From: Parapedobacter soli
Lineage (GTDB): Bacteria; Bacteroidota; Bacteroidia; Sphingobacteriales; Sphingobacteriaceae
Length of the DNA stretch: 64,000 nt
Assembly: GCF_025460835.1 (NCBI RefSeq)
Contig: NZ_JAMXAY010000021.1
Location: forward strand, 1-64,000
Direction: 5' to 3'
Shown: piece after piece, positions 1 through 64,000 of the stretch
Layout: every line of letters starts with the position of its first letter
Numbering within the stretch: the first letter of the stretch is position 1
The notes under the pieces: generated by a model
Database searches by the model: none
What the model saw: only the letters and a program-made list of their open reading frames with translations
Told to the model about the DNA's origin: nothing
Made by a program: the position numbers and the translations under genes

Positions 1-25
1 CCTGCAAATCCAATCCCCAAAATTC

Positions 26-1591
26 TTAAAAGCGAAATCCCTGGATGCTTTTGGCATGCTCAAATGCTTCGTACAACTTGCCGATACCCAGCTCATTGCC
101 GCTGAAATAGTCGCCAAATGCGGTTAGCTCGCCGCGGTATACTTCCGGCCGGGCCAACATTCCCGTTTTGCCCATCGCCGCACTAACGGTGAGTGGAAGT
201 TCTAACGTATTTTTGAAGCTATAACTTACGCCCCCGGCCGGATACAGCCCCCATTTTTGATCATACAAAGAGCTCCCATCAGCACGGAGGGTCAGGTTCA
301 CATTCAGGTCGTCGTTGAAATCCAGTTTCCAGAGGCCGAAGAAAGACAACAGGTTATCCCGGTCGTGGCCCGACCAGGCATCGGTCTGGCTGGCGTTGTA
401 ACCGGTTACCACTTTGACGAAATTGGACCCACCGTATTCCAAATTCTTATTTCCGTCGACGGAGGTAATGCGGTTATCCGTGGTCCGGACCTCATTACCC
501 AGTGTCATCGTCAGGTCCGTCCGGTCGGAAAAACGGTGGCTGTAATTCACCGTGGTGTTGATGGAAATCAACTGTCGCTTTACGGCGGCGCTGGCGGCGC
601 GGACAGATCCGTCCAACACATCAGACGGGATGAAAAAATCGCGCTTAGCACCCTCGTATGATATACCCGCCAAGGAGGTAACGGACCACTTCGGAGCCAA
701 TTGATAGCTGAGCCGCAGCGATGAAAGCTGTGCCGTGTTCTTATTGTCATCCATGAAGAATGTTTCATCAGGCACCACTGGGCGTGGCAGCCCACGCTCG
801 TATTCGCCGGCATAGCGGCCTTTCCGATTGGCGAGGGTTAGATTGCTGTAGAATTGCGCCGTAAACTGTGGGGAGATGTTATAGGTTGCGTTTAAAAACA
901 ACGATTGTTGGGTAAATTTGGTTGCGGCCACCGCTCCGTTATCCTGCTCGTTCGTAAACCCGAACAAATACGACCCGAAATCGCCGCCCCCGTCTATGAT
1001 TGCCCGCTGGCTGTGGGTAATCTCCCGGCCGTATACCTCCCGCCGGGCCGTGGTATTGAAGTTGTAGAAGGCATCTTTGCGGTAGTTGAAGTCGTTCAAA
1101 TAATTGGTGCCGGCAAACGCCGATGCACTGACATGCAACGGCCCGGTACGCCCCTCCTTCAATACGATGTTAATCGCCCCGTTTGCCGCCAGTACACCAT
1201 AAGCGGCCAACTGGTCCACCGCTTTGATGATCTCGATACGTTCAATCTGTTCGGGGGCATAATAACTCAACGGGTTAATCGCCGTCACACCGGAAGGGCT
1301 GCCAATAATCGGCACGCCATCGATCATGATCATCGGCATGGTGGAATCATCCGTCGGATCCATACTCAGTCCGCGGAGGTTGATGACCGACTGGGTGCCG
1401 GCCTCGCCCGACCAGCTTTTCACACGAAGACCGGCTGTACTGCCTTGCAAAAGATTTTCTACCCCATTCCGTACGGGCCACAACACACTGTCCACTTGGA
1501 CTACCTCCTGTGCATCAGTCTCCATCAAGGCCGCCGGGAGTAAAAGAATGCTGAAAATTACTTTCCAAAAGGATTTGCGGAATAAGTCCAT
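26..1591 (-). CDS. Shortened SusC-like TonB-dependent receptor
   Basis: Outer-membrane receptor of the SusC/RagA type, normally a 22-strand barrel importing glycans with TonB energy. The start at 1591 gives a clean signal peptide (MDLFRKSFWKVIFSILLLPA, ending near TDAQ); an upstream ATG at 1615 would add eight residues. There is no carboxypeptidase-regulatory domain; the plug follows at once (NLRGLSMDP, then a MIDGVPII motif), then alternating barrel strands. The protein is about 520 residues, whereas relatives have about 900-1000, so roughly half the barrel is absent. The stop is TAA at 26-28, and both other frames stay open to the window edge. It may therefore be a frameshifted or truncated receptor whose remainder lies to the left. 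Family assignment is firm; intactness is doubtful. Confidence 0.8.
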   Translation of the reverse strand: MDLFRKSFWKVIFSILLLPAALMETDAQEVVQVDSVLWPVRNGVENLLQGSTAGLRVKSWSGEAGTQSVINLRGLSMDPTDDSTMPMIMIDGVPIIGSPSGVTAINPLSYYAPEQIERIEIIKAVDQLAAYGVLAANGAINIVLKEGRTGPLHVSASAFAGTNYLNDFNYRKDAFYNFNTTARREVYGREITHSQRAIIDGGGDFGSYLFGFTNEQDNGAVAATKFTQQSLFLNATYNISPQFTAQFYSNLTLANRKGRYAGEYERGLPRPVVPDETFFMDDNKNTAQLSSLRLSYQLAPKWSVTSLAGISYEGAKRDFFIPSDVLDGSVRAASAAVKRQLISINTTVNYSHRFSDRTDLTMTLGNEVRTTDNRITSVDGNKNLEYGGSNFVKVVTGYNASQTDAWSGHDRDNLLSFFGLWKLDFNDDLNVNLTLRADGSSLYDQKWGLYPAGGVSYSFKNTLELPLTVSAAMGKTGMLARPEVYRGELTAFGDYFSGNELGIGKLYEAFEHAKSIQGFRF

Positions 1592-1615
1592 AATACTAAG
1601 GGTTATCGGTTCCAT

Positions 1616-1846
1616 ACTTCAGTCGACAAACTATCCATATATATTTATTTTAGTATCAATACGCTTTCCTTAACTCTCAAAGCACGAATTGCTTGCCTAG
1701 AAAAGTTAAGCAATACTAAACAATGTTTATTAACGGAATAAACCTAGAAAATTAAAAAATCATTAAACCGGTGGGCAACTCCGGTTCAGGTATTTAAACG
1801 CAGAAAAGAGATGGAAAGGTTAGGTGCGCGAGGCGGCTGTTTTTAG
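1616..1846. other. AT-rich intergenic region with short inverted repeats
   Basis: This gap lies between the regulator's stop and the shortened receptor. It is AT-rich and has no credible coding frame. Two perfect short inverted repeats are visible: ATTGCTT/AAGCAAT (1688-1694 and 1708-1714) and GTTTATT/AATAAAC (1725-1731 and 1737-1743). A weak minus-strand TAGTTTG box lies near 1624-1630, suitably placed for the receptor start at 1591. The repeats could be operators for the adjacent XRE regulator, but this is only suggested by position. Confidence 0.3.
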
Positions 1847-2419
1847 TTAATTCTCAAAGAAGTAAATAACCAACATCACAGCATTGTAGGCTCCGATATT
1901 CTTGGGTGTATGTGGTATGCGCCCGTCAAATAACATGGAGTCCCCGGCATTTAACCGGATATTTTCGTGTTCAAACTGGTACTCAACCTCGCCTGATAAC
2001 ATGTATTTGTATTCAAATGCCTCAGTTTCCACCATGGGCCGCTTGGCGTTCGGCTCCAGTTCAAGCAGGACGATATCCACTGTGGACTTCTCGATATTCC
2101 GGGTGAATATCCGATGGTAGCGGAAACCCATGGCCTGTTCTTTTTCGAAATAGTAGTATTCATCCCGCCGCTTTACAAGAATGGTCTTTGCCGACTCTGC
2201 GGTATCGATTTCTTTGAAGAAGACATTCAGGTCGACATCCAGGGCTTTGATAATCGCTATCAGCACAATCAAAGACGGGACGGCACGGCTATTTTCAATC
2301 TGGGAAATCAACCCTTTGCTTACGGATGCGCGCTCAGCGAGTTCCTGTACCGTAATTCCCTTGCTCTTCCTCCGCTCCCTGATCTGGTTTGCAATCTGGA
2401 TAAGTATATCTTCTTTCAT
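1847..2419 (-). CDS. XRE-family transcriptional regulator with cupin domain
   Basis: A cytoplasmic DNA-binding regulator of 190 residues. Residues about 8-65 form a lambda-repressor-like helix-turn-helix (IRERRKSKGITVQELAERA, then SKGLISQIENSRAVPS). Residues about 105-188 form a cupin barrel: EYKYMLSGEVEYQFE, LNAGDSMLFDGRIPH and the closing VMLVIYFFEN. This HTH-cupin layout is typical of regulators that sense a small ligand; the ligand cannot be read from the sequence. It is the only regulator here that is not a hybrid two-component protein. It follows the cytochrome-bearing gene by 70 bases but seems to have its own promoter at 2439-2468, so it need not belong to PUL A. It could autoregulate or control the receptor downstream. 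Confidence 0.9.
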   Translation of the reverse strand: MKEDILIQIANQIRERRKSKGITVQELAERASVSKGLISQIENSRAVPSLIVLIAIIKALDVDLNVFFKEIDTAESAKTILVKRRDEYYYFEKEQAMGFRYHRIFTRNIEKSTVDIVLLELEPNAKRPMVETEAFEYKYMLSGEVEYQFEHENIRLNAGDSMLFDGRIPHTPKNIGAYNAVMLVIYFFEN

Positions 2420-2438
2420 TCAACAGTGCCTCCGCAAG

Positions 2439-2468
2439 CAAAGATATGCCATTTCCGGTGAACACCAA
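2439..2468 (-). promoter_or_regulatory. Candidate promoter of the XRE-cupin gene
   Basis: Reading the minus strand, TATCTTTG at 2446-2439 matches the Bacteroidota -7 consensus TAnnTTTG exactly. TTGG at 2468-2465 lies 18 bases upstream, near the -33 TTTG position. Transcription would begin about a dozen bases before the ATG at 2419. Predicted by motif only. Confidence 0.45.
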
Positions 2469-2478
2469 GCAAGGTGTA

Positions 2479-2495
2479 AAATAACCCCCTTATTT
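2479..2495 (-). terminator. Weak hairpin at the end of the PUL A operon
   Basis: On the minus strand AAATAA, GGGGG, TTATTT forms a six-pair AU-rich hairpin that includes the stop codon of the cytochrome-bearing gene and continues into TTAC. It sits where the PUL A operon should end, but the stem is weak. Confidence 0.25.
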
Positions 2496-5156
2496 CTGTT
2501 GCTCCAAATACGCCACCAACGAGGCCAGCTCTTCGTAGCTCAGTGCATTCGCTAAGCCTTCAGGCATCATGGACATATCCAGTTCACGCCGGTCCTTGAT
2601 ATCTGCCGTCTTGATCTCAGTGGCTACCCCGGCTACGTTGCGGATGGTGAGCTTCTCGGCCGACTCCGCCGTGACAAAGCCCACATACATTTGGCCATTA
2701 TTGAGCTCAATCTGTACCGTTGCAAAACCCTGTGAGATGGATGCATTTGGTTTGAGTATCGATTCGGCAATTTTCTCACGGTTCATGATGGAGCCGACCT
2801 GCCCCATGAACGGGCCTTTTTGTGGCTCGCTGGCATCCACGGTGTGGCAGGCCACACAGCCCTGCTGCACGAACAACGCTGCCCCAGCCTCCGGATCACC
2901 TTTGATACGCTGCAACGCAAGCAGAACGTCTTCAATCGACGACTCGCCCACCTGTCCCTTCTTGTTCTTGATCGCTTCCAAATCGACCAACGCCGCTTCT
3001 TCACGTGCTTTTTCCAGGTCGACCGTGCCGAACTGGTCGATACCGAGACGGTACTTGGTATTGAGGGCGGCGAAGGAAGCCCTATCTGCCTTGCTGGCCA
3101 CTTCCCACTGTGCGATCAGGAAACCACGTATCGCTGGGGTCGATGTCCAATCTTCCGTCTTATAGTACGGGCCGTGTGTATCGGGTCGTGTGCCCCACCA
3201 CCAGGAGGTATCGTATGCCGGCTCGCGGTGATAGATGCGCGCCAAGGTGTTGATTATTTTTTCGCGATAGGCGGTGTCATCGGTATGGTCATAAGCCCCA
3301 ATCAACGCATCCACCACACGGTCGTCATGGAAGTAGCGCATGGTCCATAACGCCATATCGGTCTGTTCGGTGCCCAGCGCGTCGATGCATTCCGCCACGG
3401 CATCCAGCGCGACAAGTGTCCGTACCGTAAGGTGGGGGATGATGATTTCTGCGTTAGGGGTGGCGTGCGGGCCTTCGGTTCCCAGTGCCGGTGCTCTGAA
3501 AGAGGCCGGTACCCCGGTATTGAGCAACTGGCCGATGGCTTTTCGGATACCCAATCGTCCTACGCCGATGATGGCTGCGGCCTTTACCCGTGGGTTATCC
3601 GATTGCAGCGCGGCGAGGAAGGGTTCGGCAGGCACTGCATCAGCCAGCCCTTTACGGTCGGCCAGGGCGCGCAGGGCAAATTCCTGCAGGGCGGTATCCT
3701 GCGTAGCCTCCACCAGTCGGTCGATGCCTGCCCTGCCGGTCAGCTGTGCGTAGGTGTATAAGGCGGCCACCCGCTGCGGTTTGTCCAGCGATTCCTTTTC
3801 CACCAATCTCCATATAGAGGAGGTTGTCCGGTCGCCGGGATTCCGGCTGAGCAATTCGAACTGTGCTGCCTGGCGTACTTTGGCATCGGGCGATTCAAGC
3901 AGGGCGATGAGTTTGCGGTCCGATAACTGGGTCACGTCGGCAAACGGCTGATATTCCCACCCGTTGGGCACCACGCGGACCACATAGCCGATATCCGGGC
4001 TGCCCGAATATCCGGCGCCGTCCCAAGCGGATAGGTACATAATCCCCGACCCGTCGATATCCACATCGGTAATCTGCGGCAACTGGATGAACGGCTCCTC
4101 GGCCTGGGTGAATGTAGGACCATCAGCCGTAACTGGATGTTTATAGAGGTAGCTCCTACCCCAATCAGCCATCAGTGGTGTATTGTTGTAAGCCTCGGGC
4201 CAACGGTGATCGTTCAGGTACAGCGAGCCCGTTCCCGAGCCACCACCCACATCCACCAGCGCTGGAATGATCTCTTCCGTATAGTGTTTAAACAGCAACG
4301 GGTACCCATATTCGCCCGATTGCAGCTGGTGGGAGAACCGGATGTTCCAGCCCCCGCCGTCGTTGGTATTATCACGGGTGAACATGTTCATCAGCGGGTC
4401 GATGGCCACATCGTAGATGTTGCGCAGACCATGTGTATAGACTTCCATCTCGGTGCCGTCGGGCCGCACGCGAAGGATACCGCCACCGAGCATGGTCAGC
4501 CGGGTACCGTCACGATCGGTCGCATTATGGAAACCAAAGTCGCCCACGGCGATGTAAATCCAGCCATCGATGCCCAGCTGGATGCCGTTGGTGGCGTGGT
4601 CGGTACCCCGCTCGGCAAGGTAGGTGGGGTTACTCAGGTCGGTGATCAGTACTTGCGCAGTGCTATCCGCCACCCCGTCGTTGTCGTTGTCTTCAAAAAC
4701 AATCAGATCCATGTTCTCGGCCTTTTCCGTTTCGGGCGAAAAACGCGTATGCAGCACATATACCTTATTGCCCATAGCGAGGATGCCGCGGGGGTTATCC
4801 ACCTTGGCAAACTCGGTGTGTGTATCGAGGATACCGTCGCCGTTGCAATCGATCAATTTGACGATAGCGCCGTAGCCCATGTCCTTACCGAGGGAACCCA
4901 TCTTGTCAACACCCACGTACACATCACCCAGTGCGGAAACGGCCATGCATGCCGGGCTCGGCACCAAACCGGCGTCTGCAAATACTCGGATATCGAGATC
5001 TTCCGGCCACTTCAGCCCCGCCGCCAGCGAGTCGGTCATGGCCTCGTATTGGTACGTGGCTGCCGGATTACAGTTGCGTGTATGGTCGGTGCAGCTCCAG
5101 AAGGCGCCGGCGACTACCAGCGCGTAGGCACTCCAAGTATTGATCAATTTATCCAT
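2490..5156 (-). CDS. Beta-propeller/HEAT-like lipoprotein with C-terminal cytochrome c domain
   Basis: An exported protein of about 888 residues starting at the ATG at 5156, which begins a signal peptide ending in SC (likely a lipoprotein, though the lipobox is weak); the longer frame to 5213 adds an unlikely leader. Residues about 40-440 resemble the six-bladed propeller of soluble PQQ-type sugar dehydrogenases (GDVYVGVD, GIQLGIDGWIYIAVGDFGF, HGLRNIYDVAIDP). Residues about 450-680 look like HEAT repeats. The end is a c-type cytochrome: CVACH, with C767, C770 and H771, and a possible axial Met in MMPEGL. This layout occurs in Planctomycetes and Bacteroidota proteins usually annotated as membrane-bound dehydrogenases, with activity mostly unproven. 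It is last in the PUL A operon, 55 bases after the GH43 gene, so oxidation of a released sugar is a reasonable inference. Confidence 0.85.
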   Translation of the reverse strand: MDKLINTWSAYALVVAGAFWSCTDHTRNCNPAATYQYEAMTDSLAAGLKWPEDLDIRVFADAGLVPSPACMAVSALGDVYVGVDKMGSLGKDMGYGAIVKLIDCNGDGILDTHTEFAKVDNPRGILAMGNKVYVLHTRFSPETEKAENMDLIVFEDNDNDGVADSTAQVLITDLSNPTYLAERGTDHATNGIQLGIDGWIYIAVGDFGFHNATDRDGTRLTMLGGGILRVRPDGTEMEVYTHGLRNIYDVAIDPLMNMFTRDNTNDGGGWNIRFSHQLQSGEYGYPLLFKHYTEEIIPALVDVGGGSGTGSLYLNDHRWPEAYNNTPLMADWGRSYLYKHPVTADGPTFTQAEEPFIQLPQITDVDIDGSGIMYLSAWDGAGYSGSPDIGYVVRVVPNGWEYQPFADVTQLSDRKLIALLESPDAKVRQAAQFELLSRNPGDRTTSSIWRLVEKESLDKPQRVAALYTYAQLTGRAGIDRLVEATQDTALQEFALRALADRKGLADAVPAEPFLAALQSDNPRVKAAAIIGVGRLGIRKAIGQLLNTGVPASFRAPALGTEGPHATPNAEIIIPHLTVRTLVALDAVAECIDALGTEQTDMALWTMRYFHDDRVVDALIGAYDHTDDTAYREKIINTLARIYHREPAYDTSWWWGTRPDTHGPYYKTEDWTSTPAIRGFLIAQWEVASKADRASFAALNTKYRLGIDQFGTVDLEKAREEAALVDLEAIKNKKGQVGESSIEDVLLALQRIKGDPEAGAALFVQQGCVACHTVDASEPQKGPFMGQVGSIMNREKIAESILKPNASISQGFATVQIELNNGQMYVGFVTAESAEKLTIRNVAGVATEIKTADIKDRRELDMSMMPEGLANALSYEELASLVAYLEQQK

Positions 5157-5218
5157 TTGGTATATAAAATTCGTTTTAATGCTTGGCAAACTTAGATAAA
5201 GTCGCTCCGTCATGCAAC

Positions 5219-6211
5219 CTATAACTCCAATACTACCAACTTATCCCCTGAATCATCCACTTCAAACAACCTGGGAATCCGGATATACCGTCCATTTTCA
5301 TCGGCACGGTGGCTGTGCACGGCCATGAGGAGCTTGCCGTCAAATGTACGGAATAACATGCCATGGCCATGGTTGGGTGGGGTAATCGGATCTTTTTCCT
5401 GTATCCATGGACCATCCAAGGTACCGCTTTGTGAGTAAGCCACGCCCTGGGTGTACACATCAAACACCCAACTGGTCCATAGCATACCCAATTTGCCCGT
5501 CTGGGTACGGAACAAGAAGGGTCCATCGGTCACTTTGTTGGGTACGATGTTGCCCTCCGCATCACGTTCCTTGCTCCACGGCGAATCACTTGCCCGGAAC
5601 AGGATTTCACCTTCACCCACCGAACCGCTCAAGTCGGGTTTCAGTTCGATCTTTTCCATCGTGCCGTTCCAATTCTGCAGCCATTCGTGGCAATATATCA
5701 TATATGGTTTGCCATCTTTGTCCACCCAAAACGTGCCGTCGAGTGTGGGCATGTCGGCCGGTAAGTACGTTGTATCCGCCATCGGCTTGTAAGGGCCGTC
5801 GGGGCGATCACTCACCAATACATGGGAGGCCCGCCGTTCGATGACGTTCCCTTTTACGGTGTCGATGTTCACCTCCCGGTTGGTAAACGTGGCGAAGTTG
5901 TAGTATTTGCCGTTGTAGGCATGCAGTTCGGCCGCCCACACCATCGGCTGCGGCCCCATCCATGATTGGGGATCGTGTTGGATCACCCGGAAAGGGCCCG
6001 TCCATTTTTCCAAATCGGTGCTTTTCCAAAGCAGTCCACCCGTACCGGTCATGTAATATGTAGACGTCTGACTATCCGCCAGGATAAAGGGGTCGTTCAA
6101 GCGGATGGAGTCGAGCGGCACATCCGTTCGTAGCTTCAGCTCGCGGGGTTGTGCAAAGCCCCACACTAAGGTGCATGCCATCCACGTACCAACCACCAAT
6201 AATTTCTTCAT
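5219..6211 (-). CDS. Glycoside hydrolase family 43 enzyme
   Basis: A secreted five-bladed propeller hydrolase of 330 residues, probably acting on arabinose-, xylose- or galactose-containing side chains. The start is the ATG at 6211; an upstream TTG at 6217 would add two residues. The signal peptide ends near GFAQ. The expected base is D40 in LNDPFILAD, and the pKa-modulating Asp is about residue 158 in TLDGTFWVDKDG. The position of the usual general acid, Glu before GP, reads Asp in VTDGPFLF (about residue 229). I believe this TDGP form recurs in some GH43 subgroups, but it should be noted. The gene follows the beta-helix/GH43 fusion by 16 bases, so the two are surely cotranscribed. Family is firm; subfamily and substrate are not. 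Confidence 0.88.
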   Translation of the reverse strand: MKKLLVVGTWMACTLVWGFAQPRELKLRTDVPLDSIRLNDPFILADSQTSTYYMTGTGGLLWKSTDLEKWTGPFRVIQHDPQSWMGPQPMVWAAELHAYNGKYYNFATFTNREVNIDTVKGNVIERRASHVLVSDRPDGPYKPMADTTYLPADMPTLDGTFWVDKDGKPYMIYCHEWLQNWNGTMEKIELKPDLSGSVGEGEILFRASDSPWSKERDAEGNIVPNKVTDGPFLFRTQTGKLGMLWTSWVFDVYTQGVAYSQSGTLDGPWIQEKDPITPPNHGHGMLFRTFDGKLLMAVHSHRADENGRYIRIPRLFEVDDSGDKLVVLEL

Positions 6212-6227
6212 AAGCAATCAGCAATTA

Positions 6228-8681
6228 TCATAAATCATCAAGACTCCACACATCCTCCCACTGCACGTAAGGGACGTCTTCGTCGAGTCGGACGGGCAGC
6301 CAAATATAGCGACTATCTTTGAGATCGCCTGGCTTCCAGCGGTCGGCCATGAAAATAAACGTATCCTTTTTCCCCGGAACGGGCAGCACGAATGTGGATT
6401 GCGCGTCGAAGGTAATTTCCGATTCGGGTCCACGCATCGGGTCGCCCAGCGATGTCCATGGCCCGAAGAGGTTATCGGCCACATACAGCCGGGCCCTGTT
6501 GGGCCGCCAACCGGTGCAGGCACTGGTGAAGAGGTAGTATTTACCCCGGTATTTAAATAGGGCCGGTGCTTCACGATGCTCACGGAAGAGCAGGCTGTCT
6601 TGCGTGGTCGGCTGGAGGTAGTCGTCGGTTAGTCGGGAAATACGCAGATCGAAATTGTCGTCAGAAGCGTAGATGTGGTATGCACTGCCATCGTCGTCCA
6701 CAAACAACCCCATATCGCGTGACATGTTGCCATTCGGCCGGAAGCTGTCCATGAAACGGAACGGCCCCGTAGGCGAATCGCTCACCGCCACGGCGGCTCG
6801 GGCCGCAGCGTATCCCTGCCCACGAAGTTCGAGGTGGAACCACATCACAAACTGCTTTGTTCGCTCGTTGTAGATTACCTTGGGCCGCTCCATGATGCAG
6901 CCCCAGGTGATGTCGCTGTTGGGGTCCTCGACGGGCGATAGGGCCAAAGCTTCATAACGCCAGTGGTAGAGGTCGGTAGAAGTATATACGTTTACGCCCT
7001 GCGATTGCCGGCCGCCACGTTTCTCCCCATACCAATAGTATACACCGTCGTGGTACACGATACTACCGCCATGGGCATTGATATGTTCGCCTCGATCGTC
7101 GTGCCACAGCTGGCCAGGCGCAAAGGCGTTACGACTCAGGTTATTGGCCACCCCGATATCGGGCGACTGGCCGGGCAACACGGGCTGGCCATAGAAATCG
7201 CTCACCACCGAATCCACTAACGGCCTGCCTTTCCCTTTGGCTGGCGAACCGCTTTTCAGCAACAATCCTTTGAGCGCATCCATACCTGGGTGCCCCAGGT
7301 TTTCCAGCGTAACGAACAGCGGGTCGTCCAATACGGCGGCCGGGTCGCCGGGCCGGTCGATATGCTCACCGTAGTACAGGTTGTGGCTATAAAAAATACG
7401 GGTGGCTTTCGCGTCCTCGTAGTCCACTGGCGACAGCGCGTAGAAAATATTATTGGCAATGAGCGTACTGTCGGGGTAACCGTGCCAATTATCGAAGGCA
7501 ACCAACGTGCTGTCGGCATCGGGGTGCCGGTGGGCTGACACGAGCAATACATTGTTGTATATTTTCGTGTTGGAGACGGGTCCCGGCAGGTGTATCACCG
7601 GTGAAAAACCCGCGTGCTTCCCCGTTATGCGGCCGCCATCGTTCACGCTGACGTTGTAGCGCACGACGGTGCCCGTGTTGCCCACGCTCGACCGCCCGCT
7701 CGCATTGCCGTCATTGCATACCAATAAGAACCCGCCTTCGTTGTCGTGGCTGTAATTGTACTGGATGAGCGTATTGCGGCAGTTCCAGTCGGAATCGAAC
7801 CCTTGCGCATCCCACGGTGCTTTGTGGTCACTTACCTCGTTGAACTGGATGATGGTATTGTCGCAGCTCCACGGCCATATCCCCGCGGCCGCCTCGCTAT
7901 CGGGCAGTAGGCGGGGGCAGTCGCGCATCACGTTCCATTCAATCAGTGCCGAATCGCACCCAATGGGTACGATGCCGTCGCCCGGCACGCCTTCCAGCAA
8001 ATTATGGCGGATAACGACAGCGCGGCTGGGGTGCCAATTGTCGCGGCTCCAATAGCCGTTGATGAGTATGCCGTTGCGGTGGGTGCGTTTTACGGTGCAA
8101 TGTTCAATGGTGAGCCCTTCGTACCACGAGGGGGTTTCGCGGCCACCGTTTTTAACGATGATACCTGCGCCGCCACCTTCTTTCTTCACCAAGCTGCCAT
8201 TCACGTCGTGGATATCCAACTCGTGGAGCCGTATGGCCTTTGCCACGCCAAAATCCTGGATTTCGACAATCACCCCCGCCCTGCCAGCCTCGCGCTCCGG
8301 ACCGTAGTTGGAGATGTCGAGGCCCGAAAGCTCCCACCCCGATACGTTATAGAGGTGTACGGTAGCAAGGAAACGCCCATGTGCCTGCAATCGGGGCTTG
8401 TACCCGTCGCCGAAACTGGCTACCACGATGGGCTGTGCTTCCGAGCCAGAACCTTGGGGTTTGAGCTGACCCTCGTAAATACGGCCCGCGCGGAACAGCA
8501 GGGTGTCACCGGGTTGGAATGTAGCTTGGTTCACGCGGTCGAGGCTCCGCCATGCGGCGGTGGAATCCAAGCCTGAGGCCCGGTCATCGCCATCACGTGC
8601 GTCCACATAGTACGTGTCAGCATACGCCCACTGGCCCATCAGGGAGCAGGCTATCAATACATATACGAGTCGCTTCATCAT
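6228..8681 (-). CDS. Right-handed beta-helix and GH43 fusion, exo-1,3-galactanase-like
   Basis: A two-domain secreted protein of about 817 residues. The start at 8681 gives MMKRLVYVLIACSLMGQWAYA, a good signal peptide; the longer frame to 8744 would overlap the upstream SusD gene. Residues about 25-490 are a parallel beta-helix (YYVDARDGDDRASGLDST opening, then repeated NxIxxN-type turns such as NTIIQFNEVS). Residues about 525-815 are GH43: NAHGGSIVYHDGVYYWYGEK, ERPKVIYN, and the probable acid in REAPALFKYRGKYYLF. The usual base Asp near the N-terminus of the propeller is replaced in INAHGG, as in exo-beta-1,3-galactanases of the GH43_24 group and some related subfamilies (from family knowledge). 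The helix may bind or cleave the backbone while the GH43 part trims it. Fusion is certain; specificity is inferred. Confidence 0.87.
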   Translation of the reverse strand: MMKRLVYVLIACSLMGQWAYADTYYVDARDGDDRASGLDSTAAWRSLDRVNQATFQPGDTLLFRAGRIYEGQLKPQGSGSEAQPIVVASFGDGYKPRLQAHGRFLATVHLYNVSGWELSGLDISNYGPEREAGRAGVIVEIQDFGVAKAIRLHELDIHDVNGSLVKKEGGGAGIIVKNGGRETPSWYEGLTIEHCTVKRTHRNGILINGYWSRDNWHPSRAVVIRHNLLEGVPGDGIVPIGCDSALIEWNVMRDCPRLLPDSEAAAGIWPWSCDNTIIQFNEVSDHKAPWDAQGFDSDWNCRNTLIQYNYSHDNEGGFLLVCNDGNASGRSSVGNTGTVVRYNVSVNDGGRITGKHAGFSPVIHLPGPVSNTKIYNNVLLVSAHRHPDADSTLVAFDNWHGYPDSTLIANNIFYALSPVDYEDAKATRIFYSHNLYYGEHIDRPGDPAAVLDDPLFVTLENLGHPGMDALKGLLLKSGSPAKGKGRPLVDSVVSDFYGQPVLPGQSPDIGVANNLSRNAFAPGQLWHDDRGEHINAHGGSIVYHDGVYYWYGEKRGGRQSQGVNVYTSTDLYHWRYEALALSPVEDPNSDITWGCIMERPKVIYNERTKQFVMWFHLELRGQGYAAARAAVAVSDSPTGPFRFMDSFRPNGNMSRDMGLFVDDDGSAYHIYASDDNFDLRISRLTDDYLQPTTQDSLLFREHREAPALFKYRGKYYLFTSACTGWRPNRARLYVADNLFGPWTSLGDPMRGPESEITFDAQSTFVLPVPGKKDTFIFMADRWKPGDLKDSRYIWLPVRLDEDVPYVQWEDVWSLDDL

Positions 8682-8712
8682 CGTGCGTTTCTTTATTTTT
8701 CTACTATGCAAG

Positions 8713-10389
8713 TTACCACCCCTCGTTTTGTGTAAGCACGCCATTGGATTTCTCCACTTCGGCCCGTGGTATGGGGTAGCGGTACATCTTGTTTTCGAAC
8801 ACCCGGCTTTGCACAGCTTGTGCTGGGTAGGTATACGTCAAGGCACCGTCGCTTGCCCGCGTAATGGTTACACCGCGAATCGGCTGCCCCAATGCCTGTT
8901 CAGCAATTTGCCAGCGCCGCACATCCCAAAAGCGGTGTTCTTCGAAGGCCAGTTCCACCCGACGCTCGTTGCGTACGCGATTCCGGAAAGCCGCTTGATC
9001 GGCATCGGTCACAGGCGGCATATCCACGCCGGCGCGTTGCCGTACCGTATTTAGCGCCTCTCGGGCAGACAGGGTAAATCCAGCCGGCACAGCATCGGGG
9101 CCGTAGGCCTCGTTCATGGCTTCGGCATAGTTCAGCAGAATTTCCGCATACCGGAAATAGATCCAATTGTGCGTGCTGGTCCGATTCTGCAGCAGATCGA
9201 GGCCCTCATCCACAAACTTCTTGAGGTAATAGCCGGTTTCTGTTGCGCGCGGTTTTCCCGGCCCGTCCAGTCCGCCATCCCAAAATTCTACAGTTCGTCC
9301 TTTATACGACGAATTGTTGACAATGATACTCATCTGCAAACGGGGATCCCGGTTCCCGTAGGGCTGCTGCGGATCGTACTCCGGGTCTTCGTCAATAGGC
9401 AGCCCATTGATCGTCTCATACGCATCCACGAGGTTTTGCGACGGGTTCGTACCACCGCGCGCACCTTCGAAGCCCACCGGGTAACTGGACCGCTCCAGGT
9501 TGTTGGAAGCGCCATAACGGCGCTCCAAGATAAATTCCCCATTGTCTACCGCTCTGAATAGGTCGCGGTAATTGTCGGCAAGGGAATAACGATTGAGTGC
9601 AATCACCTCATGGGCAGCCTGCGCAGCGGCAAGCCATTTCGTCTCATCGCCGGCCGGGTTGTTCAATGGGCTGGCCGCATACAGCAAGACCCGCGCTTTG
9701 AGCGCCATGGCGGCGCCTTGGGTAATGCGCCCCAGGAAACGGTCGGACTGGAACCCGCGCCACGAATCGCGCAGTGCTGGCAAGGCATCATCGATCTCCG
9801 AAACGATAAACGCCACGCATTCGTCGTACGAATTCCGGGGCAGCATGGGGGGTGCGTCGGCGTCGAGCACTTCCTGGATGATGGGCACGCCGCCGTAGCG
9901 TTTAATCAGTTCGAAATAGAAATAAGCGCGCAGTACTACCGCCTCGGCACGCAGCCAGCCGATATCGTTCACATCATTTACATATGCGTTTTTGCCGCTT
10001 TCGGTTATGGTATCGCGGTAAACGATCTGGCGGTAGTCAGTCGAGCGATCTAAAAACAATGTCGCTTTGCGGATTCCGGCATAGTTTGCGGCCCATTGAT
10101 CGTCGGGATTACTAAATGCGCTCCAACTGCCATTCACCAGCCGGTGCACGGCCGATCCCGGCCACGCATGTACTGCTTCGTCCGAGGCGGAAGCGAGCAA
10201 CGCACCATCAATCCGATCAAAGCCGGCCGGCAGATAAGTATAAATACCAAGCCCGAAATCGCGCATCGTACCGGCTGAATTGAATACTTGGTCTACCGTG
10301 TAGTTGGTATCCAGCCTCCGGTCAAGGAAGTTCTTTTCGCAAGCGGTCAGCAGCAACGCTGCCACAAGCCCTATCAATATTTTCTTCAT
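8713..10389 (-). CDS. SusD/RagB-like glycan-binding lipoprotein, second pair of PUL A
   Basis: Surface lipoprotein that caps the SusC barrel and captures oligosaccharides. The start at 10389 gives MKKILIGLVAALLLTAC, with a perfect lipobox LLTAC; an ATG two codons earlier is possible. The body of about 558 residues has the usual SusD TPR helices, RAYFYFELIKRYGGVPI, and the conserved ending VELAFEEHRFWDVRRW followed by YRYPIPRAEVEKS. It lies 23 bases downstream of its SusC partner and 31 bases upstream of the beta-helix/GH43 fusion. All landmarks are intact. Confidence 0.95.
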   Translation of the reverse strand: MKKILIGLVAALLLTACEKNFLDRRLDTNYTVDQVFNSAGTMRDFGLGIYTYLPAGFDRIDGALLASASDEAVHAWPGSAVHRLVNGSWSAFSNPDDQWAANYAGIRKATLFLDRSTDYRQIVYRDTITESGKNAYVNDVNDIGWLRAEAVVLRAYFYFELIKRYGGVPIIQEVLDADAPPMLPRNSYDECVAFIVSEIDDALPALRDSWRGFQSDRFLGRITQGAAMALKARVLLYAASPLNNPAGDETKWLAAAQAAHEVIALNRYSLADNYRDLFRAVDNGEFILERRYGASNNLERSSYPVGFEGARGGTNPSQNLVDAYETINGLPIDEDPEYDPQQPYGNRDPRLQMSIIVNNSSYKGRTVEFWDGGLDGPGKPRATETGYYLKKFVDEGLDLLQNRTSTHNWIYFRYAEILLNYAEAMNEAYGPDAVPAGFTLSAREALNTVRQRAGVDMPPVTDADQAAFRNRVRNERRVELAFEEHRFWDVRRWQIAEQALGQPIRGVTITRASDGALTYTYPAQAVQSRVFENKMYRYPIPRAEVEKSNGVLTQNEGW

Positions 10390-10412
10390 GGTCATCGTAG
10401 TAAACAATGGGT

Positions 10413-13400
10413 TTAAAACTGGGCCGTTAGTCCGACATTATAGGATTTCAACGGCGGGTATCCGCCGATGCTCTCGGGGTCCGTACCGTCAACCCCGCTC
10501 CATGTGGCGAGATTGATTCCGCTCACGTAAACACGCAGGTTGTTGAGGCGCAGCTTCTGCTGCCAGCCGTCTGGTAATGTATAGCCCAGTTCCACGTTGC
10601 GTAACCGCAGCATCGCGCCCGACCGCATCCAAAACGACGAATGCTGGTAGTTGTTGTCATTCGGCAACGTACTCAGCCGTGGATAATCAGCTTGGCCAGC
10701 CGTTTGCGGCGTCCATCGGTTCAGTGCCATTGCCGGGATGTTATTGTCATTCTGGAGTGCCCAGAAATAGGTGCCGTCGAGGAACAGGCTCCGCTGACCC
10801 GTGCCGTGGAAAAACACATGGAAATCCAACCCTTTGAATGCCCCACTCACGTTGAACGTATAGGTGAGCGCAGGTTGGAAGGCCTCGCCAATGGCCACGT
10901 AGTCATTTTCGTCGATTAGCCCATCGGCATTCTGGTCTACGTAGCGGATATCGCCGGGCTGCACGGGCGCAAAAGTAGAGACCGGTAGGCCCGGCAATAA
11001 CGAGCCATTGCCGTCAAAATCGTCTACGCCCCAAAACCCATCGGCTTGTAACCCGAAAGGCTGCCCCACCGGATGGCCAGTACGGTACAGGTACGGTTCC
11101 GCCCGTACCACCTCATTCATCGCTGCGATCTCGTTGTGGCTGTAGAAGATGCTGCCGCCAAGCTTATAAGCCAGGTTACCAATGGTATTCCGGTAGTTGG
11201 CGGTCGCCTCAAATCCCCAGTTGTTCACTTCGCCCATATTGCGGTACGCGGAGCCCAGCCCTATATAAGAAGGTACCGTGCCATCGTCGGTCGCTAAGAT
11301 GTCCCAGCGGTTCTCGTAATACGCATCGATCCCTATATCAAACCGGTTATACAGGGTCGCTTCCACGCCTAGGTTATACTGTAACGACTTCTCCCACGAA
11401 ATATAGGGGTTGCCCGGCACACCTTCCACGATGGTGCCGAAACCGTTGTTGCCCGGCCCGAAAAAATAGCTGCCCGAATAGTAAAAGTCCTGCTGGTAAG
11501 CAAACCGCGGACCAACCAACCGGTCGTTGCCCAACAGCCCTACCGAGGCCCTGGCCTTGAGGTAGGAAAAAGTGGTGCTTTCTTTGAGGAAATTTTCGTT
11601 GCTGACTACCCATGCGCCCGACAGGGCCGGGAAAAACCCGAAACGGTTGCCCGCAGGGAAGCGCTCTGACCCGCTGTAAGAAAACCCGAGTTCGGCAAAA
11701 TACCTGTCGGCGTAGCCGTAATGGAAACGCCCCATCACACTCTGGTTGGCGTAGGGCACGTTGTTGCCACTTACGGCATATACGTCCTGATAATACATCA
11801 GCTGGGCCGAAATGCCGTTGGCTCCGAAATCCCGGTCGTAGTTTACAGAGAACTGGAGGTTGGTCCGGTTCCACTGGTCGTTGCCGCTCTGGTCTATGGC
11901 CAAATCGGTACGGGTACCATGCTGCCGGTATGCATATTCCTGCTGACCGTCGGCATCCGGTTGGGCACTCAATTCGTACACAGCAATATTGCGCGTCTTA
12001 TTATAGTTGCCGCGGTGCCAATTGTTGAATGCGACCGTTTGACGGAGGCTGAGGCCTTTGGTAATAAAATCGAGGTGTTCGGTAAGCCGCAGTGTAGCCA
12101 TGAGGTTGCGATCGGTGCTGGAGTTCAGCCCCCTATCCAACACGGATGCCACGGGGTTATCGAAATACAGCGCATTGCCGCCCCACGTACCATTGGGATT
12201 GCGTACCGGATAGGCATTGGCCGGAAACCGCGCCATGTTATTCCACAGTTCCGGCCCGTTGAAATTGGGGAAATGGCGGTCTTCGATACGGCCACCCAAA
12301 TCCATTGCCGCAGAGACGTATTTACTCAGCTGCATGTCCACATTCGCACGGAAGTTGTACCGCTGGAAGTCGGCATTTGCGTTTTCCACGCGATCGCGAT
12401 CGGTATTGGCGTACAGCCCTTCGTTTCGGTTGTACCCCAATAGGATGAAGTAGCGCGCGGTCTGCCCGCCCCCGGAAAAGGTCAGGCTCATGTCGCGCTG
12501 GGGCGCGTATTTACGGAGCACCTCATCGTACCAATTCACGTCGGGGTATAAGTAAGGATCGCTACCGGTACGGTAGGCTTCCAGTGCTTCTGCGCTGTAC
12601 CGGGGCTCCAATCCATCGTTATTGAGGGCTTCGTTGTACAAACGCGCATAGTCGTACGCGTTTACAAATTGGGGAAGCTCCGTGGGCTGCTGCCATCCGT
12701 TGCGTGCGTTGAGCGTGATGCGTGTCTTGCCCGCTTGCCCACGCCTGGTGGTTACCCAGAGGGCACCATTGGCTCCGCGGATACCGAATTGCGACAACGC
12801 TGCGGCATCTTTCAGTACGGATATCGTCTCAATTTCATCGACCGAAAGCTGGTCGAACGGCGTTTCAAGTCCATCCACGAAAACGAGGAAGCTGTTATCC
12901 TGATACGTACCGATACCGCGGATAAATAGCTGCGGGGCGTCGTATCCCGGTTCGCCACTTCCTTGCATCACCGTCAGGCCGGGCAGCCGGCCGAACAGCG
13001 TGTTGCTCAATGTTGGCACCGGCGTAGTGCGTAATACGTCAGTGCCCACCGTAGCCATGGAGGCGGTGACCGCGTGCTGCGGTTGCTGGCCAAATGCCAC
13101 ATCCACCAAAGCGGTACGGCTGTCGGGGGCCATCACGAGTGCCAAATCCTGCTGCCCGGGACGTACGAGTTGTACAATCGTTCCATACCCTTGCAAGCTG
13201 AACATCAAGGTCGCGGTGTCTGCCAGTACAATCGCAAATGCGCCATTTTCATCGGTCTGTCCCTGCGAAACACCGTCTCTATTTTCGATGGTCACAAAAG
13301 ACAGCCCGTATCCATATGAATCGGTTACCCGCCCGGAGGCCTGTTCCTGTGCCATCAAAGCCACGGGGCACCAAATTCCGATTATCAAAAAAATACTGAT

Positions 13401-13415
13401 ATACTTGTTCATCAT
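10413..13415 (-). CDS. SusC/RagA-like TonB-dependent transporter, second pair of PUL A
   Basis: Outer-membrane glycan importer of about 1000 residues. Adjacent ATGs at 13415 and 13412 give MMNKYISIFLIIGIWCPVALMAQ, a standard signal peptide. A carboxypeptidase-regulatory-like domain (ASGRVTDSYGYGLSFVTIEN) is followed by the plug (LFIRGIGTYQDNSFLVFVDG, then ISVLKDAAALSQFGIRGANG) and a full barrel ending in VGLTAQF. It differs from the other SusC proteins here: the usual VVVGYGTQ segment before the plug reads DVAFGQQPQHAV. It follows the first SusD of PUL A by 23 bases. The divergence suggests a different ligand from the first pair, not a recent duplication. Confidence 0.95.
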   Translation of the reverse strand: MMNKYISIFLIIGIWCPVALMAQEQASGRVTDSYGYGLSFVTIENRDGVSQGQTDENGAFAIVLADTATLMFSLQGYGTIVQLVRPGQQDLALVMAPDSRTALVDVAFGQQPQHAVTASMATVGTDVLRTTPVPTLSNTLFGRLPGLTVMQGSGEPGYDAPQLFIRGIGTYQDNSFLVFVDGLETPFDQLSVDEIETISVLKDAAALSQFGIRGANGALWVTTRRGQAGKTRITLNARNGWQQPTELPQFVNAYDYARLYNEALNNDGLEPRYSAEALEAYRTGSDPYLYPDVNWYDEVLRKYAPQRDMSLTFSGGGQTARYFILLGYNRNEGLYANTDRDRVENANADFQRYNFRANVDMQLSKYVSAAMDLGGRIEDRHFPNFNGPELWNNMARFPANAYPVRNPNGTWGGNALYFDNPVASVLDRGLNSSTDRNLMATLRLTEHLDFITKGLSLRQTVAFNNWHRGNYNKTRNIAVYELSAQPDADGQQEYAYRQHGTRTDLAIDQSGNDQWNRTNLQFSVNYDRDFGANGISAQLMYYQDVYAVSGNNVPYANQSVMGRFHYGYADRYFAELGFSYSGSERFPAGNRFGFFPALSGAWVVSNENFLKESTTFSYLKARASVGLLGNDRLVGPRFAYQQDFYYSGSYFFGPGNNGFGTIVEGVPGNPYISWEKSLQYNLGVEATLYNRFDIGIDAYYENRWDILATDDGTVPSYIGLGSAYRNMGEVNNWGFEATANYRNTIGNLAYKLGGSIFYSHNEIAAMNEVVRAEPYLYRTGHPVGQPFGLQADGFWGVDDFDGNGSLLPGLPVSTFAPVQPGDIRYVDQNADGLIDENDYVAIGEAFQPALTYTFNVSGAFKGLDFHVFFHGTGQRSLFLDGTYFWALQNDNNIPAMALNRWTPQTAGQADYPRLSTLPNDNNYQHSSFWMRSGAMLRLRNVELGYTLPDGWQQKLRLNNLRVYVSGINLATWSGVDGTDPESIGGYPPLKSYNVGLTAQF

Positions 13416-13438
13416 AATATTACGATTTGGGTTGGGTA

Positions 13439-15187
13439 TCACCATCCCGGTGTCTGAGAAATATAGCCCTTGTCGAATTCACTTTGCGGTATGGGATAAC
13501 GGTACATCCGGTTGTCCCACACGCGGTTCTCGAACACTTCCTTGCGGTATATGATATCGCCGTTTGCCTGCTCATATAGATTGAGGCCCCACATGCTTCC
13601 CCGCATCACCCCTTCTTGATCGGCAATAAGCCACCGCCTTACATCCCAATACCGGTGTTCTTCAAATGCCAGCTCGATGGCACGTTCCCTCCGGATTGCC
13701 TCGCGGAGTTCTTCCTGTGTATCGTAGCGTGCGTCTGCAGCTGAGAGTTCGGGGATACCCGCACGGCGGCGGATTTCGTTCACCGCCGCATAGCTTGCGC
13801 CGTCCATGGGGTTGATCTCGTTAAGCGCCTCGGCATAGTTCAGGTAGAACTCCGCCAAGCGGAAGACAATCCAATTGAGTTGCCCGCCATCCCAGTTCAA
13901 GCGCGACAGGAACTTCTTCATATAACCTACCCCGTTCACGGGCGCATGCTCGGTCCACGAGCCATTGTTGCGGCGGTAGAAATGCCGCACTCCGTATTCA
14001 TCGTTCCAACGCGATCCGGAATAAAACACCGACCGCTGGAACCGGGGCTCCAATTCGCCCATTTTCCCCAAAAACTCACTATAGGGCCCCTCGTCGGGCC
14101 ACACTTGGTCCTGACCGGCTACCGTATAATATTTTTGGGCATGCTGCAGGGTAACGCCGTGGCCATACCAACCCGCATAGATGCCACGGGGCATCACAAA
14201 CTGAAACATCATGGGCCACCAGGCCCCCCACCAGTTGTCTGATTTATTGGCAAGGATCACCTCGGCATTGTCAGGCAGGGTCACGGCTGTTTCGTATGCG
14301 GCCCCCGGGTCAGCGGGGTTTACGATAAGCCGGATATTGCCTGCACCGGAAGCCCAATCCAACACCGCTTTGGCGGCATCCGCTGCCGCGCGCCACCGTT
14401 CGGGATTGTAGTCTACATAGCCGGTATATTCACGCTCTTGCGCGTTGTAGGGACTTGCGCTGTTCGCAAGCGGACTAGCCGCAAACAGCAGCACACGCGA
14501 TTTGAGTGCCAATGCGGCACCTTTGGTGGCCCGTCCGAGGAACGCCGACGGATAGCCGTCGGGCAATACTGCCGCAGCTTCATCGCAACTCTGCACAATG
14601 AAATCAACACACTCGGCATAGGTATTGCGTGGTAATTTGACATCGCCGTCGGCCTGCAACACATGGTCCACAATGGGAATACCTCCATAGCGTTTCAACA
14701 GTTCGGCATGCTGCAAGGCCCTCAAAAAGATTGCCTCAGCCCGCATCTGTGTACGCTCCTGCTCAGACATGTCGGGCACCCGGTCAATGTTGGCGATAAA
14801 GATGTTTGCATTGCGGATACCTTTGTAATGGTGGCCGAAGCCGTCCTCCGGATTGGATTGCGGCCCCCACACACCGGTATTGAACGTATTCGATCCCGGC
14901 CAATCGTCGTAGACGTCGCCTTCATCGCTCGCCGCCATCACCATGGAGGCGTCTTTGACCCCTTCCCAGCGCCCCCAGTCTTTGGGGAAACCGGCAGGTA
15001 CTGACGTGCCGTAGGTTTCCCAGAGAAACGTTTCGGCCTTTATTTTGGCAGAAAAGATGGTATCGATGGTCACATCGCTGCTGTCGGGCTTTTCGAGAAA
15101 ATCCTTATTGCATGAAGCAAGCACCGCCACGCAACAGCCCAGTACCCCAGCTGCTATATACTTCCAAAACTTGTCTAATTTCTTCAT
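13439..15187 (-). CDS. SusD/RagB-like glycan-binding lipoprotein, first pair of PUL A
   Basis: Surface lipoprotein partner of the SusC encoded 17 bases upstream. The signal peptide ends in the lipobox VLASC followed by NKDFLEKP, the typical mature N-terminus. Residues about 145-175 carry RAEAIFLRALQHAELLKRYG of the TPR core, and the C-terminus carries ELAFEEHRYWDVRRWL and MYRYPIPQSEFDKG. At 582 residues it is within the usual range. The aromatic-rich stretch around residues 320-350 (NWWGAWWPMMFQF) lies where SusD proteins often form the ligand platform, but this is a guess from composition. Confidence 0.95.
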   Translation of the reverse strand: MKKLDKFWKYIAAGVLGCCVAVLASCNKDFLEKPDSSDVTIDTIFSAKIKAETFLWETYGTSVPAGFPKDWGRWEGVKDASMVMAASDEGDVYDDWPGSNTFNTGVWGPQSNPEDGFGHHYKGIRNANIFIANIDRVPDMSEQERTQMRAEAIFLRALQHAELLKRYGGIPIVDHVLQADGDVKLPRNTYAECVDFIVQSCDEAAAVLPDGYPSAFLGRATKGAALALKSRVLLFAASPLANSASPYNAQEREYTGYVDYNPERWRAAADAAKAVLDWASGAGNIRLIVNPADPGAAYETAVTLPDNAEVILANKSDNWWGAWWPMMFQFVMPRGIYAGWYGHGVTLQHAQKYYTVAGQDQVWPDEGPYSEFLGKMGELEPRFQRSVFYSGSRWNDEYGVRHFYRRNNGSWTEHAPVNGVGYMKKFLSRLNWDGGQLNWIVFRLAEFYLNYAEALNEINPMDGASYAAVNEIRRRAGIPELSAADARYDTQEELREAIRRERAIELAFEEHRYWDVRRWLIADQEGVMRGSMWGLNLYEQANGDIIYRKEVFENRVWDNRMYRYPIPQSEFDKGYISQTPGW

Positions 15188-15204
15188 TTGTTTACGTATT
15201 GCGG

Positions 15205-18200
15205 TTAGAATTGTACGTTTATCCCAAAGTTATACACCCGCATCTGCGGGTAGAATTGGCCGCGGCCACTGGGCGATTCCGGATCGAAGTGCCGCACGCT
15301 GCTCCAGGTGAGTAGATTGTTGCCATTGGCAAACACGCGTACATGGCTTACACCCATCTGGGCAAGGAAAGGGCCGCTAAAGCGGTACGCAAGTTCGGCG
15401 TTCTTCACCCGCAAGTAACGGCCGTCTTCCAGCCAGAAATCCGATTGGGTATAATTATGCTTACCCGGCGTGGGCGACAGCTCCACCCGGGGGAAGGTAA
15501 TGGTTTCGCCATTTGCATAACGCTCGGGGGTCCACCGCTCCAGGTGTGTTTTCTGCGCACTGCCCCAATCCGTATCAAACGGCCACGCCGCCATTTCATT
15601 TAGGTAAAACGATGCCTTATCGGTACCCTGGAACAGCACCGAGAAATCAAACCCTTTGTAATCAAACCCAAGGGCAACGCCGTATACGCCTTGCGGGAAT
15701 GTAGAAAATCCAATCGGCCCGCGGTCATAGTCGTCGAGCGCGCCGTCACCATTCCGGTCTATGTAGCGGATATCGCCCGGCTGGGGGGTTCCCCAGGCCC
15801 AAGAGGTGATGCCGCTGTTTTCGATTTCCTCGGTGGTATTGTAAATGCCATCGCTGGTGAGGCCGAAAAACTGGCCGACCGGCCGGCCGGTTTCGCGCAT
15901 GTATTCGAATGGCCGCTCGGGTTCGTCCATAAACAGGATTTCGTTTTTCGCATAGGTGTAATTGGCTTTCACCCAGTAGTTGAAGGCATTGATATGGTGC
16001 CGGAAATTAACCTCCACCTCAAACCCGCGGTTTTCCACCGAGCTGATGTTGGCCGGGGGTAGCGGTGCCTGTACCAGATCGGGCACCGTGCCCAGGTAAG
16101 ACAGGATGTTGTCGCGCCGTTCATGGAACACGTCGCCCACAATGCCGATCATGTCGTCGGCCAGGTTCAACTCCAATCCAATGTTGCTTTTCCGGGCGCG
16201 TTCCCACGTTACGTTCGGGTTGCCTACTTTCCCTTCCTGTGAACCTCCATACCATTGCACATTGCCGGCATTGGCATCGCCGAAATGGTAGCCCCCGGCG
16301 TAGTTAAACACGTCCGGTAAATATAGGAAGCGCTCACCACCGATTTTGTCGTTGCCCACCTCACCGTATGACCCGCGTATTTTGAGGAAGCTGATCAGCC
16401 CATCCTTCGGCATGAAAGGTTCTTCGGTAACTACCCAGCCCAATGAAAACGAGGGGAAAAAGCCGTATCGTTTGTTTTCGGGGAAGTTCTCGGAGCCGTT
16501 ATACCCCATATTGAACTCGGTGAGATACCGCCCCGCATACCCGTAGGTGGCGCGGGCCACCGTGCCGACGTAGCCCATCGGAACGGCATAGGCGTACGAA
16601 GGGTTGTGTGCTTTTTCCTGCATATATAACAACAGGCCGGTAACGCGGTGGTCACCAAAGGAGCGGGCATAATCCAGCGCGAGTTCGGTGTATATCTTCC
16701 GGTTGCGCCCGTAGCCTTCACTGAATGAAAACGGCGTATCCTCCCCGTTCCGGATGAATACAGGTTCGTCCGGGTTGTTTGGATTGCGCACAATGTTGTA
16801 GGTAGCGGTCCACTTGTTGCGCCGCACCCAGTGCTGGTAATAGTGGTCATACGCCAGCATTCCCCGGGCCGAAAGGCCTTCGGTAATGAAGCCCAGCTTG
16901 TGGCTCAGCCCGATGTTAGCGTTGAGCGTACTGTTGAAGTTCCGTTGGAAGCCGCTGGACGTAATGAAGCTTAACGGGTTGTTGATATTGGCCGGCAATC
17001 CTTCCACGTTATCGATGATGCGCCCGTCTACAATACCGGGGTTCATCAACGGGTTCGCCCGCAGCATGCGGAAGAAAATTTCGCCTGCACCCTGACCGGG
17101 GTAATTCATATCTGCCACTTGCCCGGCCAGTTTGAGTGTTGCCGAGAAGTTATCGTTGAAATCCATGTCGAAATTCGACCGGAAGTTGTAGCGCTGATAC
17201 TTGGGATTGGCCGAGAATTCGCGTTGCGCTTCGTTTACGTCATACGCGCCGTTTTGAGAGAAATACCCCGCGGAGACAAAATAGCGCGTATGTTGCGCCC
17301 CGCCGTTGATGTTGAAGTTGTGCTGCTGCTGGGTGGATACATCACGGATAATCATGTCATACCAATCGGTACTCGGCCTGAATATCGGGTCGGAACCGGT
17401 ACGGTACGCTTCGATGTCGGCCGGCGAAAAAAACAGTTGCTGGCGCCCCATATTCTCTTCGGCCTCGTTATGCAGTATGGCATATTCGTAGCTGTTGAGC
17501 ATCTCCGGAAGGCTGTTCGGTGCCTGCAATCCCACGTTGGCCGTATAGCTGATCTGGGGCTTACCCGATTTACCCGACTTGGTGGTAATCAGGATAACCC
17601 CGTTGGCTCCCCGCACCCCGAATACGGCCGTGGCGGAAGCGTCTTTCAGGATACTGATGTTTTCGATTTCATGGGGGTCAATTTCATTGAAATTCCGCGG
17701 AACACCATCCACCAATACCAGCGGATCGGATTCGGCCCCTTCGTTCAATGTGCCAATACCCCGGATCTTCAGCCTTGACTGGTCGTATCCGGGTTCGCCA
17801 CTGGGCTGCAAGGCAACCAAACCGGGTAGACGGCCCACCAACGAGTTACTGATGTTGGCGGTGGGCGACTGCACCAACTGTTCGCCCTCCATCGTGGAGA
17901 CCGCTCCGGTCAGCGTAGCCTTTTTCTGCGTACCGTAGCCGATCACCACCACCTCATCGAGGGTGGCTTCATCTACTTCCAACCGTATGTTAATCGTGGT
18001 GCGCCCGTTTACCGGTTGCTGTTGCGTGGTATACCCGATGAACCGGAATACGAGTGTGGCATCGGGCGATAGGTCGTTCAGCCGGTATGCCCCTTCGGTG
18101 TCGGTGGTTACCCCGTCGGCGGCACCTTGCACCAGCACGCTTACCCCGGGTAAGGGCGTCCCTTGGGCATCCGTTACCTTTCCCGATACAGGTGCCTGTC

Positions 18201-18273
18201 CGTGGGCGGGCAACACGGCAATGGCGCACACCCACAAAGCCACCAACATACCAATACGTTTTAATTTCTTCAT
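15205..18273 (-). CDS. SusC/RagA-like TonB-dependent transporter, first gene of PUL A operon
   Basis: Outer-membrane importer of 1022 residues with a signal peptide ending at AHGQ. The regulatory domain starts at VSGKVTDAQGTPLPGVSVLV. The signature LDEVVVIGYGTQKKATLTGA precedes a canonical plug (LKIRGIGT, LVLVDGVPR, ISILKDASATAVFGVRGANG). The barrel ends in NFGINVQF. It is the promoter-proximal gene of a seven-gene operon and diverges from the HTCS gene by 231 bases. The HTCS most probably activates it through the GGGG direct repeat about 95-125 bases upstream of the ATG. Confidence 0.96.
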   Translation of the reverse strand: MKKLKRIGMLVALWVCAIAVLPAHGQAPVSGKVTDAQGTPLPGVSVLVQGAADGVTTDTEGAYRLNDLSPDATLVFRFIGYTTQQQPVNGRTTINIRLEVDEATLDEVVVIGYGTQKKATLTGAVSTMEGEQLVQSPTANISNSLVGRLPGLVALQPSGEPGYDQSRLKIRGIGTLNEGAESDPLVLVDGVPRNFNEIDPHEIENISILKDASATAVFGVRGANGVILITTKSGKSGKPQISYTANVGLQAPNSLPEMLNSYEYAILHNEAEENMGRQQLFFSPADIEAYRTGSDPIFRPSTDWYDMIIRDVSTQQQHNFNINGGAQHTRYFVSAGYFSQNGAYDVNEAQREFSANPKYQRYNFRSNFDMDFNDNFSATLKLAGQVADMNYPGQGAGEIFFRMLRANPLMNPGIVDGRIIDNVEGLPANINNPLSFITSSGFQRNFNSTLNANIGLSHKLGFITEGLSARGMLAYDHYYQHWVRRNKWTATYNIVRNPNNPDEPVFIRNGEDTPFSFSEGYGRNRKIYTELALDYARSFGDHRVTGLLLYMQEKAHNPSYAYAVPMGYVGTVARATYGYAGRYLTEFNMGYNGSENFPENKRYGFFPSFSLGWVVTEEPFMPKDGLISFLKIRGSYGEVGNDKIGGERFLYLPDVFNYAGGYHFGDANAGNVQWYGGSQEGKVGNPNVTWERARKSNIGLELNLADDMIGIVGDVFHERRDNILSYLGTVPDLVQAPLPPANISSVENRGFEVEVNFRHHINAFNYWVKANYTYAKNEILFMDEPERPFEYMRETGRPVGQFFGLTSDGIYNTTEEIENSGITSWAWGTPQPGDIRYIDRNGDGALDDYDRGPIGFSTFPQGVYGVALGFDYKGFDFSVLFQGTDKASFYLNEMAAWPFDTDWGSAQKTHLERWTPERYANGETITFPRVELSPTPGKHNYTQSDFWLEDGRYLRVKNAELAYRFSGPFLAQMGVSHVRVFANGNNLLTWSSVRHFDPESPSGRGQFYPQMRVYNFGINVQF

Positions 18274-18338
18274 AAATTGAGATTTGGTTTACTATTCAGT
18301 TACCGGTATTCGAACAAATGCTCGAATTCATCATTCGG

Positions 18339-18346
18339 CAAATATC
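18339..18346 (-). promoter_or_regulatory. Candidate -7 box for the PUL A susC promoter
   Basis: GATATTTG on the minus strand matches TAnnTTTG except at the first base. The GGGG repeat begins about 21 bases upstream, over the -33 position, as expected for an activator-dependent promoter without its own good -33 element. The PUL B susC gene has the analogous GAGTTTTG box. Confidence 0.4.
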
Positions 18347-18366
18347 AACGAACAATATGGTTTGAT

Positions 18367-18398
18367 AAGGGGTGAAACTCGTCAAAAGAGGGGGGTAA
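18367..18398 (-). promoter_or_regulatory. Putative HTCS operator upstream of PUL A susC
   Basis: On the plus strand AAGGGGTGAAA (from 18367) and GAGGGGGGTAAA (from 18388) form a direct repeat 21 bases apart, two helical turns. A very similar pair lies upstream of the other HTCS-controlled susC gene at 30077-30107. Bases between the repeats are only partly shared. Assignment to the AraC-type output domain of the HTCS is inferred from position and recurrence. Confidence 0.5.
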
Positions 18399-18434
18399 AC
18401 CAGCCTACAATAGCGTTTAGCTCCGTTCTACCGG

Positions 18435-18463
18435 TTTTTGGCTTGTATAACAAAATTAGTTTG
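18435..18463 (+). promoter_or_regulatory. Weak candidate promoter of the PUL A HTCS gene
   Basis: TTAGTTTG at 18456-18463 matches TAnnTTTG with one mismatch, and TTTTTG at 18435-18440 may serve as the -33 element, though the 15-base spacing is short. The ATG is at 18505. Confidence 0.28.
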
Positions 18464-18504
18464 CGGACATTTACTTGCTGATTACTGGACTAACTTCGCG
18501 TTGA

Positions 18505-21500
18505 ATGATACGTTTATATCCCTTTATCGTAGTTATCATAGCTGCTTCCGTGTTTGTTCATATAAATGTGTATGCAACAATAAAAAACCACGTTAGCTAC
18601 CTGGGTATTGAGCAAGGGTTATCAAACAACTATGTAACGAAGATATTCCAGGACCGGCACGGCTTTATGTGGTTCGGCACCTACGATGGTTTGAACCGCT
18701 ATGACGGCTATCAATTTAAGATCTATAAAAACCAGCCGGAAAATGCGGCTACATTGCCGGACAATCGCATCATCGATATCATCGAAGATGCTTCTGGCCA
18801 TATATGGGTAGCTACCAAGGGAGGTGCAGCGGTACTCCGCCAAGGCGCCGAGACGTTCCAGCAATTACATCTTGTAACCGAAAACGGAGAATACGCACCT
18901 ATCGCGTTTGCCATCACCGGATTTGCCCTGGACGACGACCAGCGACTGTTTGCAGCTGGCGAGCGGGGCGGTGTATTCAACATCCGTCTTTCCGAAGCAG
19001 GGATCCCGATTGCCGAGCCCATTGTGTTGCTTATGGAGGGGACGCAGAAAACAAATTACAATGCACAAACACTACATCTCGACCCGGATAATGGACTATG
19101 GGTAATGATACAGAATACCGGCCTTTGCTATTATGATAAGAAGGAAAACGCCATGCGGCTGGTCACTGATGAAGTCCGCACGGCCACGTGCATGGAAATC
19201 GTCGGCGGCCGCCTCTGGGTAGGCAACGAGTACGGCCTGTTCCGGTACCAACCACAAGCAAAAAAGTACATACACTACAACCTGCAGTCGGGTTTACCCA
19301 GCAACCTGGTTTCTGCACTTTACGAAGGAAAAGACGGTAGGCTCTGGATATGTACTGACGGCGGTGGCATTGCCGTGATGAATACGCAGTCGGGCGAATT
19401 CGAATACCTGACAGGGAGCGACGAAGGCGGTGTGTTGACGAGTAAAGCCGTATTTGCAGTGTATGAAGATGCCCAGTTGCGCCAGTGGATTGGCACATTG
19501 CGGGGCGGAATAAACATAATCGACCGCAATAAGGGCAATTTCGAACTGGTAAAACACCCCACCCCGGAAGGTGTTATCAGCGCGAATAATTTTGTGCTCT
19601 CTTTTGCTGAAGGCGATGCCCATACGCTGTGGATTGGAACCGATGGGGGTGGACTGATGAGGTGGGACAGAGAAGCAGACCGATACGAATATTTCAAACA
19701 AAACGAGCACCGGGGTGCGTTGAGCAGCAATTATGTGACCAGCGTACTGAGCGACAGCGATAACGGCCTTTGGGCAGCCACCTATGGCGGCGGAATAAAC
19801 CGTTGGGATCAACAAACCCGATCATTTATTAGCTATACCTGTACAGCAGCTGATTTGACCAACCACCGCTACGTTTGGAAACTCCACGAAGATAAACTGA
19901 ACCGCATTTGGGCGACAACCCTCGCTGGCGGCGGCATATATTTACTAAACCGGGAAACCGACCGCTTTGAACCCTTTGCGATTAATGTGACCGACGCATT
20001 AAGTATCTTTGAAGAAGATGACGACGTATTCTGGTTTGGCAATTATTATGCGCTGATCAGGGCAGACATGTTCACGCGGTCAACGCAACATTTCGATATA
20101 GGCCATCCGGTACGCTGTATCCATGATGGAGCCGGCAATTTACTATGGGTAGGTACCGAAGGCGGCGGGTTACTTGCTTTTGATAAGCTAAGCGGAACTT
20201 ATAAGCGTTACACCGAAGAAAACGGCCTACCCAGCAACGTCGTGCTCAACATCCTGGAGGACGACAATGGCAGTTTCTGGATTTCGACGTATAACGGATT
20301 ATCGAAATTCAATCCCACAGACCGGACATTCCAAAACTTTTATGAATCGGATGGACTGCAGAGCAACCAATTCAGCTATAATGCTGCTCTTGAAATGAAA
20401 TCAGGAGAATTCTTGTTTGGCGGTATCCGGGGGTTCAACATATTCCACCCCGATAGTGTGCGCTTCGAAGCCGCTGCACCACCGGTTGTATTGACAGATT
20501 TACGGATTAACAACCGGCCGTTCAATAGCTATCTGGATCGGACTGACAATTTATTAACAATGACCCGTCTCGTCCTTCCCTACCAGCAGGCGGTCCTCAC
20601 ATTCGGTTTCGCCGCATTAGAATATGCATTTCCCGATAAAATCAAATACGCATATTTCTTGGAAGGCTGGGATAGCGACTGGAATTACGTAGACGGGCAG
20701 CGAACTGCCCACTACTCCCGGCTGGCCGAAGGCACGTACACGCTCCGCATCAAATCAACCAATACCAATGGTACATGGAGTGGGGCCGAACGGACCATCG
20801 CCATTGAGATATTACCCCCTTGGTGGCGTACCATGTGGGCATACTGCATGTATGTAATGGCTGGTTTAGGTATCATTTACCTCTATATCGTTTACGACAG
20901 GTGGCAAACAAAATTGAAATATGAAGTAGCGCTGGCGCGTAAGGACGTAGAGAACGAACGCCGGCTTAATGAAAAAAAACTAGCATTCTTCACCCACATC
21001 TCCCATGAGTTCCGTACACCGATAACCTTGATTGTCAACCCCATCAAGGACATGCTCTATAGCGAAAACAAGGTATTTGATCCAGAAGAGCTTACCAATG
21101 TGTACCGCAACTCGCGACGGTTGCTCAGTTTGGTCGACAAACTTCTGCTCTTCCGGAAAGCGGACAGCGGAGTAGATGAACTTCGGCTTGTCAAGTTGGA
21201 CCTAGTAACGTTATGCAATGAGGTATTCTTCTGCTTTAAGCAGCATGCCGCATCGCGTGACATATCCTATCGGTTTATCTGCGGTATGGAGGGGTTGGAG
21301 GTGCTCGGCGACCGGGAAAAATTGGAAATCTGTTTGTTTAACCTCATTGGCAACGCTATTAAATTCACACCTGACCATGGTAGCGTGACGATGATGCTTT
21401 CTAAGGCAAATGAAGAAGTTGAAATTGTGGTTTCGGATACCGGTTGTGGCATCCCTGCCCATGTGGGGGATGCACTGTTCAACCGGTTTTACCGCGACTA

Positions 21501-22587
21501 CGAGGGTAATGGCCATGGTATTGAAGGATTTGGAATCGGCTTATTCCTTACCAAGCAGTTTATTGAGGCTCACAATGGTTCCATTTCGTATACAAGCACG
21601 TTAGGCAAAGGGACTTGTTTTAGTCTTCGGCTACCCACCGGAAAAGAACAATACGAAGGTCGCTTGGTATTTGAAGATGTAGGCGAACATTCGGCCTTTC
21701 TGGACGAGCTATTGCCCGATGCTCCAGAAGAAGATGCCGTTGGAGCCGAGGTGGTCCATCGGGAACTCACTCATGTCTCTGACATGGTGTCGGATGGCCC
21801 GGTGATGCTGGTGGTCGATGACAATGACCAAATCCGAGCTTACATCCGGCAAATCTTTGAAAATGATTATACCGTGTACGATGTTGACAACGGGTCCGCT
21901 GCGTTGGAATTTGTCAAGTCGTATGAACCCGAAATTGTCATCAGTGACGTGGTGATGAAAGGGATGTCAGGCATCGACCTGTGCTCGCAGATGAAAAGGG
22001 ATCCGTTATATAGCCATATTCCGGTTATCCTACTTACGGCCAGTTCATCCGCTGAGGTAAAACTCAAAGGGATAGAAGGCGGTGCCGACGACTACATCAC
22101 CAAGCCGTTCGATAAGGAACTGCTGATTGCCAGGGTATCCAATATACTTAGGGGTCGGGACCAACTGCAAACGTATTTTTACAACGAGATTACCTTTCAA
22201 AGCAACGATCACAAAATCCCCACGGCCTATAGTGATTTCCTTAGGCGATGCATCGGAATCGTCGAGGCACAACTTGATAACCCTGATTTCAATGTCAAAA
22301 CGCTGGCAGACGAAATCGGGATGAGCCACTCCAACTTATACAAGCGGATCAAATCTATATCCGGCAAGTCGGCCAATGAATTCATTCGGTTTATACGTCT
22401 CCGTAAGGTGGCACAGCTGCTCATTACCACCAACCAGAACATCAATGAGGCTGCTTTTTCAGCCGGGTTCAATGATATCAAATACTTCCGCGACCAATTT
22501 TCGAAGCTATTTGGCATGAAGCCTTCCGAGTACAAACGGAAATACGGAAAGGTGTTCAGCAAGAAACACACGTTGAAAAAGCGGTAG
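18505..22587 (+). CDS. Hybrid two-component system sensor/regulator (HTCS) of PUL A
   Basis: A one-protein sensor, kinase and transcription factor of 1360 residues in the inner membrane. After a signal segment (1-24), residues about 30-670 are periplasmic propeller repeats (FMWFGTYDGLNRYDG, LWIGTDGGGLMRWD). A Y_Y_Y domain lies near 690-770, and one membrane helix near 776-796. The kinase has H834 in HISHEFRTPITLI, an N box (NLIGNAIKFT), and G boxes (VSDTGCGIP, GFGIGLFLTK). The receiver has D1148 in VISDVVMKG and the conserved Lys in ITKPFD. The final 110 residues are an AraC-type HTH (VKTLADEIGMSHSNLYKRIK, then AAFSAGFNDIKYFRDQF). All catalytic boxes are intact. Such proteins bind an oligosaccharide released by their PUL; it is divergent from the PUL A operon that it should activate. 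Confidence 0.96.
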   Translation: MIRLYPFIVVIIAASVFVHINVYATIKNHVSYLGIEQGLSNNYVTKIFQDRHGFMWFGTYDGLNRYDGYQFKIYKNQPENAATLPDNRIIDIIEDASGHIWVATKGGAAVLRQGAETFQQLHLVTENGEYAPIAFAITGFALDDDQRLFAAGERGGVFNIRLSEAGIPIAEPIVLLMEGTQKTNYNAQTLHLDPDNGLWVMIQNTGLCYYDKKENAMRLVTDEVRTATCMEIVGGRLWVGNEYGLFRYQPQAKKYIHYNLQSGLPSNLVSALYEGKDGRLWICTDGGGIAVMNTQSGEFEYLTGSDEGGVLTSKAVFAVYEDAQLRQWIGTLRGGINIIDRNKGNFELVKHPTPEGVISANNFVLSFAEGDAHTLWIGTDGGGLMRWDREADRYEYFKQNEHRGALSSNYVTSVLSDSDNGLWAATYGGGINRWDQQTRSFISYTCTAADLTNHRYVWKLHEDKLNRIWATTLAGGGIYLLNRETDRFEPFAINVTDALSIFEEDDDVFWFGNYYALIRADMFTRSTQHFDIGHPVRCIHDGAGNLLWVGTEGGGLLAFDKLSGTYKRYTEENGLPSNVVLNILEDDNGSFWISTYNGLSKFNPTDRTFQNFYESDGLQSNQFSYNAALEMKSGEFLFGGIRGFNIFHPDSVRFEAAAPPVVLTDLRINNRPFNSYLDRTDNLLTMTRLVLPYQQAVLTFGFAALEYAFPDKIKYAYFLEGWDSDWNYVDGQRTAHYSRLAEGTYTLRIKSTNTNGTWSGAERTIAIEILPPWWRTMWAYCMYVMAGLGIIYLYIVYDRWQTKLKYEVALARKDVENERRLNEKKLAFFTHISHEFRTPITLIVNPIKDMLYSENKVFDPEELTNVYRNSRRLLSLVDKLLLFRKADSGVDELRLVKLDLVTLCNEVFFCFKQHAASRDISYRFICGMEGLEVLGDREKLEICLFNLIGNAIKFTPDHGSVTMMLSKANEEVEIVVSDTGCGIPAHVGDALFNRFYRDYEGNGHGIEGFGIGLFLTKQFIEAHNGSISYTSTLGKGTCFSLRLPTGKEQYEGRLVFEDVGEHSAFLDELLPDAPEEDAVGAEVVHRELTHVSDMVSDGPVMLVVDDNDQIRAYIRQIFENDYTVYDVDNGSAALEFVKSYEPEIVISDVVMKGMSGIDLCSQMKRDPLYSHIPVILLTASSSAEVKLKGIEGGADDYITKPFDKELLIARVSNILRGRDQLQTYFYNEITFQSNDHKIPTAYSDFLRRCIGIVEAQLDNPDFNVKTLADEIGMSHSNLYKRIKSISGKSANEFIRFIRLRKVAQLLITTNQNINEAAFSAGFNDIKYFRDQFSKLFGMKPSEYKRKYGKVFSKKHTLKKR

Positions 22588-22625
22588 TGCTGCGCCGTTG
22601 ATATTGCCACCGCTTTTTCAACGTG
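22569..22625. terminator. Bidirectional terminator, perfect 17-bp inverted repeat
   Basis: CACGTTGAAAAAGCGGT (22569-22585) is an exact reverse complement of ACCGCTTTTTCAACGTG (22609-22625), with a 23-base loop. Each arm has a run of five A or T at suitable polarity, so it can end transcription from the HTCS gene on the plus strand and the GH2 gene on the minus strand. The left arm includes the last HTCS codons, up to the first base of the stop codon. Confidence 0.75.
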
Positions 22626-22632
22626 CTCCAAT

Positions 22633-25071
22633 TCAGTCTACCCGCAACGACACCGTAACTGGTTCCAACCAAGGGCTGGTGCATGTTACCGTCACAGTAC
22701 CCGGCTCGCCCGTTGACAACATGTAGGCCAATAACCTGCCTCGGTACGCCCGGTGCGTATCGTCTGTGTAGTCACTCATGTCGGAGTTGTTGCTGCCTTC
22801 GAGTCCCAGCAATTCAGCGGGGCCATCGACCTGTACCGAAATGTTATCGTCGGCAAGGGTAACCGGTAGCCCATCTTCATCCACGATTTCGATGGTTACG
22901 TGGGCAAGCTCGTGGCTACGCCCGAGTTGCGCCCGGTCTACCGAAGCGACCAGCTTATGGGGCCGCTGCGACGTTTGGATAGTGTGCCGAGCGGCTTCTT
23001 CGCCGTTGTGGGTCCCTACCGCTTCTAATCGGCCCGCCCGGTAAGGGATATCCCAATAATAAACGCCGGTTTCGTCATCGAATCGCTTTTCGGCGGCAAC
23101 GGGCTCGCCGTTGAGCAGGAGGTTCACATCGGCGCAATTGGTATAGCTGACCACGCGAATGGTATCACCGTCGGCATAATTCCAAACGGGCCACGCATCC
23201 ACCGACACACGCCGCTGCCATGGATTGTGGATAGGGTAGGTCCCGATGTAAACCATCGGCTTATCGGCCCAGAGCGACTGGCGATAGTAGCCACGTGGCT
23301 TGATGAAGCCACCGAAGTCAAGCAATCCGGAATAGAAACCACGTGATGGCCAGCGGCCCGATTCGCCAAGGTAGTCGATACCTGTCCAAAGGAACTGGCC
23401 GAAGATGTGTTCGTTATCGCGCACCGCCTTCCAGGCGGCCAGGTCGTGGCGGTTTTCGCTGCCGTATATCACGCGGTCGGGGTAACGCTCGTGGTCTTCA
23501 TGGTACCGGCTCTCGGTATAGTTGTAGCCAGCAATATCGAGTGCAGCGGGATAGGCCGTTTCGTTCGACATCGCCACGCCCGCCAAGCCTGCGGTAACGG
23601 GGCGGCTGGTGTCGTATTTTTTCACCACCACGGCCAAACGCTTCGCGATATCGCCGAGGCGCATGGCATCTGGGGCATCGGGTTTGAACCCACCGAATGT
23701 GGCCTGCGTAAAGCCGCCGTCTTTTTCATCGCCATCCAATACCGGGTGCGAATACGGGTCATTGGGGTAGTCCACCTCGTTGCCGATGCTCCACGCAAAG
23801 ATGGAGAGGTGGTTGCGGTCGCGTTTTACCATATCGGCCAAGTCCTGCTCACCCCATTCTTCGAAAAAGCTGTAAGCCCCTTGAAACCCGGGTGTACCTA
23901 CGTTCCACCCCTCTAACCACTTCCGCTTAGGGAACTCCCACTCGTCGAACGCTTCGTTCATCACCAACAGCCCCAGCTCGTCGCACAGTTCGTAAAGCGA
24001 GGAAGCTTGGGGGTTGTGGCTGGTGCGGATGGCATTCACACCGACCTCCTTCAGCGTCAACAACCGGCGGCGCCAAACTTCGGGATACACCGCTGCCCCC
24101 AACACGCCCGCATCGTGGTGCAGGCATACGCCTTTTACCTTCATCCATTCGCCATTGAGGGCAAAGCCCTTATCGGGATCGAAGGTAAACGTGCGGAATC
24201 CGGTTTTAACCACCGACTGGTCGATCGGTTCCCCCCCCCGCAGCACGACCGTCTCCAACGTATACTGAACGGGATCGTCCAACCGCCACAACACCGGGTT
24301 TTTCACATCCAGCGTCAATTGGACTTCCTGGCGGCCGGCGGATGCAATAGATGCTTTGGTGGTCTTTTTGGCTACCGTGGCACCCGCCGGGTCTTTCAGT
24401 TCGGAGACGATGGATACGTCAGCTGGCGAAGTGGATTGGTTAGCCACGGCCACCTGCACATGCAACGTGCCTTTATTTCGGTCTACCGTAGGATACGCAT
24501 ATACGCCCCACTGTTCGAGATGCACGGGCGCCGCCCGTACCAACCATACATCGCGGTAAATACCGGAGCCCGTGTACCAGCGTGAATCGGCATCCTGGCT
24601 GTGGTCTACCCGTACCGTCAATACGTTTTCTTCGCCATACCGGACGTGCGGCGTGAGGTCGTACATAAACGAAATGTAGCCGTTTGGGCGTTTGCCAAGC
24701 GACTGGCCGTTGACGAACACTTCGCTGTGGTTGTATACCCCTTCAAAGTAGACGTACAGCTGCTGTCCGCGATAGTCGCTTGGCACGCTGAGCGTTTTGC
24801 GGTACCAACCGATGCCACCCGGCAGGTAGCCGGTGGCGCTGGCCAGCGTGGGGCTGAGCGGTTGTTTGACCGACCAGTCGTGCGGCAGGTCCAATCGCTC
24901 CCATGAACGGTCGGGTTCGCCGGGTTGTTCGCCTTCAGGCACGTCGCCCAGCTTGAACGCCCAGCCATCGTTTATCTTCTCGGCCTGGCCGAATCCGGGT
25001 TGTCCATATACATGGGCAGGCCTAAGCCCCATCGTAATACAGGCCACAAAAAAACAGATCGTCAATCTCAT
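22633..25071 (-). CDS. Glycoside hydrolase family 2 enzyme, beta-galactosidase-like
   Basis: A secreted retaining exo-glycosidase, probably a beta-galactosidase. The ATG at 25071 begins MRLTICFFVACITMGLRPAH and has AGGAAG about seven bases before it; the frame open to 25167 would run into the SusD gene. About 812 residues: a sugar-binding jelly roll (LDLPHDWSV, GIGWYRKTL), an Ig-like domain, a TIM barrel with acid/base E432 in SIGNEVDYP and nucleophile E539 in YGSENRHD, then a DUF4982-like domain (YTNCADVNLLLNGEPV) and a last Ig-like domain. GH2 enzymes with DUF4982 are common in Bacteroidota PULs. It is the last gene of PUL B, 43 bases after SusD. A run of nine G residues (24231-24239) lies within the coding strand. 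Confidence 0.92.
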   Translation of the reverse strand: MRLTICFFVACITMGLRPAHVYGQPGFGQAEKINDGWAFKLGDVPEGEQPGEPDRSWERLDLPHDWSVKQPLSPTLASATGYLPGGIGWYRKTLSVPSDYRGQQLYVYFEGVYNHSEVFVNGQSLGKRPNGYISFMYDLTPHVRYGEENVLTVRVDHSQDADSRWYTGSGIYRDVWLVRAAPVHLEQWGVYAYPTVDRNKGTLHVQVAVANQSTSPADVSIVSELKDPAGATVAKKTTKASIASAGRQEVQLTLDVKNPVLWRLDDPVQYTLETVVLRGGEPIDQSVVKTGFRTFTFDPDKGFALNGEWMKVKGVCLHHDAGVLGAAVYPEVWRRRLLTLKEVGVNAIRTSHNPQASSLYELCDELGLLVMNEAFDEWEFPKRKWLEGWNVGTPGFQGAYSFFEEWGEQDLADMVKRDRNHLSIFAWSIGNEVDYPNDPYSHPVLDGDEKDGGFTQATFGGFKPDAPDAMRLGDIAKRLAVVVKKYDTSRPVTAGLAGVAMSNETAYPAALDIAGYNYTESRYHEDHERYPDRVIYGSENRHDLAAWKAVRDNEHIFGQFLWTGIDYLGESGRWPSRGFYSGLLDFGGFIKPRGYYRQSLWADKPMVYIGTYPIHNPWQRRVSVDAWPVWNYADGDTIRVVSYTNCADVNLLLNGEPVAAEKRFDDETGVYYWDIPYRAGRLEAVGTHNGEEAARHTIQTSQRPHKLVASVDRAQLGRSHELAHVTIEIVDEDGLPVTLADDNISVQVDGPAELLGLEGSNNSDMSDYTDDTHRAYRGRLLAYMLSTGEPGTVTVTCTSPWLEPVTVSLRVD

Positions 25072-25114
25072 GGTTACTTCCTCGCTTTTGCTATGGTTCG
25101 ATACAAATTTAACA

Positions 25115-26815
25115 TCAATAATCGGGGTTCTGTTGCAGTTGGCCGTTCGAGGCGAGGATTTCCTCACGCGGGATGGGCAGCCAATAGTGCCGTGGCAGGA
25201 ACTGGCGGCCGTCTAGCGCCACCTTACGCTCGTAGCTGAAGGCATTGCCACTACGTGTGATTTCAATGCCGTAGGCAGGTACGTTTTCCGTGTCTTCGGC
25301 GATAAGCCACCGCCGCACGTCATAGAACCGGTGTTCTTCGAATGCCAATTCGATGCGGCGTTCGTAACGGACCAGCTCGCGGAACGCATCGGCACTTAAC
25401 CCTTGCGGTATCGCAGGCATTTCCACACCCGCCCGGGCGCGGATTTGGTTGAGCGCTTCACGCGCACTGAACGGTGCGCCTGCCGGCACGGCATCGGGCC
25501 CTGCGGCCTCGTTTGCCGCTTCTGCAAAGTTGAGTAGGATTTCGGCATACCGGAAATAGATCCACGGTTGCAGGCCAGCGATATTCCACGGATTGTTGAT
25601 GGGCATTTCCTCGTCTATGAACTTGTGAAGGTAGTAGCCGGTACGGCTGGTATTCCAGTTGTCGGCACCCTCGCGGCTATCGCGGCCACCGGGCACGAAT
25701 GTTTCGATGGCACGGCCGCGGTACTGGGCGCCATTGTATAGGATGGTTGCATAGAAGCGTGGATCGCGGCTCTCATAGGGGTTTTGCGGGTCGTAACCCG
25801 AATCTTCGTCGTCGATGGCTTTGCCATTGGCCATCCGGTACGCATCCACGAGGTTCTGCAGCGGCACATTGCCACCCCACCCACCATGGCCGTTGGGGCC
25901 GTTGGCAATCTCCATGGGTACGTGGCGTGCACCAACGGAGTAGTACCTTGCAAAGATGATCTCGTTGTCGGTAGACGCCGTACGGAAGAGCTCGCGGTAC
26001 CCGTTTTGCGAAATGCTGTACTTATTGCGTCCAATGACGGCCACGGCCGCATCCACGGCATCTTCCCAACTACCGGTAGCGTAGAGCGGACTGGCGGCAT
26101 ATAACGCAAGGCGCGATTTCAGCGCCAGGGCAGCGCCAGCGGTAGCACGCCCCAGCTGCCACGACGAACCATTTTCCGCCGGTAGTCCGGCAGCAGCTTC
26201 ATCCAGCTGGGCCATGGCATAAGAAATACAGGCCTGCAGGTCTTGCCGTTCGAAAAGTGCCGGATCGGTCAAGTCGTCATTCAGTTGGTATACCTTATCG
26301 CCCAGCAGCGGCACGCCGCCATAATTGCGGATAAGGTCGTGGTAGCGAAAAGCACGGATAAATTTCAGTTCGGCGATGAGCCTGTTTTTGCGTACCTCGC
26401 TCATAGGTACCTGACCAATGTTGGCCAGTGCATAATTGCACTCGCGGATGCTTCGGTAACTCCTTTTCCAAAAGGTCCCCGCGATACCCGTATTTTCTGG
26501 TGAGAGCTGTCCCCGCTGGATAAGCCAGGTGTTGTCGTCGTTGTTGTACACCGATTCGTCGGTAAGCGACGACCACAGGGCATATTCAAACCCGCGGCCG
26601 AATCCCGGTGGCGTGCCTTCTGCTTCCTTATCGGTAAGCCGCACACCCATGTATCGATTGACCACGAAAGCCTCAAACAATACCGAATCGGACAAGATAG
26701 CGGCATCTGATACCCGGTCCGTGGGTACCACGTCGAGAAAGTCATTATTGCAGGCGGTGAGGGCAGCGATGCCCGTGATGCCCATCATCAGATATAATCT
26801 TTTCAATGCGTTCAT
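25115..26815 (-). CDS. SusD/RagB-like glycan-binding lipoprotein of PUL B
   Basis: Surface lipoprotein of 566 residues. The signal peptide ends in the lipobox ALTAC, followed by NNDFLDVVPTDRVSD, the classic mature start. Core motifs are RAFRYHDLIRNYGGVPLL and, near the end, ELAFEEHRFYDVRRWLI and HYWLPIPREEILAS. It lies 38 bases after its SusC partner and 43 bases before the GH2 gene, so all three should share one transcript. Nothing is unusual in its length or motifs. Confidence 0.95.
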   Translation of the reverse strand: MNALKRLYLMMGITGIAALTACNNDFLDVVPTDRVSDAAILSDSVLFEAFVVNRYMGVRLTDKEAEGTPPGFGRGFEYALWSSLTDESVYNNDDNTWLIQRGQLSPENTGIAGTFWKRSYRSIRECNYALANIGQVPMSEVRKNRLIAELKFIRAFRYHDLIRNYGGVPLLGDKVYQLNDDLTDPALFERQDLQACISYAMAQLDEAAAGLPAENGSSWQLGRATAGAALALKSRLALYAASPLYATGSWEDAVDAAVAVIGRNKYSISQNGYRELFRTASTDNEIIFARYYSVGARHVPMEIANGPNGHGGWGGNVPLQNLVDAYRMANGKAIDDEDSGYDPQNPYESRDPRFYATILYNGAQYRGRAIETFVPGGRDSREGADNWNTSRTGYYLHKFIDEEMPINNPWNIAGLQPWIYFRYAEILLNFAEAANEAAGPDAVPAGAPFSAREALNQIRARAGVEMPAIPQGLSADAFRELVRYERRIELAFEEHRFYDVRRWLIAEDTENVPAYGIEITRSGNAFSYERKVALDGRQFLPRHYWLPIPREEILASNGQLQQNPDY

Positions 26816-26853
26816 TGCTATGGTAATTTAATAGCTGTCAAAAGGAGCCTCTA

Positions 26854-29800
26854 CTAGAAGCTCACGTTGATTCCTAAGTTGAAAATTCGTTGCTGGGGGT
26901 AAAACTGTCCGCTTTCGCTCGACCCCTCGGGGTCGAAGTCTTTCAGTCCGGTTACGGTAAACACGTTAAAACCGCTGCCATACACCCGTACCCGGCCAAG
27001 ACCAACACGCTGAACGATGCTTTCGGGTAGTGTATAGCCCAGTTCGATATTTTTCAACCGCACAAATGCCGTGTTGAACAGCCAGAAGTCGTTGCGGTAC
27101 AACCCGCCACTGATAGCAGAGGACGCCCGCTCGTTAACCTTCGGGTACGTGCCCTCGGGGTTGTTGGGACTCCACCGGTTTTCGGCCCACGTATTGAAGT
27201 AATTACCTATCGTGCCCGCTTCGGAGAGGATGTATTGCCTTGACTTGCCCTGGCCAGCCAGCACGGCCGAGATGTCGAAGTTACGGTAACTGGCGTTGAA
27301 GGTGAGCCCAAACGTGAGTTGCGGGATGTTGCCCAAATCAGTGCGCACCATATCGTCGGCGGTAATTTCGCCGTTCTGGTCATAGTCTTCAAAAATCAAG
27401 TCGCCCAGCCCCGCTCCCGGCACATGCGGGTAGTTGTTGAGGTCTTCTGCCGTGCGGAAGATACCGATGGTGCGGTACAGCAAGTATGTATTGAGGGGGC
27501 TGCCCGTTTCGCGCTGGTGTTCTGGAATACCGGGTGCCTCATCGCGGAAGACCACATTGCTCTTCACCAGCGTGATGTTACCGGATATACCGTAATTGAT
27601 TTCTCCACGGTGTTGGTAGCCCAGCGTGGCTTCAACACCACGGTTGTCTACCTTACCGATATTTTCTGAGGGCACCAGCGGATCGCTACCGTGCGGGTTT
27701 ACAATACCCGTTACCCCCGGTATGGATGCATTGCGCGGCAACAGGATATCCGATCGGTTTTCGTTGAAATAGATGAACTCCAGGTCAAATCTATCGAACA
27801 GCCGGGCGTTGAAGCCTACGTCGGTTTTTTTCGAAACTTCCCATGTGATGCTGGGGTTGGCCAGCTTGGCCAGGTCTATGCCGGCATAGATATTGTTGCC
27901 GATGGTATACGTATTGTTGAAGAGGTAGTTGTTGATGAATTGGTTGGCGCCCACGTTATCGCCACCGAGTTCGCCATACGAGGCCCTGATCTTCAAATCG
28001 TTGATAAACCCTGCATTGAACCACTCTTCATCCGAAAGGCGCCAGCCGGCGGAAACACCGGGGAAATAGCCGAAACGGCCGTTTTCGGGGAAGATGGATG
28101 AGCCATCCACGCGCAGCTGCACTTCGAGCAGATACCGTTGTTTGTAATCGTAGTTGGCCCGGCTGATGAAGCTCACGCGGCTTTCGCGCCAGCTAAGCCC
28201 CGCGTTGGTGCGGTCTTCGAGCGCGGTGCCCCCCTGAGAGAGCTCCGGCGTGAGCGGCGAGGGGAAATTGCGCCTACCGGCCTCGATGCGCGAGAGCGTC
28301 CGTTCACTTTGCTCATAAGCGGCAAAGGCTTTGACGTTATGGCTACCAAACGACTGCTCGTAGTTGAGCTTGATATTGGCCGTGGCGAGCGCCGTATTCT
28401 GCTGGAAATGCTGGAGCTGCGCACGCGACTCCCCTACTGTCCTTGGGTCGTATGTTCCCGCATTGGCATCGTGACTGTACACGAGGTACGGGGTAATGAA
28501 GTTCTTGCCCGACTCCTGTGATCTGTCGACGGCCAGGAAACCGTCCAACATCAATCCTTCGAGAAAAGGCAGCTCATAGGAGGCCCGCAGTATACCGTTA
28601 AACACCAGTTTGGGGTTGTTGTTTATGCCGCCGGCATCCGTCACCATCATCACGGGGTTGTTGTTTTCAATTCCTGTGCTGGGCATACCGTTGGCATAGC
28701 GGGCCGGGATGGTGGGGTAGGCACGGTAAATGCTGCGGAAGATATCACCCGCTCCCACCGTGGGGAAGCGGCGTTTTTCTTCCCTTCCCGCCAACGATAG
28801 CCCCGCCTTGAAGCGGTCGGTCACGTCCATATCGATGTTGGAACGGAAGTTATATTGGTTGTATTTGGTAACACCTTCTTTGAACAGGCCATCTTGCATC
28901 AGCGTGCCAGCCGATACGAAATACCGCGTGCGATCGGAGCCGCCCGACACCGAGAGGCTGTGCTGGTTTTGCAGTGCAGTGTTCGCGAGTACCTCCTGTT
29001 GCCAGTCGGTATTGGGAAAACGGTCGGGGTCAGACCCATCCCTGAATTTCTGGATATCCGCTTCGCTGTAAAACTGGTTCATGCCCCCATTTGGGTTGCT
29101 GTAATAGTCGATCTCGTTGCGTATCGCCGCATAGGTAGCAGCATCTGCCATTGACGGTAAGCGCGTGGGCGACGAAAACCCTTGGTTGAAGGAATAGGAA
29201 ACCGTGGGCTTGCCCGACAGCCCTTTGCGCGTGGTAACGAGGATAACGCCGTTTGCCGCACGGCTGCCGTAAACGGCCGCTGCCGCATCTTTGAGCACGG
29301 TCACGCTTTCGATGTCGTTGGGGTCTAGCCGTTCCAGTCCGCCCACCTGTCCCGGCACACCATCTACCACCACGAGTACATCGGTATTGCCGGTGGTAGA
29401 CACGCCGCGGATGCGCAACTGCGAGCCATCGTACCCCGGTTCACCGCCGCGGTTTGTCGCCACCAGCCCGGAGAACCTGCCGGCGAGCGAGTTGGATAAG
29501 TTGGGTTGCGGACTTTTGATCAGATCGGCACCTTTCACCTCGGATACCGAGCCCGTTACCGTGGCGCGGCTTTGGGTGCCGTATCCCACTACCACCACTT
29601 CGTCAAGGGCTTGGGCATCTTCTTCCAACACCACATTACGAGTCGCCTGCGTGTTGGCAGCAGTGCCGTCGATGGTGATTTCTTCGGTGAAGAATCCCAC
29701 GAAGCTGAAGACGATCACATCCCCCTCGGCAGCTACGGTAAGCTGGTACCGGCCAGCATCGTCCGTTGTGGTGGTGGTTCCCGCCTGCTTCAAGGCGACG

Positions 29801-30012
29801 GTTACGCCCGCCATCGGATTGCCTGCCACATCTCGCACTACACCCGATACGGTGGTCTGCAATGTTGCCGAAACGTACCTTCCATAAGGCGCGGTCAGCC
29901 ATCCACCAGCCGATGTGACGGCCGGCACAACCAAGCAGCCTGAAAGCAATAGGCAGGCCAGCCGGTTGGTTTTGTTGTTGCATCGAAATGCATGCTGTAC
30001 ATGTTTAACCAT
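26854..30012 (-). CDS. SusC/RagA-like TonB-dependent transporter of PUL B
   Basis: Outer-membrane importer of 1052 residues. The N-terminus is longer than usual (MVKHVQHAFRCNNKTNRLAC before the hydrophobic segment), giving an extended signal region before the regulatory domain at VSGVVRDVAGNPMAGVTVAL. It has LDEVVVVGYGTQSRATVTGS, a plug with LRIRGVSTTGNTDVLVVVDG and VTVLKDAAAAVYGSRAANG, and a barrel ending NLGINVSF. It is the first gene after the HTCS gene of PUL B and has its own upstream repeat at 30077-30107, so it is likely activated by that HTCS, provided that the frameshifted regulator is functional. Confidence 0.96.
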   Translation of the reverse strand: MVKHVQHAFRCNNKTNRLACLLLSGCLVVPAVTSAGGWLTAPYGRYVSATLQTTVSGVVRDVAGNPMAGVTVALKQAGTTTTTDDAGRYQLTVAAEGDVIVFSFVGFFTEEITIDGTAANTQATRNVVLEEDAQALDEVVVVGYGTQSRATVTGSVSEVKGADLIKSPQPNLSNSLAGRFSGLVATNRGGEPGYDGSQLRIRGVSTTGNTDVLVVVDGVPGQVGGLERLDPNDIESVTVLKDAAAAVYGSRAANGVILVTTRKGLSGKPTVSYSFNQGFSSPTRLPSMADAATYAAIRNEIDYYSNPNGGMNQFYSEADIQKFRDGSDPDRFPNTDWQQEVLANTALQNQHSLSVSGGSDRTRYFVSAGTLMQDGLFKEGVTKYNQYNFRSNIDMDVTDRFKAGLSLAGREEKRRFPTVGAGDIFRSIYRAYPTIPARYANGMPSTGIENNNPVMMVTDAGGINNNPKLVFNGILRASYELPFLEGLMLDGFLAVDRSQESGKNFITPYLVYSHDANAGTYDPRTVGESRAQLQHFQQNTALATANIKLNYEQSFGSHNVKAFAAYEQSERTLSRIEAGRRNFPSPLTPELSQGGTALEDRTNAGLSWRESRVSFISRANYDYKQRYLLEVQLRVDGSSIFPENGRFGYFPGVSAGWRLSDEEWFNAGFINDLKIRASYGELGGDNVGANQFINNYLFNNTYTIGNNIYAGIDLAKLANPSITWEVSKKTDVGFNARLFDRFDLEFIYFNENRSDILLPRNASIPGVTGIVNPHGSDPLVPSENIGKVDNRGVEATLGYQHRGEINYGISGNITLVKSNVVFRDEAPGIPEHQRETGSPLNTYLLYRTIGIFRTAEDLNNYPHVPGAGLGDLIFEDYDQNGEITADDMVRTDLGNIPQLTFGLTFNASYRNFDISAVLAGQGKSRQYILSEAGTIGNYFNTWAENRWSPNNPEGTYPKVNERASSAISGGLYRNDFWLFNTAFVRLKNIELGYTLPESIVQRVGLGRVRVYGSGFNVFTVTGLKDFDPEGSSESGQFYPQQRIFNLGINVSF

Positions 30013-30046
30013 AATGATTACAATTTGGTTGGTTTACAATTCACTA

Positions 30047-30054
30047 CAAAACTC
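30047..30054 (-). promoter_or_regulatory. Candidate -7 box for the PUL B susC promoter
   Basis: GAGTTTTG on the minus strand matches TAnnTTTG except at the first base, the same deviation as GATATTTG before the PUL A susC. It lies about 23 bases downstream of the GGGG repeat. Low information content; supported mainly by the parallel arrangement. Confidence 0.35.
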
Positions 30055-30076
30055 CACTATCGCGAGCATATTGCGT

Positions 30077-30107
30077 GAGGGGTAAAAACGAAAATAGAGG
30101 GGGATAA
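30077..30107 (-). promoter_or_regulatory. Putative HTCS operator upstream of PUL B susC
   Basis: On the plus strand GAGGGGTAAAA (from 30077) and GAGGGGGATAA (from 30097) form a direct repeat 20 bases apart, 65-95 bases upstream of the susC ATG. The pair closely resembles the one at 18367-18398 in both sequence and spacing. Confidence 0.5.
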
Positions 30108-30127
30108 TTTTTAATTATTGCCAAAAA

Positions 30128-33100
30128 CTAGTTGGAATGCAGCGTTTCGTGAAACGGCTTACGGTATTTCTTCACAAATTCGGAGGGGTTGAGCCGGTAC
30201 AATTTGGCAAACTGCTCACGGAAGTATTTGAGATCTTTGATACCCACTTGGTACGCCACTTCATAGATGGTCGCATCGGTGGTAAGCAACAGTTGCGCCG
30301 CTTTGTGTAAACGCACTGTACGGATGAGGGCATTCGGCGTTTGCTGATTTATGTCTTTCACCCTGTTAGAAAGCGTCGCGTAAGTCATCCCGCATGCGTC
30401 AGCCAGTACCTGCACGTTAAAAGCGTCGTCGGTGAGCCGCGACTCGATAATGGATATGCATTTATCGAGCAACGCCTTATCCTCCGGCGCGATTTTCTGA
30501 TACCCCACCGCATCGGTCACGTGGTTTAGGAAATAATCGCGGAGGTTTTGGTTCCGCTGCAACAGGGCTTTCACCTTGGCTTGCAACACCCCTTTATCAA
30601 ATGGTTTAACGAGAATATCGTCTGCGCCGTTTTCGATTCCGTCGATTTGTATTTCGGTACCTTTCGTGGCGGTCATCAGCAACACGGGGATGTGTTTCCA
30701 ACTGGCGTTCTGCCTTACGGTTTGGCAGAAATGGAGGCCATTACCATCGGCCAGCATGATATCGCATACGATGATATCGGGCATTTCGTCTGCTACGATT
30801 TCCAGCGCGTCGCTTTCATTGTCGGCCAACCACACGGTATACTCGGTTTCGAATTCCGATTTGAGGTATTTCGCCAATTCAAGGTCGTCTTCAACCACCA
30901 AAATCTTCGATGTGGTGGCGGCACGTTGGATGGTCCTGGCGAGCGTATTGGAGATATGGGCGCTGGTGGCGGTATCCGTTCCGGCATCGGTGTCTATCCG
31001 ATTGGGCGGCAGCCGTATAGTAAATGTCGTGCCATGCCCCTGCCGGCTCTGATAAATAATCGTTCCACCCAGCAGCTCTACCAGCGACTTAACCAGCCAC
31101 AGGCCCACGCCAAACCCTTTGGGCAGCTGTGGATCCGCTGCCGATAAGTGGTAATACTGCTCGAATAGGCGCAGGCCCACTGTTTCGGCTACGCCACAGC
31201 CCGTATCGGTGACCGTAATTTCTAAGTGGTCCTCCTCATCCAGTTTAACCGTGGCGGTCACTCCACCCTCATCGGTAAACTTAACCGCATTGAACAGGAG
31301 GTTGAAAATAATGGTCTCCAGTTTTTCACGATCGGACCAAACGGGAAGGCGGTTGGTTGTGGCATGCAGGGAAAGGGCAATCTTTTTCTTTGCCGCTAGG
31401 TTCGTCAGGCAATCGATCACGTCGCGAATCAATTGCACCACGTCAAACTCGCTTAGCACTAAATTTTCACTGATCAGTTCGTCTTGCCGGACGGCCAATG
31501 CCTGGTCGGCCAGCCGGAGCAGCCGGGTGGTGTTGGCATGGAGCGTGCTTACGTACGGCTCCAATTGCGGTGGCGGGTTGCTGCCCAAGAGGTCTTTCAC
31601 CGGATTGAGTATCAGCGTGAGCGACGATCGAAATTCGTGCGACAGCCGGGTATAGAAATTGATTTTCAACTCGTTCCATTCCTTTTCCTTTTCACGCTCA
31701 ATCGTCGCGATGGCCAGTTCATACTTCAGTGCGGCTTTTTGGCGCCGGTATTTCCGGTAATAAAAATAGATAACAGCGGCGATGGCTAAGTAGCCCAGGT
31801 AGGCCCACCATGTGCGGTACCATGGTGGGAGCACGACAATGCGCAGGGTCCTTATGCTGTCGGGGCGCACGATCCCACCACTTTCCACACCTACGGCAAA
31901 GGTATATTCTCCGGGCGACAAATAGCGATAGGTGGCTGACCGCTGATGGCCGGCGCGGTTCCAATCGGCATCGAGTCCGGTGAGTTTATAGGCAAATTGC
32001 AATTCATCGGCATACCCGTATTCGAGCGATGAATAATAGATGGTAAACGTCGTTTGCCAAGGGCCCAAGGTGATGGAGCTCGTTTCATTCAGCGCCCGGC
32101 TGAGCATGGGTTGGTCCCGTGGTACGCCAACCTGCACGGATTGGCCGAAAATCGCCATCCCTGTAAGTGTTACCGGGCTATCGGGGGCCTTGCGGACTAC
32201 CGTCGGCGGGGAAAAATACGTTAGCCCGCCCGTACCGCCGAAAAAGAGCTGGTTGCGGCGCGTACTGAAAAGCGCCGAATTGGGGTTGAAGATTCCCGAT
32301 TGGATGCCCGATGAGTGGCCGAAGTTAAACACGAGCTTTTGTTGCCGCATGATTTTAGAAAGCCCCTTGTTGGTGCTTAGCCAGCAATTGCCGGCCTTGT
32401 CGAATTGGATACTGAAGACGGTGTTGCTCGCCAAGCCATTGTGCTCGTCGACATGGCGAACCACATGCTTTGCGTGCAGATCGTAAACCAGCAATCCCAT
32501 GCTTTCGGTAGCAATCCAAAGGTGGTTCTCTTCGGTTACATGCAACGCAAAAATCACTTCATTCTTCAACTGCTCGTAAAGTGCTTCGTGACGCGGTAGT
32601 CCAAATTGTTCCTTTTGCGGGTCGAAGAACGTGATTCCTGCGCCATACGTACCCACAATGAGGTTGCCGTCGTGGTCTTCGGCCACTGCCCGGATGTCAT
32701 TCGCGGGGATGTTGCTATTGGTTTGCAGGTAGCGGGTGAATCGGCCCGTGTTCTCATTAAGGCGGTTGAGACCACCGCCGTTCGTACCGATCCACAGCTG
32801 CCCCCGGTGGTCTTCGAATACTACACGGACATCGTTCCCGCCGGAAAACCCTTCCACAGTGGCGTCGAAGCGATAGGCAAGAAAGTCGTCTGTTTTGGGC
32901 CGGTACTGCAGCAGGCCGCCTTTGTACGTACCGAACCAGATCCGGTTCCGTCGGTCGCGATAGGCATACAGCAGGGCGTTATCGGTTAAGCAACCTTCGT
33001 GGCTACATGCCGTATAATGTTTCACCAATCGGTTTTGGGCATCGAATTTAAACAGGCCATGGCCGTCTGTACCCACGAACAGGTTCCCCTGTCTATCTTC

Positions 33101-33556
33101 GGCTAAACCATAATACCGGATGTTGGGGAAGTTAGCAGGCCAGGAGGCCCCGGCGCCAAATTGGGCAAAGTTGTACTTGGGTTTGGCGGTTAGAAAAAGG
33201 CCGTCGCCTGATGTGCCTACCCATACGTTGCCGTCGTGGTCTATGAATAGCGCCGGCACCGAACGTTCGGTCAGTGCCACTTTGTAGTTGGCATCTGCGA
33301 TCAGCGGGATAGACACCAAGTTAAGTGCCGGGTCGGTAGTCATACGGAAGCGGTACACACCGCCGTCTTCCATACCCACATAGAGCTGGTCATTTCCATC
33401 GGTTACCAGCGAAAGAAACCGATTGCTGGGCAGGTTGAGCTGATCGGCTGGAACCAACGGTGTTTTGCCGTATGCCGATCGTAAACCAGCAGCCCGTTGT
33501 CGGTAGCCACCCATACCCGGTTGGCTATATCTTCGTAAATGTGGTGCACACGGCAA
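30128..33556 (-). CDS. HTCS of PUL B, C-terminal portion after a frameshift
   Basis: Main part of a hybrid two-component protein split from its N-terminus (33403-34239) by a frameshift near 33450. Homology begins at VPADQLNLPSNRF; the first 30 or so residues of this frame (MPCAPHLRRYS and on) are out-of-frame noise, so the nominal start at 33556 is not a real one. It holds the remaining propeller repeats, a Y_Y_Y domain, a membrane helix after LPPWYRTWWAY, a kinase (His at 31637-31639 in RLSHEFRSSLTLI), a receiver (ILVVEDD, VCDIMLADG, LVKPFD) and an AraC HTH (VQVLADACGMTYATLSNRVK). The kinase H box reads HEFRSS where HEFRTP is usual. Joined, the two parts give about 1370 residues, matching the PUL A regulator. 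Whether a full protein is made is unknown. Confidence 0.85.
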   Translation of the reverse strand: MPCAPHLRRYSQPGMGGYRQRAAGLRSAYGKTPLVPADQLNLPSNRFLSLVTDGNDQLYVGMEDGGVYRFRMTTDPALNLVSIPLIADANYKVALTERSVPALFIDHDGNVWVGTSGDGLFLTAKPKYNFAQFGAGASWPANFPNIRYYGLAEDRQGNLFVGTDGHGLFKFDAQNRLVKHYTACSHEGCLTDNALLYAYRDRRNRIWFGTYKGGLLQYRPKTDDFLAYRFDATVEGFSGGNDVRVVFEDHRGQLWIGTNGGGLNRLNENTGRFTRYLQTNSNIPANDIRAVAEDHDGNLIVGTYGAGITFFDPQKEQFGLPRHEALYEQLKNEVIFALHVTEENHLWIATESMGLLVYDLHAKHVVRHVDEHNGLASNTVFSIQFDKAGNCWLSTNKGLSKIMRQQKLVFNFGHSSGIQSGIFNPNSALFSTRRNQLFFGGTGGLTYFSPPTVVRKAPDSPVTLTGMAIFGQSVQVGVPRDQPMLSRALNETSSITLGPWQTTFTIYYSSLEYGYADELQFAYKLTGLDADWNRAGHQRSATYRYLSPGEYTFAVGVESGGIVRPDSIRTLRIVVLPPWYRTWWAYLGYLAIAAVIYFYYRKYRRQKAALKYELAIATIEREKEKEWNELKINFYTRLSHEFRSSLTLILNPVKDLLGSNPPPQLEPYVSTLHANTTRLLRLADQALAVRQDELISENLVLSEFDVVQLIRDVIDCLTNLAAKKKIALSLHATTNRLPVWSDREKLETIIFNLLFNAVKFTDEGGVTATVKLDEEDHLEITVTDTGCGVAETVGLRLFEQYYHLSAADPQLPKGFGVGLWLVKSLVELLGGTIIYQSRQGHGTTFTIRLPPNRIDTDAGTDTATSAHISNTLARTIQRAATTSKILVVEDDLELAKYLKSEFETEYTVWLADNESDALEIVADEMPDIIVCDIMLADGNGLHFCQTVRQNASWKHIPVLLMTATKGTEIQIDGIENGADDILVKPFDKGVLQAKVKALLQRNQNLRDYFLNHVTDAVGYQKIAPEDKALLDKCISIIESRLTDDAFNVQVLADACGMTYATLSNRVKDINQQTPNALIRTVRLHKAAQLLLTTDATIYEVAYQVGIKDLKYFREQFAKLYRLNPSEFVKKYRKPFHETLHSN

Positions 33557-34239
33557 TACCGGTTTTCCTGTTGGAGTATCGATAGGTGGCTATCCAGCAC
33601 CAATGCACCATTACGCATGGCAAATACCTGCACCCCGTTATCCTGCGTACCCACCCACAGGTGTCCCTCCCCATCGTCGTACACACGGGTAACCATGTTT
33701 GAGCTGAGCCCGGACAAATTTTCGATAGTATACCGAAAGAAATCACCAGTGGCCGTGTCGAACCGGTAGAAGCCGCGTCCGTTTGACGAAATCCAGAGTT
33801 CATTGTTGTTGGTCGACCGGCTTACCGAGCTCACATCCGACTTCAGTCGACTATCACGGGTTGATGCTACTTCGAAGTGGGTAAACGACTCGCTGGATAC
33901 GTCGTATTTACTGATACCGTTCCGTGAGGTGACCCACAGGTTGCCCTGCGTGTCGGCGTAAAGCTGTGCGATATAGTTTCCCGCTAGCCCCTGCGGGGAA
34001 TGGACGTCGTACTTGATGTTACGAAATGTTTTGCCGTCGAACCGACTAAGCCCATCTTCGGTGGCTACCCAGATGAAACCGGCACGGTCTTGTGCGATGC
34101 TGTTGACGTTATCAAAGATCAGCCCCTCTTGACTAGTGTAATGGTGCGGGATGAGCGCAGACGGCTGAACCGCTTTGCCGTGGGCAGCAAGCAGGATAAT
34201 CAAGAAAAAGGCAAGCGCACTAACGAATTTCCCCCACAT
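33403..34239 (-). CDS. HTCS of PUL B, N-terminal fragment before the frameshift
   Basis: The 278-residue N-terminal piece of the PUL B hybrid regulator. It has a signal segment (MWGKFVSALAFFLIILLAAHG) and the first propeller repeats (FIWVATEDGLSRFDGKTF, NLWVTSRNGISKYDV, HLWVGTQDNGVQVF, RVWVATDNGLLVYDRHTAKH). True homology ends at HRWF; the following QPISSTCPAIGFFRW is read out of frame to a stop. A single missing base at 33446-33456 would give HRWFPADQLNLPSNRF and restore one protein. The fragment alone could only be an exported partial propeller. It has a well-formed promoter at 34257-34286. Confidence 0.85.
   Translation of the reverse strand: MWGKFVSALAFFLIILLAAHGKAVQPSALIPHHYTSQEGLIFDNVNSIAQDRAGFIWVATEDGLSRFDGKTFRNIKYDVHSPQGLAGNYIAQLYADTQGNLWVTSRNGISKYDVSSESFTHFEVASTRDSRLKSDVSSVSRSTNNNELWISSNGRGFYRFDTATGDFFRYTIENLSGLSSNMVTRVYDDGEGHLWVGTQDNGVQVFAMRNGALVLDSHLSILQQENRYCRVHHIYEDIANRVWVATDNGLLVYDRHTAKHRWFQPISSTCPAIGFFRW
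33446..33456 (-). other. Frameshift junction in the PUL B HTCS gene
   Basis: The minus strand reads TGGTTCCAGCC. The upstream frame gives W-F-Q-P and then nonsense; the downstream homologous frame gives P-A-D-Q-L. One base added between TGG and CCA (for example TGG TTT CCA) joins the frames into a normal propeller repeat, so one base has been lost here or missed in sequencing. Confidence 0.8.
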
Positions 34240-34256
34240 GGGTAAGTTTTTACCAG

Positions 34257-34286
34257 CAAACTTAGTTAAAATACCCTTACGGTCAA
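34257..34286 (-). promoter_or_regulatory. Promoter of the PUL B HTCS gene
   Basis: TAAGTTTG (34264-34257, minus strand) matches TAnnTTTG exactly, with TTG (34286-34284) 19 bases upstream as the -33 element. This is the best-formed promoter in the window. Transcription would start about 10 bases before the ATG at 34239, giving a very short leader. Confidence 0.6.
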
Positions 34287-34336
34287 TTCAAATTCCGATA
34301 TTCGCGATATTCATTGGGGAAGATAAAATCTATAAA

Positions 34337-34349
34337 AAATCCAGGATTT
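34337..34349 (-). terminator. Weak candidate terminator after PUL C
   Basis: AAATCC/GGATTT around a one-base centre (effectively five pairs with a three-base loop), followed on the minus strand by TTTATAG. It lies about 30 bases after the stop of the last PUL C gene, the right place for operon termination, but the stem is short. Confidence 0.3.
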
Positions 34350-34378
34350 CATTGCGGGCGGAAGTTAACTCGGTCGTA

Positions 34379-36841
34379 TCACGGTATCGTTAAAAAAGCG
34401 GGTTGGACATTCTCGCAGGCAACCGCCACCACACAGGGCTGTGAGCCTGTAGCCACTGTTATCATCGCCCGGCCGTTGTACAGCTGAACTTTATTGGACC
34501 CATCGGATGTGCCGAGGTGATCCAGCAAATGCCCTGGCCCCGCCAATGAAAAACGAACGTAGTCGTCGGCATCCAAGCAACGCACTCCGTTGCTATCCAC
34601 CAATTCGGCTAAGACGGTAACCGTCTCATCGACACGCGTCACCGTTTGTAGTAATAGCTTGGATGGTTCTCCCCAAACGTCGGTTTGGTACTGTTGTACC
34701 AGTGAGTCTTGCACCCTTACGCCATCTTTCCACGCAGATACCGTCAAGGTATTGATCCCTTCATTGAAATTCACGTTCCAGCGCAGTCCGGCGGCAGGGA
34801 AATCCTGGCTGTTTCGTTTCCGTACACCTTGGCTCACGCCATTCAGAAACAATTCTGCCTCATCGCAGTTGGAGTAAACTTTCACCTGCTTCTGCTCGTT
34901 TGCAAATCCCCATCGAATCGGCCAGGTATGTCCATAGATCCGGACCATCGGCTTCTCGGTCCAATAGGATTGGAAAACATAGTAGGCTTCCTTTTTTTCC
35001 AGGTTGCGCTCCACTACTCCCTTTTGATTCACGTAAGGTACCGGGTTGTCGGGCCGAAGCGGTGTGGAGAAATCCTTGAAGGGCCAATAGGCCGTTCCCG
35101 TGAGCCATGGCATCGTTTCCTGTTCTTTCAGATGCCAGTCAATGAGGTTACAGATATAGCTTTCACTCCAATTACCGTCTTTTGATGCACGGGCAGCACC
35201 GCCGAACAATGAAGCATCGCCGAGCCGTTCGTCGGCGCTGTTCCCCGAGGCAATCGCTTCCAAGCCGTTATCTGGATTTTCTGCGTGGCGGCGCGCATGG
35301 CTATCACCACCCCATTCCACGTGCAGGAAATGAGGAACCCGTTCAAACTCCTTACGCGAAACATGCTTGTAGTCGGTATATATGCCGCGATACCAGCCCG
35401 CCCATATCGATGGCGAATAGACGTCTACGATATCCTTGCAGAAATCACATCGCCGGATGGCCGTCTTTCGACTCGGGTCTAGGCGGTGCGAAAGGTCATT
35501 CAACTCGTTCATAAACTCGCGTATTGCCTCCTGTTCGAATACCGTAAAGTCGCCCGGCCAATCGTTCTCGTTGCCTACCCCCCAAATAATAACGGATGGG
35601 TGGTTGTAATGCTGTTCGATCATGTTGGTGAGCATTCGCTTTGCTTGCCGCTGGTAGGCATCGCCCCCTAAGCCGCCACGGCACCAGGGAATCTCCTCCC
35701 AAACCAGGATACCCAAGCTATCACAGGCATTCAAAACGATGCGCGATTGCTGGTAGTGCCCCAATCGGATAAAATTGACGCCCATCGCTTTCATCATCAC
35801 CATCTCTTCCAGTATCTGCTCGTCGGTCATCGCCGCACCCACACCGGCATGGTCTTCATGGCGGTGGGTTCCCCTGAGCAGCAAGCGCTTTCCATTCAAC
35901 TTAAAGGGCCCCTTATCAACAAATTGAAAATATCGGAAGCCAATCTTTTGCTGATGTGTATAGTTGATATTGTCCGCTATTACCTGGACAGTCAACGCAT
36001 ATAACTGTGGGCTATCTGGGTGCCAAAGGGTTGGCATAGCTACCGTTAGCTCACCGATTTCCTGATCTGTGCTGCCAAGTTCAACCAACTGCCGCAGCGA
36101 TGCTACCTCCTGCCCCCCGTGGTCCGATAGCCGTACGTTCACCGTTGCTTGCCGCAACCCATCGGGGTTACGGAACCGTGTGCGGATTTTTACAGTACCT
36201 CGGCGCCCCCCTTCGTCAACAGCGGCATCTGCGAATACCTTGTCGATAGCTAGCTGTGGTGTGTAGACCAGATTGACGTGGCGGTATAGACCACCATAAA
36301 CATTGAAATCGGACATGTCGGAAGGTATAAGTTCCAAATCGCGTGAGTTGTCCGTACGGATGCTCACTGGGATTTTTCCTTTAAACTGCTCCTTATATAC
36401 CGAAGTTGCTTTAAACGCGTCAACCGCCGCTGTAATATCGACCGTCCATTCGTCATAACCGCCAACGTGTTCGCCAACTTTGGTAGTATAGATGTAAACT
36501 TCGGTTTTCTGGCCTGCCCCTTCAAAATGCAGTAAAACACGGCCGTTTTCATATGGGTTGTGCAGCCTTAGTTGTGTTCGATACCATGCCGGACCTTGGT
36601 AGTAGTTCACATCAGGATCGACCGCATCGAGCGCGTTGTAGCAATGAGGGAGTATAACCGTACTCCAGATGGGAACCGATTCGGGGCTTCCCGGGTTAAA
36701 GGGTCTCACGGCTTCCCATACACCTCCCAAATCGTGCTTTACAAACTCCCAGTCCGTAGTGAGGCGGCGTGACTCCTGCGCGTACGCTGATAAAATCGCT
36801 ACAATAAGAAAGTAACTGATTACAAATTTTCTAACTAACAT
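34379..36841 (-). CDS. Glycoside hydrolase family 2 enzyme of PUL C
   Basis: A secreted retaining exo-glycosidase of 820 residues, likely a beta-galactosidase, with a signal peptide ending AYAQ. Order: sugar-binding domain (VILPHCYNALD, YYQGPAWYRTQL), Ig-like domain, TIM barrel with acid/base E425 in VGNENDWP and nucleophile E509 in HVEWGGDS, then a DUF4982-like module (VYSNCDEAELFLNGVSQG) and a C-terminal Ig-like domain. The opening of the barrel has GTHRHEDHAG, typical of family 2. It is the last gene of the PUL C operon, 10 bases after the GH29 gene. It is not a close copy of the PUL B GH2. beta-Glucuronidase or other GH2 activity cannot be excluded. Confidence 0.92.
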   Translation of the reverse strand: MLVRKFVISYFLIVAILSAYAQESRRLTTDWEFVKHDLGGVWEAVRPFNPGSPESVPIWSTVILPHCYNALDAVDPDVNYYQGPAWYRTQLRLHNPYENGRVLLHFEGAGQKTEVYIYTTKVGEHVGGYDEWTVDITAAVDAFKATSVYKEQFKGKIPVSIRTDNSRDLELIPSDMSDFNVYGGLYRHVNLVYTPQLAIDKVFADAAVDEGGRRGTVKIRTRFRNPDGLRQATVNVRLSDHGGQEVASLRQLVELGSTDQEIGELTVAMPTLWHPDSPQLYALTVQVIADNINYTHQQKIGFRYFQFVDKGPFKLNGKRLLLRGTHRHEDHAGVGAAMTDEQILEEMVMMKAMGVNFIRLGHYQQSRIVLNACDSLGILVWEEIPWCRGGLGGDAYQRQAKRMLTNMIEQHYNHPSVIIWGVGNENDWPGDFTVFEQEAIREFMNELNDLSHRLDPSRKTAIRRCDFCKDIVDVYSPSIWAGWYRGIYTDYKHVSRKEFERVPHFLHVEWGGDSHARRHAENPDNGLEAIASGNSADERLGDASLFGGAARASKDGNWSESYICNLIDWHLKEQETMPWLTGTAYWPFKDFSTPLRPDNPVPYVNQKGVVERNLEKKEAYYVFQSYWTEKPMVRIYGHTWPIRWGFANEQKQVKVYSNCDEAELFLNGVSQGVRKRNSQDFPAAGLRWNVNFNEGINTLTVSAWKDGVRVQDSLVQQYQTDVWGEPSKLLLQTVTRVDETVTVLAELVDSNGVRCLDADDYVRFSLAGPGHLLDHLGTSDGSNKVQLYNGRAMITVATGSQPCVVAVACENVQPAFLTIP

Positions 36842-36851
36842 GCTGTACGTT

Positions 36852-38303
36852 TTACTCGGTATCTAAGGCTCCTGTTTTCATTTCCTTCCCTTGGGGAATC
36901 GTCCGTTGGTTGGCAACTTCACCACGTACCGTGAGCTTGATCACGCTGGCGTCGCTGTCAGGTGCCTGCACAGGTGTGAAAAGGTGCACCCCGTCACCCA
37001 TTTGCTTATAACGCATGGGAATATCGCTCCCCAGTAGCTCGGCGGCGAGCACCCGGTTCGTCAGCCCCGGCAACGTAAGCTGCTGGTCGGTCGGCCAATC
37101 GAATACGTGGAGGTAGAGGATGGTTTGGTCATCGTCTTTCTTTGAGGTACACCGGCCCCAATCCATCGGCAGGAGGGGGCTTATTTGCGTGCCGTAAATC
37201 GACTCTCCGTTCACCTCCATCCATTGGCCTATCTGTTGCAACCGTTCCACACTTTCAGCCGGCAATGTTCCATCTTCTTTTGGTCCGATATTCAGTAGAT
37301 AGTTTCCCCCTTTAGAGGCAATGTCAATCAGGTTGCGGATGAGGGTCCGTGCTGACTTCCAATTATGATCCCAGCTCTTGTACCCCCATGAGCCGTTCAT
37401 GGTCATACAGGTTTCCCAGTCGCGACCATCCAATTCGTCAGGATCGGGTATTTTTTGCTCGGGCGTACCGGTATCGCCCGGAAAATTAGGGCGCTTCAAC
37501 CGATCGTTGGTAATGATATGGGGCTGCAACGTCAGCAATTGCTGGTAACTGATTGCCTGTTCGTCGGTAATACCCATCGGTGTATCCCACCACAGGACTG
37601 CGATATCGCCGTAGTTTGTCAGCAACTCCTTCACCTGCGGTAGCCCCACGTCGTTCACATATTGGTCAAACGTTTTGGTTTGCTGCATCGGGTCCCAATG
37701 CCCGCCGTTGGCTTTGGTGTAGGCATCGATCGCGGCACTATCGGGATTTGGCCATCCCTCTGCCATGACCTTCCTGGCGGTAGCGCCGCCGGGATTATTC
37801 CAGTCTTGGGACTGCGAATAGTAAAACCCGAGCTTGATACCGTGCTTCCTGCAGGCCTCGGCCAGCGGCGCCAGGAGATCCTTTCCATACACCGTGGCAT
37901 CCACGATATCCCAGGTGCTCGCTTTCGTGTCAAATAGTGCAAACCCGTCATGGTGTTTGGCGGTGATGATCAGGTATTTCATGCCCGCGGCTTTGGCCAA
38001 CTGCACCCAATAGTCCGGGTCGTAGTGGATTGGGTTAAAGCTTTTTGCACGCTCTTGATATTCGAGCATCGGAATTTTGCTCCGGTTCATGATCCATTCG
38101 GCACCACCACGTGCCTGCCGGTGCCCATGGTACACGCCCCCCCACTGGGAATATACACCCCAATGAATAAACATGCCAAATCGGGCTTCCCGCCACCATT
38201 TCATGCGTTCATCCTTCGATAGTTCGTTTGACTGCGCTATTGCAGCGGTATTTGCTAATAGCGTCAGGAACAATAGGCTCCCTACTATGCATTTTATCTT
38301 CAT
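36852..38303 (-). CDS. Glycoside hydrolase family 29 alpha-L-fucosidase
   Basis: A secreted retaining alpha-L-fucosidase of 483 residues with a signal peptide ending AIAQ. The family hallmarks are WWREARFGMFIHWGVYSQWG at the N-terminus, the AKHHDGFALFDTKAS motif, and the nucleophile D240 in IAVLWWDTPMG. A C-terminal beta-sandwich (about 370-470) follows the TIM barrel. It lies two bases after the GH95 gene and 10 bases before the GH2 gene, so the three probably act in sequence: removing terminal fucose (or L-galactose) and then beta-galactose. Linkage preference (alpha-1,2 versus 1,3/1,4) cannot be decided here. Confidence 0.94.
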   Translation of the reverse strand: MKIKCIVGSLLFLTLLANTAAIAQSNELSKDERMKWWREARFGMFIHWGVYSQWGGVYHGHRQARGGAEWIMNRSKIPMLEYQERAKSFNPIHYDPDYWVQLAKAAGMKYLIITAKHHDGFALFDTKASTWDIVDATVYGKDLLAPLAEACRKHGIKLGFYYSQSQDWNNPGGATARKVMAEGWPNPDSAAIDAYTKANGGHWDPMQQTKTFDQYVNDVGLPQVKELLTNYGDIAVLWWDTPMGITDEQAISYQQLLTLQPHIITNDRLKRPNFPGDTGTPEQKIPDPDELDGRDWETCMTMNGSWGYKSWDHNWKSARTLIRNLIDIASKGGNYLLNIGPKEDGTLPAESVERLQQIGQWMEVNGESIYGTQISPLLPMDWGRCTSKKDDDQTILYLHVFDWPTDQQLTLPGLTNRVLAAELLGSDIPMRYKQMGDGVHLFTPVQAPDSDASVIKLTVRGEVANQRTIPQGKEMKTGALDTE

Positions 38304-38305
38304 CG

Positions 38306-40933
38306 TCAGAATTTTAAGGTTACGGTTTTGCCTGCCTCTAATTGGATATCATATTCCCACACCGGTTCAAGCGAGAGCTGGGGTAGTTGCGACTCATGGT
38401 TGATGACCGCGTTTACAGGTTGCGCCCCGACAAGAAATGGATTCGTTTGCTTGCTGAGTGCCGCTTTGAAAACTGCATCCATGCCGTCTACCGGTTGTTT
38501 GGTACGGACGCGGCATGTACCTCCCACGTCACTATATACTCGGGCACCAACTAGTTTTCCATCATTCCACTCCATATCCACCACAAAGCCTCCCCGTGCC
38601 TTAAGGCCACTCACATTTCCGTCGGCCCATGCATCGGGCAAGGCAGGCAAGAGGTAAACTGTGCCATCGTGGCTTTGCAGCAACATCTCGGCAATACCCG
38701 CAGTCACGCCGAAATTCCCATCTATCTGAAAAGGGGGGTGGGCGTCCAGTAAATTCAGGTAAGAGCCGCCGGAATGTTCATCTACGCTAATGCCGGTTTC
38801 GGTGGTTAAAAACAGTTGTTTATTTAGCATTTCATAGGCATGGTTTCCATCTTCGAGCCGTGCCCACCAATTAACTTTCCATGCTTTCGACCACCCCGTA
38901 CCGCCGTCGCCCCGCATCAGCAGGCTACGTTTCGCTGCGGCTGCCAGCTGTGGCCGTGTTCGTGTGGCGATGAAGCCGGCAGGATGCAGCCCGTAAAGAT
39001 GGGATAGATGGCGATGCTTATCCTCCGGGTCGTCCCAATCTTTGTACCATTCCTGCAATTGCCCATACTGCCCAACCTGAAGCGGATGGAGGTCCTTCAA
39101 TACAGACTGCAACGAATCGGCAAAAGCCTTATCCCTATCCAGGATGCGGGCGCTACGGATCGTAAAATCAAACAGGTCTTGGATGATGCTTAGATCCATC
39201 GTAGAAGCAATGCTTACCGAACCGACACGTTTACCATTTACGCGGAATGAATTTTCGGGCGACGTCGACGGGTTAGTCACCCACCTCCCCTGACCATCCT
39301 TAACGAGCCAATCGAGCATAAAGGTTGCCGCACCCTTCATGAGGGGATAGGCATTATCCCGCAGAAAGTCTAGATTGCCCGTATATTGATAGTGCTCCCA
39401 CAGGTGGCGGCAGAACCATCCACCGGCCATCGGCCAGATGGCCCAACGCGGCTGCCCGGAGGGGTCTCCCCAATCGGCTCCACCCGCTGGGGAGGTATCG
39501 GCCCATATATCCGTATTGTGATGTGCCGTCCAGCCTCTTGCGCCGTAATTTATCCGTGCGGTTTTCGCCCCGTTTTTGGCCAGCTGGCCAATGAAGTCTA
39601 TTAAAGGTTCGGCACACTCCGACAAATTGGTCACTTCAGCGGGCCAATAGTTCATCTCGGTGTTGATGTTGGTTGTATAATTAGACCCCCAGGGCGGTTG
39701 CATTTTATTATTCCATATCCCTTGTAGATTCATCGCCGGCCCACCCGACCTGGACCCGGCAATCATCAAGTATCGGCCGTATTGAAACAGCAAAGTGGTG
39801 AGTTGCGGGTCGCGGTATCCGCCAGCGGCGGTATATTGCACCAACCGGGTATCGGTGGGCAGGAGCGTCGCTGAATCGGCCCCTAAATTTAACCGTACAC
39901 GGCTGAACAGCGTGTTGTAATCTGTTATGTGACTTTTCAACAATGTGTCATACGATTTCCCTTTGGATGCGGTGAGGTGTTTTTCAGCTTCCGCAGCCGG
40001 GTCTTTGCCGTCCTTTCCCGGGTGGTTGAAAGGTCCGTTGTAACTGGTCCCCACAGAAACCAGCAAGACCACTTCCGTGGCATCTTTCACTTCCATCCCC
40101 AGTGTATCGGTTCTCACACTACCTCCATTGACCATGGCTTTTACATGCACCTCGTAGTTGATCCCTTGTCCATCCGGATTTTGTGCATACTCGATTTGAC
40201 GTTTGTCATAACTCCGATGGGCAACATACTCGGGGCACTTCCCGCTCATGACCAAGTGATCATCTGTCAAACTGGTAAGCTGATGTGGCATTGGGTTCTT
40301 AAACCGTGTATTAAACGATAGGGCATTGGGGGTGGAAGCGGTAAACCGTATCACAATCAACTGGTCGGGATAACTGCTAAAAACCTCCCGGGTGAATATA
40401 GTCTCCCCGACCTCAAATGACGTTCGGGCAACTGCCGTATTCAGATCAAGTTGCCGATGATAGTTGGTTACACCGCCCTTTTGCAGGTCGTGATCGAACA
40501 ACATACTCCCCAAGGTGAGATACCGCGCAGAATACGGACCCAACATCTTCTTAGCCAACGTGTCGCCACGAAGGTAGTCTTCCTCGAATAGCGCCCGGCG
40601 GATCTCAGGAAGCACTTCCGCCGCACGCGGATTATTGGTTTCCCGCGGACCGCCTGACCATAGGAAAGCTTCGTTGAGTTGCAATTCATCCAACTGAGTG
40701 CCACCATAGACCATGGCGCCGAGCCTACCATTGCCAACGGGGAGCGCTTCGTTCCAATTTCCGGCCGGCTGTTTATACCATAGCCGAAGCAACGAGTCGA
40801 CGACGGGAGTAGGATAGGCTGCCCCATCTCCCAAAGCACATCCATGATAAAATAGTATCGCAAATAGGGGCAAGACGAATAATCTGCGCCGTAGCATAGA
40901 TTGGTTGATTTTAGGCATAACGTTATTCATCAT
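38306..40933 (-). CDS. Glycoside hydrolase family 95 alpha-L-fucosidase or alpha-L-galactosidase
   Basis: An inverting exo-enzyme with an (alpha/alpha)6 barrel. Starts at 40933, 40930 or 40918 are possible; the hydrophobic segment is [15 protein letters not shown], perhaps a lipoprotein. Family residues are present: [19 protein letters not shown] near the N-terminus, [13 protein letters not shown] with the paired Asn, [10 protein letters not shown] with the general acid Glu, and FQIDGNFG with the Asp. Two residues before the first catalytic Asn the sequence is Thr (codon 39674-39676), where plant and bifidobacterial fucosidases have His. A similar Thr has been linked to L-galactose tolerance in a Bacteroides GH95 (from memory). 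The start overlaps the stop of the upstream gene (ATGATGAATAA), indicating translational coupling. Confidence 0.92.
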
Positions 40934-43877
40934 GGTCTCTTAATGCTGTTACGGTAAGGGGCTGGGGTGATTCCCCCCAGTTTCTTTGATAATTCTGGCT
41001 GTCAGAAATTGATATATCCACCGATCCCATTGCTGCAACCGGACTGTCGTTGCCCCCCATGGTTACAGTTTCAATACCAGTTAGCTTCGCTCCGTGTACG
41101 TTCTTCAGGAATAGTGCATATCGACCATCCTGTTCTTCATAATTAAATGTGCAATCGGTCAATTCGAGGTTTTTTACGTGCCGAGCCCAAAAACCGTAGG
41201 AAGGCTGTACACGCAGGTTGGATACATTATACTGGCCTACACCCAACTCGGGTGGCCGCTGCGTGGTATCGGAGAGCGGGTTTCCTCCTTTGGTTAGGAT
41301 ATGTACGTCGCTGAACTTCACATTGGTTACAAAACCTGTGTGCCGGCCGTTAGGCAGACGAAAAGACGCCCCTTCAACGACAGCTCCAGCACGAGGTAGT
41401 CGATAACCCGCAATGATCGGCGCAGCCCTGCGTTGTGAGCCATCATACGGCTTCCAACGGATGTCATTATCCCGGTATGAGCTACCGCCATATAATTCAG
41501 TGACATCCACACCATTAATAACAATATTATCAACCACGCCGATATCCACGTTCGTCACCAACAACTCATCCCGTAAAGCACCATTTTCCATGAATTTCTG
41601 CCGTGTCACTTCAGCACCCAATACGCGTCCCCGGTTAGATATTGAGAGGAAAAACGGTGTTGTAGTCCGGAGCATCTTAGAGCGCGAGTGGATGCGGCCG
41701 GTACGCCCGCTATTCAAGAAAATATTTCGCACATGGCCGCCGTCGTTGGTGGAGATGGAAAACCCAGCCTTATTTGCTCCCAGCACGTAGATATTATCTA
41801 CATAAACATCGCTAATGTCATCGGCCGTTTCCGATCCAATTTGGAAAAGGTTGCAGTTTGTATCGCCGATAATATTCCGTACCCAGTAATTTTTCGCTTT
41901 GCGGGTAAAGCCTAACGAGCAATCCGAGCCAAGTTTCACGATATCGTCTGAACTTACTTTGGAATAAATGTTAGTTACTGTCACCTCGTTGCACCCCATG
42001 AAATCATAGATGTCACGGGCATTCCCCGCATGATGTTTTGCAAAATAGGTGTCATGTACGTGGATACTATCCGTGCCGGTGGCCAATAATACAAAGTGGC
42101 CGCCGCGATCGATATGCAGCATGTTTGATAAATCGGTTCGCTTTTCATTCCGTTCGTTAATATAATAAGGTTCGTCAAGGACCTCATCGTACCAAAGGTC
42201 ATCTTGCGTATGTAGTCCCCCGATTTCGATATTCGTACAAAGCTTAAAGGTAAACATTTTGTCAGCCCGGTTATCGGGTGCATTATTCATCACCCGGTCG
42301 CTGGTCACCAGGTTGCCATCGCCCGTAATCCGCCCATTCCCGATGATCTTTATGTTATCAAGCCGCTCCCCGAAAAATAGCGTGTTCCGGAAATAGGTGT
42401 GCCCCACATCTTGTTTGGTTAACCAATTTTCAGGTTCTTCATAGGGACCTGTGTCGGTCGGGGATAATCCCGAACGATAGGCCCGGTCGCTGAACCACGT
42501 TGTTTCCGGCGCATCGGTACCTTTCAATGCCTTGATTACCGCCTGGGCGCTTATATACAGGTACACGTTGCTTTTCAGGTGTACAGTACGTACGGGATAA
42601 ATCCCTTCGCTGAAAAACAGGGTGCCGCCTCCCAGCCTGCTGATTGAATCGATCGCGAGGTTGATGTGTTCTGTGTCATCGCTGACACCGTTGCCCGAAG
42701 CGCCAAACCGTTTCACGTCCATTTTGCCCGAAAAGAATCGCACGCTATTGGAAGGCCCTGCGTGCGGACCATTCTCCACGACCAGCCTGAAGGTGTATAA
42801 CGTATCCGGTGTCAATCCTGAAATCCCGGCGGAACCATTTTTTGTGTCGATTTTAGCTTTGGCTTCTTCCCACGTCTTACCGTTATCCAACGACTGCATC
42901 AGTTTTACACATGTGCCTCGTGTGGCTTTCCATTTGAACCGCGTTGATGTATAGGTATCAAGGGTTTCCACATAGGTACGTTTCCGGTCAACGACCCGCT
43001 CAAAGTTGGAGATGGTATTCGAAACCACCAATTCTGCCGTTTCTGCACCGATACCGGGGCTGTTGAGATTTTGCGGTTCGGTAATGGAGTAACCCGCCCG
43101 GATCCAGAATCTACCGGGAGTTGAAAATTTCACATCTCGGATAGTGACGACAACGTCGTCACCATTGGCCGGACGTAGATCCAATCCGCTCAGCACCAAC
43201 CTACGCCCACCACCTACCTTGTCTTCAATAACCGCAGACCCTACATGTTGGTAGCTATAATTTGTACCGGTCCGCCCGATGGGCTGCCGTTCCATTTCCG
43301 CCAAGAGAACCTCACCGCGGCCAATTACATTTACGGTAGTATTCTCCGGGGTCGGGTGGATACCTGTGGGGAGGTCAAAATAAACCGTCGCATCAGGGCT
43401 GCGCTGGCCTGCCGTAAAAGATAAGACTAAATCAACCGAGGCATTCGCCGTTACTTGCTGCGGTACCAAGTGAAGCTTACCGCCGAGGGCCGCGGGGTGG
43501 GATTTAATGTAGAATTTTTTTCGTAGTTTTCCACTATCGTCCAAGACCTCCAATACGTCGCCTGGCTCTAGTTCACCCTGGCTTTTAGGGCTTCCGCTAC
43601 GATTCGTGACTTGGTATCGTTGCCGGGTACCATCTGCGGATGCAAGCTGGGATAAAAGAACATCGACGTTGGGTGCGATTAAAACAAGTCCTTCACCGGG
43701 AGCGCTATCTACCGTATATGCATAGGTTTTCCCAACAATGGTCACCAGTGTGTCTTTTTTGATTGCAATGACATGCGTTGCCCGCTTTTTGGGCTTGATG
43801 ATAGCATCCGCGACCGAAAGGCATGGAAGAAACAGGGCTATAAACAAACTGATTGGGTGCATTATAATTCCTTTCAT
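40923..43877 (-). CDS. GH28-like right-handed beta-helix protein with N-terminal extension
   Basis: A secreted protein of 984 residues, probably acting on a pectic backbone. The signal peptide ends near SVADA. Residues about 25-385 form several beta-sandwich segments, including a fibronectin-III-like one ([20 protein letters not shown]). From M386 the classic entry to a beta-helix appears ([20 protein letters not shown], then [14 protein letters not shown]). In the catalytic zone [11 protein letters not shown] resembles the Asp pair of polygalacturonase-type GH28. The GHG turn expected shortly after is replaced ([10 protein letters not shown]), so catalysis may differ from the canonical family. 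It overlaps the GH95 start by 11 bases. Calling it polygalacturonase would be premature. Confidence 0.8.
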
Positions 43878-43900
43878 TGTGGATCATTTGGCTTCCGGAA

Positions 43901-45421
43901 CTATTCACGGTTTAGCCGCAATTTTAACTGGGCCTCAAACAAGGATAGCGGGCGGACCTCCTCGCCGAACAATTGATTAATTTGTTCGTTTTCAAAGATG
44001 ACCTGCCTATTGGATTGAAACCCCACCAAAATCGGGCGAGCAATGGTATAATTACGCCTTCGTTCCATATCCCAAAAGTTATAGTGCCGGTCACGCGATG
44101 AGCTGTGTTTAAAATTCCATAGCACCAATTGTTTTCCGTGGTGCGGAAAACCGGGCTCCGGCCCGCCAAGGTTGGCAAATATCCCGCCATCAATATCATC
44201 AAACAGATTAGCATAAGGTTGCCCCGAATGGATATCGATGTTCTGATCCTCGCCGAGCGTGCAACGTGTGATAACCGATGATACCGCCCCGTACCCTATT
44301 CCTGGCCCATGGTGGTGCGCACCGTTGAAATGGCAGTTTTTAATCAACACGCCGTAGCCGCTGCGCGCATGGACGGACGTGTGACCTTTTTTCCCGCTGA
44401 AGATGACATCCTCCACGGTAACGGCAAAGCCCGCCCGGATATGGATTGCATCGTTCCAATCGCGGAATTCACAATTCCGTATCCAACTATTCCGGACATT
44501 TTCCATCCCCAGGGCCATATAACCACTGTCGTGAATGGCGTCCTTGTGGTGCACAAAATCTTCCGGGTAGCTGCGCCAATTACTGGTAAACAGGATATCT
44601 TCTACACCACATTCGGCTATCGATTCGAAGGCATGCAGCTCGAATGGCGCCGCATCTACCAAGGTGAGATCAAACTGGATGGGATTCTTGAAGCGTATAC
44701 GGTTTTCCTGCACCTGCTCAATAACGTGTATCTCCTGAATCTGCATCCCTCCCCGGGGACCAAACAACCGATCCCACTTTGGTTTGAGTGGTAATTGTCC
44801 GAAATATTTTCTTGTAAACGCTTCGCTGCGGTGTCTAAGCACAACGTGTTGTCCGGGGCGGAGGCCGCTCCCATCTTCCACATCCACCCAAAAACTTCCT
44901 CTGGCCGCATCGCTTACCACCGTTGTCAATCGTTTGGACCGGCTATTAGCGGGCTGGAAGAGGAACAGCCGGCGCCCCACCCAAATGTTGGCCTGATAGA
45001 TTTCTGTTCCTCCCGGACCGCTACCGCTACCTTTCAACACGATGTTGCTTGAATTGACATGAAGTTGACGGCGACTGGCCGTATCGGCAGACACCAAGAA
45101 CCTTCCCGGGGGAAAAAACACAACTCCTCCGCCCGGATGAGCTTGGGCCGCGTCTATTGCCGCCTGGATACCCGCTTCATCAGGTAGATCGTCATCCGGG
45201 ACGGCGCCATAGCGGGTCACATCGAAGTGTTTGCGGTTTGAGACATCAGGAATCTCTTCCTCCGAAAAGTGGTAGCCGGCGTAGGAAAAATCAGGCAAAG
45301 TAGCGGATGTACCCGTTTTGTAAGCCAGCACATACTCGTCCCACAAGGTAGCCTGTTGCTGGGCATAGATTGTTAAAGTAGCTGAGAGGAGACACCCCGC
45401 GATGCCAATCGCCTTTCTCAT
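43901..45421 (-). CDS. Pectate-lyase-superfamily beta-helix protein, possibly with DUF4955-type end
   Basis: A secreted protein of 506 residues with a signal peptide ending TIYAQ. A pectate-lyase-3-type opening is clear (HFDVTRYGAVPDDDLPDEAG, PGGGVVFFPPGRFLV), followed by helix coils (VEDVIFSGKKGHTSVHARSG, IKNCHFNGAHHHGPGIGYGA). The C-terminal 110 residues (IDGGIFANLGGPEPGF, then NFWDMERRRNYTI) resemble what I recall as DUF4955 in Bacteroidota PUL proteins; this is uncertain. It lies 26 bases after SusD and 23 bases before the GH28-like gene. Substrate and reaction are not known; a backbone-cleaving role is inferred from fold and company. Confidence 0.75.
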   Translation of the reverse strand: MRKAIGIAGCLLSATLTIYAQQQATLWDEYVLAYKTGTSATLPDFSYAGYHFSEEEIPDVSNRKHFDVTRYGAVPDDDLPDEAGIQAAIDAAQAHPGGGVVFFPPGRFLVSADTASRRQLHVNSSNIVLKGSGSGPGGTEIYQANIWVGRRLFLFQPANSRSKRLTTVVSDAARGSFWVDVEDGSGLRPGQHVVLRHRSEAFTRKYFGQLPLKPKWDRLFGPRGGMQIQEIHVIEQVQENRIRFKNPIQFDLTLVDAAPFELHAFESIAECGVEDILFTSNWRSYPEDFVHHKDAIHDSGYMALGMENVRNSWIRNCEFRDWNDAIHIRAGFAVTVEDVIFSGKKGHTSVHARSGYGVLIKNCHFNGAHHHGPGIGYGAVSSVITRCTLGEDQNIDIHSGQPYANLFDDIDGGIFANLGGPEPGFPHHGKQLVLWNFKHSSSRDRHYNFWDMERRRNYTIARPILVGFQSNRQVIFENEQINQLFGEEVRPLSLFEAQLKLRLNRE

Positions 45422-45447
45422 AATGAATGTTTGCTGCTAGTGTTGTT

Positions 45448-47187
45448 TTATAACAAAGGATTAAACGTTCCTCCCGGCCAGCCACTTGTTTGTTCCAGGT
45501 TACTATTCAATTGTAAATGCTCAGCCGGGATGGCAAAAAAGTAGTACTCCGGCTTCCAATTGATGTCAAACTGCGTATCCAGAAGCTTCGGTGCGCTCTC
45601 GAAGTAGTCTGTATAATTCGTATTCAAATGACTGATGAGCTCTTGCGAAGTCATTGAATTGCGCACCGCGTTCCATTGGTCCGTCGGGACTTTCAATGTA
45701 ATGGTGAGCCCATAGCGACGGGTCCCATTTAATTCATCTTCGAACAACCTTCTCCTTCTTAAGTCCCAATAACGTTTATTCTCAAAGGCAAATTCAATCT
45801 TTCGCTCCAACATAATCGCATCCCGCATCTGAGCAATATTCATCCCATCGGCTAAACCATACCTACTATCGGTGCCCGATTCGATTCCTGCCCTCGCTCT
45901 CAATGCCGTTATCTCCGTATACGCTTCTTCGATTTTACCAATCTCGTTTGCTGCTTCAGCCAGGTTGAGTAAAACTTCTGCAAATCGAAGTTCAATCCAA
46001 TCCGTACTGCTGTTGAATGCTTGGATGGCACTCTGATTCTCATCTATCGCTTTTCGCGTATAAAAACCTGAAGGGGTAGGGCTGTTTTGTTCAGACCCAA
46101 TATACGTCCATTGAATCCGTCCACTCTGTCTTGCAGACATCCCAAGTTCCCACAAGCTCCCATTATAAACGATTGTCTGGTTAAAACGGGGGTCACGATT
46201 CAGCCAAAAGTAGTCGGGGTCGTATGCATAATCAGAGGCGAGATCATCAATAGCTTTCCCATCTTTCATTGGGAAAGCTTGCACAATATCCCATGTCGGC
46301 CGATTGCCACCGGTAGAGCCTTGCGAGACATCCAGTGGACGAGTGGCAGCTGCCCAGTTATTATAACTGGCCGGATCGCTTGGGGAGTACTGATATCTTC
46401 TCACAAAAACACTCTCCTTATTCATTTCTTCAAACCATAGCTCGGAGAAGCTGGGATACAAGCCGAATCCCATACTTTCCAAGAATGCTTTGGCCTCAAA
46501 ATTAGCATCATAGGCCGCCTGCCAACGGTCAGTCGCATCCTGATCAGGATCAAACTGCGGGCTAGCATAATATAATAATATCCTTCCCTTTACGGCCAGA
46601 GCCGTTCCTTTATGTACCCGGCCGTTATTCTCGGCCGAACCCTGGGAGACCGCCGGCAGGTATTCGATTGCTAAATCCAAATCTGCAATGATTTGTTGCA
46701 TACATTCAGAAGTGCTGCTTCTTTTCACCAACAAATCATCTGTCAATTGCTGGGGCTCGAGAATGAGCGGCACCCCCCCATATAATTTAACCATCTCGAA
46801 ATATTCCCACGCCCTGAAAAACAGTGCTTGGCCTTTTAGCCATTGTTTATCTGCATCTTCTAGGGTACCTTGATCAATCTCCGCCAATAAAATGTTGATT
46901 CTTCTGATATGATCATAGGGCCAATAGTCGACCGAATTTTCCGTTAATTGCCCGTACATATAGCTTCCGCCTCCAGCGGTTTCGTCAGAAATACCTGCGT
47001 TTGACGTATTCCATTCCGGCAAGCATTGCGCGTGTATCCGATTGACGTAAGCTGTTGCCAGATCAAGGTCATTCCATACATTGTCCGCTTCACCTATTTT
47101 ACCGAGGTCTTTCTTATCTAAAATCTTTTCGCAACCGCTCAGGAGGCAACCAACCAGCGTTATATATATAAATTTATAGAATTTCAT
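45448..47187 (-). CDS. SusD/RagB-like glycan-binding lipoprotein, internal pair of PUL C
   Basis: Surface lipoprotein of 579 residues with lipobox CLLSGC followed by EKILDKKDLG. The TPR core has FFRAWEYFEMVKLYGGVPLI, and the C-terminus has ERKIEFAFENKRYWDLRRRR and YYFFAIPAEHLQLN. It lies 17 bases after its SusC partner. The gene is richer in AT than those of PULs A and B, as is the SusC gene next to it, suggesting that the pair entered together. Confidence 0.95.
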   Translation of the reverse strand: MKFYKFIYITLVGCLLSGCEKILDKKDLGKIGEADNVWNDLDLATAYVNRIHAQCLPEWNTSNAGISDETAGGGSYMYGQLTENSVDYWPYDHIRRINILLAEIDQGTLEDADKQWLKGQALFFRAWEYFEMVKLYGGVPLILEPQQLTDDLLVKRSSTSECMQQIIADLDLAIEYLPAVSQGSAENNGRVHKGTALAVKGRILLYYASPQFDPDQDATDRWQAAYDANFEAKAFLESMGFGLYPSFSELWFEEMNKESVFVRRYQYSPSDPASYNNWAAATRPLDVSQGSTGGNRPTWDIVQAFPMKDGKAIDDLASDYAYDPDYFWLNRDPRFNQTIVYNGSLWELGMSARQSGRIQWTYIGSEQNSPTPSGFYTRKAIDENQSAIQAFNSSTDWIELRFAEVLLNLAEAANEIGKIEEAYTEITALRARAGIESGTDSRYGLADGMNIAQMRDAIMLERKIEFAFENKRYWDLRRRRLFEDELNGTRRYGLTITLKVPTDQWNAVRNSMTSQELISHLNTNYTDYFESAPKLLDTQFDINWKPEYYFFAIPAEHLQLNSNLEQTSGWPGGTFNPLL

Positions 47188-47204
47188 AATAAAAACAGTT
47201 TGAA

Positions 47205-50200
47205 TTATAGTCCGATATTTAATCCGAAAGAATACGTTGCCATCATGGGATACGATTGAATGTTATTCATCTCTGCATCATAAATTTTATTGCCGCTATA
47301 CAGCATGAAAAGATTCGATCCTGTGAAAAATATCCTTGTACTTTTCACATTGATTCCCTTAAGTATTCCTTGTGGCAGGCTATATGAAATATTTATGTTT
47401 TTAAACCGCAAAAAAGTAAGATCTTGAAGCCAGAAAGTTGATTCGTCAAAACGTGTACGGTAACCCGTTACCCGATATCCGGGGTATTCTCCATTTGGAT
47501 TTTCGGGAGACCAGCTATCGGCCCAATAGGCAAATGAAGACTCCTCCGCTCGTGCTTGGATATCCCTTCCAGATGTGGGCAACATAGCGTTACCGCCAGC
47601 AACCCCTTGCAGCAGTACATCAACACTGAAGGCACCGAAGGAAGCACCGAAAGACAGTCCGAAATTCATCGGAGGAATACGATAGTCAGAAATATACATC
47701 CGATCGTCTGAAGTAATCCGGCCGTCGGGTGAATCTGAATTCGGCCCTCTAAGATCTTTGTAGTTTAACATTCCAAGTTGGGGAGCCACACCTAAGATGG
47801 TATAACCCTCGGGTAAGGCATCCAGATCAGCCTGTGTGCGTAGGATACCGCTAGCTACATATCCTAAAATCCCATTCACCGGGCGGCCTATTTTCGACAG
47901 GTAAGGCCGTATATTCTCTGCTTCGTCCAACTTGGTTACTTTATTGGTTGCATACCCAAAGTTTCCTCGCACAAAGTAAGCGATTGATTTATCGGAATTT
48001 CCAGTCTGGTTTGCATACCCCAATTCGATCTCAAAACCTCGGGAATCGATTTCTTGATAATTCTCATCAGGCATAGCAGCTCCTAATGTACTTGGAAGGC
48101 TTAATTGCCGCGATCCAAGGATGTCATATGTGTGCCTAAAAAATCCATCGATTTTGATATTGAACTTATTGTCCAAAAACTGAGCGTCGACTCCTCCATT
48201 GTACGATAATGACTTTTCCCAGGTTATCCCCCTATTAGCGAGAACACCCTGTTCCAAGCCGAACGTTGCCTGATCGAAAATGGCTCCCGGCACGATATTG
48301 TATGATTGTAACCACTGAAAGTTGCCTACTGCATCATTCCCCAGTACACCGACAGACGCTCTCAATTTAAGGTCATTTACAAATCCGTTTTCGTTAAAAA
48401 AAGACTCTTCTGAAATCCGCCATCCCGCAGAAATGGAAGGAAAAAATCCCCAGCGCTTTTCCGGTGCGAAAATGACTGACCCGTCGTAACGGAATGAGGC
48501 TTCTAAAAGATATTTCTGCGCATAATTATAACCGATCAGCCCAACATAAGACAGTCTGGCCAGCTCACTTTCAGACCCATTCACAGTAGAATTCACATTG
48601 CTACCTCCGACATACTGGTCGATTTTAGCAGAGATAAAATCATCCCTACGACCACTAAAATACAAGTCGCTTTCTTCTGCCTGCTCATAGACCAGCAACG
48701 CATCAATATTATGCTTATCGAAACTCCGAGTATAATTGAGTTGGGCATTAAATTGGTACCGGTCACCCTTGTCATATCTCGACTGTAAAAATTCGGCCGC
48801 TGCCCGCGGTCTTATACCGACCGCCTGATCTCCCACGATGTGATTGTGTTCGCCCAGGGTATTGAAGAGTGTCATGTTATACGGTAGGTTAAACTGCTTG
48901 ATATACCGATTTCTATTATACTTGTTATAGGAGACTTTCGCACTTAACCCCTCAATAAATGGCACTTTATAATTTAACGCTACGGTATAATTGAGTCCGT
49001 TCCATTCCCTATCGTTGTATCCGGCTGAGCCGCGATCGAGCACAACACCCGGATGCCATTCTACCCAATTACCTACAGGCTGCCCATTGATATATGGAGG
49101 TACCATACTCGATCTTAGCAATAAGGCCTTGTACAGGTCTTCCAACCGCCAATTGTTGATATCCCAGCTTGGTCCATTCGTATTTCGCTTGTCTGTATTT
49201 AAATCAAGAGAAACTTTAAGGTGTTTCGTTATTGAAACATCCACATTGCCTCGTAAATTCAACTTTTTGTAACCTACATTATCGAAAGTACCTGTGGCAT
49301 AATTATATGACCCCCCCAAGAAATACCGTACCGTGGATGTTCCCCCACTCACGTCCAACGAATGTTGAGTAGTTAGTGGGTCCTTCCACATTTCCTCCAC
49401 CCAATCCCAAGAGTTCGTTTTAAAATAATCCAACTCATCCTGCGTATAATACCTAGCGTCGGTGGTTGGCACATTCGTATATTTTAATTGATGGTTTATT
49501 TGAGAAGCATGTTCGTATGCATTTAACGTCTTAGGAAGCTTTGTTGGCGTTTGCACGCCCACCAAACCGCTATATGACAACCGAGGCGCACCCTCCTTGC
49601 CTCTTTTTGTAGTCACCAAAATAACGCCATTGGCCGCTCTCGAACCATAAATTGCGGCTGAAGCCCCATCTTTCAATACGGTGATGCTCTCCACTTCCGT
49701 TGGCCCTAACCCATCGAATGCGAATTTATCACTTACAATGCCATCGATAACATATAGCGGATCGGCATTGTTAAATGTACCTTGTGCCCGTACCCGAATA
49801 GAAGACTCCATTCCCGGGGTTCCAGCGGCTTGTGTTATGGTGACCCCCGACAGCCTGCCAGACAACGCATTAGAAAGGTTGTCAACCGGCGTATCCTTAA
49901 AGTCCGAACTATTAACGGACGACACCGACCCGGTTATACTCCCCCGGGTTTGCGTACGATAACCTGTAACCACCACATCTTCCAGTTGCCTTAAATCCGG
50001 CGCTAAAATGATATTGATAACGGACTGGTCATTAACTGCAACCTCTTGTTGAATGTAACCCAAAAAACTAAACACCAGCGTGGCATTTGCAGGCACATTT
50101 ATTTCATAGTTTCCGTTTTGATCACTAACCGTAGCGCTAGCGGTTTCTTTGACTTTGATCGATACCCCGGATAAAACGCCTTGATCATCTGAGACATTCC

Positions 50201-50324
50201 CCCTAACGGTGAACTGTGTAACAATGGATGCCAATAGTTGACTGGTCGTCAAAAGCAGCAAAAGAATGAGTGTTGTAAAAAGTCTCATATAGGGTTTGAT
50301 TAATTTTACACTTCGTTTTATCAT
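47205..50324 (-). CDS. SusC/RagA-like TonB-dependent transporter, internal pair of PUL C
   Basis: Outer-membrane importer of 1039 residues. The signal peptide is long (MIKRSVKLIKPYMRLFTTLI and on to LLTTSQLLAS). It has a regulatory domain (VRGNVSDDQGVLSGVSIKV), LEDVVVTGYRTQTRGSITGS, a plug (IRVRAQGTFNNADPLYVIDG, ITVLKDGASAAIYGSRAANG) and a barrel ending SFGLNIGL. GYRTQ in place of GYGTQ is a mild variant. Only 31 bases separate it from the GH97 gene upstream, so it is inside the operon and not at its head. Base composition is low in GC (one sampled line at 47221 is 38%). Confidence 0.95.
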   Translation of the reverse strand: MIKRSVKLIKPYMRLFTTLILLLLLTTSQLLASIVTQFTVRGNVSDDQGVLSGVSIKVKETASATVSDQNGNYEINVPANATLVFSFLGYIQQEVAVNDQSVINIILAPDLRQLEDVVVTGYRTQTRGSITGSVSSVNSSDFKDTPVDNLSNALSGRLSGVTITQAAGTPGMESSIRVRAQGTFNNADPLYVIDGIVSDKFAFDGLGPTEVESITVLKDGASAAIYGSRAANGVILVTTKRGKEGAPRLSYSGLVGVQTPTKLPKTLNAYEHASQINHQLKYTNVPTTDARYYTQDELDYFKTNSWDWVEEMWKDPLTTQHSLDVSGGTSTVRYFLGGSYNYATGTFDNVGYKKLNLRGNVDVSITKHLKVSLDLNTDKRNTNGPSWDINNWRLEDLYKALLLRSSMVPPYINGQPVGNWVEWHPGVVLDRGSAGYNDREWNGLNYTVALNYKVPFIEGLSAKVSYNKYNRNRYIKQFNLPYNMTLFNTLGEHNHIVGDQAVGIRPRAAAEFLQSRYDKGDRYQFNAQLNYTRSFDKHNIDALLVYEQAEESDLYFSGRRDDFISAKIDQYVGGSNVNSTVNGSESELARLSYVGLIGYNYAQKYLLEASFRYDGSVIFAPEKRWGFFPSISAGWRISEESFFNENGFVNDLKLRASVGVLGNDAVGNFQWLQSYNIVPGAIFDQATFGLEQGVLANRGITWEKSLSYNGGVDAQFLDNKFNIKIDGFFRHTYDILGSRQLSLPSTLGAAMPDENYQEIDSRGFEIELGYANQTGNSDKSIAYFVRGNFGYATNKVTKLDEAENIRPYLSKIGRPVNGILGYVASGILRTQADLDALPEGYTILGVAPQLGMLNYKDLRGPNSDSPDGRITSDDRMYISDYRIPPMNFGLSFGASFGAFSVDVLLQGVAGGNAMLPTSGRDIQARAEESSFAYWADSWSPENPNGEYPGYRVTGYRTRFDESTFWLQDLTFLRFKNINISYSLPQGILKGINVKSTRIFFTGSNLFMLYSGNKIYDAEMNNIQSYPMMATYSFGLNIGL

Positions 50325-50355
50325 TTCAATAAATTTTAAACATGATCACAGAAAG

Positions 50356-52245
50356 TTATTGTTTGGTCTTTTTAAACCGCACTACGAATCCGCCAGCGGC
50401 ACTTAGATGAACAGGTATATCATCCGTGGATCGGCTAAAAACTTTGTCTACTTTTAGGGATGCGGGATTACTTGCTCTATCACTTAATACCGTCCCTTCA
50501 TACCAATTTCCTTCTTCCAAGAAAGTAAGTGGAACCTGGTATCGCTTCGCGGCTTCTCCGTTCAAGATTGCCAGGAACCAGGTATCTCCTTTTCTTCTGG
50601 CAAATGCCGCTAGCTCCCCGACTTCGCTAATTGGTAAAACATACGTCTCATCCCAAGAACCATGGATGTCTTTAATTACGTTTACGGCAGGATTCTCGAG
50701 CAAGCTATTTGGGTTTGCCCCGAATATGAGTACCGGTGAGGTGAAAATGATTGCTGTCGCTACCTGATGGGCCCACGTTGTTTCCAAACGTCGTTCACCA
50801 AAAATAACCGGTGTGTAATCTCCGTGCCCCGCAAGTAAACGAGTAAATGGTAACGTGGTATTATGTACCGCCCAGGCATCTTGATTCCTACCGTACTCCA
50901 ACCCCCTAATACCTTCACGGGTCATCTCATTCGGCCAGCTCCTGGATTCTCCACTTGGCTTATTATTCCCATGAAAATTCACCATTAACTTAAACTCAGC
51001 AGCATCTTTCAAACAATCCTGATAAAGGTCTATGAATTCCTTGGACTCGTTAGAAAATGCATCCAGTTTTACTCCAACAACTCCCAAATCATGGCAACGT
51101 TTAAAAAATTGACGACGTTCATCGCGATTCTGTATGTTCCTGCCATGCTGCCATAGCCAAATCTTGACACCTTGTTTGGCAGAGTAATCGACCAGGTCTT
51201 TAATTTGCGCGTCCGTCCACCTGCTCCAAAAAGCGTCAACCGTATTGTATTCAAACCCCAGTTCTCCAGCTAGCCTGGAAAACTCTTTCATTCCCTCTGT
51301 GGTACGCTCGCCACCATCCAACCAAGCCCAAACCGAGCGGCCGGGTCTTATCCAATCTGTTTCAAGTCCATTTGGAAAAAGCACATTGCTCGGCGGAGGC
51401 GATAGATTGGTAAGCAAGTTTGAGTTTACCAACGTATTTAAGTCGGCACCAATGGTAACGGTCCGCCATGGTGTAGTGATGTTCCCTTCGATTGCTGCTA
51501 TTTTTGATAAACGAATCGCATCTTCCAATGTATAATCATGTGCAAAAGGATAGGAAGAAGGTTGCGTATGACCAAGTCTTGTTGTAAACCCTCCCCTACC
51601 ATCAGCCTGCAAGGCCAAACCAGCGTAGTTTCTCAAATCGGCTTCACTGATAGCGGCATAGTGGCCTGAAGGTAATCGGTATGTTAATGGTAGAGCTGCC
51701 CACTCCTCTTTTCCTATTTCCGAAACATCTTTCTTTAAATGCACACCCTCATAATGCCAATAAAAATCGTGGTACCAGACGGTCGATGAAGTGGGGAGAT
51801 TAAAAGCCGTTGCTTCATCAGGAATGCGACACTGATGGTCGCCGGGAATAATGAACCGAAAGGCTACACCATCGTTATACGTTCGGACTTCAATAAAATA
51901 TTTGGTGTTATTTTTAGCGATAATGGGAATTTTCACTCCGTTACATCTATTTATCGCTAAGGAATGCACACCTCTTGTCGGATATTTTTCATCCACCGAA
52001 TATTTTTCTGCGCGACCGAGTTCAGCATGGTCACACAAATCTTCCCCATCCAGTATCATATGCATAGGGGATATTTCGATAACTGGATTTTTCAAAAAAT
52101 TTACTGAATAACTAATCGTTTGCTCAACGACAGAAATCTTAAACTCAATTTTTCCATCAGGGCTATTCACTACGACATTTGCAGATAAATTGAAGTGGAA
52201 TAGCATAAAGACAAAAAAGGGAGAAAACCTGATATTTTCCATCAT
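50356..52245 (-). CDS. Glycoside hydrolase family 97 enzyme, retaining type (first)
   Basis: An exported enzyme of about 630 residues. ATGs at 52245 and 52242 begin the signal peptide (MMENIRFSPFFVFMLFHFNL); the frame open to 52281 starts only with TTG. An N-terminal beta-sandwich (about 25-280) is followed by a TIM barrel (WLDGGERTTEGMKEFSRLAG). The probable nucleophile is about D394 in VVGVKLDAFSN, the pattern of retaining GH97 alpha-galactosidases, unlike the inverting SusB-type alpha-glucosidases. Glu residues in PNEMTREGIRGLE, about 50-55 residues on, are acid/base candidates. A TAAATTTG sequence at 52274-52267 could be an internal -7 box without a clear -33 partner. Low GC like the SusCD pair after it. 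Confidence 0.9.
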   Translation of the reverse strand: MMENIRFSPFFVFMLFHFNLSANVVVNSPDGKIEFKISVVEQTISYSVNFLKNPVIEISPMHMILDGEDLCDHAELGRAEKYSVDEKYPTRGVHSLAINRCNGVKIPIIAKNNTKYFIEVRTYNDGVAFRFIIPGDHQCRIPDEATAFNLPTSSTVWYHDFYWHYEGVHLKKDVSEIGKEEWAALPLTYRLPSGHYAAISEADLRNYAGLALQADGRGGFTTRLGHTQPSSYPFAHDYTLEDAIRLSKIAAIEGNITTPWRTVTIGADLNTLVNSNLLTNLSPPPSNVLFPNGLETDWIRPGRSVWAWLDGGERTTEGMKEFSRLAGELGFEYNTVDAFWSRWTDAQIKDLVDYSAKQGVKIWLWQHGRNIQNRDERRQFFKRCHDLGVVGVKLDAFSNESKEFIDLYQDCLKDAAEFKLMVNFHGNNKPSGESRSWPNEMTREGIRGLEYGRNQDAWAVHNTTLPFTRLLAGHGDYTPVIFGERRLETTWAHQVATAIIFTSPVLIFGANPNSLLENPAVNVIKDIHGSWDETYVLPISEVGELAAFARRKGDTWFLAILNGEAAKRYQVPLTFLEEGNWYEGTVLSDRASNPASLKVDKVFSRSTDDIPVHLSAAGGFVVRFKKTKQ

Positions 52246-52350
52246 AGACTGAGACACATTATCTGTCAAATTTATAAACAAACAATATCGCTTAGATCAG
52301 GGATATTGGCTTAATGGTAAGGGGCATTGGCAGCGCAATCAGGTTTATCA

Positions 52351-53937
52351 TTATGGATAGCCAATGTTAATTAATGCCTGCTTTCCCAATCGCTCCTCCA
52401 ACTGTGCTAAGTAGAGGCTTCGCGGCGCAACGGGTGTGCCGTGAGCATCAAATGAACCCTCTGGTAGCAGGGGCGACCGATCGAATGGGCGTGGAAGTGG
52501 GGTGCTTTCACCGATACACCCAATGGCCCAATTATGGGTTCCGGGCGGTCGCTGTACTACGTACGATTTCGCTACACAGTTCCATGCTACCGACCAACCC
52601 GTTCCCCACCCATGTCCCGATCCCATGGATCCCCTGTTCTTGAAATCGATGCCGCCATTGGGAAGATGACAATTATCCAACAAGATACCGGTAGTCCATC
52701 GCTGATGTCCTTCAATACGGCCGTTTCCCTTAAATGTGCAATTGAGCAACACGATTGGACCTGATATACCGCCACCCGTCGCAGCAAACCACACATTGTC
52801 TCCCTCTACCGAACAGCGATCGAGTAACACTTGGCCACCATTGGGCGAAAACTCCGAGGGTTTGGAAGACCCCTCGTGCCGTGCCTTCCGGACTACCGAT
52901 ACTTCCTGTAGTGTAATCCGCTGGCCGCCTATGCTGACGCTATTCATCGTTTCTTCAATGCGTACTTGGCGCATCCAGCAGTCTTCGCCGTTTAACCTTA
53001 CGGCGGCATACAGTTGCTGCGTATGATTAAAAGGCTGTGGCGGCGAAACGATGTGCAGGTATTCAACCGCACATTGATTAAGCCGGTGAGAATCACTGAT
53101 TTTGACAACTTCCGTGCCCGGCGGATTCAGGTAAACAGCATCGTACGAATCAGACAACGGAACATCGACTGTGATCCGGTTGCCATCTACTGCGCTAATT
53201 CGCCGCTCCGCAACCGTTCGGGTACCTTCACGTATCCAGATTTGGGGCTTGCCATCCCGGACCAGATTGTCCATTTCCATAAATTCAAGCCAGGCCTTGG
53301 TCACCGGTCGCCGGAGTTGGATGGTATCACCCACAGCCAGGTCAGCCGCGTTCTCGACCGCAAACATCACCGATCCCGAAGGCACATAACGGTCGGTCAA
53401 CACCGTTCTAGCGGATTCAGTAACACCTCCTGCTCCGCGATTGCGTGGCCTGCTCACTACAATGGCTGTATGTTTGCCGCCAGCCATCTGAATGGTGCTG
53501 GCCGGCCCTTCATTACCTGTGCCGCTGCCGCGCAACACCACGCCGCTCGTCGTAATAGTGATTGTCTCTGAACAGGTAAACGTACCCGGAGTTAATAACA
53601 CAGCGCCACGGAATCCGTATTTATCCGGTTGCATGGCCGAAACCTGGTCTATTGCGGCCTGGATAGTCTTCGTATCATCTCCTGTTCCGGAAGGTTTTAC
53701 AGAAACACGGACAGGAACATCAGGCAGCGCTATCCCTCCGCCCTTATAGCCGGCATGTGAAAAATCCATAATCTGGTCGCCTTGTGGCAACCGTTGGTAT
53801 TGCAACTTATCGTTGGCATCCAAGCTGACCCACTCGCTTTTTGCCAAATCGGCCGTAGCATTGGATTGGGCGTGTACAACAGCCACGAACATAGTGGCCA
53901 GCACGCTTAAAAACAATCGATTAGACCTATTCCTCAT
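52351..53937 (-). CDS. Pectate-lyase-superfamily right-handed beta-helix protein
   Basis: A secreted protein of 528 residues with a signal peptide ending VVHAQ. The entry motif is VSVKPSGTGDDTKTIQAAID, then GAVLLTPGTFTCSETITITT and VLRGSGTGNEG, as in pectate-lyase-3-type proteins. Later coils include GGGISGPIVLLNCTFKGNG and ILLDNCHLPNGGIDFKNRGS. Its framework resembles the protein at 43901-45421, including the early Q-I-M-D-F-S-H-A-G-Y segment, suggesting one subfamily. It sits between the two GH97 genes, 11 bases after the upstream one. I do not recognise a numbered lyase family; action on a uronic-acid-bearing backbone is only inferred. Confidence 0.75.
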   Translation of the reverse strand: MRNRSNRLFLSVLATMFVAVVHAQSNATADLAKSEWVSLDANDKLQYQRLPQGDQIMDFSHAGYKGGGIALPDVPVRVSVKPSGTGDDTKTIQAAIDQVSAMQPDKYGFRGAVLLTPGTFTCSETITITTSGVVLRGSGTGNEGPASTIQMAGGKHTAIVVSRPRNRGAGGVTESARTVLTDRYVPSGSVMFAVENAADLAVGDTIQLRRPVTKAWLEFMEMDNLVRDGKPQIWIREGTRTVAERRISAVDGNRITVDVPLSDSYDAVYLNPPGTEVVKISDSHRLNQCAVEYLHIVSPPQPFNHTQQLYAAVRLNGEDCWMRQVRIEETMNSVSIGGQRITLQEVSVVRKARHEGSSKPSEFSPNGGQVLLDRCSVEGDNVWFAATGGGISGPIVLLNCTFKGNGRIEGHQRWTTGILLDNCHLPNGGIDFKNRGSMGSGHGWGTGWSVAWNCVAKSYVVQRPPGTHNWAIGCIGESTPLPRPFDRSPLLPEGSFDAHGTPVAPRSLYLAQLEERLGKQALINIGYP

Positions 53938-53948
53938 AGCCCTTCACC

Positions 53949-55883
53949 TTACTCAATAACCGCAACGAAACCACCACCTGCAACCAACTCAACAAACAAC
54001 GACTCGTTGTGGGCAATCGTCTCGTCATCAATTAATACCCCCTGCTGCGCGCCGAAAGACCGACGTTTGCGTACCAATGATACCATCGCCGACTCCGGCT
54101 GCTTATCACGTACCATGGTTATCTTGTGCTCGCCCGGGCCGAGGAATGGAAGATCGATTTTCAAAAAACGCGACTGCTCGCCGTTCATGACCGAAATGAA
54201 CCATTTATCGCCACTTCTCCGGGCAAACGCCGCAACCTCACCGATTTCACTTCCTGGAAGCACAATGGTTTCATCCCACACCGTTGGGATCTGCTTAATC
54301 ACCGCTACGGCAGGGTGGTCGAGCATCTCTTGCGGGTGTGCCGCGTAGATCAGCAGAGGTGCCTGTAAAACGATAGCACTGGCTACCTGATGCGTTTCTG
54401 ACGTCTCTGCCCGACGATCACCGAAATGAAGCGGCGTATAGTCGGCGTGGCCGGCCAGCATCCTGGTAAATGGGAGTGTTGTGTTGTGTATGGCCCATGG
54501 ACCCCGCATCTCAAAACCGAGAATGGCTTCGCGGGTCATTTCATTGGGCCAAGTAATCGATTCGCCCGCAGGTTTGTAAGCGCCGTGAAAATTAAGGACG
54601 AGTTGATAATGAGCCGCTTCCTTCAAACAGGCCGCATAAAGGTCAATAATCTCCTTGGCCTCATGATCGAAGAAATCAATCTTAGCCCCAGCCACACCAA
54701 GTTCATGCAAATGCTTGAAAAACTCATGTCGGGCTTCGGGGTCTCTGATGTCTTTTGAGTGCTTCCAGAACAACAGTTTCACTCCATACTGATTGGAATA
54801 GTCAACCAATTCCTTCCGCTCGGAGATACTCCATCGCTGCCAATGGCCTTCTACCACATGATATTCAAACCCCAAGTCACCGGCCAGCTTGGATAAATTT
54901 TTCATTCCGGCCAGTGTCCGAGGTTCGTCCGTAAGATACCCCCACACGGCGCGGCCAGGCTTCATCCATGCCTCGTCAAAACCATTTGGAAATACGTTGG
55001 GATCCGGTGCGGGCGCAACATGCTGTACGATGTCATTGTGAAACAGCGTATTGAGGTCTTGGCCGATCATAACGATGCGCCATGGCGATTCAATGGTTCC
55101 GTGCAATAGTGGTGGCTCCGTAAGCCTTTGATGGTCTTCTTCGCCGTAACGCAATACATATGGGAAATTTGCCGGATGTTCATGGCCCAAACGCGCTTCA
55201 AAAACTCGCTGCCCAGTGGCCTCCAATGCCATCCCCGGAAAATTTTCGCCCGTTGCCTGGATAATGCCCGACTCAGTAATCGCCGCGAAACCCCTGCCAT
55301 CCGGCAACTTTACCGTCATCGGCGGGGCCACCCATGTACCTGCAACAATCGCATTGACATCACTTTGCTGGTGCTTTTCTTCATAATGCATGGCAGTGAT
55401 ACCGTGATGCCACACCGTACTTCCGTCAACTACGGCAAATGACGTCGATTCGGCCGTGAGTTGGCGCTCCCCGCTGCCGGGCAGTATGTATCGGAATGCT
55501 ACCCCATCGTTAAATACACGTACGTCAAGTTGGTACGCCGTATTATTCGACTCGTTACGGATGGTGATCCGTGCTCCACGGTGGGCGTCCGTAGCTTGCG
55601 AATGCTTGCCCCGCATCGGGTAGGTCCTTTCACCCGCGTAAGATTCCACTTCACCCAAACGTACGCTTTTTCCCAAGTCTACCCCATCGACGACCATCCC
55701 CAAGCGGGATCGATCGATTACGGACTTACCGGCATACTGCACAGTATAGGTCAACTGTCCTTCAGCGCTCATTACCTGTAGCGTCACAGCAGTATCCGGA
55801 CTACTGATTGTAACAGGTTGCGCCCGAACAAATACCGCGAAGGCTACAGCGGTCAATGTCAATATCAATTTCAAATTATGCAT
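53949..55883 (-). CDS. Glycoside hydrolase family 97 enzyme, retaining type (second)
   Basis: An exported enzyme of about 644 residues. The ATG at 55883 (MHNLKLILTLTAVAFAVFVR) gives a good signal peptide; an ATG at 55895 is possible. It has the same layout as the GH97 gene at 50356-52245: beta-sandwich, TIM barrel (GYLTDEPRTLAGMKNLSKLA) and a probable nucleophile D403 in GAKIDFFDHEAKE, again the retaining pattern. The C-terminal sandwich ends LFVELVAGGGFVAVIE. Sequence divergence from the other GH97 is considerable, and GC content is higher, so they are not a recent tandem duplication. alpha-Galactosidase is the likeliest activity, as characterised retaining members have it. Confidence 0.9.
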   Translation of the reverse strand: MHNLKLILTLTAVAFAVFVRAQPVTISSPDTAVTLQVMSAEGQLTYTVQYAGKSVIDRSRLGMVVDGVDLGKSVRLGEVESYAGERTYPMRGKHSQATDAHRGARITIRNESNNTAYQLDVRVFNDGVAFRYILPGSGERQLTAESTSFAVVDGSTVWHHGITAMHYEEKHQQSDVNAIVAGTWVAPPMTVKLPDGRGFAAITESGIIQATGENFPGMALEATGQRVFEARLGHEHPANFPYVLRYGEEDHQRLTEPPLLHGTIESPWRIVMIGQDLNTLFHNDIVQHVAPAPDPNVFPNGFDEAWMKPGRAVWGYLTDEPRTLAGMKNLSKLAGDLGFEYHVVEGHWQRWSISERKELVDYSNQYGVKLLFWKHSKDIRDPEARHEFFKHLHELGVAGAKIDFFDHEAKEIIDLYAACLKEAAHYQLVLNFHGAYKPAGESITWPNEMTREAILGFEMRGPWAIHNTTLPFTRMLAGHADYTPLHFGDRRAETSETHQVASAIVLQAPLLIYAAHPQEMLDHPAVAVIKQIPTVWDETIVLPGSEIGEVAAFARRSGDKWFISVMNGEQSRFLKIDLPFLGPGEHKITMVRDKQPESAMVSLVRKRRSFGAQQGVLIDDETIAHNESLFVELVAGGGFVAVIE

Positions 55884-55922
55884 AGCTTTAATCATATAGA
55901 CAATCTTCACATTTTAAATCTG

Positions 55923-57356
55923 TTACTTTTTACCGATTACAAAATCGGCAAAAAGAACTTTCTCATCTCGTAACCTTTCCTTGTTATTCAAGCTACGGTA
56001 AATACCCCATTTAGGCCGTATAAACGTAGCAGCCGAACGCCAAAGGTCAATATCATTGTTTTCGTAGGATAGCAGCTCGGTGCCGTCGCTTACTCTTCTC
56101 AGTACGATGGAGTAGGTGCCATGTGCACCGAATTTGATTTTCTCCACCGCTTCTATCCAGGCTCCCTTAAACGCTTCCAAATTCACAGTATGTACCTTAT
56201 TCAGTGACGTTGCTCCGGTGTTCCCGGTATGGATGATTTCCAATTTATCCGGATTTCCATAGCGTGGCGTAATCGTAATTAACGGCGACCCAGCATTCGT
56301 GCCATCTCCGGCCTTGATTTGATGGATATGTGTAAAAGACGAAGAAGGCTGGAAACCGTCCGCTAGTTTAAACTTCCATTTGAAGATCATTTCATCGCCA
56401 TTAAATGCCTTTACAGCTGCGGGTGAAGGACTGTAGGTCTTAATCTCCGTCCGCTGCCGGTCTGTGGCTCCGCAGCGATCATCATCGAAAGCGGTATGCG
56501 CAAAAAAAGCAAATACATGTTTATTGAGTTCCGTATTAAATTCTTCTGTGATGTGTCTGCCAAAATCCGTATGGCCGCAGTCGGGAGTTTCTTCCGGCGA
56601 ACCTCCCAGCACACTGCCAAGTAATTCATAGGTGTTTCCCGGACCGTCAGCTTCCAGCGTAACCATACTGCTATACTTACCGTCCTCGTCATCAGATTCA
56701 ATTACGGTAACGATTTCATAGGCCGTATAGAACGTGTCTATTGCTCCACGAGGCTTATATAATGTTCGGTAGGTAAAATCGCTTCCAGGCTTATATGCCG
56801 AGAGCACGGTACTCATCTCAGCTTTCAAAACAAGTATTGTTTGCTGCATATCACTGTTGTCGGTAAATTTTAATTCAGAGGCTATTGCGTCTCCCAAAGC
56901 AGCCTTCCAGTTGATTGTAACAGCGCTCGTCGCATCATTAAAAAATGCATAGTCTATGGGGCGGCCTACTAGGCCCAACTCGTATTGACTGCCATAAACC
57001 TTTCCGCTGATAGCAACACCTTGTGATCTAACTCCTTTAGCATTGTATGAATGCACTAGAAAGGCGTAATCACCTTCAGCGAGATTGGGTATCATAACAC
57101 CTACGCTGTCTATTGAAGGAGCAGCTATTTTAAGTGAATCTGCATCGTTGTTCCAGGATACCTGATAGTTCATTATCCCCTCTTCAGAAACAGGTTGCTT
57201 CCAAGTGAGCTTTACACGCTCCCTTCCGGGATGTACCGTTAATGCACTCACCGCCGCGGGTGCTTTTTCTACACTTTCAATGCTGCTTTTATCCTTTTTT
57301 GTACAGGCAGTGGGGTTAAGTATAAGTGCACTTATAATAATAAATAATTGCTTCAT
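55923..57356 (-). CDS. DUF4998 lipoprotein with lyase-like jelly-roll domain
   Basis: An exported protein of about 477 residues from the ATG at 57356 (MKQLFIIISALILNPTACTK; lipobox PTAC). Residues about 30-210 match the two-part DUF4998 layout of PUL surface proteins: VSALTVHPGRERVKLTWKQP, then YGSQYELGLVGRPI. Residues about 235-475 form a concanavalin-like jelly roll with ATDRQRTEIKTYSPSPAAVK, FKWKFKLADGFQPSSSFTHI and HQIKAGDG, resembling heparin-lyase-I or family 7 polysaccharide lyases. It could be a surface glycan-binding protein or a tethered lyase. It follows a 302-base gap with hairpins and precedes the second GH97 by 39 bases. Confidence 0.75.
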   Translation of the reverse strand: MKQLFIIISALILNPTACTKKDKSSIESVEKAPAAVSALTVHPGRERVKLTWKQPVSEEGIMNYQVSWNNDADSLKIAAPSIDSVGVMIPNLAEGDYAFLVHSYNAKGVRSQGVAISGKVYGSQYELGLVGRPIDYAFFNDATSAVTINWKAALGDAIASELKFTDNSDMQQTILVLKAEMSTVLSAYKPGSDFTYRTLYKPRGAIDTFYTAYEIVTVIESDDEDGKYSSMVTLEADGPGNTYELLGSVLGGSPEETPDCGHTDFGRHITEEFNTELNKHVFAFFAHTAFDDDRCGATDRQRTEIKTYSPSPAAVKAFNGDEMIFKWKFKLADGFQPSSSFTHIHQIKAGDGTNAGSPLITITPRYGNPDKLEIIHTGNTGATSLNKVHTVNLEAFKGAWIEAVEKIKFGAHGTYSIVLRRVSDGTELLSYENNDIDLWRSAATFIRPKWGIYRSLNNKERLRDEKVLFADFVIGKK

Positions 57357-57479
57357 AGGCAGTCGTGTTAACAAAGGTTCTTCGGCTCCGGTCTGGGAGC
57401 CTTCAGAGGGTCAAATAATGTGTAAAATGTGTCCAGTGCATCATATCCTGTTTATTTTCAGCCTTGAGCTTAGGGATTT

Positions 57480-57515
57480 AAAGACTAAGGCCGCGGTATT
57501 GCGGCCTTAGTTTTT
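57480..57515. terminator. Strong hairpin within PUL C, possible attenuator
   Basis: ACTAAGGCCGC (57484-57494) pairs perfectly with GCGGCCTTAGT (57501-57511) around a six-base loop; flanking AAAG and TTTT extend it to 15 pairs with one G-T. The best T-run follows on the plus strand; on the operon's minus strand the tail is CTTTAAAT, weaker for intrinsic termination. It may be a leaky terminator or an RNA-stabilising stem. Confidence 0.5.
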
Positions 57516-57606
57516 CAGACCTATTATATTATAGCGTTCAAACTCGATATTAATCTTTTCAATATTTAGCAACCACCAAATATTTCATTATTTCTATTCA
57601 CTTAGT

Positions 57607-57635
57607 GAACAAAAGAATGTCTTTCGCTTTTGTTC
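57607..57635 (-). terminator. Hairpin just after the DUF4998/discoidin gene
   Basis: GAACAAAAG (57607-57615) and CTTTTGTTC (57627-57635) are perfect reverse complements with an 11-base loop, 23 bases after the stop of the gene at 57659. The AT-rich nine-pair stem and T-rich minus-strand arm are compatible with a weak terminator. Confidence 0.4.
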
Positions 57636-57658
57636 GTATATATCAACATTCAAAGTTA

Positions 57659-58894
57659 TTATGGTATGTTATAGAGTTCAAACTCAGAGACATTGATGTT
57701 TGCATTCTCCGCTACTAAATTCAAGCTCACTTTTACGTATCGCGCTTCAATTGCAGGAAATGTAATAACGTTTTCTGCCTGAGGGGCTTCGAACTGCACA
57801 TAGGCGCGTGTCCACTTCGTGCTGGAGGTTATCTCAGCTTCCGTAGTCGTTAATATTTCAAAATAAGGCACCTTATGTGGATCTTTAGGAATATAGAGAC
57901 CTGCAGTGTTGATTTCCGTTGTTTCACCAAGGTCAACATAAAACCACACATTCAAGTCGGCTCGTTCACCACTGCTAGGTTGCCACCTGCCACTTCCCGT
58001 AGTACGGTCGCCGTCGGTCAGCGGGCCGCTTGAGCTACTGAAAGTAACCTTTTTACCAAGGGCGAAATTTGCATCTTCAACCGGCGGTGGCGGAAGCATA
58101 AAATAGGCGATATCATCCGCTTGCAAATCGGTATACGCTGTATAAAATGTATCAATGGCAGTGGGGTCGGGTAGGTAGGCGGTACGGTATTTGAACCCCG
58201 TTCCTTCCATATAATTAAAAATGGTATCACGCTCTTGCCACACCGTACCTCTTCGGGGATCAATCGGGTGGGGCTTCTGTGTTATTTGCATTGTTTTCGC
58301 CTCACCCGAAACATCCGTATACTGGAGCTCTACCGCTACCGCCTGCTGGGCGATGCCAAACCACGGAATATACAAATCACTCTTTTCGCCAATGGTATCT
58401 AACAGAAGCGTACCAATTGGCCGGTTAGCCACAGTGGCTTGGTATGCTGTGCCATATACATCGGAAATCACTTCCGCCTTCACCGAAGAATGGCCAAGGT
58501 CATCATACATATATACGTCAAAGGTATAAACGCCTTCTATCAGTTTGTCGATAATGACTTCCACGGAATCCGTGTCGGCACTGCGCTGGATACGCACTTC
58601 CAGCGAATCCCTGCCCCCGGGCCGTTGCCCGGGAATGGGCGTCTCCCCTTCAATATGGGCCGGATTGTTCCAGAAAATTTTGCCGTGTGTTATTTTAGGG
58701 TCTGAAATGATATACCATTTCAGTTTTATACGGTTATTACCCGGAAACGCCTGTAACATTTCAGCCTTGCCGTTGTAAACAATCTCTCCGCCCTGTAAAA
58801 ACTCATTGTATGGAGCGTCCATTTTTCCACAGGAGACCAAAAGCCCCCCCATCATGAAAAAAAAGAAATATCGGATATGCTGTTTTATATTCAT
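57659..58894 (-). CDS. DUF4998 and F5/8 type C domain lipoprotein, surface glycan-binding
   Basis: An outer-surface lipoprotein of 411 residues with lipobox LLVSC after a phenylalanine-rich core (RYFFFFMMGG). Residues about 40-225 are DUF4998-like (VYNGKAEMLQAFPGNNRIKL, YGTAYQATVANRPI). Residues about 275-411 are a discoidin or F5/8-C module (NFALGKKVTFSSSS, LTDGDRTTGSGRWQPSSGE, WFYVDLGETTEINTAGLYIP, ending NVSEFELYNIP), a common carbohydrate-binding fold. It is the second of three accessory lipoproteins following SusCD. Role: probably holding the polysaccharide at the cell surface. No catalytic residues are apparent. Confidence 0.85.
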   Translation of the reverse strand: MNIKQHIRYFFFFMMGGLLVSCGKMDAPYNEFLQGGEIVYNGKAEMLQAFPGNNRIKLKWYIISDPKITHGKIFWNNPAHIEGETPIPGQRPGGRDSLEVRIQRSADTDSVEVIIDKLIEGVYTFDVYMYDDLGHSSVKAEVISDVYGTAYQATVANRPIGTLLLDTIGEKSDLYIPWFGIAQQAVAVELQYTDVSGEAKTMQITQKPHPIDPRRGTVWQERDTIFNYMEGTGFKYRTAYLPDPTAIDTFYTAYTDLQADDIAYFMLPPPPVEDANFALGKKVTFSSSSGPLTDGDRTTGSGRWQPSSGERADLNVWFYVDLGETTEINTAGLYIPKDPHKVPYFEILTTTEAEITSSTKWTRAYVQFEAPQAENVITFPAIEARYVKVSLNLVAENANINVSEFELYNIP

Positions 58895-58919
58895 AACTAT
58901 GCTATCTAGTACATTATAC

Positions 58920-60170
58920 TTATTCGTCTACTTTCTGCCCCCAAAACTTCAGCTCCGACATGTGAAGAAATCCAAGCGACCCTTGGATAGAGGCCCAGTT
59001 ATCGATATGCTTCCATGCAATATACCTATATGCGGCTGTCTCTATGGGCAATTCATATTCATGGCCATTCCGGGCAGTTTCCACATCGTCATTTGATACC
59101 AGACCGATGGGCAAGCCAGAGGGCTTCACCATAACCCGATGATCCAGCAACACCCAACTATTCACATCATTCGGGTCGTTGGTTGCCCAAATTTCCCATT
59201 CATGTGGATTTCCGTGACTATAGAAATAGGTTTCATTATTGTCGTGCATCCGCTGCCACACTTTATATCGGCTTAGCCGTACCTTCTCGCCGAAATCCAT
59301 CGCGAACCAGGCGGGAAGGGGATTTTTCTCATTCGAATGAAACCCGTTGTTACCAATAACCCCGTCGAACAATCTGTCAAACGGCCATGAACCCAGATTA
59401 CCGGGCTCCGCTATTGGTGAACCGTCGATTGGCAATGGAGTAGTCTGGGGTACCGGGAATTTCGCCCGGGCATAACTGGGAGCGCCTAGCTCCTCTTCGT
59501 ATATCGGCGTCAATTCCATCGCTACTGTGTCAGTGACATTATCCCACGTATCTTTGACGAAAAAACCGAATTGCCGCTTTACTGCTTCCAGCCCCCGAAC
59601 AGAAAATGCCCCGCTAGCCAGCCCCGTGTAATGTGCATCAACATCCCTCCATTCTTTCAGTTCCTCGTCAAACGCCACGACACCAATGACAATATTGTAG
59701 GGGGTTTCACCGGTCGACTCCGGATTTAAAAACTGTACGTTCATCCCTCCGAAGGACTCCTTAATAACCAACGATTCCATTACGTCAAAAATAGAAGGTG
59801 GGAGTGGATTAATGGTCACCATTGTTGGCTCGGATTCCTTCTCTCCACGACTCACCGCATAAAGCTTAATTTCACGCGGATTGGTATCGCCCAGCCCCTC
59901 AACACGTACTGATTTTTTATAAAAAGAAGATTTCGACGCAACGATCTCGCCGTGCCTTTCGTACTCCGCTTTTACATACAATAAATTGGGGTCATCGGGT
60001 AGCGTATAGCTAATAACGGCCCCGCCCGCAATATTTTCTACGGTTGCGTTTGTGATCGGTTTTGGAGCTCCGCTGTCCTCATAGGGTGAGGTCAGTATTT
60101 CCTCCTCACAAGAAGACGCTACAACTGCGATAAACAGGAGCAAGGAGCGCATGATCTTAAAATGTTTCAT
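58920..60170 (-). CDS. DUF4959, DUF5126 and DUF5000 lipoprotein, surface glycan-binding
   Basis: An outer-surface lipoprotein of 416 residues with lipobox VASSC followed by EEEILTSPYEDSGAPKPI. Three modules follow in the order usual for this SGBP type: DUF4959 (about 25-105; ISYTLPDDPNLLYVKAEYER), DUF5126 (about 115-225; VAFDEELKEWRDVDAHYTG) and DUF5000, a discoidin-like end (about 245-412; SWPFDRLFDGVIGNNGFHS, PAWFAMDFGEKVRLSRYKVW). It lies 27 bases after SusD, the normal slot for the main surface glycan-binding protein. No enzyme motif is present. Confidence 0.9.
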   Translation of the reverse strand: MKHFKIMRSLLLFIAVVASSCEEEILTSPYEDSGAPKPITNATVENIAGGAVISYTLPDDPNLLYVKAEYERHGEIVASKSSFYKKSVRVEGLGDTNPREIKLYAVSRGEKESEPTMVTINPLPPSIFDVMESLVIKESFGGMNVQFLNPESTGETPYNIVIGVVAFDEELKEWRDVDAHYTGLASGAFSVRGLEAVKRQFGFFVKDTWDNVTDTVAMELTPIYEEELGAPSYARAKFPVPQTTPLPIDGSPIAEPGNLGSWPFDRLFDGVIGNNGFHSNEKNPLPAWFAMDFGEKVRLSRYKVWQRMHDNNETYFYSHGNPHEWEIWATNDPNDVNSWVLLDHRVMVKPSGLPIGLVSNDDVETARNGHEYELPIETAAYRYIAWKHIDNWASIQGSLGFLHMSELKFWGQKVDE

Positions 60171-60197
60171 CGTTTAACGTTATCTTTTGTTTACTTT

Positions 60198-62132
60198 TTA
60201 CCAACCTGGATTTTGAACCAGATTCCTATTTATTTGCAGTTCGTCAATTTCAATCGGCCACAAATACTCTTTCATTGTAAAGTGCTGGTTAAACAGCAGG
60301 ACTGGCCTGTAATAAGAATTGGCACTTTTCTGGGTGATATCCCACCCTTTTACCGGTTGATTTAATGCGCGGTGTGCGTCTTTCCATCGTAGCAGGTCCC
60401 AGAAACGATGCCCTTCGAATGCCAATTCGATGGCACGCTCCTGCTTAATAATGTTTCTCAGGTTTTCTTTAGTATTGTAGTAACCCGGCTGAGTGGAATA
60501 TTGATCCCACGCCTCTTCCACCGTCGGAAGGTCAGTACGGGAGCGCACCAAATTGATGTACTCGGTAATTTCCGGTGTATACCCGTTGCCCACTTCATTC
60601 AGGGCTTCGGCGTAGAGCAAATACAAATCAGACATCCGAATTTCCGGCCATGGGTAACGTACGATATTGTTGGTGATGTTTCCATCGGCAGCACAGAACG
60701 TCTCGATATTAACCAGTTTTTTAATCCAGTATCCGGTAATCGTATAATTACTGATACCCTGGCGGGCAGAAATTTCAGAACTCCGGCCACGTATGAAACC
60801 CAGATCGTTGGTTACGTCGTAGTTATCAACCCAGTTACCGAACCATATGCCCCTATCAAATCCCAAACTGGCATAAAAGCGGGGCTCACGGTCAAAATGC
60901 ATTTTTACCGTATTGGAATCCAATGCAATGTAGAAGCGGTCTTCTTCACCAGCTGTCGCCAATTCATAACGGCCCGCATAATCCCAGGTTTTATCGTCTG
61001 TAATCGGTAGGCCATGTTCGGTATAGAACATTTCCGCCATTTTGATCGTTGGTGCGAGGATACCTTTCGGCCCACTATTGCTGGTCGCTCCGGGTTTAAT
61101 AATCCCCATCGACCAACGTTGCATATTTACGTCGGCCATACTGTTCGTATTGGGCCATATCACTTCTGTCGTACCTTCCATCGTTATGGCAGTACGCACC
61201 CTCATTTCCTTTTCGATGGTATCATTGACGGTATAGGTTGCAAGGCCACTATTCAGGCTAAGTCCGTAGCCAAAAGAGTGGCAATAGTCTATCGCTTCTT
61301 TACAGGCAGCGGCGGCACGTACCCATTTATCCACATCATACGACGAGCTGAACAACTGCACGCCACGATTGTCTTTCAAATCGGCATACTCCGGATTACC
61401 ATTAAACAATGGGCTCGCCGCGGTAACCAATACTTTAGCTTTCAACGCGAGTACAATCGGCTTGGTAATTCTCCCTAATTCCGATTGCTCTGTTCCGCCA
61501 AGCGTTTCAGGAAGGTTCGGATTCGCATAGGCTTCATCTAGGAGCTGTACAACGTAGCTGACCACCGTGTCTACCGGCTGCCGATAAACCTGCACTTCGT
61601 CCGGTGTAGCGGCAATGGGTAAGTTTTCCTTCATAATAGGGATAGCCCCATACATCCGCATCAAATAAAAATGGTAATACGCTTTCAGAAACGTTGCCTC
61701 TGCTTTCCAGCGCTCTTTTTCCCAAACATCCATTTCCTCAACTTTATCGATGTTCTCCAGAAAAATATTGCAATCCCTGATACCCTGGAATAACGGCTTC
61801 CCTCCTCTACTGCCGCTCCAAAAATTACCGAAGGGATTCGACACGTTCTGAAGGCCCAAGGCTATATTGTAAAAGTTACTTGATACGTCAGCCGGTGGAT
61901 TCGCATTCCATATTTCATCTGCCGCCATAAACGCCGGGTTGCTATTGAAATGGCCATGATCGGGCATATACGAGTAACATGTAAATAGATATTTCTCAGC
62001 AGACGCCCTTAAATTGAATGCATAATCTATGGTAGCAACATTGTCGGGGACAACATCCAAGTATTTGTCGCACGAAAAGAAAATGCCCGATAATGCACTG
62101 AATAATAATATGCTAATTTTTTTCATCATCAT
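60198..62132 (-). CDS. SusD/RagB-like glycan-binding lipoprotein, leading pair of PUL C
   Basis: Surface lipoprotein of 644 residues, somewhat longer than the others here. Three consecutive ATGs begin the gene. The lipobox is IFFSC, followed by DKYLDVVPDNVATIDYAF. The core has FLKAYYHFYLMRMYGAIPIM, and the end has ELAFEGHRFWDLLRWKDAHR and EYLWPIEIDELQIN. It lies six bases after its SusC partner, the tightest spacing among the SusC-SusD pairs here. The extra length falls mainly in the middle region that contacts the ligand in characterised SusD proteins. Confidence 0.95.
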   Translation of the reverse strand: MMMKKISILLFSALSGIFFSCDKYLDVVPDNVATIDYAFNLRASAEKYLFTCYSYMPDHGHFNSNPAFMAADEIWNANPPADVSSNFYNIALGLQNVSNPFGNFWSGSRGGKPLFQGIRDCNIFLENIDKVEEMDVWEKERWKAEATFLKAYYHFYLMRMYGAIPIMKENLPIAATPDEVQVYRQPVDTVVSYVVQLLDEAYANPNLPETLGGTEQSELGRITKPIVLALKAKVLVTAASPLFNGNPEYADLKDNRGVQLFSSSYDVDKWVRAAAACKEAIDYCHSFGYGLSLNSGLATYTVNDTIEKEMRVRTAITMEGTTEVIWPNTNSMADVNMQRWSMGIIKPGATSNSGPKGILAPTIKMAEMFYTEHGLPITDDKTWDYAGRYELATAGEEDRFYIALDSNTVKMHFDREPRFYASLGFDRGIWFGNWVDNYDVTNDLGFIRGRSSEISARQGISNYTITGYWIKKLVNIETFCAADGNITNNIVRYPWPEIRMSDLYLLYAEALNEVGNGYTPEITEYINLVRSRTDLPTVEEAWDQYSTQPGYYNTKENLRNIIKQERAIELAFEGHRFWDLLRWKDAHRALNQPVKGWDITQKSANSYYRPVLLFNQHFTMKEYLWPIEIDELQINRNLVQNPGW

Positions 62133-62138
62133 AATCGA

Positions 62139-64000
62139 TTAAAACCCAACCTGGATACCAAAATTGATAACTTTCTGTACAGGATACCCCAATCCATTAC
62201 CTGCCATTTCCACATCCCATAATTTAAATTTACTGATTGTAAACAAGTTACTTCCAGTAACATACAGCCGTAGGTTCGACACCCGGATACGCTCAATGAG
62301 CGCCTGCGGAATCGAATAGCCCAACTCTACCTGTTTAATACGGAGGAATGAGCCATCACGCATAAACCAAGTGCTGGATTGAGTGTTGTTTGATTGTAAC
62401 GAGCCACCGCTTCCGTTCTGGATGGGATAGGCACTTAGGCGCGGCCATAACGCATATAGGTTTTGATTGTGTTCCGACCAGTGATTATCAGCATACGCCT
62501 GCAACAATTGGTTCTGCAGTCGATATCCTACCAAATCGTTACCATTGCTTCTATATTCCACAAAAGGGGCTGTCGCCTCGGGGTCAATCCAAAAAGAAGA
62601 CCTTGCCGATCCCTGCAAAAAGGTACTGAAATCAAAGCCTTTATAGGATACCGAAACACCGAAGCCGTAAATGATTTCGGGCCGGGTCGGATAGCCGATT
62701 GGCACTTGGTCGAGCGTATTGATCACACCATCCGCATTGGTATCACGGTATTTGATGTCGCCCCCCATCGTCGGGTTACTGCCGAAATTCTGGGTGGGAG
62801 AGCTGCGTACCTCCTCATCATCCACGAACAAGCGTTCGGCAATGTATCCCCACCGCTGTGAAGTCGAATGACCTACCCTGTACTGCCACGGATAAGCGTA
62901 CTCGGGCTCTTCATAGGCACTGAAATGATTGCGTGCATACGTAAAATTACCGCGTACACCGATATAAAGATCCGGCGTAATCGCATTATTATAATCAACC
63001 TGCAATTCAAAAGACCTCGATCGAGCTTCGCCCACGTTTGCTTTCGGCACGCTTCCCTGCAAGCCCATCGTATTCGGGATGGAAGCCCTGCTCATCAAAA
63101 TATTATACCGGTGTTCCGTAAAATATTCAGCGATGATATCCAATTTTCGCCATAGTCCCAATTCGAGTCCGAACGTCGAATTTGCCGCGGTTTCCCATGT
63201 AACGGCTCGGTTTTCATAGCGACTTACGGAGATACCTGGTCTCGAATAGCCTCCGCGTGACCCAAAAGTTGCCCCCATGCCGCTATTGCTCATATTTACT
63301 TCAGAAAGGTAGAAGAATCTTTCGTTCTTACTGCCGATAGCATCGTTGCCTACCAGCCCGTAATTACCCCTTATTTTCAGCTTGCTGACGGTACTCAACA
63401 GCGGCTCAAAGAATTTTTCATTGGAAATCTGCCAAGCTAAGCCCGCTGATGGGAAAAACCCATAACGTTCGGTTTTGTAAAAGCGCTCCGATCCATTATA
63501 GCCAAAGTTAAATTCGGCGAAATAACGGTTATCGAAACCATAAGTCGCCCGCCCGGAAATCCCCAGATTACGGGCAGCCAACGATTCCTGCAGGCTACCC
63601 GCATTACCATCTAACCGCGAGTTCAGCAAGAGTACTAACGTGCCCCCCAGTACATGCTTGTCTTTCAACGATCGGTTATATGTCAGTGCCGACTGGAAAT
63701 GAAATACAGACGACACGAGCTTATCCCCTTCCTGAAAATCCAGGTAGTCGGTTCCACTATCAGGGTTGATCGGCGTAATCCGATAGGTGTCATCTAACTT
63801 ATTGTAACTACCCGCCGAATAAAAAAACGGAGTATATTGGCGCCTTAAATCAAAGAACGACTCCCGATTGACATTACTCATCGCATTCAGGGCTAATCCT
63901 TGTGTTATAAAAGACAGGTCTTGCTTCAATTCTACTTGCGCTACCATCAGCGAACGGGCAGATTCTTTGTAACCCTTCACCATATCCGCATAAGGATTCA
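62139..64000 (-). CDS. SusC/RagA-like TonB-dependent transporter, C-terminal part, leading pair of PUL C
   Basis: The barrel half of an outer-membrane importer that continues past the right edge; the frame remains open at 64000 (NPYADMVKGYKE), so the N-terminal signal, regulatory and plug domains lie outside. About 620 residues are visible, with SusC landmarks: FAEFNFGYNGSERFYKTERY, FFPSAGLAWQISNEKFFEPL, IRGNYGLVGNDAIGS and the terminal VINFGIQVGF. As the first visible PUL C gene, it should be near the operon's promoter and its regulator, neither of which can be seen here. Internal ATGs near the edge should not be taken as the start. Confidence 0.93.
   Translation of the reverse strand, partial: NPYADMVKGYKESARSLMVAQVELKQDLSFITQGLALNAMSNVNRESFFDLRRQYTPFFYSAGSYNKLDDTYRITPINPDSGTDYLDFQEGDKLVSSVFHFQSALTYNRSLKDKHVLGGTLVLLLNSRLDGNAGSLQESLAARNLGISGRATYGFDNRYFAEFNFGYNGSERFYKTERYGFFPSAGLAWQISNEKFFEPLLSTVSKLKIRGNYGLVGNDAIGSKNERFFYLSEVNMSNSGMGATFGSRGGYSRPGISVSRYENRAVTWETAANSTFGLELGLWRKLDIIAEYFTEHRYNILMSRASIPNTMGLQGSVPKANVGEARSRSFELQVDYNNAITPDLYIGVRGNFTYARNHFSAYEEPEYAYPWQYRVGHSTSQRWGYIAERLFVDDEEVRSSPTQNFGSNPTMGGDIKYRDTNADGVINTLDQVPIGYPTRPEIIYGFGVSVSYKGFDFSTFLQGSARSSFWIDPEATAPFVEYRSNGNDLVGYRLQNQLLQAYADNHWSEHNQNLYALWPRLSAYPIQNGSGGSLQSNNTQSSTWFMRDGSFLRIKQVELGYSIPQALIERIRVSNLRLYVTGSNLFTISKFKLWDVEMAGNGLGYPVQKVINFGIQVGF

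Follow-up and report, generated by a model that had tools for sequence, protein, structure and literature searches.

The window analysed here is a 64,000-nucleotide stretch (positions 1-64000 of contig C92) of a 5.17-Mb draft genome (G000), and it contains PUL A and PUL B, two neighbouring clusters for the use of plant-type sugars. In both of them a susC gene is preceded by a pair of short, regularly spaced tracts, which raises the question of whether these pairs are the operators of the HTCS regulators encoded beside them, and whether such an operator is general to HTCS-linked susC genes, as a preliminary description of this DNA had suggested. The features concerned are listed in Table 1.

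Table 1. Genes and promoter elements at sites A and B (window coordinates)
Feature	Position	Strand	Basis
susC_A, first gene of PUL A, preceded by site A	15205..18273	-	TIGR04056 match, Pfam
susD of PUL A	13439..15187		Pfam
Second susC/susD pair and two GH43-domain genes of PUL A			Pfam
HTCS_A (Reg_prop, Y_Y_Y, HisKA, HATPase, REC, HTH_18), divergent from susC_A	18505..22587	+	Pfam; tree
Site A, distal C-tract box, TTTACCCCCCTC	18390..18395	-	sequence; kept in congeneric HTCS_A orthologues L109-L111; held-out matrix rank 2
Site A, promoter-proximal C-tract box, TTTCACCCCTTA	18369..18372	-	21 bp from distal box; sequence, orthologues, held-out matrix
Site A, -7-like box, GATATTTG (cf. TAnnTTTG)	18339..18346	-	22 bp downstream of proximal box; aligned sites; consensus PMC7366714
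susC_B, preceded by site B	26854..30012	-	TIGR04056 match, Pfam
susD of PUL B	25115..26815		Pfam
GH2 gene of PUL B	22633..25167		Pfam
HTCS_B, C-terminal ORF of 1142 aa with kinase, REC and HTH_18, same strand as site B and directly upstream of it	30128..33556	-	Pfam; tree
HTCS_B, N-terminal 278 aa of sensor, separate overlapping ORF	33403..34239	-	tblastn with intact L250 orthologue
Site B, distal C-tract box, ATTATCCCCCTC	30099..30103	-	sequence; kept in orthologues L141-L146; held-out matrix rank 1
Site B, promoter-proximal C-tract box, TTTTTACCCCTCA	30079..30082	-	20 bp from distal box; sequence, orthologues, held-out matrix
Site B, -7-like box, GAGTTTTG	30047..30054	-	24 bp downstream of proximal box; aligned sites L250-L255

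On the plus strand, site A consists of a GGGG and a GGGGGG tract whose starts are 21 bp apart, and site B of a GGGG and a GGGGG tract 20 bp apart, in agreement with the two repeats at 20-21 bases reported previously. The tracts had been read as GGGG; they are indeed present, but this is the template strand, and because both susC_A and susC_B lie on the minus strand, the functional reading is C-rich. On the coding strand, the tract pairs are TTTACCCCCCTC...TTTCACCCCTT (site A) and ATTATCCCCCTC...TTTTTACCCCTCA (site B), the full elements are TTTACCCCCCTCTTTTGACGAGTTTCACCCCTTA and ATTATCCCCCTCTATTTTCGTTTTTACCCCTCA, respectively, and the consensus common to both susC promoters is CCCCTCTWTT-N5/6-TTTYACCCC. 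Both pairs are followed by GAnnTTTG, after 22 bp in A and 24 bp in B (21-24 bases in the preliminary description), and the elements lie 67-122 bp before the susC ATGs (18273 and 30012), within the 65-125 bases given earlier. As in known HTCS direct-repeat operators, each site thus has two similar half-sites in direct orientation, approximately two turns apart, and is located upstream of a PUL operon with a cognate-type HTCS gene nearby.

The gene arrangement differs between the two loci: HTCS_A and susC_A are divergent, whereas HTCS_B and susC_B are in tandem. HTCS_A, the presumed ligand of site A, has a complete domain set, and HTCS_B has all but a HisKA match (Pfam), distributed over two ORFs. 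A tblastn search with the intact congeneric orthologue of L250 revealed that two frames meet near 33413-33449, so that HTCS_B is split by a frameshift, which may be either a real inactivation or an error of the draft.

To what extent is the pair found elsewhere in this genome? Among the 350-bp regions upstream of 56 susC genes (one of them truncated where its contig ends and another with hardly any of its length in the fetched sequence), a C4-N15-19-C4 pair (19-23 bp start-to-start) occurred in only two, namely sites A and B, which confirms that no similar pair precedes the susC gene of PUL C. The other 54 regions, including those of other HTCS-adjacent susC genes, lacked the pair, and the suggestion of an operator general to HTCS-linked susC genes is ruled out for this genome on these grounds. 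We also searched the whole 5.17-Mb genome with sequence patterns. The pattern CCCCTCTNTTN{5,6}TTNNACCCC, which was derived from these two sites, matched exactly two places in the genome and none in 119 relatives. The looser pattern TTNYCCCCN{12,17}WWNWCCCCYY gave three matches genome-wide, two of which were sites A and B (backwards control, 0), and 0-5 matches per genome in eight congeners, so that roughly one match in each genome may be due to background. Of 1000 shuffles, 8 reached the local similarity of the A and B upstream regions, and in plain local alignment this pair ranked 26th among 1431 pairs of susC upstream regions. Since the raw similarity of A and B is weak when taken alone, the case rests on conservation. 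In the same comparison, the upstream regions of five other susC genes (C91:49161, C1:282995, C1:4670, C24:94371 and C99:3365) were mutually more alike than A and B; these five genes carry long N-terminal extensions, and their upstream regions are perhaps ECF-sigma-type promoters.

Orthologues of HTCS_A were found in three congeners (L109-L111; 52-53% identity over the sensor), and in all of them a C-tract pair of 20-22 bp is kept between the HTCS gene and the divergent susC, although the intervening DNA differs. Orthologues of HTCS_B (L141-L146; 72-81% identity in three congeners and 49-55% in another genus) keep the pair between the HTCS stop and the susC start, for example as CCCCCTATCATTTTCATTTTTACCCCTCAC and CCCCCTACGATTTTTGTTTTTACCCCTCAC; in all, seven PUL B orthologues (L250-L255 and L351) do so. 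In 22 sites of relatives, the period from first C to first C has a mode of 22 bp and a range of 20-24 bp. Across genera the boxes are retained in DNA that otherwise varies, and the spacing between them and the susC start differs widely from one relative to another. Downstream of one HTCS gene (L256, G037:C7), three successive boxes were observed (CCCC-23-CCCC-24-CCCC), which suggests extended C-tract arrays in some relatives.

We then compared the regulators. Both HTCS_A and HTCS_B end in an HTH_18 (AraC-type) domain according to Pfam, and among the 11 HTCSs of this genome with such an end domain, their output domains are reciprocal best matches (41% identity), sharing the unusual second-helix motif DxKYFR[DE]QFxKL. 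A search with the receiver/output domain of HTCS_B retrieved a set of HTCSs of the family, separated from the remainder by a clear score gap, and 38 loci of this A/B-type set were compared with 42 other HTCS loci. In the tree of receiver and output domains, the 38 formed one clade of 40 together with HTCS_A and HTCS_B (SH-aLRT 99). A loose C4 pair was located within 600 bp of the HTCS gene at 24/38 clade loci and 5/42 other loci (Fisher p 2e-6), the stricter window-derived motif was detected in the HTCS flanks of 14/38 and 0/42 loci (p 6e-6; shuffled clade flanks, mean 0.14 of 38), and the pair was present upstream of the susC gene found beside the HTCS in 16/22 clade loci and 2/14 controls (p 0.0016); as related loci are non-independent samples, these Fisher values overstate the evidence and serve as a guide only. 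On the tree, the pair label was found at 26/40 loci inside the clade and 5/51 outside, and was clustered in 500/500 shuffles. In the searched flanks of 14 of the 38 clade loci there was no strict pair; some of these loci have no susC in the fetched stretch and some have one-mismatch pairs. No pair was found in the flanks of the 12 best-scoring matches of an output-domain profile search, mostly HTCSs of other families. In this search of contigs, receiver domains of all bacteria dominated, and no members of the family were among the matches listed.

Because the pair recurs across the family beside one HTCS branch, it is very probably the landing site of that branch. The comparison suggests that specificity follows the output domain and not the gene arrangement; the pair would then be absent before other HTCS-linked susC genes because the regulators of those genes differ in their DNA-binding domains and would read other sequences. 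A C4 pair also precedes a susC gene at L312 and L295, two loci whose HTCSs fall outside the A/B clade, and a related core may be present in other HTCS branches.

The strongest consensus of the family, CCCC-N10-14-TTTTACCCCTCA, was found 12 times in 301 family genomes, in 11 cases beside an A/B-type HTCS (backwards control, 2), and never outside the family in the phylum sample; many of these 12 sites had already been seen when the pattern was chosen, and that of G123 (L351) was new. One consensus match (G067:C5:342447) lies more than ~5 kb from any HTCS or SusC relative. In addition, a two-box matrix was built from 22 sites of relatives, with A and B left out, and was run on both strands of 1.09 of the 5.17 Mb. 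Site B ranked first (29.9 bits) and site A second (27.0). The consensus and matrix tests are not fully independent, since their sites were picked by the C4-pair rule that had been derived from A and B.

The third-ranked match of the matrix (26.1 bits; C1:199075-199109, minus strand, L061/L357) has three C-tracts in phase and lies ~70 bp before a GH2 gene with a GTG start, which is followed by susC on the same strand. This GH2 is 67% identical to the window GH2 at 34379-36841. Within ~20 kb of the site, the only HTCS found (C1:179592-183806) is outside the A/B clade in the tree. It is plausible that this candidate site (C1:199077-199108) is a target in trans.

The best reading of these observations, to which we assign a probability of about 0.82, is that each pair serves an AraC-type HTCS dimer as a tandem operator, from which susC would be activated. 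The preliminary description had also proposed a dimeric AraC-type activator, which gains support from the HTH_18 ends, the single clade, the conservation of the pair and the held-out matrix. HTCS_A and HTCS_B, whose AraC-type output domains belong to one DNA-binding lineage, would each recognize TTnACCCC(C)T-like half-sites, and two subunits would bind head to tail on the same face of the DNA, two turns apart. The Bacteroidetes sigma-ABfr promoter has a -7 element TAnnTTTG and a -33 element TTTG (PMC7366714). GAnnTTTG is found at the expected place: in A and B it follows the proximal box after 22-24 bp, and in all six of the PUL B orthologues L250-L255 it is at the same distance, 27-28 bp when counted from where the proximal tract begins. 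On the other hand, the first base is G instead of T, no exact TAnnTTTG occurs there, and there is no clear -33 TTTG, the proximal box being at that place. Numbered with GAnnTTTG as the -7 element, the proximal box would span roughly -38 to -34, and the distal box would lie two turns farther upstream. The placement over -33 noted previously is approximate, since the proximal box would abut that position. Such a placement is normal for an activator contacting polymerase. In this model the promoter would be of the sigma-ABfr type, with its -33 region immediately downstream of the proximal half-site; on sensing its glycan, the HTCS in its phosphorylated form would bring polymerase to the promoter and induce susC together with the remaining genes of the PUL. 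At locus A, the divergent promoter of HTCS_A may be a further target of the same site. Scanning for sigma-70 promoters near site B yielded a single match; it was on the wrong strand, and about that number is expected by chance.

HTCS_A and HTCS_B are predicted to share operator specificity for two adjacent PULs. It is possible, though we regard it as rather doubtful, that both read the same operator well enough to join the two PULs and the GH2-susC operon on the other contig in a cross-wired regulon. Usually each PUL is pictured with an HTCS of its own, so such a regulon would be a departure, and HTCS_A would perhaps run PUL B should the frameshifted HTCS_B be inactive.

Several other explanations were considered. 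The consensus match without HTCS or SusC neighbours would be easier to understand if the pair were the site of another transcription factor, global or PUL-wide, that happens to act at these promoters. We consider this unlikely, since the pair goes with a single clade of HTCS output domains and is seldom found at HTCS loci outside it or before other susC genes. The Crp-like palindrome TATGTTnTAnAACATA of Bacteroides sugar genes (PMC3878776) was rejected as a candidate, the A/B element being a direct repeat of C-tracts. It is very unlikely that the similarity is leftover promoter homology from the duplication of an ancestral PUL start region, in which the repeats are unselected. Although susC_A and susC_B are homologous (35%) and the local alignment runs somewhat past the boxes, unselected intergenic DNA should be saturated at 35% protein identity; moreover, the boxes are kept across genera in changed surroundings, and one locus is divergent and the other tandem.

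Even less probably, the repeats would act through RNA or DNA structure, for example as a leader RNA element or a G-rich structure, and not by binding a protein. The template strand does carry G-tracts, but two per site are too few for an intramolecular quadruplex, and the variable distance to the susC start also argues against it. Being upstream of the -7-like element, the boxes are probably outside the transcript, and an RNA element was rejected because an Rfam search of the window gave no match. The modest rank of the A-B pair among the susC upstream regions would fit a chance resemblance of two C-rich stretches, yet this is contradicted by both the phylogenetic footprint in relatives and the ranking by the held-out matrix, and we consider coincidence extremely improbable.

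The direct-repeat architecture by itself is already known: B. thetaiotaomicron has 16 predicted HTCS motifs, every one a direct repeat with its two sites on average 21 bp apart, from which dimers on one DNA face were inferred, and in Bacteroides motif similarity follows output-domain similarity, so that related HTCSs such as BT4111 and BT4124 may share a motif (Ravcheev et al. 2013, PMC3878776). Sites A and B resemble these operators as direct repeats of ~21 bp upstream of PUL operons; they differ in coming from another family of the phylum, and perhaps in their ACCCC-centred sequence. Gel shifts have demonstrated that BT4124-RR binds the bt4114 and BT4663-RR the bt4662 susC promoter (PMC11253607). 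Like these proteins, the A/B regulators carry a REC and HTH_18 output domain, predicted here to act at a susC promoter, whereas the A/B clade comprises other regulators with other sites. We know of no gel-shift experiment of the BT4124-RR kind for this clade.

As far as the literature was searched, HTCS operators outside Bacteroides have hardly been described. In the openly accessible papers covered, no published report of the A/B motif in related genera was found. What appears new, to the same extent, is the operator sequence, its output-domain branch, its breadth in the family and the predicted shared specificity of two adjacent PULs. The putative operator, TTTnACCCC..-20/22 bp-..TTTTACCCCTCA, recurs across the family in association with a branch recognizable by its DxKYFREQFxKL second helix; it would allow the prediction of PUL targets in trans and a direct test of cross-talk between adjacent PULs.

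SusR-like operators are also direct repeats upstream of susC-type genes, but they have a spacing of 67 or 77 bp and a different regulator type (PMC3878776), and sites A and B, at 20-21 bp, do not belong to them. Elsewhere in this genome, a perfect 15-bp direct repeat, GTAGGGGTATTGTAG, occurs twice, 54 bp apart, followed by TAGTTTTG (G000:C1 ~31170-31240). It precedes a susC gene (C1:31392-34436, HMM match), adjoins a Y_Y_Y-domain regulator with a LuxR-like C-terminus (C1:28150-31062), and resembles a long-spaced SusR-type operator.
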